Positions 1 through 64,000 of a stretch of DNA of 64,000 bases are shown here, piece by piece (the stretch's first letter is position 1; every line of letters starts with the position of its first letter). The DNA is from Corynespora cassiicola (taxonomy: Eukaryota; Ascomycota; Dothideomycetes; Pleosporales; Corynesporascaceae). The position numbers and the translations under genes were made by a program. The DNA is taken from the NCBI GenBank assembly GCA_022059125.1, contig JAEUWY010000022.1:52332-116331 (forward strand), written 5' to 3'. The notes beneath the pieces are model-generated. The model was not told the origin of the DNA and did not search any database. It saw only the letters and a list, made by a program, of their open reading frames with translations.

Positions 1-1169
1 TTTTTAAAAGTTATTAGCTAAGTAATAAAGCTCTAAGTATTCGCAAGCTAGTTCTAACGTATATTTCTAAACTTCTGCTATATAAACTTACTTAGTAGAA
101 TAGTAGTTTTAATTAATATTAAAGCAATCTTAGATAAAAGCTAGCTATTATAGAAAAATAACAGTTTTTCTGTTGCTGAAGGGCTTAATCTTAAAAATTT
201 ACTTAAATAACTTTATCTAAACTAAAATTAAAAGTAACTTAAATAGTTATTAAATATAAGTTAAAGATAACAGTTAGAATTTTTTTATATTTTAGAGGGA
301 AGAGTCTGCAGCAGCGGCTTCGAGTTCTAGTATTCTAGCTTATAACTATAGAATTTCTATCTTTATAGATATAGAATAGAGATTATTATTATTAGATTAA
401 AGTAGAGATCCAGTAAGTTCTAGATTATTATTAAAAAGTTAGAGCTGCCTTTACAGCCGGCTTAATTTTTAAATAGTATTTTTTTAAAATATATTTAGCA
501 GATGTATAGAGCTAGATATTAATAGTTAGAATTAATTTTAGTAAGTTATTAGTAGTTACTTAGTTTTTACTTTAGCGCTTAACGCGTTTTTTTTAAAAGT
601 AATTTAACTTATATAAAAAGCAGAAGTTCTAAATCTAAAAACTTTAGTTATTAAAAAATCTAAAAAATTTTAACTGTACTAAAAGTTAAAAACGTATATA
701 GTAATTTAGAACGGACCTAGTCTAATACGTATACTATTTAGTTGTATTTCTCTTTATAATAAACAGAGAAATAATATTCTTAAGCCGTTACTAGCGAAAA
801 GAAGTTTAGAAATATAATATAAAAACACAGAGCGACTTATCTCTAATACGGCTTAGATACTACTTAAAATAAAAGTTTACAGAACTAGAAAATAATTATA
901 AATTAGAACCTATAGATTTTATACGAAAAAATATTTTTAAACTACAGAACTATCTAGAACTATCGCAACTTTTTATAGTTTCTCTTTAGTACCTTATTTT
1001 AAGTCTAGTTTAGTTCTATTTTTTAGTTATTATAGAAAAGTACGAAAGGATAAGGGATCAGAGCTAAGTCAGATATCAGAAGCTGGGGATTAGATGTGAA
1101 GTTCTGAATTACGTGCGCGATGCTTAGAAATAAATATATTCGGACTTTGTGCGAACGAGGTTCGTTACA
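1..1169 (+). mobile_element. 3' end of a RIP-degraded LTR retrotransposon (runs off the left edge)
   Basis: Positions 818-1169 are a 352-bp LTR: the reverse complement of the same length of sequence is the solo LTR at 39006-39357, and the two align throughout. The termini are TGTAAAG (here TATAAAA after G-to-A change) and GTTCGTTACA. Positions 1-817 would then be internal element DNA, ending in a purine-rich stretch before the LTR. I could not recognise a coding domain in it. It is AT-rich and full of stops. The sequence after 1169 (GCTTA...) is the middle of a Tc1-like transposase, so the element inserted into that transposon. The matching target duplication should lie left of the window. 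Confidence 0.7.
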
Positions 1170-1706
1170 GCTTAAACGTTTTCTATAAATACTAAATCTA
1201 AACTATAAACTAGATATTTAAATAATGTTATTTTATTTTTTTTAAACTATTTTAAAACTGGTTTAGCTGTATAAATTTTTAAATTATCTTATTAAAATTT
1301 CCAGTCTATAAACTAAGTAGTATTTATATTAATTTTATAATTTAATAATAAATAAAAATAATTTAATAAAATATTAAATTTAAAAAAAAAATATAAAACT
1401 TAACCGGGTTTTATTTATTTTTTAATAATAAATTTTAATACTTTTTATATATAATCTATATTATTAAAGTTATTTTTAAAATTAAGTTTTTTAATAAATA
1501 CTAATTCTAATCTTCCTTCTATCTAAATAGCTTTTTATATTAATATAATAATATCTCGAGCTATAATTTAATTAGCACTAATTTTTTAAAAAAAGTAATT
1601 AAATTAAAAAATTATAATTAATTTTTAATTAAGTTTAGAAAAGCTAATTTAGCTTCTACTTTTTTATTTCTTTTTTTTATATATTTCTATTTAAAACGTA
1701 AGCTTT

Positions 1707-2173
1707 TGTTATAATCTAGTTTTAGAAAAACCTAGGCAGGCAACACTGGGGGCGCGGCTCTAATTATATATACAAATACGCGCCTAAAAAGGGACTGCTG
1801 TACTATATTACGTAATTAAAAAAACTATATAATTTAAAGTTTATGTTTTAGTATAGTAAGCGTTTACAGCTTACTAGCGTAAGCGCTTACAGGTAATAAT
1901 AGTAAGCGCTTATAATAAGTGCGGGTAAGCGTAATTGCAGCACATATATATAGTTTACATAATTATACTCTATAATTATATTTACTTTATTAGTAAATCT
2001 ATCATTTAGAATTAACTATTAATCTATTATGCTCTATTGCTAACACAGAGACCCGTACAGCATATCGCACATTATTCTACTTATATAACTCTACTAGTAC
2101 TTATTTCTAAAAATCAACCTAAGCAGCTACTTGCTTTCTAGCCTTACTTATAGCCTATAGCACAGCCTTAATA
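1707..2173 (+). repeat. 5' LTR of gypsy element 2
   Basis: 467 bp, matched by 20609-21075 in the same orientation. The terminal AACA is mutated to AATA. It contains tandem-like copies of the motif GTAAGCGCTTA. The same LTR family, 443 bp long and reversed, bounds element 1. Confidence 0.85.
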
Positions 2174-2284
2174 TTATAAACATTTTTTAAAATAAGTACT
2201 ACTTTAGAATTACGTGTACTTTTAACTTTAACTAGTAGCACTGTTAGTGCTAAAACTACTACTAGTATAATTATACAACCTAAC

Positions 2285-5200
2285 TGTTAAAGCTGTGTTA
2301 CAGGCTATAAGCGAGGCTAGAAAGCAAGTAGCTGCTTAGGTTAATTCTCGGGGATAAGTACTGGTAGAGTTACGTAAGTGAAATGATGTGCGATATACTG
2401 TACAGGTCTCCGTGTTGGCGATAGAGCACGATAGATTAATAGTTAATTCTAAACAATAGATTTGCTAATAAGATAAATATAATTATAGAATATAATTATG
2501 CGAACTATATACTTAATAGTAACCGCGCTTATCTGTACCTATTATAAACGCTTACTATTAGTGCTCGTAAGCGCTTACTTTACTAAAACGTAAACTCTAA
2601 ATTATATATTCTTTTTAGTTACGTAATATAGTACAGCAGTTCCTTCTCGGGCGCGTAATTATATATATAATTAGAGCCACGCTCTCGATGTTGCCTGCCT
2701 AAGTCCTCCTAAAACCGTATTATAATACTATCCCTCTCTTCCCAGAATTCGCTTTTAAATTATATAACTAATTAGTAGTTTTGCTTATAAACGCTGTTGC
2801 CCCGCGTCTTATAAGTATAACTAGTATATTATATCTTCTAACTCTTAAGCATATTGTATTTGTTTTACGTCCGAAATCCGTCGCGCAAACGTTATTTCTT
2901 CTTTCTCTTATAACAAGTATTTTGCCCTTAGTTAAGATTGCTTTATTATACCCGATTCTCGTCTAAAGTATACTAAATATATTAAACTTAGTCGCCTCTG
3001 CGTAAGCTTATTATAGAAATCGCTTAACCGTACTCGCAATAAGTATTAAAAAAAAGTAAATAAAAATAAAAAGTTATTAGCGCAGATAATATCTTAGTTA
3101 ATACAAAATAAAAAGATATTAAAACAGGCTGAAAAGCGTGCGAAGAAGAAAGCGCTCTATCTAGTATTAAAAATAGAAGAAGATAGCGAGTTAGACGCCG
3201 CTTAATCTATAGATTGTTCTGCTGCTAATACTCTAGTTAGATTTTCGCCTGCGATATAGTTTATAATAAACTTTATTAATTCTGCTGTTACTCTTTTTAA
3301 TAATAGTCTAACAGTATTAAGTAATTTCTAAAGTTAGTTTTTAGTTTCTATATATTTTCGGACTCCGGGTAACTTTTCTATTTAACTAGGTATTCTCGTC
3401 CTCTAAGTGATTATTAATATACTTTTACCTTCTTAACTTCGAATTCGACTTCTTCCTCTGTTTTATAGTAGAAGTGTTTTTAGACTAGTATTTCGGCGTC
3501 AGCAGATTCTAATAGTAATACGTAGAATACTGGGTGTATTCTAGCATTAACAGAGAGTTAAAGTTTATAGTTAACTGGTCCCTTTCGTTCTAGAATTAAA
3601 AATAGTCCGACCTTAACGTGATCTAATTTTTTACTTAGTTATATTATTTAAAGATTTTTCGTAAAAAGATATACTTTATCCCTCTTTTTTAGCTAAAGTG
3701 CCATTTTTCGTTTCTAGTTAATATAAGAAATAGTTTTGCGTTGTACTATCTTAATATTCTTCCGTAATTATTTATAAAGTTTTTATAATTCTTCTAATTT
3801 ACCCATTACTTAGCTTGCAACTGGCTTAATTCGTTCTTTCTTAATTTTTAGTAATAAAAGATTTAGGTGTGTCCCGTGTAATGCATAATAAAGAGATTAC
3901 TTTATTATTACTAATTCTCTGTTATTAAATGCGAGTTGTGCTATAGATAGTAGTAATACCTAATTATTCTGTTTTTAGTTGCTATACATCCGTAGGTATA
4001 TCTTTATAGTCTGGTTTATTCTTTCTATTTAACCGTCTGTCTGTAGGTAATATACCGTTAATAATTTTCTCTTAATTCTAATAGCTGATATTAGTGTCGT
4101 CTAGTAGTTTAATGTGAAGAGTTTGTCTCTATCGCTAATAATTAATTAAGATAATCTATAATACCTAACTACGCGATTTAGAATAACCTATACTAGTTCT
4201 AGCGCAGTATAGTTATTTTTAAATAGAATTATCTCTGCGTATTTCGTAAATCTGTCTACAACTACTAGAATAGCATTATAGAGTACTCTAGAAACTGGGT
4301 TGTAAGACGTTAGTAGTCCGGTAATAAAATCTATAGTAATGTCTATTCAGAGTTTGTCTAGTATCTCTACAGCTTGTAGTTCTCTATATTAAGCGTGTGT
4401 ACTGTGCTTGTTTTTCTGACATGTTGTACATTTCTTGATGAACTTCGTTACTTTGCCTTTCAATCCAGGGATGTCGTACGTTCGTTGTATCAGTTTGATC
4501 GTCTGTTTGACACCTGGGTGTCCGTGCAACGGATCTTCGTGATACTGCTGGATGATGGTTTAATAAAGCTCCTCTAGTATTTGTTAATGTACTGTTATAA
4601 TAAGATTGATGCTGCGTGCTGGCTCTAAAGTGCCGTCTAGCGCTTGCTTAAAAATAGCAGCTTTATTTATTAACTTAGTTTCTGCGATGTCTGTTTTTTA
4701 ACTTAAAGCGTCTGCTCGTTTATTTTCTTTGCCTAATATATAGATAATTTTAAACTTATACTGCTTTAGTTCTTCACTCTATCTAGTATATCGTTAGTCT
4801 AATAGTTTAGTTGTTATAAATGTTATTAAATTCTTATAATCTAAATATACCGTAAGTTCTAAACAACTTTCTGTATAGATTCTCTAATACTTAAAAAAGT
4901 CTATAATAGCAAGTAGTTCTTTATCGTGAATATTATAGTTTTCTTCAGCTCCGCTGAATTTTTTTAAATAGTAGGTAATCAGGTGCTATTTACCTTTCTT
5001 TTCTTAACTAATATATGCTTTTATTACTAGGTCTGATACGTCTGTTTCCATGCGTAAAGGTTTTCTACTAGTAAAAAATATAAAAACCGGTAGTAATATG
5101 CTTGCTTTTTTAAGTGTCTCAAAAGCTTATTATTAGTCTGTATTCTACTTAAATAGTACATTTTTTTTTATTAACTTTGTAAGTAGTAGTACCTTTTCAG

Positions 5201-8200
5201 AATAGTAATTAATAAACTGCCTGTTAAAATTACAGAATTCTAAAAAAAATTGTATATTCTTAACGTTCTTTAGCGTTAGCCAGTTCTTAACTACTTTAAT
5301 TTTCTTTAAACTAATTTTAACTCCGTGTCTTCCTATAATATATCCTAAGAATTCAACTTCTTCTTTGTAGAATTTATATTTCTCTGGTTTAAGTCGTAGT
5401 CCTGCTTTTCCTAAACATTCTAGTACTGTTCGTACGTGCTGGACGTGTTCCTTGAGATCTTTGGAAAAGACTAAGATGTCGTCTAGGTATGCGATGACGA
5501 ATATATCTAGATATACTCTTAATATATTATTAATAAGTGCCTGATATGTTGCAGGTGCGTTAGTAAGACCGAATAGTATTACAAAATATTCGTAGTGTCT
5601 ATACCGCGTCCGGAATGCTGTTTTCTATTTTTCATTTTTTTTTATGCGTATTAGGTTGTACGCGCTTCAGAGATCTAAAACTGTAAATATTTATACTTCA
5701 GATAGTCTATCTCTAAGTTTTTAAATATTTAATAGTGGATATCTGTTCTTAATTATAATATTATTAAGTTTTCTAAAATCTACATATAACTGTAGGAATC
5801 CATCTTTCTTAGAAACAAAAATAATCGGGTATTCTGCCTCTAACGTTAATTCACGTATAAATTTTTTTTTAAAGTTTTCGTCGAAGTATGCTTGTAATAC
5901 TATAAGTTTTTTTTCTATTAAACTGTAGATAGGCTCGAAAGTTAGATACTTTTCTTTCTAAAGGGCTATTTCGCAGTTCCAGAGCTAATGCTTAGATAAC
6001 GCTCTGTCGTCTACTTTTTTTTAAAAAAATAGTTTCTATTTACTGTACTTTTTAGGGATTACAGAAGTTACGCAAGTTATTTTTAAAACTTTTACTTTTT
6101 TGTCTAGTAGCTTCTTATTAGATCTAGTAGAGTTAATTTTTTTTTTTAAAAGCGTTTTAGTCGATTTTTTGCTGCCTATATTATTTAGCGTAATCTTATC
6201 TACTATTAAACGCTGCTAATACGTAGGTTCTGATATAATAGCGTAATTACATTCTATAAACGAAAGCTTCTTTTTCGTCCAGTTAATATATAGGTTATAC
6301 TTTCTAAACTATAGAAGTCCTAAAATAACGTTGTAGATAGCTATGCCTATAATATTAAAAAAAATCTCTTTCTAGTGTCTCTGGATGTCTATAATAGTCG
6401 TGGCTTCTTAATCTATTAATACTTTTTCTGGCATTTTTCTTCTAGTTGTTGTATAGAGGAAATAGAGTCGCTTATAGGTATATGTTTTTGTTTTACTACG
6501 CTTTACAGCCTGCTGTAAAAAGTAGTTACGCTAAACCTCTGTATCTAATAATACTTTTATCTAGTATCTGTTAAGCTTAACAGGTAGCTTAACTAAGTTT
6601 TCTAAGTTAGTAGCGCATAATGCTTTAGGTCTATTCTAGGCGCTAGATACTGTTTTAAAAAAGACTTATTACTAAATCTATACAAGTATTTTTTGTTCTA
6701 GTAACGTTCGCAATTTTTGTGTAGGCAGATTTACTAAAAATCTTGCGTATATTTTCTATTAACTAGTATATTTGTTGCGAGTTTTTCGTTTTTATTTATC
6801 CCGGGAAAGTGTTATGCTTATTATTTATTCTATAAGTAAGTATCGCATATATATGTCTCGCAGTTAAACTACTGTTACGTATATTTACGTGGTTTTTTCG
6901 GAAACTATTCTACTGCTGCTTTATCTGAATAGTAGATCTAATATTAATTTTCTCTGCAGGATGTCTATAAGTAGCTTACGTGCTTTAGATTTTTTAGGTC
7001 TAAGTAGTATTGCAGTTCTTGCGTGTTTCAGCTTTATAAAAAGCTTAGAACTGTATTTAGTTCGCTATCAGAGTCTGGTAAAACTTCTAGTCTAATTTCT
7101 AAATTTTTTTAGTTAACTTATTTTTATGCTTTAGAACTACGTCGTTGTCGGCGTTCTTCAGAGTCTTAGTTTTTTTTGTCTAAGTTATAGTGCCTTTTTA
7201 ACCGTTTACGCGTTACAGGTAATTCTTTTTACTATACGGGCGTTTTTGTTAAATTTTTTCTGTTTTCTTTATAAGCTTCTACCAGTTCTTATTTTCGTGC
7301 AAAATTTTTATTAATTTTGAATTTAGTAAGTTTAGATAGCGTATTGCTATTGCTGTCTTGTTCAAACTCGTAACTAGCGTTGCTTAAATAGTTTTCGTAA
7401 TTATATACTTCGCGAAAAGCTTCTTTTTTTTTAGAGCTAGGTTTTTTAAACTTAACTTTTTTAAGGATACGCCTAGGCTCCGTTTAAGTGCCTTTGTCTT
7501 AATATTAAATATAATTAAAAAATTTCTCTGTTTTTCTGTGTCGCAGTAGTTCGCTATCGCAGATAAATTCTGTTTTATAGAATCTGTTTATAACAACTTT
7601 CTATTTATCGTCTGCGTTAGATTTATTACTTAAAGTAGTTTGTAATATATTTAGCTGTTAAACAACCTTGTTTTTTAATTAACAGTTTTTTATAATATAG
7701 CCTGTCTTTCTACACGCGTAGTAAGTTATAGCCTTACTCTTAGACTTGTTGTTTCTTTTTTTATTACCTTTTTATCCCGATTTCTAAATATTACTAAAGA
7801 CTATTAGTTCGTTGCTATAGATGTTACGAGTAAAATACGTTACTTTACGTTTAACTCGTTTACCGGTGTTAGCGTTGTAGTACTTTTTGCTATAGCTTGG
7901 TTTAGTACGTTATTTGTATCTTAGATTCCGGTTCTGGCGTAATTCTATACGCAGTTCGTACAGTTTTTAATCGATATTAATAGACTTATTTATAAGCGAT
8001 TTAAGTAAGTTAAGCTGAGCTCCAGAGCGCATAAGTTCTTCTTTAACATTAGGTTTAAGTCCTTAACAGTACATTGTCATAAGTGCTTTATTATTCTATT
8101 TAGTAAAAATTAACAGTTGCTGAAATTTATTAGCGTAGTTAGCAGCTAACGCCCGTTGCTTAAAATATTAGATAGCTTTTTTAGTAATTATATCTTTGTT

Positions 8201-9048
8201 AGAGACTCCGAAAACTTATTTAATCTTTTTTTTAAATTCGTTAAAGTCTTCTATCTATTCGTTAACGTCGTCGTTAGCTTCGCCGTCCTTATACTTAATA
8301 AGAGCTAGTTTAATCTATTAAAGTGCTTTGCCTTTTATGTACGTAGCTGCGAACATAACGCGTTTCTTTTTTTTAACGTTTCTATTTTAGAAGTTGAAGA
8401 ACAAGTCGAGCTGCAAGAGCCAGTCTTCAAGCTTGCTTCGTTCTCTATAGTAGAGATCAGGTGTTGCTACTTTGATAGAATTGTTGTCTGCTGTGTTAGG
8501 TTGTACGATTGCACTAGTAGTGGCCTTAGCACTAACAGTGCTACTGGTTAGAGTTGAGGGTGCGCGTGATCCTGAAGTGGTACTTATCTTAACAGGTGTT
8601 CACAATGTTAAAACTGTGCTACAGGCTATAAGCGAGGCTAGAGAGTAAGTAGCTGCTTAGGTTAATTCTTAGGGATAAATACTGGTAGAGTCACGTGAGT
8701 AAAACGATGTGCGATATGCTGTACGGGTCTCCGTGTTAGCGATAGAGCATAATAGATTAATAGTTAATTCCAAATAATAAATTTGCTAACAAGATAAATA
8801 TAATTATAAAGTATAATTATGCGAACTATATACTTAATAGTAACCGCGCTCACCTGTACCCATTATAAGCGCTTACTATTAATACTTATAAGCGCTTACT
8901 TTGCTAAGACGTAAGCTCTAAATTATATATTTTTTTTAGTTACGTAATATAGCACAGCAGTTCCTCCTCAGGCGCGTAATTATATATATAATTAAAGCCG
9001 CGCCCTTGATGTTGCCTGCCCGGATCCTCCTAAAACCGTATTATAACA
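2285..9048 (-). mobile_element. Ty3/gypsy retrotransposon (element 1), minus strand, nested in element 2
   Basis: 443-bp LTRs lie at 2285-2727 and 8606-9048. Both start TGTTAAA and end in ATTATAACA or its RIP product ATTATAATA. The five-base duplication CTAAC lies at 2280-2284 and 9049-9053, so this is an insertion into the gag leader of element 2: the same leader sequence is seen in reverse just inside 8606. On the minus strand, coding relics are gag (about 8570 to 7700), a CCHC zinc knuckle near 7735-7675, reverse transcriptase with YLDDIL intact at 5492-5471, and integrase near 4320-4000. A purine-rich tract precedes the 3' LTR at 2728-2750. Parts (4395-4577, 5440-5530, 8370-8600) keep more GC than the rest, so RIP was uneven. 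Confidence 0.88.
2740..8570 (-). pseudogene. gag-pol of gypsy element 1, inactivated
   Basis: Reading the minus strand, the gag start region near 8560 encodes a Ser/Thr-rich leader followed by a typical gag stretch with an EDWLLQLDLFF motif. A zinc knuckle, reverse transcriptase (YLDDIL), RNase H and integrase follow in the normal gypsy order. No frame stays open for long because of many TAA/TAG codons, and Trp and Gln codons are the ones most often lost. There is no surviving product. The family is Metaviridae by domain order (RT before integrase). Confidence 0.75.
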
Positions 9049-11779
9049 CTAACACAGTAGATAATAATTCTATTAAAATAGCAATACCTAATTTTTACTA
9101 TAAAAAAAAAAGTAAGTTTAAAAACTGGCTCTTGCAGCTCAACTTATTCTTTAACTTCTAAAATAGAAACGTTAAAAAAAAGAAACGCGTTATATTTGCA
9201 GCTACGTATATAAAAAGCAAAGCACTTTAATAGATTAAACTAGCTTTTATTAAGTATAAGAACGGCGAAGCCAACGACAACGTTAATAAATAGATAGAAA
9301 ATTTTAACAAATTTAAAGAAAAAATTAAATAAGTTTTTAGAGTCTTTAACAAGAATACAATTACTAGATAAGCTATTTAATATTTTAAACAACAGGCTTC
9401 AGCTGCTAACTACGCTAATAAATTTTAGCAACTATTAAGCCTTACTAAATAAAATAATAAAGTATTTATAATAATGTACTGTTAAAGACTTAAACCTAAC
9501 GTTAAAAAGAAATTTATATATTTTAGAGCTTAGCTCGACACGCTTAAACAACTTATAAATAAGTTTATTAATATTAATTAGAAACTGTACGAATTACGAA
9601 TAGAATTACGCTAAAACCAGAACTTAAAATATAAATAACGTACTAAACTAAATTATAGTAAAAAGTACTATAACGCTAACACCGGTAAACGAGTTAAACG
9701 TAAGATAACGTATTTTACTTGTAATATCTATAGTAACAAACTAATAATCTTTAGTAATATCTAGAAAACAGAATAAAAAAGTAATAAAAAAAGAAATAAT
9801 AAGTCTAAAAGTAAGGCTATAACTTACTACGCGTGTAGAAAAACAGACTATATCATAAAAAACTGTTAATTAAAAAATAAAGTTATTTAACAGCTAAATA
9901 TATTATAAACTATTTTAAAGAACGAATCTAACGCAGATAATAAATAGAAAGTTATTATAGATAGATTTTATAAAACAGAATTTATCTATAACAGCAAACT
10001 ACTGCGAAACAAAAAAACAGAGAAATTTTTTAATTATATTTAGTATTAAAATAAAGGCACTTAGATAAAGTCTAGAAGTATCTTTAAAGAAGTTAAGTTT
10101 AAAAAATCTAGCTCTAAAAAAGAAAAAGTTTTTCGCGAAGTATATAATTACGAAAACTATTTAAGTAACGCTAGTTACGAGTTTAAAAAAAACAGTAATA
10201 GCAGCACGCTATCTGAACTTATATAATTTAAAATAAATAAAAACTTTAAAGAAATATAAGAATTAGCTGAAGCTTTTAAAGAACACAGAAGAGATTTAAT
10301 AAAAACGCTTATATAGTAGAAAAAATTATCTGTAACGCGTAAATAGTTAAAAAAGCACTATAACTTAGATAAGAAAAACTAAAACCTAGAAGAACGCTGA
10401 CAACAACGTAGTTTTAAAACATAAAAATAAGTTAATAAACTAGATTTAGAAATTAGACTAGAAGTTTTACTAGACTCTAATAATAAACTAAATACAGTTT
10501 TAAGTTTTTTACGAAGCTAAAACACGCAAAAACTGTAATACTATCTAAATCTAAGAAATCTAAAATATATAAACTACTTATAGACGTTCTGTAGAAAAAA
10601 CTAATACTAAATTTATTACTTAGATAAAGTAGCAGTAGAATAGTTTTTAAAAAAACTATATAAATATACGTAACAGTAGTTTAACTGCAAAACACATATA
10701 TATAACGCTTATCTATAAAATAAATAACAAATATAATACTTTTCTAAAATAAACAAAAACAAAGAACTTATAATAAATATGCTAGTTAACAGAAAATGTA
10801 CGTAAAATCTTTAGTAAATATACCTACACAAAAATTATAAATAACACTAAAATAAAAAGCGCTTATATAGATTTAGTAATAAGTTTTTTTTAGAATAATA
10901 TCTAGCGCCTAGAATAGACCTAAAGTATTATGCGCTACTAACTTAAAGAAATTAGTTAAGCTACTTATTAAGCTTAACAGATACTAGATAAAAGTATTAT
11001 TAGATATAAAAGTTTAGCGTAACTACTTTTTACAGCAGACTGTAAAGCGTAGTAAAGCAAAAACGTATATTTATAAGTAACTCTATTTTCTTTATACAGC
11101 AACTAGAAGAAAGATACTAGAAAAAGTATTAATAGATTAAGAAGCTACGACTATTATAGATATCTAAAAATACTAGAAAGAGATTTTCTTCGATATTATA
11201 GACACGGCCATCTACAACATTATTCTAGAACTTTTATAGTTTAGAAAGTATAACTTATACGTTAATTAGGTAAAAAAAAAGCTTTTATTTAAAAGATATA
11301 ACTGCGCTATTATATTAGAACCTATATATTAGCAGCGTTTAATAGTAGATAAAATTACGCTGAATAATATAGGCAGTAAAAAATTAAATAAAACGCTTTT
11401 AAAAAGAAAGGCTGACTCTACTAGATCTAATAAAAAGCTACTAAATAAAAAAATAAAAATTTTAGAAATAACTCGCGTAACTTCTATAATCTCCGAAAAG
11501 TATAATAAATAGAAACTACTTTTTTAAAAAGAGATAGATAATAAAGTGTTATCTAAGCATCAGCTCTAGAACTGCGAAATAGCCCTCTAGAAAAAAAAGT
11601 ATTCAACTTTTAAGCCTATCTATAGTTTATTAGAAAAAAAATTTATAGTATTATAAGTATATTTTAATAAAAATTTTAAAAAAGAATTTATACGCGAATC
11701 AACGTCAGAGGCAGAATACCTAATTATTTTTATTTTTAAGAAAGATAGATCTCTGCGGTTATATATAGATTTTAGAAAA

Positions 11780-11955
11780 TCTAAAGTATAGGTGTGGGGA
11801 AGAAGAATGAAGACTGAGTTGATTGCTATAGATAACTACCGTTCTGTACTTATATCCTCCATGGACTAGGGTCTGTCTGATGTGCGTGGGATGGTAGGTT
11901 TCATATACCAAAAGCAAACATACCACAACTATGCTTAGTCACGTGAAGGCCAACA
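11780..11955 (-). repeat. 3' LTR of the copia element
   Basis: 176 bp, identical to 17246-17421. Preceded by the GAAAA target duplication at 11775-11779. Confidence 0.93.
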
Positions 11956-12069
11956 CACCCCCCCAGCTTGAAGCGAATGTGGAAAGCTGTGTGAAAGCTA
12001 AAATCAATGCAGAGAAGCAGTTTAAACAGTAATGAATGTTGGATATGCAATCCGTGGCGTTCCATGTAC

Positions 12070-15000
12070 TCACTGCCATTTCGTGAGGTCTGCCGGAAGC
12101 CCCTGGGAGACAATGAGAGAGTCCTTTTCCAGTTCGAGCGAAATATCAACGAGTCCAACCTGATGTACGAAATCGCGATGTTTCTGTCGAGGAAGAATCT
12201 TGGTGAAGCCGTCTGCCAGCATCTTCGTAGTGGGTACCCATTGTACAGCAAGGCGACCACCCTCAACCTCCTGTCGAGCCCAAAAACCTTCAACATTAAC
12301 GTGCTTCATACGGGTTTGGTATCTGTCTGACGGTTTGTTGACGATGCCGACTGTTTGCTGATTGTCACAATATAGGGTAGGCAGAAGACCGGAATCGAAG
12401 CGTATGCCGTGAAGGAAGAACTCCCAGGCTCTTAGCTCGGTAGCGGCGTGGCCAAGGGATACCACTTCTGCCTCGGTCGTGGACTTGACGACTGCACGCT
12501 GTACGGTTGCCCGCCAGTCTATAGGCATGCCGCTGAGCATGAACACATAGCCCTCGGAGCTGCGAAGCGTGTCCGGCTCGTCTGCAAAGGAAGCATCGGA
12601 TGCGCCATAAAAGGTTTTGGTGTCAATCTCACGTCCATCCGCCTGGATTGCCAGTGCCTGCGTGCCGATGATGTATCTCCAGACGTGGATGGCAGCAGCG
12701 ATGTGTTTTTGTCCTGGATTCTGAAGGTGTCGTGCCAGCACCGAGTGAGCGCGCGCGACATCCGGGCGCGTAAATGACGCGAGGTAAGCGAGCGAGCCGA
12801 CTAGCTGCTGGTATAGCTTGGTGCGGGACTCGCTTTGCGGTTCCGTGGATTTTGGTAACCAATTCTCTTTCAACGGAACGTCGGGGTAGTAGGTGTTCGT
12901 GCTGGACCTCAGCTTGAACCTGGCGGCAACCTTGTCGATGAATGAATCTTGGATGAGCCAGATGCGATGCGTGTCCCAATCTCGGACAACGCGCATGCCA
13001 AGAAACCATTTGAGTTGGCCGAGCTTTCTAATATCGTAGATCCTTAGAAGCTTATCTTCAAACTGTTGGTGCACGTGTATGTTGCTCGGGTGCACGAGAA
13101 TCACAATGTCATCTACGTAGAAGAAGACGATGAGGTGCTTGTTAGTCCAAACGCATGGTGCGTTGTCTACCGGTTGAAGACCGAGCTTGCGTAGCGTGCT
13201 GCGAAGCTCTTGGTACCAGAGAAGAGGTGCTTCACGCAGCCCATACAAAGCGCGGCAAAGCAGCAGTATCTTCCCGTGCTCGCCCTTGAACCCCTCTGGC
13301 GTCCAGACGAAGAGACGGCGAAGTACTTTGGCGTTGAGGAAAGCGTTGCTGACGTCATACTGAAACATCAACAATCCGAATGCGGCTGCCAAGGCCACAA
13401 GCGCGCGGAAGTGCTTGATAGCGAGCGTGGCGGCATACGGATCCGCGAACGCTGCGTCGAGGTCTCCTCTCACAACCAGCCGAGCCTTGAACTTGGCCAG
13501 GTATCCATCTTCGTCGAATTTGTAGGTGAACACCCACATGAGTGGCAGGATCTCACCATCTGCGGTCTCCGGCTCGTGATCTGTGCGAGCGAAGCACTCC
13601 TTTTTCCAACAGCCATCGAACTCGACCTTAGACGCTTCGACGAACTCAGGCCCGAACGTGTGGGTCGCCAGGTCCTTGTAGCGCTTAGGTGGAGACGGGA
13701 GCTGGTCTCTGTGGAGCTTCTTGCCTTCCTCGAGGCGATCTCGCAGGACCTGTGGAGAGAGGGTGAGTGCAGCAGCGAAGGTCGCATAGTGGGCTGCTGC
13801 GGTTGATGGCGGAGGCGGCGTGTGGCCTCGCCTATGGTTTCTTCGTGGCGGAAAGATGGTTATGCCCTCGGCTTGTGGAGCTGGGCGCCTTTCTCTTCTG
13901 CCCTGAATGATGTTGCGGACATCACCGATGCCTGGATGATAGGCTTGAGGAGCATTGTTCGAGTATCGATCCGGTACATAGCCTGGTAAGTCGGTCGCTG
14001 AACGCATACCTTGGTACGAAGAAGTTGGCCCTGTGGCTTTAGCCGTATCGTTCCTGTTCACAGGTCCAGTCCCTCTTGGTGTCAAAGTACCGCTTGCTGT
14101 GCTTCGGTAGCCTCTCAGACCAGCGAGTGAAGGGTCTGGCGTAGGATACGTGATCGGATCGGTCATGTCCTGCTCAATCTGCGCATCGACTTCTTCTTGG
14201 ATGTGCTCGTCGACATCAGCATCGCCGGATGGTAGAGGCATCATGAGATCCTCGGTGGTGGCGTCGATGAGGTCCTGCTCGACATCCAGAAGGCTGACTA
14301 CCTCGCGCAGGTCTTGCTTGTCCTCCTTCTCCGAATGATCGTTCTTGTACAGAATCGATCGATCGAACACAACATCTCGCGTGCGCACGACGCGGTCAAG
14401 CTCAGGGACCCAAATCCGAAATATGTTGGTGGACTCGTACCCAAGAAGATAACCAAGTCGTACCCTGGAGCGCAATCGATCTGCTCTTTTGAGGTCTTTG
14501 CGGTGGACATATGCTCTACAACCGATGGGTGCAAAGTGGGCAATCGACGGTGGTCGGCTATGGACTGCCTCAAAACTGGATCTGAACCCAAGCTTGTCGA
14601 TGGGAGTCACGTTCTGTAGATGTGCGCCAGTGACGAAGAGCTCGTTGGCGAACTTCTGTGGAAGGCCAGAGTCGAGGTGGAGAGCTCTCATTCGCTTCAC
14701 GAGCGTGTCTCCAGCCTTCTCCGTGTGGCCGTTCTGTTGGGGTGTATCGGCTGAGCGAGGCTCTACCTTGATTCCTGCAGCGCGACAGGCGTCATAGAGG
14801 TCGTTGCCGTACCCGGTGTCGTTGTCGATGCGAAGAACGATAACGCAGTAGTTGTATTGGCGCTGTATGCGAACGACGAGTGCCTTGAGTGTGGGTACCA
14901 GTACATGCTGAGCCCTCGTGGCTAGCGTAGTGGCTTCGTGCCATTCGGTGTACTCACACACTGCGTGCAGGCCGTATTTGTCGCCGTTGTAGCTGTCTGT

Positions 15001-16920
15001 CCCTCTTGGGCAGAGCTGGACGAGGTCTATGCCTATGCGATAGAAAGGTCGTGTCGCCGGGTCGGACGATGAGCGACGAGAGATCAGCTGGTGCATCTTC
15101 GTCTCGATGCAGATTCTGCACTTCGTCCAGGTCGGTACCGGTTCATGGCCCACGAGTTCCACGCCAACCACATTGTCAGCAAGATGTTTGATTGCTTCTG
15201 CTCCTGGATGACCCAGCAGCTGGTGGGCCTCGGGTGCAGTCAGCTTCAACACCGGACGTGGGTCGACCGAGGGTCGAAAGCGTGCTGCCATGACGGCGAG
15301 TGAGCTGAGCTCAGGTCGAGATGATGGGTTGGCGTCGATTAACCAGTGGCCATTGTCAAAGTCCAGATGGCAAAAGACATTCTGAGGTGTTTTCAGGTAC
15401 AGCAAGTCCCGTCCTGAGTCGAAATGTATGCCCTGGGAACGACAGCGCGACAGCCCTAGGATGTTGGCAAAGAATCCTTCCACGTAGGCAACCATGGTAA
15501 GGCGTACAGGCAACGATCCGGAAGTGCCTTTAGCCTCTAGGATGACTTCACCCCATTCCTGTATCCGCATGGCCTGTCCTCCAGCGAAGACAATCTCCCC
15601 GTCTGTGGCTTCTCTGAGTGTCTTCCAGCCAAACTCTTTGGTGTTGCACACATGGATGTTGGATCCGGGATCTAAAATCCATCGATTCATCAGGTGTGGA
15701 ATGGGTGGATCCTTCTTCACTGCTGCTGAGAGCACGACAGCTTGAAGGGCGTACGTGTGGGGGACACCTTCTATCGCTCGACCATCATCCATGGCGAATG
15801 GAGTCGATACCGAACGAGCGACAGTGTCTGTTTGCACCGCACTTGAACCTACCTTAGATCCTATCCTTTCCTCTACGAGTCTTTGGATCCTTTGTTTCTT
15901 ATCCTGGTTCTTGAGGGCCGCTTTGACCTTTTCTTCCTTGGCTTGGTCTCCTCTGAACCCCTTGGGTACTCGCTCTGGAGCTAGAATAGCTAGGATGATC
16001 TTGCATTCGCTGTAGAAGTGGTAGTCTCCGCACAGACATTTTGGTTTCCTTCGATTCGCGGCTTGGGGTGCGCGTTCTCGCTGCTCGCTCGCGGGCTGTG
16101 CAGCCTGAAGAGAAGCGCCAAATGTGCCAAGCGAAGATGTAACTGGATTGACTCGACGATGGAAATTCCTGAAACTCGCAATGAGGTCTCGGACTGTCGG
16201 AAGTCTTCTACCGTCCTCATGAGCATCGTAAAGTTTGTCGAGTTGGTTGGTGGCCCAGGAGTCCTGGATCGGCTTCACCGCAATGAGGAACTCTTCCTGT
16301 GCGCGTAGACCGGCAACCTCCGCCATGCTGAGGTCGGAGCATTGGTCTGTGATGGTGATCCATTTTTCCAGCCACATCTCGATACTGCGACCCCGTGGAC
16401 TCTTCAACAGGTCTCTGTATTTCGTTTGCAGTTCCCGCTCTCGGGTCCTGTCACTGGGGCAGAGATGTTGCTTCAGGGTCGTCAGTCGGTCGTAAGCAGT
16501 GGTCCTGTCCTTGAGGAGATAGAGGTGGCGCTGTGCAACCGTAGCTAAGATCTCCGAGGCAAGCGCCTTGAGAGCGCGATTCTTCTTCTCCCATTGTGGA
16601 GATTCGTAGTTGAACGTATCAAGGGCATCGCGATAGTCTTCCTGCTCCTGTTTCCCGAGCTGAGAGTGTCTAGTCGCATTTTCCTTGAAGTCGGTAAGAC
16701 GTGGGCGCGTAGGCTGTGGCCCAAGGTCTTGTGGCGGTTTGCTGGGATCGCAATGTTCCCAGACGTCGTTCTGCTCGGCCCTATCGCGGCGGAGCATGAG
16801 CCAATCGGCCCAGTCAGATGGCTTGTCGAGGATCACCGTCGTCTTGGTGATAAGCCCTGAGGAGTCGGTTATGGTCGACATGATTGTGACCGATGGTGGA
16901 TGTGCGACGCGAATAGGCAA
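12070..16920 (-). CDS. Copia Gag-Pol polyprotein
   Basis: One uninterrupted frame of 1616 codons; the more likely start is the second Met, 13 codons in (16881). Order of domains: a Gag region (about residues 30-270); a short Cys/His knuckle-like motif (CLCGDYHFYSEC, near 295); an aspartic protease with a DPGSNIHV active-site region near 415; the HHCC pre-integrase finger (about 560-620); the integrase core with Asp, Asp and Glu in IDLVQL, RIDNDTG and GHTEKA (about 630-760); reverse transcriptase with YDVSNAFLN and the catalytic YVDDI (about 1130-1300); and RNase H containing STTEAE (about 1450-1580). Integrase before RT makes it Pseudoviridae (Ty1/copia). The protease reads DPGS where most have DSGA/DTGA. 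All catalytic blocks are present, so it may be competent. Confidence 0.95.
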   Translation of the reverse strand: MPIRVAHPPSVTIMSTITDSSGLITKTTVILDKPSDWADWLMLRRDRAEQNDVWEHCDPSKPPQDLGPQPTRPRLTDFKENATRHSQLGKQEQEDYRDALDTFNYESPQWEKKNRALKALASEILATVAQRHLYLLKDRTTAYDRLTTLKQHLCPSDRTRERELQTKYRDLLKSPRGRSIEMWLEKWITITDQCSDLSMAEVAGLRAQEEFLIAVKPIQDSWATNQLDKLYDAHEDGRRLPTVRDLIASFRNFHRRVNPVTSSLGTFGASLQAAQPASEQRERAPQAANRRKPKCLCGDYHFYSECKIILAILAPERVPKGFRGDQAKEEKVKAALKNQDKKQRIQRLVEERIGSKVGSSAVQTDTVARSVSTPFAMDDGRAIEGVPHTYALQAVVLSAAVKKDPPIPHLMNRWILDPGSNIHVCNTKEFGWKTLREATDGEIVFAGGQAMRIQEWGEVILEAKGTSGSLPVRLTMVAYVEGFFANILGLSRCRSQGIHFDSGRDLLYLKTPQNVFCHLDFDNGHWLIDANPSSRPELSSLAVMAARFRPSVDPRPVLKLTAPEAHQLLGHPGAEAIKHLADNVVGVELVGHEPVPTWTKCRICIETKMHQLISRRSSSDPATRPFYRIGIDLVQLCPRGTDSYNGDKYGLHAVCEYTEWHEATTLATRAQHVLVPTLKALVVRIQRQYNYCVIVLRIDNDTGYGNDLYDACRAAGIKVEPRSADTPQQNGHTEKAGDTLVKRMRALHLDSGLPQKFANELFVTGAHLQNVTPIDKLGFRSSFEAVHSRPPSIAHFAPIGCRAYVHRKDLKRADRLRSRVRLGYLLGYESTNIFRIWVPELDRVVRTRDVVFDRSILYKNDHSEKEDKQDLREVVSLLDVEQDLIDATTEDLMMPLPSGDADVDEHIQEEVDAQIEQDMTDPITYPTPDPSLAGLRGYRSTASGTLTPRGTGPVNRNDTAKATGPTSSYQGMRSATDLPGYVPDRYSNNAPQAYHPGIGDVRNIIQGRRERRPAPQAEGITIFPPRRNHRRGHTPPPPSTAAAHYATFAAALTLSPQVLRDRLEEGKKLHRDQLPSPPKRYKDLATHTFGPEFVEASKVEFDGCWKKECFARTDHEPETADGEILPLMWVFTYKFDEDGYLAKFKARLVVRGDLDAAFADPYAATLAIKHFRALVALAAAFGLLMFQYDVSNAFLNAKVLRRLFVWTPEGFKGEHGKILLLCRALYGLREAPLLWYQELRSTLRKLGLQPVDNAPCVWTNKHLIVFFYVDDIVILVHPSNIHVHQQFEDKLLRIYDIRKLGQLKWFLGMRVVRDWDTHRIWLIQDSFIDKVAARFKLRSSTNTYYPDVPLKENWLPKSTEPQSESRTKLYQQLVGSLAYLASFTRPDVARAHSVLARHLQNPGQKHIAAAIHVWRYIIGTQALAIQADGREIDTKTFYGASDASFADEPDTLRSSEGYVFMLSGMPIDWRATVQRAVVKSTTEAEVVSLGHAATELRAWEFFLHGIRFDSGLLPTLYCDNQQTVGIVNKPSDRYQTRMKHVNVEGFWARQEVEGGRLAVQWVPTTKMLADGFTKILPRQKHRDFVHQVGLVDISLELEKDSLIVSQGLPADLTKWQ

Positions 16921-17225
16921 TCAGGCCGTATGGGTCGCTGCAGATGTAGCCGAACAGAGGCAATCGGGCACTCTGAACGCCGGTAGTGTGCACAGGTGAT
17001 GCGTGTCTATCGCTGTGGCTGCTAGTGCACAGGACTCGTGTATGGACGCAGATGGGTCGCTGTACGATCGCTGTGGCTAATGCACGCTGCACAGAAGACA
17101 GCAGTCAGACGCTGTGACTGACCTTTGATTGCGAGGCTCAGGCTCGGCAATCAGCATGTGTGTGCTGAGCGACAACGAAGTGCTCAGTAGCTAGGTGAAC
17201 GCAGTAATTGGCAACTTGCTAGAAA

Positions 17226-17245
17226 GCGTGTTCCGGGCTCATAAC
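17226..17245 (-). other. Copia primer-binding site (half-tRNA-iMet type)
   Basis: Directly inside the 5' LTR, the minus strand reads GTTATGAGCCCGG, which pairs with the CCGGGCUCAUAAC anticodon stem-loop of initiator tRNA-Met. Copia elements are known to prime from a tRNA-iMet cleaved in the anticodon loop, and the match fits that mode rather than 3'-CCA priming. Confidence 0.7.
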
Positions 17246-17421
17246 TCTAAAGTATAGGTGTGGGGAAGAAGAATGAAGACTGAGTTGATTGCTATAGATA
17301 ACTACCGTTCTGTACTTATATCCTCCATGGACTAGGGTCTGTCTGATGTGCGTGGGATGGTAGGTTTCATATACCAAAAGCAAACATACCACAACTATGC
17401 TTAGTCACGTGAAGGCCAACA
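17246..17421 (-). repeat. 5' LTR of the copia element
   Basis: 176 bp, identical to 11780-11955. Followed by GAAAA at 17422-17426. It should hold the element's promoter; transcription would run leftward into the 1616-codon frame. Confidence 0.93.
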
Positions 17422-20400
17422 GAAAACTTAATAATATTATAATTAAGAACTAATATCTACTACTAAACATTTAAAAGTTTAGAAATAGACTATTTAGAGC
17501 ACAGATATTTACAGTTTTAGATTTCTGAGGCGTATACAACTTAATACGCATAAAAAAAGGTAAAAAATAGAAAATAGTATTCTAGACGCGGTATAAGTAT
17601 TATAAATATTTTATAATACTATTTAGTTTTACTAACGCACCTGCGATATATTAAATACTTATTAATAACGTGTTAAAAGTATATCTAAACATATTTATTA
17701 TCGCATATCTAGATAATATCTTAGTCTTTTCTAAAAACTTTAAAAAACATATCCAGCACGTATAAACAGTACTAGAGTATTTAGAAAAAGCGGGACTACG
17801 ACTTAAACTAAAGAAATATAAATTCTATAAAAAAAAGGTTAAATTTTTAGAATATATTATAGAAAAATACAGAGTTAAAATTAGTTTAAAAAAAATTAAA
17901 GTTGTTAAGAACTAGCTAATACTAAAAAACGTTAAAAATATATAATTCTTTTTAGAATTCTGTAACTTTAATAGGCAGTTTATTAACTACTACTTAAAAA
18001 AGGTACTACTACTTACTAAGTTAATACGAAAAAATATACTATTTAAATAGAATATAAACTAGTAATAAGCTTTTAAAACACTTAAAAAAGCAAGCGTATC
18101 GCCGCTAGTTTTTATATTTTTTACTAGTAAAAAACTTTTACGCATAGAAACAGACGCATTAAACCTAGTAATAAAAGTATATATTAATTAAAAAAAAAAA
18201 GGCAAATAGTACCTGATTGCTTATTACTTAAAAAAATTCAGCAGAGCTGAAGAAAATTATAATATTTATAATAAAGAACTACTTGCTATTGTAGACTTTT
18301 TTAAATATTAGAAAATCTATACAGAAAGCTGTTTAGAACTTACAGTATATTCAGATTACAAAAATCTAATAATATTTATAATAACTAAACTATTAGACTA
18401 ATAACATACTAGATAAAGCGAAAAACTAAAATAGTATAAATTTAAAATTGTTTACACACTAAGTAAAAAAAATAAAAAAGCAGATATTTTAAGCTAAAAA
18501 ACGGACATCGCAGAAACTAAATTAATAAATAAAACTGCTATTTTTAAGTAAGCGCTAGACAGTACTTTAAAACCGGCACGCAGTATTAACTTTATTATAA
18601 CAGTATACTAACGAGTACTAGAAGAACTTTATTAAACTATTATTTAGTAGTATTACAAAAATCTGTTGCACGGACACCCAGATATTAAACAGATAATTAA
18701 ACTAATATAACGGACGTACGATATTTCTGGATTAAAAAACAAAGTAGCAAAGTTTATTAAGAAATATATAATATATTAAAAGAATAAGTATAGTATACAC
18801 GCCCAGTACAGAGAGCTATAAGCTGTAGAAATACTAAACAAACTCTAAACAGATATTGCTATAGACTTTATTACCAGACTATTAACATCTTATAATCTAG
18901 TTTCTAAAATACTTTATAATGCTATTTTAGTAGTTGTAGACAGATTTACGAAATACGCAGAAATAATTCTATTTAGAAATAACTATACTGTACTAGAACT
19001 AGTATAGGTTATTTTAGATTACGTAGTTAGGTATTACAGATTACTTTAATTAATTATCAGCGATAGAAATAAACTTTTTATATTAAACTACTAGACAATA
19101 CTAATATTAGCTATTAGAATTAAAAAAAAATTATTAACAGTATACTATCTACAGATAGACAGTTAAATAGAGAGAATAAACTAGACTATAAAGACATACC
19201 TACGGATGTATAGCAACTAAAAACAGAATAATTAGATATTATTACTATCTATAGTATAACTCGTATTTAATAACAGAGAATTAGTAATAATAAAGCAATT
19301 TTCTTATTACGTATTACACGGGATATATCTAAATTTTCTACTACTAAGAATTAAAAAAGAATAAATTAAGCCAGTTACAAGTTAAATAATAAATAAATTA
19401 AAAAAATTATAAGAACTTTACAAATAACTACAGAAGAATATCAAAACAGTATAACGCAAAACTATTTTTTATATTAACTAGAAACGAGAAATAGCACCTT
19501 AGCTAAAAAAGAGAGATAAAGTATATTTTCTTACAAAAAACTTTTAAACAATACAACTAAATAAGAAATTAGACTACGTTAAGGTTAGACTATTTTTAAT
19601 TCTAGAGCAAAAGAGACTAGTTAACTATAAACTTTAACTCTCTGCTAATACTAGAATATATTTAGTATTCTACGTGTTACTATTAGAATCTGCTGACGCC
19701 GAAACACTAGTCTAAAAATACTTCTATTACGAGACAGAAAAAGAAGTTAAATTTAAAGTAGAAGCGTTAGTAGGCTACCGCGAGATAGAACAGAATAAAT
19801 TCTATAATAACTACTTTATATAAGAATAGTTAGTTAAATAGAAAGAATATCTAGAGTTAGAAAACACTTAGAAACTAGAACGAAATCTGAAGAACTGTCA
19901 GTAACTACTTAAAAAAAACTAAAAATAAAATTACCTCTACTATTACACAGAAGTAATTAAAAAAAATATATCTGAAGAAAGACGACATATCGTACACAAT
20001 CAAACACTTAAAAATTTATTATTATATACTCGCTACTAACAGAAGCAACAGCGGAATTAATAAAGTCTATTATAGACTATATCGCAGGTAAAAACCTAAC
20101 TAAAGTATTAGCAGCTAGATAATTTATAAACTGTACAGCGTCTAACTTACTAGTCTCTTCTATTTCTAAAACTATATAAAGCGCTTTTTTCTTCGCGCGC
20201 TTCTCTGTCTGTTTTAATATTTTTTTATTCTGTATTAGTTGCAATATTACCTGCGCTAATAACTTTTTATTTTTATCTACTTTTTTTTAATACTTTTCGC
20301 GAGTACAGTTAAGCGATTTTTATAATAAGCTCACACAGAGACAACCGAGCTTAGTATATTTAGTATACTTTAAACAAAAATTAGATATAATAAAACAGTC

Positions 20401-20608
20401 TTAACTAAGAGCAAAACACTTATCGTAAAAAAAAAAAGAAATAATATTTATATAACAAATTTCAGCTGTAAAACAAATATAACAAGCTTAAAAGTTAGAA
20501 AATATAATATACTAGTTATATTTATAAAACGCAGGGCAACAGCGTTTATAAGCAAAACTACTAATAGATTATATAATTTAAAAACGAATTCTGGGAAAAA
20601 AGGAATAG

Positions 20609-21075
20609 TGTTATAATTTAGTCTTAGAAAAACCCGGGTAAGTAATACTAGAGGCGCGGCTCTAATTATATATACAAATACGCGCTTAAAAAAGAACTGC
20701 TGTACTACATTACGTAATTAAAAAAACTATATAATTTAAAGTTTACGTTTTAGTATAGTAAGCGCTTACAGTTTACTAGCGTAAGCGCTTACAGATAATA
20801 ATAGTAAGCGCTTATAATAAGTACGGGTAAGCGTAATCGCAGCACATATATATAGTTCGCATAATTATACTTTATAATTATATTTACTTTATTAGCAAAT
20901 CTATTATTTAGAATTAACTATTAATCTATTGTACTCTATCGCTAATACGGAGATCTGTACAGTATATCGCACATCGTTCTACTTACGTAACTCTACTAGT
21001 ACTTATCCCTGAGAATCAACCTAAGCAGCTACTTGCTTCCTAGCCTCGCTTATAGCCTGTAGCACAGTCTTAACA
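20609..21075 (+). repeat. 3' LTR of gypsy element 2
   Basis: 467 bp with unmutated AACA terminus, followed by the GCTTT target duplication at 21076-21080. Confidence 0.88.
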
Positions 21076-21970
21076 GCTTTTTTCTCTTACTAACTTATTA
21101 AAAAATATAACTTTATTTAAATTTGAATTTTTTATATTTTTTAATTTTTTTTATTTAAATACAGCTTTTTAGTACTAATATTTATACTATAATTTTCTTT
21201 TTTTAAATATTTTTATAAGCTTCTTTTAGAAATTTTTATATTTTTTTCTAATAATATTTTTTTATTTTTTTTTAGAGCTTTTAATTAAATCTCTATTAAT
21301 AATTTTTTTTTCTATTTTTAATAGTTTAGTTCTATCTTTTTCTAAATCTTTTTTTAAACTATTAAACAATTTTTTTTTATTTATTCTTTATATAGTATTT
21401 TTAATACTTATTTTATTTTTATTTAATATATTAGAAATAGTTATAATAGATATATTAGCTTTTAAAACAAAATTAACTTTTTTTTATAGTCTAAGAATTA
21501 AAGTTCTATTTTGTTTTTATTTAGAAGAAATAGAGATTTAGATTTCTATTTCTGAAATATTTTTTTTATACTAATTTAACTAGTTTATTATTATATAATT
21601 AGTACTTATATAAGCAAAACTTTATTTTTTAAATTTTTTTTTTTACAATAAATTTTTAGCTTTAGTTTTTTTCTTACGTAATATAAACTAAACTTAATTA
21701 AATTAGCGTAGAATAAAAAGCTTTAATAATTTTTTTAATAAAAAATAAATCAGCTTTTAAATTTTTATTTTTTTTTACTATACTTTTACTCTTAATTAAT
21801 AAGCTATAAATATTATATAAGCTATATATTATTTTTCATATTAAAAAAGTGTTTATAAATCTCTTTAAAATTAAATTTTTTTTTTTTTTAAAAGCTGGTT
21901 TAGTTACAGAGTTATACTAGTTTAAAAAGTATCACTTTTTTTTAGTTTTTTTTCGTATTACTTTACTGTA

Positions 21971-23647
21971 CTAAAGTACTTATAAATACGCAACTCGTTT
22001 ATATACGCGACTTACTTACAAATTATATTATATATTTATTAATAATTTAAATAGTTTTTATTATTTTTAGTAACTATTCTTTTAAATATCTAACTAGCGT
22101 TATTACTATTTATACTTATTATCTATATTTATTATTTCGTTCTAGTTTAGTAAAGCTAAAAAAAAAAAAAAACTTTTACAGTTTTTTCAATAGCTGTTAT
22201 AATAAAAAACTTAATAAGTTTTAAGCTTTTATATAAATACTTAGTATTAAGTAGTTTATTTACTTATATAGTCTGCTTACTTATAGTTTATAATAAATAT
22301 ATTTATTAATAATTTAAATATTATTTTTATTTACTATTTTATTAAATACTTTACTAGTATTATTCTATTTATACTTATTATTTATATTTAGTATTTAGTT
22401 TTAGCTTAATAAAGTAAAAAAAAAAAAAATCTTTTTACAGCTTTTTAAATATATTTATAGCAAATTTAAGCAAATTTCTAATATTTACTCTATATCTACT
22501 GTTCGATTTCTGTTTTTTTTTACTGTTTCTATTTTATTATTAACAAGCAGTAAGTATATTATTCTATTTCTGTTCTATTTTAGTTAGCACGTACTACCTA
22601 TTACGTAATTTTATATATTTTATAATATTATTTTATTATATAATGTAATATTAACACGTAATTTACGCTTTTATTTTAAATAATAATAAATATTTATTTT
22701 AATAATTTTTTCTATTTCTAACTTATAATAACTATAACTTTAACTGTACAACTTTTAAATATATTTTTAGTTTTTAATTTTTTATATCTATATTATATAG
22801 TTTATATAATTACTACTATTTACGTACTTACTTTTTAATACTATTACTTTCTAGTATTTTAATTATTTTATATATATTTTTTACTGTTGCAGTTATATAA
22901 ATATTACAGTAAAATTATATATAGTATATTTATATATAGTATAGCTTATAGTTATAGCAAAAGCTTAAGAAAAGAGATTGGATTAATATGTATTTTTATA
23001 GTAAAAGTTTAAAAAAAAAATATAATTAACTAAATAAACTGTTAACGCTAAAAGATATTTATAAATGCTATTTTTTATAACTGCTATTATTTTATAATTA
23101 CTGTTATATATTAGCAGTTACTTAAATATAAAACATATATAATATACAGATTAATACTACTACTACTGCTGTTTAAACTACTATTTTTTTTTAATACTTT
23201 TAAAAGCTTATAAAAAAAAACTATTTACTAAATAAAATATTTAAATAAAAACGCTGCGTAATAGAGTTAAAATTTTAATTTTAATTTATTATTAGTATTA
23301 AAAACTTTAGCTAAAGCTTTAAAAAAAAGTTATTTTTATTATAAGCTAAAATTATTAAAATAACGCTAACTACGCTAAGCGTAGTTATAAAAATTAAAGC
23401 TTTATAAATTATTACAGCTATTATAGTTATTATAGTTATTTACGCTACGTTAGCTGTAAACTATTTTAGTTTTATAAAATAGCTTACTTATAATAAGTTT
23501 TAATTAAAATAAAATACTTTTTTTATAATTTAAAAAAGTTGTAATTTAAAAGTTTTAGTTAAAAACTATAAATTTATTTTATACAGTTTTAGTACAGTAG
23601 ATAGTATTTTTATATTTATAGATATTAGAATTAAAATTTACAGCTTA
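21971..23647. other. RIPped AT-rich DNA with dispersed unknown repeats
   Basis: No gene seen. It contains two copies of a roughly 155-bp repeat (about 22035-22190 and 22300-22455) that recurs at 31768-31915. It also has a roughly 270-bp stretch (22545-22815) that recurs at 36464-36740. A perfect short palindrome, CTACGCTAAGCGTAG, lies near 23372. All of it is TA-rich and unreadable as protein. Confidence 0.6.
22035..22455 (+). repeat. Unknown dispersed repeat R, two tandem-like copies
   Basis: Copies at about 22035-22190 and 22300-22455 share the core TTACTATTTATACTTATTAT, then a GTTCTAGTTTAGTAAAGCTA-like stretch and a run of A before a CTTTTTACAG end. The third copy at 31768-31915 is much less RIPped and gives the best consensus. 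Class not recognised. Confidence 0.55.
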
Positions 23648-23949
23648 ATAACTGTAAAGCTGTGTCTTATTATAATCTATTATAGCCTATTATAGAGTGT
23701 TCTAGGTTAGCTTAGTTACAAGCGTGATAGTATATATTTCTGAGTTACTGTAAGCTGTCTTGGCAGCAATTCATCTCTTTTTTCTATATAATAATATATA
23801 ATTAGGTTTTTTTTACCTGTCTATCCGTATTACTGTAACTTTTATACTCTACTTTAAATTTATATCTAATATTTAAATCGCTTGTTATATAGTATAAAAT
23901 AAATAGTATTAAACTATTATAGCTAATAACTATGCGGATCTATAAACCC

Positions 23950-26900
23950 TACTTAGTACCTCTAAAAGTACTAAAAAAATAAAAATTGGTATTCTATACT
24001 ACAGTAGTAGTAAAAAAAATAGTTAGAGGTAAAAAGACAACTATAAATAATAAAAAGATAATACTAAACTAGCAGAGCCTAGTAAGAATCGCAAGACCTT
24101 ATCGTCGCTAGAACTAGAAATAAATACTCTATTTTAATTTAAAACGCTAAAAGTATTAGAAGAACTGCGCTAATAGTTTAAAAACAAATAATAATAAAAA
24201 GAATTATAATAACTATCTAAATTACGCTGTAGATACGAGCAGAGTAATATAACAGCTTTTAATAAAGCTATAAGTAATATAAAAATTACTATAATAGCCT
24301 ATTTTGTACCAGAATAGACGAATCTACTACGCTTTAAACTACTTTATTATTATAAAAAAAAAAATAAAGTAGACTATAACTAATAGCTCCGCGATCATAA
24401 AAATTACTATATAAAAAACTTATAATACTTTAAAGCAGATAAATAAAAAATTTTATTTAGTTTATAATATACGAGTAAGAATGTAAGAACTCTTTAAGAG
24501 ACGTATACAGTACATATATACTAGAATAATCTATATTAGGCTTTTATATAGCAAAACTTAAAGAAAAAGATACTAGAGATATTAGATATAGTAGAAAAAC
24601 GCAAGTAATCTGCTTATAATTTTATTAAAGCCTGTAAGTAAAAGCTTTTACAGTCTCTAACAGACTTTTTTAATTACTTCTAGCTTTTATAGATTAAAAT
24701 AAAAAAGTTAAATTTTTATAAAATAGTAGTTAAATTTACTAGAGCATTTTTAGAGAAAATCCGACGTAAATTATAATACTTTTTTTAATAAAGTTATTTA
24801 GATTTTTTACAGGTAGAGCAGAAGGCGAACAGAATCTACAGAAATCTGTTATAGAAAAGTAAAATAAAAAAAAATTAGAAAGAAGATAAGTAAGAATCTA
24901 GTACGCTAATAAACTTTAATTCTACAGAGTTAAGCTAAAAAAAGAAAAAAAGAGATAAAAATAATTTATAACGGGCTAAAATGCTTTAAAAGTATAAGAA
25001 AAAGTCTAAGACGGATATAGTGTGCTATATCTATAAGAAACAGAGTTATATTATACTCTGTTACCCGAATAAAGTAAAAAAAAAAGCTTACTTTTCTAAT
25101 AAGAAAAGAAAAGCTAAGAGCTAGAGAGATTAGACTTCTATTTTTTAGTTTATATCGACCTAATATAGATAAAAAAGTTAGAGAATTTTAAGAAAATACT
25201 AAATATTAAAAAACCTACGCTACTCTCTTTTAAAGTAGAAATAAAAAGTTTTATAAAGCTAGATGCTATAGTAAATAGCAGAGTATAGTTTAATGTTATT
25301 TTAGTAACAGTAGCAAAAGAACAGAATTTAATTATTTATTCTGTACTAGAAATTATTCTACTATTTTTAAATAAATTAGATTATACTGTTTATAAGTCTA
25401 CAGTCGCGGAGATACGTATTAAAAACTTAAAAAATAAAATACAGATCTACAGAATTCTGTTTATAGTTACTAATTTTAAAAAACTGCTAATATACTTAGA
25501 ACTACTTTAAATTAATTAGTTTAACTTAAAGTTGAATTTTCGGAGCTAAAAGATGCTCTTTAGAAGTATTAAAGGCTATAGTAGTTTAAAATATACTAAA
25601 ATAGCTATAGAGAACGTAAATTAGTTTAAAAGAATACTTTTAAGTTCTGATACAGACATTTACATCTGTTTAATTAGTTAACTTTAAAATATATTAGCGC
25701 TTAGGTTAGAGACGCCTATTTTAAAACTAGAATACTAAAAATTTAAAAATATAGTTAAGCCTGACAAAGTATTAGTGCTACTTATATATAGTAACTAAGA
25801 TTTTGTAATAGAGCTGTAACTTAGCATAAATCTACTTTACTAACCGCTTTATAATATATTAATAGTTAAACTAGAATATCTTCGCAAATATATAGAAAAG
25901 TATTTTTAGAGAGAATAGATAAAGTAGTTAAGATTTCTAGCTGGAGCACCTATTTTTTTTATAAAAAAAAAAATAGAATTTTATAACTATGTATTAATTA
26001 CAGAGGCTTAAATAAGATAATAGTTAAAAATCAGCATCTGTTACTGTTTATAGCCGAGTTTCTAAAAAAATTATTAAAAGTAAAATAGTTTATAAAGCTG
26101 GATATCCAGAAAGCGTACTATAGAATACGTATCTAAAAAAGCAACAAATAGAAAACGGCCTTTAGAATAAGATATAGTTATTTTAAATACTTTATAATGC
26201 TTTTTAGCCTAACTAACGCCTCTACTATCTTTTAATTTTATATTAACTAGGCTTTAGCAGGGCTAGTTAATATAATATATATTATATACTTAGATAATAT
26301 TTTAGTCTATTCTAATACAGAAAAGGCTTATATAGATTACGTTAGAGAAGTCTTAGAAAAACTAAAGCAAGCTAAGTTATATATAAAACTTAGTAAGTGT
26401 GAATTCTATATATAACAGATAGAATATCTAGAATATATAGTGTGTTTAGAAGGGATTAAGGTTAATTTAAAAAGGGTTAAAATAATCTAAAACTAGCTAA
26501 TACTAAAAATAGTAAGAGATATTAGAGTATTTATTAGTTTTATAAATTACTATAAAAAGTTTATTACTAACTTTTTCTGTATTACTTTACTGTTAACTAA
26601 AATAATTTAAAAGAGGCTAAACGCGGCTAGAGGCGGCCACGCCTAAAAAAAAAAAAAAGCGTAAAAGTTAATTTTAATTAAGAAGTAAAATAAGCTTTTA
26701 TATAAATAAAGAATGCCTTTTTTTTAATTCTGATTTTAGCTTACTTTAACTTTTAAAAACTAATAAAAGTTAAAGTAGACGCTTTAGAAGGCGCGATTTA
26801 TAGTATTATAAGCTAGAAAAACCTAAGCTAGAACAGAAAGAACTAATAGAGACCTATTAGGTTCTTTTTAAAAAAAATAGACTAAGCCGAATACAATTAT

Positions 26901-28820
26901 AATACTTATAATAAGAAATTGCTCGTAATAGATAAGAGTTTGTTTTATTAGTAATACTACTTTTAAAAAACGCTATTTAAGCTTTTTACGGACTATAATA
27001 ACTTTAAGTAGTTTATAGAGACAAAAATACTTAACTACTACTAAATTAGAGTATACGAAAAATTTACAGAGTATAATTTTATTATAATTTATTACTTAGA
27101 AAAGCTAAACTCTGCGGACAGCTTATTAAAAAAGCTGAATTATATAAAAAAAGTTTAATAACTATTACAGAAGAGTAATAAAGCCTATATAGAGCTACTA
27201 CGAGCTATAATAACCCGGAAATTCTTATAAAACCCCGTAATACTAGCGATAATTACAAGATTATTTAGAGAGTATATAGATAGTACTAGAATACTTTAGA
27301 TAAAACATCAGAGGCTTTTAGGACCCCGTATCAGAAAAAAACTACCCGAAAAAAAGAAGAAAAATAAAAAAAAAGAAATAAAAAGAGAAAGTTTAAGAGA
27401 AAAGAATAGAGATATTTTAATTTTAGACTTTTGTAGTAAAGACAGTAAAAAAAATAAGTAAAAAACTCTTTTAAAAAGAAAAGAAAAACAACTTTTTACC
27501 TCTATTTTAAAATAATACTAAACAACTAACTAGTTAAAATTATAACTAAGTACAGATTAGAAGAAGGCTAAAGCATTTTAAGAATACTATAATAGTTTAA
27601 TAGCAGGTTACTTCGGAGTAAAAAAGACGCTAGAGAAAATTAGACGTAAGTACTATTAGAAAAAAATTAGAAAAAACGTAGAAGCGTACTATAATAACTG
27701 TTTAAAGTATAAAAAATTAGTCGCAGCTAGATACCGCTTTTATAGTTTATTAAACTTTTTTCTAGCTTTTAATAAGCTGTAGTTAGACGTTATAATAGAC
27801 TTTATTACTAAACTTCCTCTATTAAAATACTTTAGCTAAGTATACGACTTAATACTAATAGTAGTAGACTAATTAATAAAAATAGTCTACTATATACTAG
27901 TCTGAGCGAATTAAACCGCTTAAAACCTAGCTTAAATCTAAATAAAAGAAATAGTCTAATTTTATAGAACTCTAAAAAATATTATTTCGGATTAAAAACT
28001 CTTAATAAATTCTAAGTATTAGAATAGTTTTTATTACTACTTAAGTACTTTAAAAGTTTTATTTTTTATTTATTATTTTAAGACAGATAAATAAACAGAG
28101 AGACAGAATTAGACCCTAGAATAGTATTTTAGATGCTATTATTGTCTAAAACAGAATAACTAAATAATTTAGTTGCTAATTATAAAATTTATATATAATA
28201 ACAGCGTACACGTAACTACTATAATTATACTATTTTAAGTATACTATAAAGCGGACTTAAGAGCGCTAGACTGGCCCGGAATATCTTTAAATAGCGAAGA
28301 ATTACATTTAAAAAATAATTTAGTAGTAAAAGTACTTGTTTTACAGACAGAATGTCGCCGGAAAATTAAAATAGTAAATAAATACTAAAAAAAGTACTCT
28401 GATAAAAAGAGAAAGTATATTTTTTTAGTAATAAAGAATAAGGTGCTTATATTAAACAGGTATATACGCTTAATAAAGCTGAAAAAAAAACTAGATTAGA
28501 AATATATAGAACTAGAGACTATTATAGCCTAGATTAGGCCAGATGTATATAAAGTAAACCTACCTAAACTACAAAGCATCCACCTAATCTTCTATATATT
28601 ATTACTAGAAAAATATACTAAGAAAAAGATAATATAACTTTAAAGCGAACTACTAGTAGACATATTACGCATAATAGGCGATAATATCTATTTTATTAAA
28701 AAAGTACTAGATCGGAGAGAATCTTTAGTTAGTATTTAAAAATATTTAGTAAAATAGAAAAATTACTCTGAAAAAAAAAATTTTTAGAAATCTAGACTAA
28801 ATATAAGCGCTAGCGCGATT
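23950..28820 (+). pseudogene. gag-pol-chromodomain of gypsy element 3, inactivated
   Basis: The order gag knuckle, protease, RT, RNase H, integrase, chromodomain is readable across stops. The integrase segment near 27780 keeps the YDxILIVVD pattern. The end of integrase near 28545-28625 keeps the LPKLQSIHLIFYILLLEKY pattern typical of the family. The last domain has the chromodomain-like ILDRRES...YLVK.KNYSEK pattern. Lost Trp and Gln codons (now TAG/TAA) are the usual breaks, as expected from C-to-T/G-to-A RIP. Not functional. Confidence 0.75.
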
Positions 28821-31293
28821 AATAACTTCTAAAAATAAAAAAGTATTTAGAGCCGACGAATAAAAGAGAGTAAATAAGCTACTTTATGCTATAAAGCTCT
28901 ATTATAGCCTACGATAGATTAAAATGCCTAGAAAAAAGCTAGATAACTTTTAAGTAAGCTAGTATCCGAAAATTTAGCTGAAAAAAAAAGAATAAGAAAT
29001 ATAGCTACCTTTACTTTATATTTTTTCCTAAAAAATATATTAGGTTTTTTATATAAAAAGGTGTTTAATAGCGCTATAATTCTAAAAAAATATAGAATTA
29101 AAAACTATACGAAGAGGTTAAAAAAACTTATAAAAATGTTACTAGCCTATTATAGTCTAAAATAACCTATAAAGAACTAAAGAATATTATAATAAGGTAT
29201 AAGGGAAAATATTAGAGTAAGAGAACTTATATTATAAAGAACTATTTAAAAATTAGGTAGAGGGCTACTAAAAACCCCGGGTATCACCTATATACTTTAG
29301 AAGAAACTATAACGCCAAAAAAGAAGCTAAAAAAAACTAACCTAGACTTTTCTACGCTATAATACTCTATAAGAGCCTGTATTAATTTATACTATTATAT
29401 ATTAACTAGGCACAGGCCGCAGTAAGGGGCTCGATCTGTCTCTAGAGCTTTTTAATTTTTTTTATAAAAATATTTTTTTTGTTTTTTAAAGCACGCGCAC
29501 GTTCAGCCTTAAAATTAATAATTTAAGTTTTTAATTTTTTTTTCTCTTAGGTAGCTGTAGCAGCTAGACTAGAAACAGTTTTACTACTACGACTTTAGAA
29601 AAAAACGTTAGTATAGGCTATTATAGCGTATAATAAGCTATTTTATCTTTTTTTTAGGCGTATTACTATTTTTTTAGTTAGTTTTAACTTAAGCGGATAT
29701 AAAAGCTTTAAAAGTATATTTTTTAGCTTCTACTTTGGCAGCGACGCTTTTAGAGTTTTACTTATACTTACTAAAGCGTATTTTAAACTACGGAGTGTTA
29801 TTAGCAGAAACTGTACTATAATATAGTATTAAATAAGTATTATAGAGAATAAACTTTCTATAAAGTGTTAGAATAGCCTAAAATACTTTAAAATAAAAAA
29901 TTTTAGAGAAATTACTGTAAAAAACGCTTAAAAAGCGCTTTACAGATATAAGTTAATTTAAACTACTAAATTTCTATTTTTACAGTATTAAAGTAGATTT
30001 TTTTATAATAAGTTTTTTAAGTAACTGCTCTAGCGTTATTAAAAACTATAATAATTTAAACTATATAGTAACCGCAGCGGATCTTAAGCAGAAGATTATA
30101 AATTATATTATATTTGTTATAAAGAGCTTTAGGCATCTGAAAATAGGTTAAAAAGCTCTATAATAACTAAGAATAGCCTAAAATAGCTATAAAAAAGACA
30201 GAAACTTACCGTATAATACTTCTGGTTACTAATAAAGCACTTAAAACACTGCTTAAACAGTAATATCTTATTTTTCTCTGTTTTAACTAACTATTTTTTA
30301 TAAAAGTTTTTAGTAGATTTATTAGAAACAGAATACAGACAACTAATCTGCCTAAAAAATTAATACTCTTTTTTACTAAAAAAAAAAATATAACAGATAT
30401 AAATGTAATAGATAAACCTGCTATTGTTTAGAATATCGTTTCTAACTTTAGTAAAGTCTATAATAGATAATAATAGAGTGAAATAAGTTGCTAGAGGGTA
30501 GAAAAGTTTAAAATAGTCTAATTATTACGTATACGGTTTCTAAACTAGTTAGTTAAAACTATAATATAATAAAATAGAATATTATAGAATATTATAGGGC
30601 ATTATAAACTGTAATACTTTATAATATTTTATAATAAAGAGTATAATAAAGTGCGGTACTCTATAATACTCTAAAATAGAAAGTATAAAGAAATCTTAAA
30701 AAACTTACTAAATTAAGAGTAGAAAGTAGAAGAGAAAAAGACTAGAAGCTAGAAAGTATTAGAAAAACTCTTTATATATTTTTAGAAGGTATTTTTACTT
30801 TTTTTCTGTTAGAACTTCTTTACCGCAACTTTTTTTAATATTTTACTTTTTTACTTTTACTTTTTTTACTAAAGTAAAATAACTTTAATTTAATTCTAAA
30901 AAAGAAAAACTAGTTATATTTATGCCTACTATAGTCTATAGTAGCCTACTAAAAGATAGAGTATTAAATTTTAACTTTTATAGTAAATAGAAAAAACTGC
31001 TGTAGACTATAGCGAACTCTAATAAATTAAATTAATAAGTTTTAACTACTAGATTAAATAACTAAAGTTGCTGTATTTTATTATAAATAGTAATAAAACA
31101 GAATATCTAAACTGGATATAATTTTTAAACTATAAAGTTACTATATTCTGCTATAAACTGCTAGAAATCTAAAAGTATAAACTGTATTTTTTAAATAAAG
31201 ACTAAAGTATAGAATAGATATTTATAATTACTATTTTTTTTATCTACGGGCATAATAGTGTATAAAATTGTATACTATTAAGAAAAAAGGTAA
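28820..31293 (+). other. Unassigned 3' internal region of gypsy element 3
   Basis: About 2.4 kb between the chromodomain and the 3' LTR, present too in the inverted copy (about 54750-57220). No protein domain was recognisable in either strand. It could be a long 3' untranslated region, a captured segment or an extra frame destroyed by RIP. Reconstructing a pre-RIP consensus from the two copies would settle this. Confidence 0.5.
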
Positions 31294-31516
31294 TATAAGG
31301 CTGTATCTTATTATAATCTATTATAGCCTATTATAGAGTGTTTTAGGTTAGCTTAATTATAAGTGTAATAGTATATATTTCTAAGTTGCTGTAAGCTGTT
31401 TTAGCAGTAATTTATCTCTTTTTTCTATACGACAATATACAATTAGATTCTTTTTACCTGTCTATCTGCATTGCTGTAACCCTTACACTCTACTTTAAAT
31501 TCGTATCTGACAATAA

Positions 31517-33321
31517 CTTATTAAAAAAAAAAACTTTACTAGCTTATAAATTATAATTATTCGCTTTAATATTATAATAACTTTAAATAAGCTTTTATAA
31601 ATATTACTGCTTTAAAGCTTTAAAGCTTTAAAACTTTAAAATAATATTTTATTTTAAACTATTATAACTCTTATAACTTATATACTTATAAAATAAAAAT
31701 TACTTATATACTATAAATTAAAACTGTTATAGTAACTAAGTATATATACTACTAACTATATACTAACGTTAATAATCTAAATATTTTTTATTATTTTTAG
31801 TTACTGTTTTGTTAAACGCCTAACCAGCGTTATTACTGTTTATACTTATTATCTGTACTTATTGTTTAGTTCTGGCCCAGTAAAGCTGAGAGAAAAGGAC
31901 TCCTACAGCTCTTCAGATCTACTGTTCGGTTTCTCTGTATAATAGCAGTAGAATTATAACGCAATGAAGTTGGAACAATTACAACATCATGATATTCGGG
32001 TGGCTTGTTACGCGAACTGGCTCATAACGCGCACGGGCACAGTACACGCGTCGCATTATTGACGTGTTCGATCTGCTTGAGTCTTCCTCACTTCTAGTCT
32101 GACACCTCAAGGTAGGGTAAAGCTACGCAGCCTCGCAACCTAAAACAGACTCACTCGTCAAAGGGGAGCGACTCATCATTTAGTGCGACTTCTCAAATCT
32201 AGCCATGAAATACAAGCATATTTCGCATCATGATTGTTATTTTGATTATCTGGAAAGGTACATCTTTCCTGCAACACAGCAGCCTTGGCTTCCTCGAACA
32301 GAACCATCAAGTTCTGCAAGTACTAATATCCAGCGCCACGTAGAGGCGACTGCTCATGCTGGAGGTTTGTTTTTCGTTTTTGGACTGGGGTCCCCTTGAC
32401 GTCGGTGCAAATGATATGACACCATTGACATGCACGTTCTGCTGCCATCAGAACGTAACGTGTAGCGCTGTCAACACACTAGCCCGAGGGTGCACCGTTG
32501 GGCGACTCTGAAACTGGCAACAACGTAAAGCTTGGTATTCGCCGAGGCAAGTTGGAGAGGGTCTGGACGTTCAAGGTTGGGACAGCCGCCACCCAACAAG
32601 GGAGTTGTCGAGCATTGGGTACTGTGGAACACTTAGTATGGGGTCAGGACTTTGAATGTTGATGACATACCCATTTTATCATTTGGTGAAAGACACTAAC
32701 AAAGGAAACCCCCAGTCCGCACCCCAAAAGAAATGATCAACAACCCGGACTAATAAGTTGCTGATAGAGGTTCCAAAATTTCAGAGGTTGCGTGAGGTTA
32801 AATAGCTAACCTACCCCTGTCAGCTGAGCTCTCTTACTGCGCCCGTACGCGACGCGTGGTGGGGCTGATCAGCTCGCTTGCCTGATCAGCTCGCTTGCCG
32901 AACACGTTATCACTCCTAGCTGACCTAACTCTGTCAGCTGAGCTGTCTCGCTGCGCCTCCACAATCGTCAATTCGGCGTTTATGCTGCCTTACATGCTGC
33001 CTTACTTGCTGCCTCGCTATCCACACTTGCACACTTAACTCTGCTTTTAAGTCACGCGGATACAAGGCAACGAGTCGGAAGTATGCGCGTTACGGCGACA
33101 CAGCCACCATCACTCCTAGCTGCCTCCACAAGCAAGGTATACGCCAGCTTTGCCACGACTTGCTCATGAAGGCAGACACCGCAGAGCTCTGCTTCCCAAA
33201 TTCTAAGAATCAATATTAGAGATCATTTCTAGGCTTTCATGCGACATAGCGCCGACAATCGAGGAGAGCTTCCTGCGCAAGGTATGTTCGCGGACTGTGC
33301 TCTGAGACGACCACGCCGGCA
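31517..33321. other. Boundary from RIPped DNA to GC-balanced island; no gene seen
   Basis: AT-rich to about 31900 (with the third copy of repeat R at 31768-31915), then base composition becomes normal. The island part holds a Fot1-type transposon end (32844-32910) and a direct repeat of CTGTCAGCTGAGCT (32817 and 32931). A short 64-codon frame at 32205-32399 has no recognisable feature and I do not call it. The HET gene starts at 33322. Confidence 0.6.
32844..32910 (-). mobile_element. Relic terminus of a Fot1/pogo-type transposon, not RIPped
   Basis: This 67-bp stretch closely matches the right end of the transposon at 40690-42550: CGTACGCGACGCG, a CTCGCTTG repeat and finally CTCGCTTGCCGAACACGTTA. 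No transposase and no opposite end are nearby, so it is a fragment or an excision/deletion scar. It is the GC-rich, unmutated version of that end. Confidence 0.65.
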
Positions 33322-35984
33322 ATGGGTAACTCACGAAAATGTCAACCACTGTTGGGTGGAATTCTGGAAGGTGATATCCAGATACTCTCCTTCAAATCGC
33401 AGAGCGAGTACGGTATAACGTACGTGGTCCGAAGCTTATCGACATCAACGAGTCTCGAACTTAAAGTCTTCTCGATAAAATGGGTAGGAGCTAGCAAGAA
33501 GCCATTTTTACATACCGAGATCGAGCGTTGGAAAAGCGATAGGAGGTTCTTGAGGACCTGGGTCAAGAATCATCAAATCTTCGTACTGCTGCGATTACCG
33601 GATGGAGAAGACTCGAATATGGGACCATCTTCCCAAGAGGCGGCCAAATCGTTCAGCTTCGAGGAGAAAGCAATAGCCCAAACCAATGGCACGAACGCAA
33701 TAGATGGGAGCGGCTCCAGGAGCAGTGAGTCACACATCGCCGAGAGCGATGCATCCCCAGACAAAGCTGCAAGACCAAAACAGGCAGTCCGTCTGCCCTT
33801 GGCCTATGATCCCGTTGCGTTTGATCTCCCGATCAAAGGAGAGGCTCCTCTTGCGACCATTCGCCAGATTGTACAGATCGCAGGAGACAAAAACAAGCGA
33901 CATCAGCGAATTAGCGGTAAGAGGAAGCCTCGGGGGAAGAAGAGAATATCCAATAAGACTTCTGAAACTGCGGACACACAAAGGGCCGAATTACTTGATC
34001 GCACGCGATCAAGGGACGATAATCGGGTAGTAATGACAAAACAACATATGGACGAGACCAACGAGCCACCAAGAAGGAAGATCCCTTCTGAATGTGAGAA
34101 GGACACTAGAGCATCACCATCCTGGATGGAGGCTCTGTCAGCATTATGGAAATCACAATCTGAAGAAAAGAAGGCAGCACAGCTAGCAATGCAAGCACAA
34201 AGCGAGAAAGAGGTGCGATATTGGAAAACCCTCATGAACGCACGGTTATACACCGATAGTACCATATACTTCCCAGATAGGCATCACGCGACTACAGCAA
34301 TAGGCTTCGAGTTTCGACTTCTAGAAGTCAAGGCGAAAATACTTGGCGAGTCCATACTGTGCAAGATGCACTGCACTAGCTTGAAAGCAGATCCGAAGCC
34401 ATCTTTCATTGCCCTATCATACGCCTGGGGTAGCAATAGAATGACGCACACAATCCTCGTGAATGGCCACGAGATCCACGTTACAGCAAATCTACATCAA
34501 GCTCTGTACCAAATGCGCAGGCAAGATGAGTCTGTTTTGTTGTGGGCCGATGCAATTTGTATAAACCAGCAAGACGTACAAGAGAGGAATTACCAGGTCT
34601 CGCATATGACCAAGATCTATAGCGCCGCTCAAGAGGTGGTGTCGTGGTTAGGAGAAGGTACCGAGGCGAGTGACCGGGCGATGGAGCTCATTGCTGTCAG
34701 CACCAATGAATTATCTAGGCAGGAGCCCTCTCGTCTGCAAGGAGACCTGGACGATATTTTCTCTCGATCTTACTGGAGTCGTGTATGGGTAAGATGTCTA
34801 ATTCAAGTACCATGTGTGGAACATATGCTGAAACCGTGCCATGGTCATAGGTTATACAAGAGTTAGCCGCAGCTAGTCGAACACATCGGACCTGCACTCT
34901 GCAATGCGGTGATAAGACGGTCACATTAGAGCAGTTCAAACAGTTTCTTGGAACTGTCCTTCGTCAAACGAGGCTTCCCGAGATGAAGAGTATGTTGCGA
35001 CCCAAGTCACTACTAGCCCTTAGCACACCGGACCCAACTCGTACGTTTCTGGGGGTTTTGTGGGAGTCGGCAAGCTTCGATGCATCAGAAGACGTTGACA
35101 GAATCTACGGTATCCGTGGCGTTTCCTCCAAATTCTACCGCGATAATATTGTGGTGGATTATGCGATCGATTACGAAAGACTCATGCGAAAAGTCATGAC
35201 GCTGCTCATCAACAAGGACCGGAGCCTCAACGTGCTCTGCTATTTTCACGCGTACACTTCGGAATCCTCGTCCCCGTCGACGTCGTGGCTCCGCGATCTT
35301 CGTCGACGCAATCCAGGAATATCCCCAGAAATGTACGCCTGCGACAAGGGTCGCAAGTGCAACGCCAAAATCGTGAACAACAAACTACGGACGAGAGGAG
35401 TTCATATTGGACGTGTGGCGGAGCTCAAGACCTACAGCAAAGTTACCTCTTCAGAGCAGGCATCACGAAGACTAAATGGCCGAGGCAGATTGAAATCAGA
35501 CTTGGAAGAAATCGAACTCTTGGCTGTCACAACATTAGAGCAACGATACCCGTCAGAAAGGCCACAGGCTCGAGATAACCGCTTTCTAGAAATGGTCGCA
35601 GGCAGAAAACAACAAGCGCTGGAACAGCTTGATCAGGACTTCAGCATACGGTGGCGTCGACACTTCTGGAAACGCAGGATTGAGTTCGAGAAAGGCATGG
35701 CGGGAGTAGATGAGTGGCAGCGGTTCGATGAGGCTTTCTCGCGGATTTTTGCTCGGCTCATTGGCCGCTCGGTCTTCACCACAATTGAGGGCAACCTTGG
35801 GTTGGGTCCAAGAGATATGCGGAAGGATGACCATGTATGCGTGCTTTATGGGTGTCGATTACCTGTGGTGCTGAGGAAGGATAATAGGTGTTTCAGGTTC
35901 ATTGGGCCGGCGTACGTGGATGGCGCTATGAACGGTGAGTTTGTTGGGGATGGTGAGAAGGGTGATAGATTCTGGATTCGATAG
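33322..35984 (+). CDS. HET-domain protein (heterokaryon incompatibility type)
   Basis: Two exons, 33322-34788 and 34851-35984, give 866 residues. The intron (62 bp) starts GTAAGA and ends CATAG, and removing it restores the HET motif SYWSRVW-V-IQEL. Residues 1-100 are an uncharacterised N-terminal region, 100-340 a charged low-complexity stretch, and 362-530 the HET domain, with IALSYAWG, LLWADAICINQQD.QERN and VVSWLGE all present. The C-terminal part keeps a DRIYGI stretch and a final GD.FWIR-like ending usual for these proteins, so it looks complete. HET proteins trigger cell death after fusion with a genetically different strain; the allele partner here is unknown. The start is the first Met in frame, and an upstream exon is possible. 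It is the only gene in its island. Confidence 0.88.
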
Positions 35985-36745
35985 GTTATAAAAAAACGAC
36001 AATGCATAGGATGTCCGGTAGTAGGTTTGGGCAGTCAGTTGTATGTATGCCGGCATGCCAACGAACCTGTTCTGAAGTGGATGGTTCCTCGGTCCAGGGA
36101 GCGCAACTACCCCACTCAACAATGATCGAAGTTCAATGCAGCCCGTTGCACCTTTGCGAAAGCTTCAATTTTCTGCCGAGTATTTTCAAGGTGACGATCA
36201 CAATTCCTGGTCCAGACGGAGTACCATTGGCTCGCTGCCGTCAGTCCAGCAGTATCAGCTAAGAGCCTGTTTGGCAGCTCCAGATTTCAGCTCCAGATTA
36301 GAGCCAGATTATGGCATTTTCGGCGTTATTTTCGGCGTATTATAACAGAAATTAAAGCTTTTAGCAGCTATAAAATAAATATAAAAATTAAAAACTATAT
36401 AGTACTTTTTAACTAGATTTTATAAAATTTTTATTTTCTATTTTTTTTATTAATTTTTTTTATTATTAATAAGCAGTAAGTATATTATATTATTTCTATT
36501 TTATTTTAATTAGTATATACTAACTATTACGTAATTTTATATATTTTATAATATTATTTTATTATATAGTGTAACGTTAATACGTAATCTACGCTTTTAT
36601 TTTAAATAATAATAGTATTTTAATAATACTTTCTGCTTTTAACTTATAATAACTATAAGTATAATTATATAACTTTTAAATATATTTTTAGCTTTTAATT
36701 TTTTATATTTCTATTACGTAGTTTATATAATTACTACTATTTATA
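35985..36745. other. Downstream of the HET gene: island edge then RIPped repeat
   Basis: GC-balanced to about 36345, then abruptly AT-rich. Near 36264 a GAGCCTGTTTGGCAGCTCC stretch resembles the ends of hAT-type elements, but no partner end was found. 36464-36740 repeats 22545-22815. No gene supported. Confidence 0.5.
36464..36740 (+). repeat. Unknown dispersed repeat S (second copy of 22545-22815)
   Basis: The two stretches share AAGCAGTAAGTATATTAT, TATTACGTAATTTTATATAT, a CGCTTTTATTTTAAATAATA segment and TATAATTACTACTATTTA. This copy stops where a Tc1-like element begins at 36746. Class unknown; RIPped. Confidence 0.6.
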
Positions 36746-39000
36746 CAGAGAGGTAACATTAAAAAAGCGTAATAGAAAAAATCGTACTTTTTAAACTTAT
36801 ATAACTTTTTATATAACGTAAAGGATAAGCGAGTCGCCCGGATAAGCGAGTTATTTACTTCTAAGTACTCTAGCGCGCGCGTAACCTACACCTATAATAC
36901 TATAACTAAAAAATATTTAATCTGCTTATAAAAAAGCATTAATAATTTTTATTTTATTAGCTATTAAAAATAATATAGTCTAAAGCGTACGACGCGCTGT
37001 TTCTGTGTATAGCACTCTCTATATAATACTTTATAATTAACGCGCTAGACGACCTACGCGACGCAATTACTAACCTAACTTAAAATAGCTAACTAAGCTT
37101 AAAAAAAAGTAATTATTACTTATATTTTTAAGCTAGATTTATAAAAATTCGCGTCTACGCTGACTGCTGTATATAATATAGCTAATTAGTTACTTACTAC
37201 GCAAAAGGCGGGCTCTGTTAGTATTAAGTAGTTTAATAACTTTATTAAGCGCTAGCTAGAGTTTTAAGTTTAATTAATCTGCTAGCAGAATCGCTAGCAG
37301 GTTCTATATAAAAATTTTAAAATTATACGCTTTTAGTTTAAGCTGCTGTATTATACAAAAAAAAAGTACAGTATTTCTAATAAAGATATATATAATTTTA
37401 ACAAAACGGGCTTTATGCTGGGCCAGATATTAGCTTAATTAGTAATTATAGTATTAGAAAGACGGAATTAACTAAAAAGCGTTTAGCTAGATAATTAGAA
37501 GTAGACTATAGTAATTTAGAAAATTAACGCGTACGGTTAGATAATTTCTCTTTTTATTATTTTCGCAGGTAAGTACTACCTCTCTACATAGTATAAAAGT
37601 AATAATATTTTATTTAGCTGGTATATTATACTTAGCGAGACAGGCTGGACAATAAACAAGCTAAAAGTACGTTAGTTAAAGTACTTTAACGCTTATACGC
37701 AGAGTTGTACAACAGAAGCCTACTAACTTCTTATTATTAACAGCTATAAAAGCTATAACTTTCTTACTTTTTAGAATCTCTGTAAAAAAAGTAAGATTAT
37801 TACTCTCTGTATACTTCTGTATTCTTTATATCTTCTTTAGCTACTTAATATAAAGTGTTTTTCGCTCTTAAAGCGGGCGTATAGTAATAAAATCTCTAGC
37901 TTAGCACGTAATTATATTAACTATATTAATAAAACTACTTTTCTGCCGGCTTTTAAAAAAGCTTTTAAATAATTTTTTACAGAGAGTAATATACGCGCGA
38001 GCTTCTAAAAGGTAGAAGTAGTTCTATATAATTTAGAGATAGTACTGTTAAAACTTAATATAAAGCTACGTACGCCTACGCTAGCTTTTTCTAAAACTAC
38101 TTAGTAGAAAGCTAGAATACTAAGTAACGCGTACGAGCTAGAGGCTTAATTAATATTAATCTGTAACAGAATTAGAAAGTATAAAAGCTTATTATCTGTT
38201 TCTATTATTAAAGCGCTTGCTCAGTTTAATAAAAATGCTGTAATACTAACTTATAAAGTTATATTACTTTATATACGAGTTAAAAACTTTAAAAAAGCTA
38301 ATAAAGCTGCTACGCAGCGTATAAAATAAAAAAATAAATAAATCTAGCGTAAAAAGACTTTAATAAAAGCTGAAAAAGCTAAAATTATTACTTAAAAAAA
38401 TATTAAAAAGTAATTAAATAAGAAGATACGCGAAAGTAAAATTTACTTTAATAGCAGCTAACAGGTAAAATTACGCTGCACGCGCTGTAAAAAGTAAAAG
38501 TATAATTTTTATATGTATAAACAGACAGTATAGCTACTCTAGTTACTCTTTATATTAATTTATTATAATATTTTTTAAAAGTAGCTAAGTAGGTAGTTAT
38601 ACGCGCGCTAAAGTACTTAAAAGTAAACAACTTGCTTATCCGGGCGACTCGCTTATTCTTTACATTAAACTAGCTATTTAAAAAAAAAAAATTAGTTTTA
38701 AAGATATTTACTAGCGCTACACATAAAAGAAAAAAAATAAATTAATTATATAATATTTTTAGCTTTTAAAAAAGCTCTAAAGTTATACTAAAAAAAAATA
38801 TAAAATTAAATACGCTATAACTTTTTTTCTAGCGTATAATTTTTAGTTTTTTTTTTTATATTAAAGCTATTAATAATATATAATTATATAAAAAAAATTA
38901 GTATAAGTTTGTTCTCTAAAAAATTAAAAATTTAAAAAATTAAAAAAAATAAAAAAGTTAAAATAAGTAAATTAATAATAAATTATTAATATTTAATATA
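36746..39000 (+). mobile_element. Tc1-like transposon D, 5' part, interrupted by a Fot1-type element
   Basis: Begins CAGAGAGGT after TA (36744-36745), the same terminus as at 54519 and, reversed, 42933. Positions 36746-36815 plus 38668 to about 38900 mirror 42933 down to about 42690. The element is split at a TA by the 1850-bp transposon at 36816-38665. Where it stops near the solo LTR at 39006 is unclear; the C-terminal transposase region is not seen in this orientation. Confidence 0.55.
36816..38665 (+). mobile_element. Fot1/pogo-type DNA transposon 1, RIPped
   Basis: 1850 bp. Ends are inverted: ACGTAAAGGATAAGCGAGT on the left and, on the right strand, ATGTAAAGAATAAGCGAGT, each followed by a second AAGCGAG/AAGCAAG repeat. 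The TA target is duplicated (36814-36815 and 38666-38667). The plus strand holds a DDE transposase relic: around 37390-37530 it reads IYNFNKTGFMLGQI...LVI, the first catalytic block of Fot1/Tigger-like enzymes with Asp/Glu changed by RIP. Near 38470 is a Cys-rich knuckle-like tail. The enzyme is dead. Confidence 0.85.
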
Positions 39001-39005
39001 ATATC

Positions 39006-39357
39006 TGTAACGAACCTCGTTCGCATAAAATCCGAATATATTTACTTCTAAGCATCGCGCACGTGATTCAGAACTTTATATCTAATTCCTAGCCTCCGAC
39101 ATCTGACTCAGCTCTAATTTCTTATTTTTTTATACTCTCTTATAATAACTAAAAAATAGAACTAAACTAGACTTAAAATAAAGTACTAAAAAAAAACTAT
39201 AAAAAGTTGCAATAGTTCTAGATAGTTCTGTAGTTTAGAAATATTTTTTTATACAAGACCTATAGGTTCCGACTTATAATTATTTCTTAGTTCTGTAAAC
39301 CTTTATTCTAAGTAGTATCTAAGCTGTATCGAAGACAAGTCGCCCTGTGTCTTTACA
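39006..39357 (-). repeat. Solo LTR
   Basis: 352 bp, from TGTAACGAACC to TCTTTACA, flanked on both sides by ATATC (39001-39005 and 39358-39362). It is the reverse complement of the LTR at 818-1169 and less RIPped than that copy. A lone LTR with an intact duplication is the product of recombination between the two LTRs of a full element. In LTR orientation the minus strand is sense. Confidence 0.88.
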
Positions 39358-39362
39358 ATATC

Positions 39363-40680
39363 CTTTAGCGTCTATAACTGCTTTATAACGCCTAGGTAAA
39401 AATAATATACAATTATCTATTATTTCCTGTGAAATTAAATTCCACTCTTTAATTATAGCTCTTTTAAATAAATTAATACTTTTGTTATTATTTTCTTTGC
39501 CTAATAAATTAGTTCTTTGTTTATTTAAGGCATTTTTTAATATAGCCCAGATATTTTTAATAGGAGCTAAATCTAGGCTATAGAGAGAATGTTGAAGAAG
39601 ATTAATTTGATTTCTTTTAAACCAATTTAAAACTAGTTTAGCTGTATGGATTTTTAAATTATCTTGTTGAAATTTCCAGTCTATAAACTAATTAGTATTT
39701 ATATTAATTTTAAAATTTAAAATTTTTATAAATATATTAATTAAATATATTTATTTTAATTTTAAAAATAAAAAAAAGGTATATAAACTAACCGGGTTTT
39801 ATTTGTTTTTTAATAATAAGTTTTAATACTTTTTATATATAATCCGTATTATTAAAGTAATTTTTAGAATTAGGTGTTTTAATAAATACTAATTCTGATC
39901 TTTCTTCTATCTAAATAGCTCCCTATACTGATATAACAATATCTCAAGCTATAATTTAATTAGTATTAAATATTTTAAAAAAGTAATTAAATTCAAAAAT
40001 TATAATTAATTTTAAATTAATTTTAATTTTTTTAATTTTTTTTTTTACTTACAATTTGATTTTATAGAAGCTAATTCAGCTTCTACTCTCTTATTTCTCT
40101 TTTTTCTTATATATTCCTGTCTAGAACCTAGACCTCTTTCTATTGCTGACTTATCAGAAAATATAATTTTATTTAAATTTATATTTTCTATATTTTTTAA
40201 ATTTTTTTAGTATATTCTAGTCTTATTTTTACTTTTTTTTTATTTAAAAAAGGTTTTTTACTAGTAATATTTGTACTGTATTTTTCTTTTTTAAAAAATC
40301 TTTATAAACTTTTTTTAGATATATTTAAATTATTTTTAAATAAAATTCTTTTATTTGTTTTTTTAGGGCTTTTAATTAAATCCCTATTAATAATTCTTTT
40401 TTCTCTTTTTAATAGTTTAATTTTATTCTGATTTCTATCTCTTTTTAAACTATTAAAAAGTTTATTTTTTTTATTAATACGTTGTATAGTATAATATATA
40501 CTTTTAATAGGTTTATTTAAAATAAAAGATATATTTTTAATAGATGTATTAGCTTTTAATAAAAGATTAACTTTTTCTTTATAGTCTGAAAATTGAGGTT
40601 CTATCTCGTCTTTATTCAGAGGTAATAGAGATTCAGATTTCTATTTCTAAAATATTTATTTATATACTAATTTAACTAGT
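39363..40680 (-). pseudogene. Tc1-like transposase C, degraded
   Basis: Minus-strand relic of a DDE transposase. The second and third catalytic blocks are recognisable: QDN (the second Asp), and the DLAPIKN.W block where the third acidic residue normally lies is readable as SLDLAPIKNIW. The N-terminal helix-turn-helix region is on the far side of the Fot1-type insertion and is too altered to read. At 40540-40640 the DNA is less mutated than elsewhere. Confidence 0.7.
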
Positions 40681-40689
40681 TTATTATTA

Positions 40690-42550
40690 ACGTATTCGGC
40701 AAGCGAGTAAGACAGATAAGCGAGTAAGACAGCCCCACCGCGCATCGCGTACATAAACAGCTCTAATAAGTTATAAAATAAAAAATAAAAGCTAATAAAA
40801 TTACTATTAAGATTTTACGCGCTTTACGTACGTATAAGCAGTATATTTAAATAACTAGTATATACTACACTTAGATAGTGCACGCTTTTAAAGTTAAGTA
40901 TACGCTGTACAAACCTTGCCCTACAGAGCCTCCTTCTAGATTTACTCTACTACTATACTATTCTGTACTGTTTTCTAGCCCTTCTAAATAGTTAATATAC
41001 TTTTCTCTGCTATAGTTGTACGACGTGCTGTCTGCTTACGTTTTTAACGTACATTTTCAGCTTAAAACGCAGCATTCTTAACCTTAAAAATTACTTTTTT
41101 ATATATAACTTTTTTAAAGCTTTTTAATAACTGTTAAAATGCGTAATCTATTAATAACTAAAAAAAGTTTATATAAAGCTTTTGTTACTCTTAAATATGC
41201 TTTACCTAACGCTTTATCTTAACAAAAGTATAAAGTATTTTTAACTTCTATTTAGACTCTTCTGTATATATAAAACTCAGCGTTTATATAATAGAATCTA
41301 AGCGCTAAAAAACCTATTCTAAGTTATACAGAACTAGCCCAGTAGCTTAAAAACTACTTTAAATATTTTTTATTGTAATAGCTGCTGTATACGCCGCATA
41401 GTATATCTTAAAAAACTTTTTTTTTATAATATAGTTTATACTAAGTCTTATTTTTTTTTTAATCTCTTTACTGTACAACGCTTTTAAAAAGCTAAAACAG
41501 CTTATATCTAGCGGCTAAAGCAGATAAGAAAAATAAAAAAGTAGATAAAAAGTAAGAATACTGTTCTGTTTGCAGAACTCTTTAAACCGGCTAAAGTAGT
41601 AGCTTCTATACCCGTTTATAATAAAAAGACGTATTGTTTCTTTCGTACAAGCCTTTGTGTGTCTATTAAAGTATTATATCTATTTATATCTAATCTAATT
41701 ATCTGTCTAGCTGTTTTTACTAACTATAATTACTTAGTTATACAGTAAGTTACAGTTTATATACTAAGTTACTTAGTAAAGCTTTACTGCGAGAATAATA
41801 AAAAGTAAAACCTTCTACTTTTAAGCGTTAACTCTGTATATAACAGTAACCTATTTACAGTTTTTAGGCTAAATAGTTTTCGTATAACTTTTTTATTCTG
41901 TTTTTATAACAACTTTTAAAGTCGCGATAATATCTATCTAAAAACTAGTTTTATTAAAGTTATATATATTATTTTTAAGTATTTTATACTTCGCGATTAT
42001 GTTTCGTACAAAGTTAAACTACACTTAAATAATAGTAGAATCTTCGCATACTGCTTGCTAGTAGTTATACTTATAATTATAAATTATATAAAGCATTTTC
42101 TAGCGATTAATAAAGTTTCTAACCTACTTTTAGCTAATAACTTAAAGTTAAAAATTATCGTGCGTTTAAAAAATAAAATTAGCAGTTTTTTATATAATTA
42201 AAATTTAGAAAAAAAATCTTCGCGTGATAAGGTCGAGAATACGCTAAAAAAAAACTTTCTTTTTAGTAGCTGTAAGTTTACACGTTACTAAATAAAAGTT
42301 ATATTTTAAAAAAGTACTATAATAGCAGCGCGTAAAAGTTGCGTAAGATACGTTATATAATTAAACTGCTTAACAGAAGCTTTTAAATAAACCTAAATTA
42401 TATACTTAAATAGCTAAAGTAAGTCTGCCTTTTTTTATAGACTGAGAGAATAAAAATATATTATATTATTATAGTTAAAGGGTGCTCGTACGCGACGCGC
42501 GGTAGAGCTGTTTTACTTGCTTATCTATCTTACTCGCTTGCCGAACACGT
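40690..42550 (-). mobile_element. Fot1/pogo-type DNA transposon 2, RIPped
   Basis: 1861 bp with inverted ends: ACGTATTCGGCAAGCGAGTA on the left and, reversed, ACGTGTTCGGCAAGCGAGTA on the right. TA is duplicated at 40688-40689 and 42551-42552. The minus strand around 42000-41800 holds the first catalytic block of the Fot1-type transposase (NIYNFNKTSF, then IATLKVV). It differs from transposon 1 in its ends (TTCGG against AAAGG), so it is a second family. Its right end recurs, unmutated, at 32844-32910. Confidence 0.85.
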
Positions 42551-42948
42551 TATGTAATCAGTACTTATATAAGCAAAACTTTATTTTTTAAATTTTATTT
42601 TTCTAATATTAAATTAAATTTCTAGCTTCAGTTTTTTGCTTACGTAATATATACTAAGCTAAGTTTAGTTAGCGTAAAATAAAAAGTTTTAATAATTTTT
42701 TAAGTAAAAAATTATAGCGTATTTAATTTTATATTTTTTTTTACTATAACTTTAGAGCTTTTTTAAAAGCTAAAAATATTATATAATTAATTTATTTTTT
42801 TTCTTTTACGTGTAGCGCTAGTAAATATCTTTAAAACTAATTTTTTTTTTTAAATAGCTAGTTTATATAAAAAGTTATATAAGTTTAAAAAGTACGATTT
42901 TTTCTATTACGCTTTTTTAATATCACTCCTCTGTAGTTAGATTTTATA

Positions 42949-43335
42949 CGCTTATACAGATTATAAATTAAAATTTAAATAAAATTACAGAATATAGCTA
43001 AATATTTAAGTTAATTCTGTATGTTTATATAGATTATAAATTAAAATTTAGATAAAATTATAGTAAATATTCGCGATTTAAGTAAAATTACAGAATATAG
43101 CTAAATATTTAAATTAATTCTGCATGTTTATACAGATTATAAATTAAAATTTAAATAAAATTAAAAAATATAGCTAAATATTAAAGTTAATTCTGCACGC
43201 TTATGCAGATTATAAATTAAAATTTAAATAAAATTACAGAATATAGTTAAATATTTAAGTTAATTCTGTCCGCTTGTATAAATTATAAATTAAAATTTAA
43301 ATAAAATTACAGTAAACATTCGCGATTTAAGTATA
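42949..43335. repeat. Minisatellite, about 73-bp unit, five copies
   Basis: The landmark AGATTATAAATTAAAATTTA starts at 42958, 43031, 43134, 43207 and 43281 (last copy AAATTAT...). The spacing is 73, 103, 73 and 74 bases. The long step carries a 30-base insert (TTCGCGATTTAAGTAAAATT), and that TTCGCGATTTAAGTA motif recurs at the right end (about 43320). Confidence 0.9.
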
Positions 43336-43752
43336 TATTTAACTCTAACTCTACATCTACTGTGCTGTTTTTCGGTATAATACTTATAAAAATAATAATA
43401 ATAATAAGTAGATTTTTAACAGTTTTATTATTTAAATATTTTTTAGTAGCTAAAAAGCTATATTATAGAAATAAATATAAAGAGTAGAAACGCACGCGTA
43501 AAACAGTTTACTTTTTTATATATAAAAATATTTTATATAATAAAAAGCAGTATCGTTATAATAAAAAAAAAAAAAACAGAAATAAAAAGAAAAAAATATA
43601 TATCTACTAGCTAAAATAAGTATATAGTATAATTTTTACTAAATCGTATCTATCTATTTTATACTCTAAATATTATAATTATAGTTACTAAATAATTTAA
43701 AAATATAAAATAATATTATAAATATAAGTAGTTTTAAAACGTATACTAACGC

Positions 43753-43865
43753 TATTTTTAATTAAAGTTTTTATTACGCGTTTAGTATTATATTATTTTT
43801 AATTAAAGTTTTTATTACGTATTTAGTATTATATTATTTTTAATTAAAAATTTTATTACGCGCTA
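43753..43865. repeat. Short tandem repeat, 41-bp unit, about 2.7 copies
   Basis: TATTTTTAATTAAAGTTTTT followed by ATTACGCGTTTAGTATTATAT starts at 43753, 43794 and 43835. Confidence 0.85.
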
Positions 43866-44294
43866 ACCTAAATTAAAATTTCTATTTTATAACTTATTTT
43901 ATTTTTTACTTACTAAACTAAGTTAGTATACTTCTTTTTTTTTTTTTTTTCTAATTTATTTTATAAGTTTTACTAGCTCTTTTAGCCGGCAGAAAGCCGA
44001 GTAGAACTCGACTTTTAGCTAGATTTTCTACTATATTTTTAACTATAATTATAAATATAGAAATTTTATTTTATATAATATAATTTTACCGCAACTCTAA
44101 GTATAAAATTTATTTTTTAAACTAGAAATACGTTTTATATACTCTAAAGTACCTCTAGTCTATCTTTTATAAGTTCTAATAGTAATAAAATTTACTTATA
44201 TTTTAATAATGTTAAGTTATATAGATATAAAGCAATTTAGTACTTTAGTTAGAAACAAATCTTAAAATCTTAGAGACAAATCACGCCAGCTCTT

Positions 44295-47200
44295 CTACCA
44301 GTAACAAGTAGCTTTTAAGAACATACCCGTCCCAAAGCAAGTAAAGTCCCGATTCTCTTTGTAACACTTTGACGTCGCCCAACCTTCACAGTTTAGATAC
44401 CCTACTACATCTCCAACCTTTGCCTTGTCATAATCTATCTGCTCCGCTAGCCCGCCATTGCTGTAATCACACGTTTTACCAAACACCTTGGTAATACCCC
44501 TGATCTCATCCGGCATGTCTGTAGTTGTAACATCGTTGTCTTCCGTCCAGCCATAGCTCGCTAGGCAGACTTTGTACTCTGCATAGTACGAGATGGCTTG
44601 TCGGCCAAACAGCCATGATCCGAAACCTGGGCCCCCGGAACTCATGTACAAGCTCCAAGTATAAATGTCGAATTTCGGTCTATGGCCTTCCTTCGTTTCT
44701 GGGGTCTTGGGAGGTTCTGGCGTCGACGGTGGGTCAGAAGGTTTTGGCGGAGGTGCAGGTGCCTGGACATCAGTGTTTTGTTCTGGGTCGATGCGCCACA
44801 TGAGACAGTTGTTTTCTCGGACACCACCTTGCTTGTCGATGATACCTTCTTGATCGCACCCGTCGATGAGAGCGACGAATTGCTTGTTGCATTCATCCTT
44901 GTTCATGAGCCATTCGCAGTTGTTTTTTGCTTCCAGGCGGACGAGGATGTTGAGCCCGGATTTGTGGATCTCTTGCCACCCGAAGCCGACGAGGGCCGCT
45001 TGGTACGAGTTACTACCGAAGGTGACCCCGTCGTAGGTTTTGCAGAAGGATTCGGCAGCTTTGACCATGTGTTCGCGTGTAGCCATCTGGCCGTTGTCAT
45101 AGCACTTATTCGTGTTTGCGCTGGGACTTGAAAAGTCGGGATTTTGGATCGCTGGTGTTGAAGGCTTTGGTGTTGAGCCTCCACCGCCTCCAGATGCCGT
45201 TGGACTGCCTCCTGTTTGAGTGTTGGACCCACCGCCGTTCCCTGGGATGCGGCCACCACCACCATCGTCGTTATCCCAAGCCCAAGGATTGTCCATGGTG
45301 TCTCTCCTCCAATAACATTTTCCATCGTCTTCCTCCTCTTCTCCTTCCTCGTCAGGGTTAGGATCAGTACCTGGCTGACACTGGAGGTCGATGCAGGTCG
45401 GGCTTCCGCATTTGCCCTCTGTGCAGGAGACGCAATCTTTGCCCTTGCATGTAGCACACTTGGGTCCTTCGCATCCGAAGCAGTTTGCGCCAATGCAAAT
45501 GTTGCAGAGTGGGCCCTTGCAAGAGACGCAGTCTAAACCAATACAGCCTAAGCACTTGAAGCCGATGCATACGTTGCAAAGAAGGCCAACTTCGCAGCCG
45601 CCGCATGAACTTCCACAGCCGCCGGAACCGCAGTCCCCACCTTTGCAGTCACCATCGCCATCATTGTCAGAGTTTTGAGAGTCTTCATTCTCTTCTTCGC
45701 CAGGATCGCAGAGGCCCGGCAACTTCGTACATGGCGTCGGATACGGCGTGGTGGTTGGGCGCGGCGGCAAGCCGGAAATGAATGTAATATTAGGGATTAT
45801 CGAAGTAACGTATGGAGGCGGAGGCCTTCGTATATCTGTTGCACTGGTGTAGATAATTCGTCCAGATGAGTCAGTCGTAGTGAAAGCAGGCCAGGTAGTA
45901 GTAGTCAGGAGTGTTACACCACTGGTAACGATCTTCGGCACATCTCCCAATGACGTCGGGCCGATGACCAAGGTAGAGATCCACCAAACCGATATAGTAA
46001 CGGGAGGTCTAGTGACTGTAGTGGTATAGCTCAAGCTCGTGATGGTGACCGGTGGATATGCCGTCGTAGCTGTCACGCCTTGATATGGTGGCAAGACGAC
46101 CGTGCATGGAAATTGACAATAAACCTGTGGGTTGGGCTGGTTCCAAATATCTGGTGACACCCACACCAGATCTTTGTCATTACCACTGTCCCCTGGAAGA
46201 TGGGCTCCCATATCAGCATCAAAATCAATTGACCATATCATGAGCCCGCCGAGACATAAAGAATTGGCAAAACCTTCCTTTAAGGCGAGTGTTTCCGCAT
46301 CGTCGTAGCCAACCCAGCTGTTACCAGCATAGGTAACATACTTGACCATCGCGGTCTCGTTGAAGTAAGGGGTAAGGCCATCTTTTTTGACCATCGCTTG
46401 AATCTCCCGGTTTGAAAGTACTCCTTCGAAAGCAGTACACACACCAGCTGCACCGGGGCCCTTGAAACCACAACCCATACTACCACAGGAGGCGTCTGCC
46501 AGCTTATAGGTCCGGCCGTAGTACGCCAGACCCATGTTGATCTTCTTCGGGTCGACACCGTCGAACCATAAGGGCTTAAAGTTCTGGTAGATCTCGGTGA
46601 TGTCGGTCTGTGGCCGAACGATAGATCCTATATGCATATTCAGTCAAAGCTCTCGACATGGAATCTTAATGTCTTCTTCGATATGTTCGGGAGAAAGCAA
46701 ATGCAATGCGAAACATAGTCAGAATGTTGCACTTACCCAGCGCCTTGACGTCCGTATCCCATGGACCGTGTAGATCATAGCTTTCCAAAGTCAGTCAAGA
46801 TACAATAAGCCTCAGCGAAAGATTTGATTACCTCATGAAGCCCATGAAGTCAACATAGGGTTCCATGGCCTTCGGCTTGAAGCCACGTAGATACCAATAA
46901 TCGGGAGCGAGGGTTAAGGAGAGACCATAACGTCCAGCAAAAGCAGCTTGCATCTCCTTAACTAGGAGCACGAGGTTATCTGCATCACCAGGTTTACCTC
47001 CCCTTTTCGCATCTTCAGGATATTCCCAGTCAAGATCTGCGCCCTGGAAACCATATTGATCCATGAATGCGATGGTCGACCTAATGAACACAGCACGATT
47101 CGCTGCAGAGCTGCACATATCACTCCAAGCTGTGTGATAAATACCTGGATCTGAAAAGCTCCAGCCGCCAATGGCAACCCACGTTTGCAGGCCGTTAGTC

Positions 47201-49723
47201 GAGAGCCTCGTGAACTCGCGATACATTGGAGGGTCGGCCTCATGCATCGGAATGAGGTTGAACGTTTTTGGGTCGAAGAACACAAAAGAATAGAAAAGAT
47301 GTGTCAACCCTTTAGTGTTGATCTGCGATGGGCTGACTTTGTCGCATTTCCGTTCGCGAACGTTCCAACCTTGGTAGTAGCCTACTCGACGGCCCATAGA
47401 CGCTGAACGCCCACCACAAGACGGAGAGGGATACTTCTGGCACGAACCATAGCCTTGCTGGCATGGTGTCTTACCGAATTGCGGCTCGGGATCGTAGCAA
47501 TGGACGTCCTCGGTACCACACCATCCGTAAAAACTACAGCATAAGTTAAGCCCGCATTTGGTCTTACCATCTACGGAGTCAATGCCACACATTGCTTTAG
47601 CATCGCAGTTTGAGGTACAACCAGCACCACAATTGCGTTCCTTGTACCCACATTTACCATCTGCACTACAACAGCTGTCGTCCTTGCAAGGCGAACCGGG
47701 ACCGCATTGTATTGGACCATCTCTTTTATGAAGCGAGTTTGAAAAATATGTGATTTCAGTGTTGGTTGTCGGTTTCTGAGAGCTCCCGCCGCTGATGATG
47801 CCTACTTTGCCAGAAGCGTGTTGATGAGAAGCCTTATGTAAATGAGCCCCGGCATGCCGACGGAAATGAGCGTGCCTTGATTCTGAGACGCTTCGTTCAG
47901 TGATTGTGGTGTTGCTTTCTTCTGGCTCTGCGAAGGGGCTCGGATTATTTTGAGGGCTTGGAAAGTCTTCATCGTGCCCGATGTTCCCTAGGATGTACGC
48001 GGTCCCCAAGCTTAGGGGATCGTACGGGATGAGTGTCCGAGGCTCTCTGTGGCCCTGTTGTATGAAATTGCCTCCCTTACTCAACAAGCTTGCTGGTTCG
48101 ATCGCATTGATAGACGCGTTACTGCTGACAAACCTCAAGTCCGACAAAGTACTGTTAGGGTTGGATGCAGTGTCGTGAAACGATTCGTTAGGTGCGAACT
48201 GAAGTCCTTGATCGTGCATATAAGCACCACCGAAGGCAGAAAACTCATCTACAGCGGCTTTTTCTTCCGCGAAAGCGTCAGTCACGTTGGACGAAGTGAC
48301 CGTGCCGTTGAGGTGCACCGCGTAATGTGGACCTCCCCACTGGCGAACTTGCTCCCATGTCAAGCTCGCCATGGATTGAATCTGCTCCTTGGGCGTAAGA
48401 TGACCGACGTAATTGTCGGCGCGCTTGGTGTCTTTGTATAGTTTCACATCGTAAGTTTGGGAACCACCTGGTCCCATTTTGACTGTTGGTGAAATTGTAA
48501 ATCAGTAGATGTTTGTTTCGAAAAGATAAGGATACTCACATCCAGCTGGTGGCTCACTGGGGTCGTTGAAAAAAAGGAGGGACACAAGAACAGCGGTGTT
48601 GTCCAGCTCTGACTGTGTTATTCTTCCTGCTTCTTGCCTAGCGATCGCTCGCAATCTTGTCGCGACGACTCTGTGTGCGTTGCCTTGCCAGTCTGGTGCA
48701 AGCTATTAGCATCACGAATATAAATCCGATTGCGATCAATGAATTCCTTTGGGACTCGTAGCGCCACAGGTAGGAAGGAACAATCATAGAACAGGACATA
48801 CCTTGTTCAGACTTGATCGCCTCGTCCCATTGCGGGGCTTCATCTGCACAATTAAAGTTGATCAGTTGTGGTGCACAGTATGTGTTTCCTGGACCACCGT
48901 CTCCTTCAGGCGATACGTTCTGATTAGGAGTACCAATGCCGCCCTCTACAAAACTACAGGTCAACATTAGCATGCTTAGCTAGAGCAGTATGAGTAAATC
49001 AGGGCAACTGACCTGCGCGGAGGCCATTCTTCACACGTGTAGTAACGGCCACTACGTTGCAACAGAATGGCATCGCCATTCGCATCAATGGACCAATCAG
49101 CAGCGATCTCGTTAATATGTAAAGGGTCGACAGTCTCCCTTGATTTATGATGCCACGGTCCAGGCATAACATCAGGTTGGATAATTTGGCCTGCAGAGTT
49201 TCTTTCCGGACAAGGATGGTTCTTGATCCAATTCCTATCACACATGCGATCTCCCCTCGGGTCCGTGGCGGCGGAGTTGATATCGAAGCCGTAGATATTA
49301 GATCCCGCCACACCTGCCCATGCAGCAAGGCTTCTTGTTTGAGCCCTTTGAGTACCTAACCAGTTGATATTGTTTTGGCAGATGGCGGGCATGAAATGGC
49401 AATTGTAGTATAAGGCGACAATGTTCTGGGGAATAACAACAAAATTCGGAGTATCAAGAGCCGTTCTTCTCCAAAAAGCTGTAAGGTATTTGATCAGCAG
49501 CTGATTTGGTGTTCGGAAGCTGTTGCAATGGCCACTTACGCGCTTGTTGGCCATTACGCATCATGTATCTGATCTAGGTCAGTAATTGTCCCAGCTTGTA
49601 CGTAAAAGAATGCTTAACATACTGATATTCTTGAATATACTGGGCCTGAACAAGGCTGAATAATAAAATAGCGTAAGAGTATAGTTGTGAGATGCTCACA
49701 AAGGGGCGCGTATGAAAAAGCAT
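44295..49723 (-). CDS. Killer-toxin-like GH18 chitinase with nuclease-like N-terminal region
   Basis: Eight exons (49723-49623, 49568-49540, 49478-49013, 48953-48802, 48692-48540, 48482-46832, 46780-46737, 46627-44295) sum to 4929 bases, exactly 1643 codons, with all splice phases consistent. The product is 1642 residues. Order: signal peptide (1-28); Cys-containing region with CEEWPP then EGG (191-204), resembling the NucA/NucB nuclease signature; linker to about 552; Lys-Arg at 553-554, a Kex2-type site; two hevein-type domains (560-593, 600-647); GH18 (about 660-1027) with SYDLHG and DLDWEYP, catalytic Glu about 787; Thr/Pro-rich linker (1038-1162); CxxC-rich repeats (1193-1282); Arg-Arg (1306-1307); a C-terminal Cys domain (1374-1642). 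It fits subgroup C chitinases related to zymocin alpha, but no LysM is seen in it. Secreted; chitin binding and cleavage are secure, nuclease activity is inference. Confidence 0.85.
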
Positions 49724-50566
49724 GACAGCAAGAGAGTGAATTTGCAGGTACTTCACATCCCACATTGGCGAGTGAGAATGACAAGCTATATAGCTCAGGT
49801 GTTGTAACTGCCGATAGCAGCGAAATGTGACCACCTAGGAGCACACTGAATTGGTTTGATCGAAGCTGGACTAATTCTATTATTGTTCAGTTGAGAACGG
49901 TTCATGTCGAGTTCGATAAAATGAACTGAATCTAAGCGTAAGGGGCCATCACCATCTTCGTGTAGCGCATGTCTGACCCTGTTTTTGCAAGTGGTTCTCT
50001 AACGTTTAAAATGTTTTTCGAACGTGTACAAGGGTATATAATAATCTAGACGGGCCTTTTCCAGGGATATGACTGCCGCTAGTAACGGAGGCAGGGTTTC
50101 CGGTTGGCACGCCAGGTGGTTATGTTGTAGTTCATTGACCTGCCCGGCGCCTTGGCGTTAGGTCCGGTTTCTCTAATTTGACTTGCATTCGTGTTGAATT
50201 GTGGCTTTACAACAGCGGGACAACGACATGGCGAATTTCCAATTAAATGTGTGTGACTGTGGTGTATAAAGTATGTCTGTGCAGGTTCAGCTCGAGGAAC
50301 TACTTAAGGCTGCATCGTTGTGCTAGTTCTCCAAAGACAAGGGTGCGCGGGATGAGACTGGCTTTATGGATGAAGCGAGACCGCAGATCTGTCCAGCATG
50401 TCGACCGCGAATCACGTGTCTCCGCGGGGCGGACCGGCTATAAAGCTCATTTCGCTTGACAACTGTGCCTCACTTGTACTGTTCAAAATCTTCGACTCTT
50501 TCCCCTGAAACTAAGAGCTTCTCTCTGCATAGCACAGCTTGAGGCATTTACTACGCTGCCAACATT
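49724..50566. promoter_or_regulatory. Shared upstream region between the chitinase and the orphan gene
   Basis: 843 bp between divergent starts. TATATA at about 49787-49792 lies 65-70 bases before the chitinase start. TATAAA at 50439-50444 lies 123 bases before the orphan start. Beside the latter are a CACGTG box (50413-50418) and GCGGGG (50424-50429), which fits the SYGGRG pattern bound by the carbon catabolite repressor CreA. These are sequence matches only. No gene seen in this stretch. Confidence 0.4.
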
Positions 50567-51220
50567 ATGCCGATTCCTGATCCAATACCGTTTTCTGGTA
50601 GGCCAGACCAAGTCAATCCGGGAGCGATACCACCTCATCTTCTCACAACACAACCTCAGGCGGTCCCTCCAACGCAACATGCATCGCAAACTGAAATACA
50701 TCCGGCTTTTGACCGGCTAAAATGGTCAATATTGGATCCTCTACCCGAAGTCCAGATTGTTGGTGTCAATGCTCAAGGCGAACCGCAGCTGCAACCTTTC
50801 TTCGAAGGACCCGAATCCGCCTCAGCAGAGGAGCCTGCAACAAAACCCCCGAATGCTCGACTACAAATTGTGATCGAACCATTGAATAGCTGGCATCAAT
50901 GGCGCGACAAGAAACATCTAAAGCCCGCCCCAGGACTTATTGAGAATACAGATGGTCGACCGATCTCCGTCAAGCAATTCATGCAGGCGATGCACGACTA
51001 TGCTGCTCCAATGCGCAAGCTCCTCTGTCAGTCTACGGACATTGACGGTCCATCTGATATTCCTCGCGCAAAATTTTACTTCGACCTGATCATGGGTGGC
51101 GGATCCAAGGACCCGCAGCGACCGTTCCCGCAATTACAGGTCCATGTCCTCGAGCATCCTTCCGGAGAAGGAGACAGATCCGATTTGGACTGGAAGTCGC
51201 TTAATAGCAGATTCGGCTAG
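50567..51220 (+). CDS. Unrecognised 217-residue protein between the chitinase and LysM genes
   Basis: One open frame of 217 codons without introns, GC-balanced, with a TATAAA 123 bases upstream. I do not recognise the family. Residues 1-45 are Pro-rich and look disordered. From about 48 there is a more ordered part (FDRLKWSILDPLP), a basic/Trp segment near 105-120, and an R-P-I-S-V-K-Q-F-M-Q-A-M stretch near 131-142 that could be helical. There is no signal peptide, no transmembrane segment and only one Cys, so an intracellular location is likely. It lies between two secreted chitin-active proteins, divergent from the chitinase and in the same direction as the LysM gene 259 bases downstream. 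A role in regulation or self-protection is only a guess from position. Confidence 0.7.
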   Translation: MPIPDPIPFSGRPDQVNPGAIPPHLLTTQPQAVPPTQHASQTEIHPAFDRLKWSILDPLPEVQIVGVNAQGEPQLQPFFEGPESASAEEPATKPPNARLQIVIEPLNSWHQWRDKKHLKPAPGLIENTDGRPISVKQFMQAMHDYAAPMRKLLCQSTDIDGPSDIPRAKFYFDLIMGGGSKDPQRPFPQLQVHVLEHPSGEGDRSDLDWKSLNSRFG

Positions 51221-51479
51221 TGAGTCTGCGTCACGGGGCTCCTTTGTAGTTTGCCAAAACAAGACATGGCTTTTTATGGTGAAATGGCCGAAATCATATA
51301 AGGTCAAGGCGCACCATCGTGTTACGCCGCAGCACGGCCCTACTAGTAGTCCAATGTAGCGCATGCTTAGCGTCAGGTACGCTCGTTCAATGCCAAGCAT
51401 CATCTTAGTAGTCATCTTGTCGCGGTATGTAGCTGATGGGAAGAACTTGAGTCCAGCGCTTCGTGGCCAATTCATCATC

Positions 51480-53791
51480 ATGATTTCCTTCTATCACCCC
51501 TTACTAGCCGTTCTATTGGCCGTCATTCCCGTCTCGGCAGAGATTCGATGTCGTTACAATGTCACCGCACCTGAGAAAGTCACATATTATACCTGCAACG
51601 AGCTAGCTATTAAGTACGAAATCAGCTCCGAAAAATTCATGCTTCTCAATCCACTTCTCGACCCAGACTGTACCAGCATCCAGGCAGGCGAGACATATTG
51701 TGTTGCAGGTAGCGTCGTTCCTACGACTACGGACGGCACCTGCAAGCCTGAATCATACATCTCATGCGTAGGCTACAGTGGTGGACAATGCTGCAATTCC
51801 GCGACATGGAAATGTGGAAATACAAAGCAAGTAGCCGCGACGACCGCGCAAGCGGCACATATTCATTGACCCAGCTAACATTCACTCAAGAGCAGATTGT
51901 GCCACCGGAACCTGTTCCGGCGGTTTATGCGAGGTCCAAGACCCAAATGCTTATTCCCTCGACGGCAAATGTGGCCCAGCAACTGGCGACAAGAAATGTG
52001 GTGGGAAATGGGGTTCTTGCTGCGGTAAGAGCAGCAACACTTGCGGTTCCGGCGAAAGCTTTTGCGGCGCTGGAAACTGTCTATACGGCAACTGCACTTT
52101 ATCATGGCCAACTGCTCCATCTGGGCCATCTGCGTTACCCTTCTACTATACAGGTAATACCACGGATGGTTTCTGTGGTCCTGCGAACGACTACAAGGTC
52201 TGCAATGCAGCGTGGGGCTTCTGCTGTGCGAGCACGGGAAAATGTGGTATTACTCAGCAGTTCTGTGGCATGGGATGTCAAACTCTATATGGCAACTGCA
52301 CTATTGCTGCTGCTCCGCCTGCATCAAAGCCCGGAGACGTGAGTCCAGGTATGCAAATGCGTCGATTCACTTTTTGGCATCATCTGACAACGGTTAACAG
52401 ATGGAACGTGTGGAGGAAAAAACGGCTTCGTATGCAAAGACTCACCCTTCGGCGACTGTTGCTCGAGCTCAGGATTCTGTGGTACATCGGACGTTCATTG
52501 CAAAGGAGGCTGCCAATCCAAGTTTGGCAACTGCACTACCGCCGGTAATATCTCGCCAGACGGAACTTGTGGTGGCACTAACAGCTACACGTGTGCTGAT
52601 AGTACCTTCGGCAGCTGCTGTAGCAGCAGTGGATTCTGCGGCAGTACCACTGGCTATTGTGAGGTTGGTTGCCAGAGAAAATTCGGTACTTGTACCGGCA
52701 GCGACAGAATGTCGCCTGATGGAACATGTGGTGGTGCCAATGGCCACACGTGCAAAGGTAGTCCGTTTGGAGACTGTTGCTCGAGTTCAGGCTTTTGTGG
52801 GAGTTCCACGGGCCATTGTGCAGCGGGATGCCAGGCGTCGTTCGGCACGTGCTCCACCGGGTCTGGCACGATATCGACGGACGGTACCTGCGGAGGCACT
52901 AAAGTCTTCACTTGCAAGGGAAGTGAGTTTGGCGATTGCTGCTCGGCTTCGGGCTACTGTGGAAGCACCACTGGGCACTGCGAAGCGGGTTGTCAGTCAA
53001 CGTTCGGAACATGCTCTTCAGGTTCGGGCAAAATCTCCACTGATGGAACCTGCGGAGGCACAAAGGGCCTCACTTGCGCGGGCAGTACCTTTGGAAAATG
53101 TTGCTCTGAATCAGGTTATTGCGGAAGCTCGACAGCTCATTGCGAAGCTGGGTGCCAAAGCACGTTCGGAACGTGCTCGGCGGGTGCAAGCAAGATCTCC
53201 ACAGACGGAACATGCGGTGGCATTCAAGGTCTAATCTGCACAGGAAGCGGCTTCGGTGACTGCTGTTCTATCTCCGGGTACTGTGGAAGTACGACAGCAT
53301 ACTGCTCTGCTGGATGTCAAAGTGCGTTTGGTGCGTGCACAACTGGCGGTACTGCGCCCAGCAATGTGTCGCCTGATGGAAGTTGCGGAGGCACAAAGAA
53401 GTACAGTAAGTGCTATTCTTCCCAGAATTGGCTTTCGAAGATGCTAAGTTCCTACAGCTTGCGCTGGATCATCGACGGGCGGGTGTTGTTCATCTAGTGG
53501 ATAGTGAGTCCCAGCTGACCAATTTACCTACGGCAGTAAGAACTAAATTACTTTAGCTGCGGCATTACCATTAATCATTGCGCACAAGGCTGTCAAACAT
53601 CGTTCTCAAGCTCTTGTATTACTACTAACATTCCCACGCTCGACGGCAGTTGTGGTCCTAAGAACGGCGCACGTACCTGTGCTGGAGGACCTTTTAACAG
53701 CCAATGTTGTGGCGCTTCAGGCTTTTGCGGAACAACAAACTCTCATTGCGGCAGCGGATGTTTAGCTGGGTTTGGAAAGTGTAATTCATAG
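51480..53791 (+). CDS. Secreted LysM plus multi-hevein chitin-binding protein
   Basis: Five exons (51480-51826, 51891-52348, 52401-53405, 53458-53503, 53557-53791) sum to 2091 bases, giving 696 residues in one frame. The first intron appears to use GC (GCAAGT) with a CTAAC branch and AG acceptor; the others are GT-AG. The start is the Met just before a clear signal peptide ending VSA; an in-frame Met at 51363 is less likely. A LysM domain (about 25-75) is followed by eleven hevein-type ChtBD1 units of roughly 45 residues, each beginning DGxC, usually with a CCS core and a final GC.S.FG.C. Units 4-9 are very alike. No catalytic domain. Such proteins bind chitin and can shield walls or act as effectors. 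Its position beside a chitinase supports a shared role. Confidence 0.87.
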
Positions 53792-54518
53792 CGTAGTATT
53801 GCTTGAATATGGTATAATATTTTACACTCAGACACGCTGTGTAAAAGCTACTAACGTAGCCTACAAGCGAGCGGATCACACAAGCAAGCGGATCGGCTTT
53901 TTAATTGCCCTAATGCGCGCAACCACCTACTTAACTACTTTAGAAAAATACTGTAATAACTTAATATAGAAAAAATTTAAAGTAGCTATACTACTTTTTT
54001 ATATATATAAAAGTTATATTTTTATTTTTTATAGTGTATATAGCGCGCTTTTATTTACTAGCTTCTACTAAAATAAGTTTTATTTTTATAATTTTTTATT
54101 TAATTATTTTTTAACGTTTTTTTAAAAAATAGTTTTAGCTTTATTAGTTTTATATAAAAAGAATTTATATTAAATTATTTTTTCGGCTTTATATACAATA
54201 AAATAGCTTTATTAGCTTATATAAAATTTATATTTTAGCTTTTAAATAATATAGCTGTATAAAATATTACTACAGCTTTTTTTAAAAGTAATTATTAGCT
54301 ATAATAATAAGAGTAAATAATAAGTTTTTTTATTTTTTTACTCTATTATAAATTAACATTAATTAAGTTTTTATTTTATATATATTATTTAGTATTTTAA
54401 CTTTTTATTAAATAGTTTTAAAAATAACTAGCGTAAATATATATAGTTTTATATTAAACTTTAATAGTAGTATTTTTAAATTATATAAAACTACTTTTAT
54501 ACTTTATAAATTTATATA
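53792..54518. other. Island edge, transposon end fragment and AT-rich DNA; no gene seen
   Basis: Normal composition to about 53940, then RIPped. The Fot1-type end at 53854 lies here. The rest (53990-54518) is TA-rich with nothing I can identify. Confidence 0.5.
53854..53935 (+). mobile_element. Relic terminus of a third Fot1/pogo-type transposon
   Basis: After TA, the sequence ACGTAGCCTACAAGCGAGCG followed by a second AAGCAAGCGGATCGG copies the plan of the other two Fot1-type ends (ACGT, then a variable stretch, then two AAGCGAG repeats). No matching right end or transposase follows before the Tc1-like element, so it is truncated. It starts 62 bases after the LysM/hevein stop. Confidence 0.45.
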
Positions 54519-54530
54519 CAGAGAGGTGAT

Positions 54531-57500
54531 TGTCAGGCACGAATCTGAAGTAGAGTATAAAGGTTACAGCAATACAGATAGACAGGTAAAAAGAATCTAA
54601 TTATATATTGTCGTGTAGAAAAGAGAGATAAATCGCTGCTAAGACAGCTTACAGCGACTTAGAAATATATACTATTACGCTTATAACTAAGCTAACCTAA
54701 AACACTCTATAATAGGCTATAATAGGTTATAATAAGACACAGCCTTATATTATCTTTTTTTTTAATAGTATACGACTTTGTACACTATTATACCTATAGA
54801 TAAAAAAAATAGTAATTATAAGTATCTATTTTATACTTTAGTTTCTATTTAAAAGGTATAGTTTATACTTTTAAATTTCTAGTAGTTTATAGTAAAATAT
54901 AGCGACTCTATAGTTTAAGAATTATATCTAGTTTAGATATTCTGTTTTATTACTGTTTATAATAAAGTATAGTAACTTTAATTATTTAATCTAGTAGTTA
55001 AAACTTATTAATTTAACTTATTAGAGTTCGCTATAGTTTACAGCAGTTTTTTCTATCTACTATAAAAATTAAAATTTAATACTCTATTTTTTAGTAAGCT
55101 ACTATAAACTATAGTAGGTATAAGTGTAACTAGTCTTTCTTTTTTAAAATTAAATTAAAGTTATTTTACTTTAGTAAAAAAAGTAAAAATAAAAAAGTAG
55201 AATATTAAAAAAAGTTACGGTAAAGGAGTTCTAATAGAAAAAAAGTAAAAATACTTTCTAGAGATATATAAAGGGTTTTTCTAACACTTTCTAGCTTTTA
55301 GTCTTTTTCTCTTCTACTCTCTACTTTTAATTTAGTAAGTTTTTTAAAATTTTCTTATACTTTCTATTTTAGAGTATTATAGAGTACCGCACTTTATTAT
55401 ACTTTTTATTATAAAATATTATAAAATATTACAGTTTGTAATGCCCTATAATATTCTATAATATTTTATTTTATTATATTATAGTTTTAACTAACTAGTT
55501 TAGAAACCGTATACGTAATAATTAGACTATTTTAAACTTTTCTACTTTTTAGCAACTTATTTTACTCTATTATTATCTATTATAGACTCTACTAAAATTA
55601 GAAATAACATTCTAAATAATAGCAGGTTTACCTATTATATTTATATCTGTTATATTTTTTTTTTTAGTAAAAAAAAGTATTAATTTTTTAGGCAGATTAG
55701 TTACTTATATTTTATCTTTAATAAGTTTACTAAAAATTTTTATAAAGAATAGTTAGTCGAGATAGAGAAAAGTAAAGTATTACTGTTTAAGCGGTGTTTT
55801 AAATACTTTATTAGTAACCAGAAGTATTGTGCGGTAAGTTTCTGTCCTTTTTATAGCTATTTTAGGCTATTCTTAGCTATTATAGGGCTTTTTAACTTAT
55901 TTTTAGATATCTAAAGCTTTTTATAACGAATATAATATAATTTATAACTTTCTGCTCGAGATCCGCCGCGGTTACTATATAGTCTAAATTACTGCAGTTT
56001 TTAATAACGCTAGAATAGTTATTTAGAAAACTTATTATAAAAAGATTTACTTTAATACTATAAAAATAGAAATTTAGTAGTTTAAATTAATCTATATCTG
56101 TAAGGCGCTTTCTAAGCGTTTTTTATAGTAATTTTTTTAAAATTTTTTATTTTAAGGCATTTTAGGCTATTCTAACACCTTATAAAAAGTTTATTCTCTA
56201 TAATACTTATTTAATACTATATAATAGTATAGTTTCTGCTAATAATACTCCGCAGTTTAAAGTACGCTTTAGTAGATATAAGTAAAACTTTAAAAGTATT
56301 ACTGCTAAAATAGAAGCTAAAAAGCGTACTTTTAAGGCTTTTGTATCCGCTTAAATTAAAACTAACTAAAAAAATAGTAATACGTCTAAAAAGAAAGTAA
56401 AATAGCCTATTATACGCTATAATAGCCTATACTAATATTTTTTTCTAAAGTTATAGTAGTAAAGCTGCCTCTAGTCTAGCTACTACAGCTGCTTAGAAAA
56501 AAAAAAAATTAAAAGTCTAAATTATTAATTTTAAGGCTGAACGTGCGCGTGCTCTAAAAAATAAAAAAAGTATTTTTATAAAAAAGATTAAAGAGCTTTA
56601 GAGATAGATTGAGCCTCTTACTGCGGCCTGTGCCTAGTTAATATATAGTAGTATAGATTAATACGGGCTTTTATAGAGTATTATAGCGTGAAAAAGTCTA
56701 GGTTAGTTTTTTTTTAGCTTCTTTTTTAGCGTTATAGTTTCTTTTAGAGTATATAGGTGATACCCGAGGTCTTTAGTAGCCCTCTACCTAATTTTTAAAT
56801 AGTTTTTCGTAATATAAGTTTTTTTACTCTAATATTTTTTTCTATATCTTATTATAATGTTTTTTAGTCTTTTATAGGTTATTTTAGGCTATAATAGGCT
56901 AGTAATATCTCTATAAGTTTTTTCAACCTCTTCGTATAGTCTTTAATTCTATATTTTTTTAGAATTATAGCGCTATTAAACATCTTTTTATATAAAAAAC
57001 CTAATATATTTCTTAGAAAAAAATATAAGGTGAAAGTAGCTATGTTTTTTATTTTTTTTTTTTTAGCTAAATCTTCGGATACTAGCTTACTTAAAAGTTA
57101 TCTGGCTTTTTTCTGGGTATTTTAATTTATTATAGGCTATAATAGGGCTTTATAGCGTAAAGTGGCTTATTTACCTTCTTTTATTCGTCGGCTCTAAATA
57201 CTTTTTTACTTCTAAAAGTTATTAATCGCGCTAGCGTTTATATTTAGTCTAAATTTCTAAAAATTCTTTTCTTTAGAGTAATCTTTCTATTTTACTAAAT
57301 ATTTTTAAGTGCCGATTAAAAATTCTCTCTAATCTAGTACTTTTTTAATAAAATAGATATTATCGCTTATTATGCGTAATGTGTCTACTAGTAGTTCGCT
57401 TTAGAATTATATTATCCCTTTTTTAGTATATTTTTTTAGTAATAATATATAGAAAACTAGGTGGATGCTTTGTAGTTCAGATAGGTTTACTTTATATATA

Positions 57501-60500
57501 TCTAGTCTAATCTAGGCTATAATAATTTCTGGTTCTATATATTTCTAATCTAGCTTTTTTTTCGGTCTTATTAAGCGTATATACCTGTTTAATATAAGCA
57601 CTTTATTCTCTATTACTAAAAAAATATACTTTCTTTTTTTATTAGAGTACCTTTTTTAGTATTTATTTGCTATTTTAATTTTCCGGCGATGTTCTGTCTG
57701 TAAAGTAAGTACTTTTACTGCTAAATTATTTTTTAGATATAATTCTCTGCTATTTAGAGGTATTCCGGGCTAGTCTAGCACTTTTAAGTCCGCTCTGTAG
57801 TATACTTAAAATAGTATAATTATAGTAGTTATATGTATACTATTATTATACGCAAATTTCGTAATTAGCAACCAGATTATCTAGTCGTTCTGTTTTAGGT
57901 AATAATAGTATCTAAAATACTGTTCTAAAGTCTAATTCTGTTTTTCTGTTTATTTATCTATTTTAAAATAATAAGTAGAGAATAAAATTTTTAGAGTGCC
58001 TAAGTAGTAATAAAAACTATTTTAATACTTAGAATTTATTAAAAGTTTTTAATCCGAAATAATATTTTTTAGAGTTCTATAAAGTTAGACTAATTTTTTT
58101 AATTAGATTTAAGCTAGATTTTAAGCAGTCTAATTCGCTCAGACTAGTATATAGTAAGCTATCTTTATTAATTAGTCTACTACTATTAGTATTAAGTTGT
58201 ATACTTAGCTAAGGTATTTTAATAAAAAAAGTTTAGTAATAAAATCTATTGTAACGTCTAACTACGGCCTATTAAAAGCTAAAAAAAAGTTTAATAGGCT
58301 ATAAGAGCGGTATCTAGCCGCGACTAATTTTTTATACTTTAAATAGTCGTTGTAGTACGCCTCTACGTTCTTTTTAATTTTTTTCTAATAGTACTTGCGT
58401 TTAATTTTTTCTAGCGTCTTTTTTACTCTAAAGTAATCTGCTATTAAGCTATTATAGTATTTCTAAAATGCTTTAGTTTTCTTCTAATCCGTACTTAGTT
58501 GTAATTTTAACTAGTTAGTTATTTAGCGTTATCTTAAAATAAAAGTAAAAAATTATTTTTCTTCTCTTTTTAAAAGAGTTTTTTACTTATTTTTTTTACT
58601 GTTTTTACTGTAAAAGTCTGAAATTAAAATATTTCTGTCTCTTTCTCTTAAACTTTCTCTCTCTATTCTCTTTTTTTTTTTTTTTTTTTTTTAGGTAGTT
58701 TTTTTCTAATACGGGGTTCTAAAAGCCTCTGATGTTTTATCTAAAGTATTTCAGTACTGTCTATATACTCTCTAGATAATTTTGTAATTATTGCTAGTAT
58801 TATAAAGTCTTATAAAAATTTCCGGGTTATTATAACTCGTAGTAGCTCTATATAGGCTTTATTACCCTTCTGCAATAGTTGTTAAGCCTTTTTTATATAA
58901 TCCGGCTTTTTTAATAGGCTGTCCGCAGAGTTTAGCTTTTCTAAGTAATAAGTTATAATAAAATTATACTCTGTAAGTTTTTTGTATACTCTAATTTAGT
59001 AGTAGTTAAGTATCTTTATTTTTATAAACTACTTAAGATTATTATAGTCCGTAAAAAGCTTAAATAGCGTTTTTTAAAAGTAGTATTACTAATAGAATAA
59101 ACTTTTGTCTATTACAAGTAATTTCTTGTTATAGATGTTATAATTATATTCGGCTTAGTCTATTTTTCTTAAAAAGAACCCGATAGGTTTCTATTAGTTT
59201 TTTCTGTTCTGGTCTAGGCTTTTCTAGCTTATAATACTATAAATTACGCCTTCTAAGGCGTCTATTTTAACTTTTGTTAGTTTTTAAAAATTAAAGTAGG
59301 CTAAAATCAGAATTAAAAGAAAAGCATTCTTTATTTATATAAAAGCTTATTTTATTTTTTAATTAAAATTAACTTTTATGTTTTTTTTTTTTTAGGCGTA
59401 GCCGCCTCTAGCCGTATTTAGCCTTTTTTAAATTATTTTAGTTAACAGTAGAGTAATACAGGAAAAGTTAGTAATAAACTTTCTATAGTAATTTATAAAA
59501 CTAATAAATACTTTAATATCTCTTACTGTTTTTAGTATTAGCTAATTTTAGATTATTTTAACTCTCTCTAAGTTAACTTTAATTTCTTCTAAATATACTA
59601 TATATTTTAGGTATTCTACCTGTTATGTGTAGAATTTATATTTACTAAGTTTTATATATAACTTAGCCTGCTTTAGTTTTTCTAAGACTTCTCTAACGTA
59701 ATCTATATAAGCCTTTTCTGTGTTAGAATAGACTAAAATGTTATCTAGATATATAATATATGTTACATTAACTAGCTCTGCTAAAGCCTAGTTAATATAG
59801 AATTAAAAAGCAGCAGAGATGTTAGTTAGGCTAAAAAGTATTATAAAGTATTTAAAATAACTATATCTTATTCTAAAAGCCGTTTTCTATTTGTTACCTT
59901 TCTAGATACGTATTCTGTAGTACGTTTTCCGGATATCCAGCTTTGTAAACTACTTTACTCTTAATAATTTTTTTAGAAATTTAGCTATAAGTAGTAACAG
60001 ATACCGGTTTTTAACTATTATTTTATTTAAACTTTTATAATTAATATATAGTTGTAAGGTTCTATTCTTTTTTTTTATAAAAAGAATAGATGCCCCGGCT
60101 AGAGATCTTAACCGCCTTATCTATCCTCTTTAAAAATACTTTTCTATATATTTATAAAAATATTCTAGTTTAACTATTAATATATTATAAAGTAGTTAGT
60201 AAGATAGACTTATACCAGATTACAGCTTTATTATAAAATCTTAATTACTATATATAGATAGCACTAATACTTTGTCAGGTCTAACTATATTTTTAAATTT
60301 TTAGTACTTTAGTTTTAAAATAGACGTTTTTAACTTAGGCGCTAACGTATTCTAGAGTTAACTAATTAAATAGATATAAACGTCTGTATTAGAACTTAAA
60401 AGTATTCTCTTAAACTAATTTATATTTTCTATAGCTACTTTAGTATATTCTAGACTATTATAGCTTTTAATACCTCTAAAAAGCATTTTTCGGCTCCGAA

Positions 60501-62382
60501 AATTCAACTTTAAATTAAACTAATTAATTTAAAATAGTTCTAAGTATATTAGCAGCTTTTTAAAATTAGTAACTATAAACAGAATTCTATAGGTCTGTAT
60601 TTTGCTTTTTAAGTTTTTAATACGCACCTCCGCAACTATAAACTTATAAATAGTATAATTTAATCTATTTAGAAATAGTAAAATAATCTCTAGTACAGAA
60701 TAAATAACTAAATTTTGTTCCTTCGCTACTGTTGCTGAAATAACATTAAGCTATATTTTACTATCTACTATAGTATCTAGCTTCGTGAAACCTTTTATTT
60801 TTACTTTAAAAAAAAGTAGCGTAGATTTTTTAATATTTAGCATTTTCTTAAAATTCTCTAATTTTTTTACCTGTATTAGGTTAACATAAACTAAAAAATA
60901 GAAGTCTAATCTTTCTAGCTTTAAGCTTTTCCTTTTTTATTAGAAAAGTAGGCTTTTTTCTTTACTTTATTTAGGTAATAAAGTATAATATAACTCTATT
61001 TTTTACAGATATAGCATACTATATCCGTCTTAGACTTTTTCTTATACTTTTAAAGTATTTTAGCCCGTTGTAGGTTATTTTTACCTTTTTTTTTTTTTAG
61101 CTTAACTCTGTAGAATTAGAGCTTATTAGCGTGCTAGGTTCTCGCTTATTTTCTTTCTAACTTTTTTTTATTTTACTTTTCTGTAACAGATCTCTATAAA
61201 TTTTATTCGCTTTCTGCTCTATCTGTAAAAAATCTAGATAACTTTATTAGAAAAAATATTATAATTTACGTCGGATTTTCTCTAAAAATACTCTAGTAAA
61301 TTTAACTACTATTCTATAAAAGTTTAACTTTTTTATTTTAATTTATAAAAGTTAGAAGTAATTAAAAAGGTCTGTTAGAGACTGTAAAAGCTTTTATTTA
61401 TAAACTTTAATAAAGTTATAAGCAGATTACTTACGTTTCTCTACTATATCTAACGCTTTTAGTATTTTTTCTTTTAAGTCTTACTATATAGAAGCCTAAT
61501 ATAAGTTATTCCGGTATATATATACCGCATGCGTTTTCTAAAGAGTTTTTATATTCTTACTCGTGTATTATAGGCCGAATAAGATTTTTTATTTATCTGC
61601 TTTAAAGTATTATAAGTTTTTTATATAGTAGTTTTTATTATCGCGGAGCTATTAGTTATAGTCTGCTCTATTTCTTTTTTTATAATAATAAAGTAGTTTA
61701 GAGCGTAGTAGATTCGTCCGTTCTAGTACAGAATAGGCTATTATAGTAATTTTTATATTACTTATAGCCTTATTAAAAGCTGTTATATCGCTCTGCTCGT
61801 ATCTACAGCGTAATTTAAATAATTATTATAATTTTTTTTATTATTATTTATTTTTAAACTATTAGCGTAGTTTTTCTAATGCTTTTAGCGTTTTAGATTA
61901 AAATAAAATATTTATCTCTAATTCTGGCGACGATAAGATCTCGCGATCCCTACTAAGCTCTATTAGTCTAGTATTATCTTTTTATTATTTATAGTTATTT
62001 TTTTACTTCTAACTACTTTTTTTGCTACTGCTGTAGTATAAAGTGCTAATTTTTATTTTTTTAGTACTTTTAGAGGTACTAAGTAGAGTTTATAAATCTG
62101 TATAGTTATCAGCTATAATAGTTTAACGCTATTTATTTTATACTGTATAATAAGCAATTTAAATATTAGATATAAATTTAAAATAGAGTATAAGAGTTAC
62201 AGTAATACAGATAGACAGGTAAAAAGAACCTAATTATATATTATTATATAGAAAAAAGAGATAAATTGCTGCTAAAACAGCTTACAGCGACTCGGGAATA
62301 TATACTATTACGCTTGTAACTAAGCTAACCTAGAACACTCTATAATAGGCTATAATAGGTTATAATAAGACACAGCTTTACA
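54531..62382 (-). mobile_element. Ty3/gypsy chromodomain retrotransposon (element 4), inverted copy of element 3
   Basis: 7852 bp with LTRs at 54531-54749 and 62164-62382 (219 bp each, TGTCAG to TTTACA, RIP-altered inside ends). Target flanks are GTGAT and CTGAT, alike in four of five bases. The order of relics is the mirror of element 3: chromodomain near 57230-57350, integrase near 58100-58300, RT near 59650-59760, zinc knuckle near 60950-61020, gag to about 62100. It is inserted in a Tc1-like element. Heavily RIPped and inactive. Confidence 0.88.
57230..62100 (-). pseudogene. gag-pol-chromodomain of gypsy element 4, inactivated
   Basis: Minus-strand relics align with element 3 along their whole length but carry different stops. 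Both copies together would allow a consensus. No open frame of note remains. Confidence 0.7.
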
Positions 62383-62799
62383 CTGATATTAAAAAAGAGT
62401 AATCGAAAAAATAGTACTTTTTAAACTTCTATAACTTTTTAACTAAACTAGCTATTAAAAAAGAAAAATAAGTTATATAGAGATTTTTCTAGTCTTTTAT
62501 AATAATTTAAAAAAGAAATTATTTATATAATAAAAATAGATTTAAAATTTAAAAGAAAAGTAGACTAAAAAAAAAATTAATAGCTAATTTTTTTTTTTTA
62601 ATAACATTTTTTAAATTCTTTTACGCTAATTATATTTAGTTTAGCGTATATTACGTAAGCAGAAAACTAAAGCAAAAAATTTAATTTAATACTAAAAAAA
62701 TAAAGTTTAAAAAAATAAAGTTTTGCTTATATAAGCACTAATTATATAATAATAAACTAGTTAAACTAGTATATAAATAAATATTTCAGAAATAGGAAT

Positions 62800-63913
62800 T
62801 TAAATTTCTATTTTCTTTAAATACAGATAAGATAGAATTTTAATTTTTAACATTTAAAGAAAAAGTTAATCTTTTATATAAAACTAATATATCTATTATA
62901 ACTATTTCTAATATATTAAATAAAAATAAAAAAAGTATTTATAATACTATACAACGTATTAAAAGAAAAAAAAATTATTTAATAGTATAATAAAAGATAG
63001 AAATCAGAATAAAATAAAGCTATTAAAAAGAAATAAAAGAATTATTAATAGAGATTTAATTAAAAGAACTAAAAAAACAAAAAAAAATATTATAAGAAAA
63101 TAATATAAAAATATTTAAAAAAAAGCTTATAAAAATATTTAATAAAAAAATTATAGTATAAATATTACTACTAAAAAGCTGTATTTAAATAAAAAAAAGC
63201 TAAAAAAAAAATTAAAATAAGTAAAAAAAAAATTAAAAAATTTAGAAAATATTAATTTTAATAAAATTTTATTTTTTAATAAGTTAGTAATAGAAAAAAG
63301 CTTTAGTTTTAGACAGAAACATAAAAAAAAAAAAAAAAAAGAGTAAAAGCTAAATTAGCTTTTATAAAATTAAATTATAAGTAAAAAAAAAAATTTAAAA
63401 TTAATTAAAAATTAATTATAATTTTTTTAATTTAATTACTTTTTTAAAAAATTAGTATAAATTAAATTATAGCTTAAAATATTGTTATATTAGTATAGAG
63501 AGCTATTTAGATAGAAAAAAGATTAGAATTAGTATTTATTAAAACATCTAATTCTAAAAATAACTTTAATAAAATAGATTATATATAAAAAGTATTAAAA
63601 TTGATTATTAAAAAACAAATAAAACCCGGTTAGTTTATATACCTTTTTTTTATTTTTTTATTAAATTTTTTTTTTATTAAATTTTTTTTTATTAAATTTA
63701 TTATTTAATTAAATTTATTAAATTAAATATTAATTATAAAAATAATACAAATACTAATTAGTTTATAGACTGGAAATTTTAACAAAATAATTTAAAAATT
63801 TATATAACTAAACCAGTTTTAAAATAGTTTAAAAGAAATAAAATTTAATTTTTTTAATATCTAGCTTATAGCCCAGACTTAGCACCTATAAAAAACGTCT
63901 AAGCTATATTAAA
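62800..63913 (+). pseudogene. Tc1-like transposase E, degraded and cut by the telomere
   Basis: The plus-strand relic follows the same path as copy C reversed: an N-terminal Lys/Asn-rich part, then the region around 63760-63830 that in copy C reads W.FQQDNLKIHTAK. Many TAA/TAG codons. It ends mid-block at 63913. Confidence 0.7.
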
Positions 63914-64000
63914 GGGTTTTAGGGTTAGGGTTAGGGTTAGGGTTAGGGTTAGGGTTAGGGTTAGGGTTAGGGTTAGGGTTAGGGTTAGGGTTAGGGTTAG
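63914..64000 (+). repeat. Telomere, (TTAGGG)n
   Basis: 87 bases to the window edge. The first unit is irregular (GGGTTTTAGGG), then perfect TTAGGG repeats. The G-rich strand runs 5' to 3' off the right edge, as at a right chromosome end. There is no telomere-linked helicase gene or other subtelomeric gene in the last 10 kb. Confidence 0.98.

Follow-up and report, generated by a model that had tools for sequence, protein, structure and literature searches.

The window, a 64,000-nucleotide stretch of a Corynespora cassiicola contig, carries a gene predicted to encode a secreted precursor in which a nuclease-like head and a killer-toxin-like chitinase flank a conserved dibasic site. That the head is an N-terminal domain of the NucB kind (competence nuclease, ComI) is supported by computation, and the combination of chitinase, nuclease-like head and conserved cut site suggests a possible self-contained weapon against other fungi. 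The full reading, in which a killer-toxin-like chitinase is secreted as a modular precursor with a NucB-like nuclease cargo, Kex2 release and antifungal action, we judge to be close to evenly balanced.

Gene model and chitinase carrier

In the predicted splice model, 1642 residues plus a stop codon form one frame from eight exons on the minus strand, separated by seven introns, all GT-AG and 51-109 bases long. The first-pass annotation had proposed these eight exons, with consistent phases and a 1642-residue frame, and both the model and the junctions of annotated relatives bear this out. The annotated Paraphoma protein P0033 has the same junctions for exons 1-6 and then reads through intron 6, and MGFMSYDLHGPW, which spans exons 6-7, continues into exon 8 in P0036, P0040 and P0041. 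The layout of the gene and its product is as follows.

44295..49723 (-), whole gene; GT-AG introns, single open frame, junctions matching annotated relatives
49723-49623, 49568-49540, 49478-49013, 48953-48802 (-), exons 1-4 of the splice model
48692-48540, 48482-46832, 46780-46737, 46627-44295 (-), exons 5-8 of the splice model
49643..49723 (-), signal-peptide-like start, residues 1-27, a hydrophobic stretch with a VQA end, from reading the sequence
48469..49464 (-), NucB-like domain (the head), residues 49-305, with introns inside
48938..49035 (-), motif 1, CEEWPPRSFVEGG, C-E-E-W-P-P-R-S-F-V-E-G-G, residues 192-204, with intron 48954-49012 inside
48673..48811 (-), motif 2, S-E-Q-D-W-Q-G-N-A-H, residues 247-256, with intron 48693-48801 inside
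47728..48468 (-), long linker without Cys, residues 306-552, probably disordered
47722..47727 (-), Lys-Arg 553-554, probable Kex2-type site; dibasic site conserved among relatives
47404..47721 (-), chitin-binding (CBM18) region, residues 555-660; Pfam Chitin_bind_1, two stretches
46218..47391 (-), GH18 catalytic domain, residues 665-1002; Pfam E 4.6e-58, DLDWE intact at 783-787
45948..46169 (-), post-catalytic LPPY module, residues 1019-1092, common to GH55-type carriers
44778..45116 (-), C-terminal Cys domain, residues 1370-1482, common to GH55-type carriers

It is highly improbable that the 5' exons are part of a separate upstream gene and the fusion an artefact of the gene model: the splice phases fit, and head and GH18 lie within single database proteins in Paraphoma (P0033), Hypoxylon (P0001 and P0002), Pleomassaria (P0036), Parastagonospora (P0040) and Periconia (P0041). 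The gene sits about 14 kb from a telomere, on a contig of 116,331 bases with TTAGGG repeats at its end; this contig end and the introns argue against location on a cytoplasmic linear plasmid.

The carrier combines CBM18 with a GH18 domain retaining DxDxE, as expected of group C chitinases. Chitin_bind_1 scores 24.4 bits in the whole protein, under the 27.8 cut-off, and 36.8 bits, over it, on the exon-6 frame alone. The reported absence of LysM domains holds, with no match at E<=10 in a Pfam search of the window protein; passages of PMC8042737 describe the C-I subclade as often without detectable LysM.

Evidence for a NucB-type head

The domain calls made earlier stood for GH18 (E 4.6e-58) and Chitin_bind_1 but not for PF14040, to which the window protein itself gives no hit at E<=10; sequence searches of its head alone against Pfam and the PDB found nothing. 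The NucA/NucB-like signature that had been read in the head was upheld in part, by Glu194 falling on NucB Glu94 and by the fold of a relative, but lacks the PF14040 match and has Glu in place of Asp93. We take ComI and NucA/NucB to be one family. PF14040 is matched in 14 of the 17 members of the head family, with P0023 (25.2 bits) and P0024 (26.8 bits) exceeding its cut-off of 23.8, and the structure model of P0023 has a NucB fold, albeit with a Foldseek E-value of only 0.027 against NucB. The structural search with P0033 gave chitinase-fold rows only, among the matches listed, so P0023 is the source of the fold match. Two models share a strand-strand-helix order in the surroundings of motifs 1 and 2. 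The family profile scores 8.5 bits against the NucB sequence (best of 1000 shuffles, 7.1), and hhalign gives the same pair a probability of 6.3%, covering motif 1 only. Profile searches of the PDB returned no NucB entry with trimmed family rows, while with full-length rows chitinases filled the best 60 rows. An antibody chain (E 0.88), the lone PDB match with the trimmed rows, was taken as chance.

At the active site, Glu194 aligns with the NucB general base Glu94 in all three alignment modes, and position 194 is E in 42 of the 43 family rows with a residue. The metal ligand Asp93 is replaced by Glu193 in the window protein, at a position that is D in 31, E in 11 and S in 1 of 43 such rows. 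NucB His53 aligns with Asn (N79; N in 43/43), and Gln249 (Q in 28 of the 29 rows that have a residue there) is the counterpart of Asn117 by motif reading only, none of the three alignment modes pairing them. Mutational data excerpted from PMC5758888 give no significant activity for B. subtilis NucB H47A, D87A, D87N, E88A or N111A. The ComI toxins, in the description available from PMC3482391, have an acidic dyad plus a third acid downstream, a pattern that E193, E194 and E202 reproduce in the window head. Cysteines number seven in 10 of the 13 heads counted, eight in P0010, and six in P0001 (late start) and P0040. In zymocin a free cysteine provides the link to the carrier; a free seventh cysteine in that role has little to tell here, as the carrier-less P0023 also has seven.

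Probable release site, proposed action and alternatives

The Lys-Arg pair reported by the first-pass annotation is present at residues 553-554. Upstream of it, the linker is probably disordered, as modelling indicates: the corresponding residues 307-553 of P0033 have pLDDT below 50, and window and P0033 share 71% identity in the linker against 88-100% in the flanking parts. A dibasic site lies 0-3 residues before [DE]GP-x-QCGP in all seven proteins with that start, window included, the comparison outside the head family being one head-less chitinase.

We propose that a Kex2-type protease would cleave after Arg554, that the chitinase part would bind a competing fungus and open its wall, and that the freed NucB-like part could act as a metal-dependent nuclease damaging the competitor's DNA; cargo and carrier would come from one nuclear gene, with a logic like that of zymocin. 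Group C chitinases have been hypothesised to pass antifungal molecules across fungal walls, and those of moulds that resemble killer toxins to be wall openers for some antifungal molecule (both in sections of PMC8715425); the window gene encodes a candidate cargo in the same precursor. With cargo and conserved cut site in one precursor, the carrier-cargo idea is therefore open to experiment on a single purified domain and a single deletion strain.

Two other roles for the head deserve weighing. The protein might be a secreted bifunctional scavenger, its chitinase and active nuclease working outside cells to digest extracellular DNA and the walls of dead fungi or insects, either as a source of nutrients or to counter DNA traps, and neither being delivered into living cells. 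Precedents are NucB itself, a secreted nuclease that degrades biofilm (PMC5758888, in part), and a secreted fungal DNase reported to act, in all likelihood, on host extracellular DNA (PMC6401486, in part), and the existence of carriers of GH55 type speaks for wall digestion in general; alone, however, this account leaves unexplained one head on exchangeable wall hydrolases, the shared chassis and the dibasic site, and we consider it unlikely. We think it slightly less likely still that the head keeps a NucB fold without nuclease function, as a DNA- or glycan-binding module or a pro-domain silencing the chitinase until Kex2 cleavage. The change of Asp93 to Glu in the window clade, of His53 to Asn family-wide and perhaps of Asn117 to Gln would suit such a head, and cleavage at the head-carrier boundary suits a pro-domain as well, but the residues found at these sites are near invariant (N79 43/43, E194 42/43, Q249 28/29), and two Hypoxylon proteins keep the head while their chitinase motif is degraded, which a pro-domain would not predict.

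Known systems and the shared chassis

Text searches of open-licence literature found, among the matches listed, no NucA/NucB-chitinase fusion from a filamentous fungus. As described in part of PMC8472843, Debaryomyces hansenii pDH5A ORF2p combines a signal peptide, chitin-binding domain 1, GH18 and a DNase NucA/NucB fragment in one 1226-residue protein; compared by that description, it differs in its yeast cytoplasmic linear plasmid, in an autolysin fragment with LysM elements and in NucA/NucB being listed last. Zymocin of Kluyveromyces lactis likewise uses a GH18 chitin-binding carrier to admit a nuclease to the target cell, but its tRNase is a separate subunit and it is plasmid-borne (PMC8715425, PMC4392113 and PMC5408186), whereas LysM is absent from the window protein and its head is of the NucB-like kind. 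Fungal group C chitinases share the CBM18-GH18 carrier and long C-terminal region; in the window protein a NucB-like head replaces LysM, and same-chassis relatives bear a GH55-type hydrolase. Bacillus NucB/NucA (ComI; PF14040, PDB 5omt and 6ejs) resembles the head in fold (by the relative's model), acidic dyad, E-G-G and strand-strand-helix order, but is about half its length. Seven conserved cysteines set the fungal head apart, as do Glu in place of Asp93 (window clade), Asn in place of His53 and Gln at the site where the motif expects Asn117. Tox-ComI of bacterial polymorphic toxins is a nuclease family that serves as a toxin domain on larger proteins, with Ascomycota and Basidiomycota also listed (PMC3482391, in part), the window head differing in its N-terminal position and in having fungal wall hydrolases as carriers.

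The head family sits on GH18, CBM18 and GH55-type carriers. Among 44 sequences, P0035, P0037, P0038 and P0042 are hit at 2e-17 or better by an LPPY profile built on three GH18 carriers, and these and P0010 at 1e-15 or better by a C-terminal Cys profile built on four. More tentatively, and leaning against it on present evidence, we suggest a common chassis of NucB-like nuclease head, dibasic release site, LPPY module and C-terminal Cys domain, to which GH18 or GH55 may be fitted for different walls, cargo and means of entry being joined in one precursor; filamentous fungi would then possess a nucleus-encoded equivalent of bacterial polymorphic toxins. If true, such interchange of GH18 and GH55 would give fungi a new route to interference toxins.

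In a head tree of 18 of the 44 head rows, a clade joining the heads of the window and Paraphoma proteins to those of the remaining Pleosporales that bear GH18 and of a metagenome protein was rejected (AU p 0.00034), and in a GH18 tree of seven proteins and one paralogue piece a window and Hypoxylon grouping was not (AU p 0.255). Module swapping and whole-gene transfer are both compatible with the two trees.

Gene model and probable processing site

The first-pass annotation had proposed a single 1642-residue frame assembled from eight exons, and our splice model bears this out on the minus strand (49723 to 44295), with all introns GT-AG and 51–109 bases long. The exon 1–6 junctions are identical in P0033 of Paraphoma chrysanthemicola, which then reads through intron 6 and ends FMGFMR; P0036 (Pleomassaria), P0040 (Parastagonospora) and P0041 (Periconia) continue across exons 6–8. 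In the translated frame, the motif CEEWPPRSFVEGG occupies residues 192–204 and the Lys-Arg lies at 553–554, as first placed. A Pfam scan of the protein returned a chitin-binding domain and GH18 (residues 665–1002, E 4.6e-58) but neither LysM, whose absence had been claimed, nor a nuclease domain.

We surveyed ten proteins for dibasic sites. Lys-Arg or Arg-Arg lies 0–3 residues ahead of [DE]GP-x-QCGP in 7/7 of those with a CBM18 start (window included; P0001, P0002 and P0039 lack this start), though the seven are not independent, as two pairs are closely related. The site is kept even though the linker preceding it is poorly conserved. GH55-type carriers have Arg-Arg within N-[VF]-T-R-R-A-A in 4/5 cases; in P0035, the sole carrier compared with the PDB, it borders the glucanase match on the N-terminal side. 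Our one control, a head-less C4 paralogue with a signal-like start and CBM18, has no dibasic site before CBM18.

Carriers and the head family

Thirteen long proteins bear the head: seven with GH18, five with pectate-lyase-like domains (four from Colletotrichum and one from Orbilia; two stretches each in the four rescanned), and one with CBM18 alone, the metagenome protein P0034, which may be incomplete. P0035 matches solved beta-1,3-glucanases, which we take to be family GH55, at 4e-161 or better. With E-values computed for a set of 44 sequences, the post-catalytic segment of GH18 carriers is also present in all four proteins from Colletotrichum, at 2e-17 or better (2e-4 in Orbilia P0043), and the C-terminal Cys domain of GH18 carriers recurs in the same four and in P0010 (1e-15 or better). 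The 44-sequence profile search listed no such Cys domain in P0043, P0001 or P0002, nor in P0033, P0034 or P0040, which end early. Judged from sequence, carriers with different hydrolases thus have head and tail modules in common. In Hypoxylon (P0001, P0002) the head is kept and the fused GH18 motif is degraded to DLNWD and DLMWE. The sole further chitinase of this genome at E<=1e-20 (L008, C4:2086500-2096400) lacks the head and is probably inactive, since DIDWY replaces DxDxE.

Searching with residues 1–330 recovered two Hypoxylon proteins, both with GH18, among 1126 candidates. A profile of these two and the window protein drew 30 proteins from 2519 candidates at E<=1, and precomputed annotation assigns PF14040 (NucA/NucB nuclease) to 4 of the 30; one Hypoxylon head as query found 13 long proteins, itself included. 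In Pfam scans, the NucA/NucB resemblance proposed at first pass shows in most of the family but not in the window head itself: of 17 trimmed heads scanned singly, 14 hit DNase_NucA_NucB with E<=0.1, the strongest at 6.3e-6, and three, the window head included, did not. One further family was listed, for a single member. The PF14040 profile searched against this genome found nothing. Heads of three distant relatives each retrieved the window gene and no second place at E<=0.1 in the 44.35-Mb genome. On this basis the family members are securely homologous and, at this sensitivity, the genome seems to carry one copy of the head.

An unrooted 18-head tree separates the heads of the window, Paraphoma, Camillea and Hypoxylon from the others (97.8/99), and a topology constrained to join the window head to those of other Pleosporales is rejected (AU p 0.00034). 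For GH18, the tree places the window protein closer to the Pleosporales (72.9/72), with the alternative grouping not excluded (p 0.255). Head exchange and whole-gene transfer are both possible on these trees; the window protein is 88–94% identical to P0033 across folded parts, which suggests that the gene comes from a member of the Pleosporales close to Paraphoma.

Predicted active site and competing readings

In the NucB study (PMC5758888), Asp93 and Asn117 are described as holding the metal, Glu94 as the base and His53 as positioning Asp93, and B. subtilis NucB mutants at the equivalents H47, D87, E88 and N111 as having no significant activity. All three of our alignment modes place Glu94 on Glu194 and His53 on Asn79. 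Among 44 aligned heads, counting only rows with a residue at the position, Glu194 is E in 42/43, Asn79 is N in 43/43 and Gln249 is Q in 28/29; at the Asp93 position, 31 of 43 have D, 11 have E, the window protein among them, and 1 has S. The predicted head site is thus conserved without being identical to that of NucB. We read Gln249 as a candidate counterpart of Asn117 from the motifs E-Q-D-W-Q-G and D-N-R-G-A-G; no mode (0/3) aligns the two, because a long insertion precedes the helix. Protein Data Bank entry 9fj7 is, by its title, the NucB N117Q mutant.

The reading we favour, at slightly under an even chance, is that of one precursor: chitinase and NucB-like head would be produced jointly and parted by a Kex2-type protease; the chitinase would open the fungal wall and the head would then act on competing fungi. 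Its gene model, a relative's fold, the conserved dibasic site and the shared chassis are supported by computation; cleavage, activity, target and delivery are what we infer for the window precursor. The head could instead be a pseudonuclease or pro-domain, which we regard as unlikely; the near-invariance of Asn79, Glu194 and Gln249 speaks against it. Because the alignments do not support the Asn117 assignment, this reading gained slightly and the precursor reading fell slightly from even. That the protein is an extracellular scavenging enzyme seems rather unlikely. For the joint precursor there are earlier parallels: Debaryomyces plasmids likewise described with NucA/NucB fragments beside GH18 (PMC8472843), and bacterial polymorphic toxins with ComI nuclease domains, also listed in fungi (PMC3482391). 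Among the matches listed, literature text searches gave no report of a filamentous-fungal NucA/NucB-GH18 fusion or of GH18/GH55 exchange.

Subtelomeric surroundings

A contig of 116,331 bases supplies the window as its right-hand 64 kb and ends in TTAGGG repeats (window 63919–63996), which puts the telomere ~14 kb from the gene. The gene lies within an island at positions 44–54 kb with ~42–54% GC, with flanking stretches mostly 15–25% GC.

Features of the window around the gene
1-12000, 17000-32000, 36000-44000, 54000-64000: AT-rich stretches, GC 15-35% vs ~50% in gene islands
12070-16917, minus strand: retrotransposon polyprotein in one unbroken frame, with reverse transcriptase (RVT_2), 54-56% GC in AT-rich surroundings
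33250-35984, plus strand: heterokaryon-incompatibility gene (HET, E 1.2e-27) in its own normal-GC island
50564-51217, plus strand: 218-residue open frame between the gene and its neighbour, weak DUF6699 match only (E 0.033)
51400-53494, plus strand: divergent neighbour frames, CBM18 in six stretches, start weakly LysM-like (E 0.15)

The low GC of the AT-rich stretches is as expected of repeat-induced point mutation. The divergent neighbour frames would form one LysM/CBM18 effector-like gene; in Trichoderma, a LysM protein gene is described adjoining a subgroup C chitinase gene (PMC4392113). Given its intact frame and 54–56% GC amid AT-rich sequence, the retrotransposon is probably a recent insertion spared decay. 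It is presumably of Copia type.
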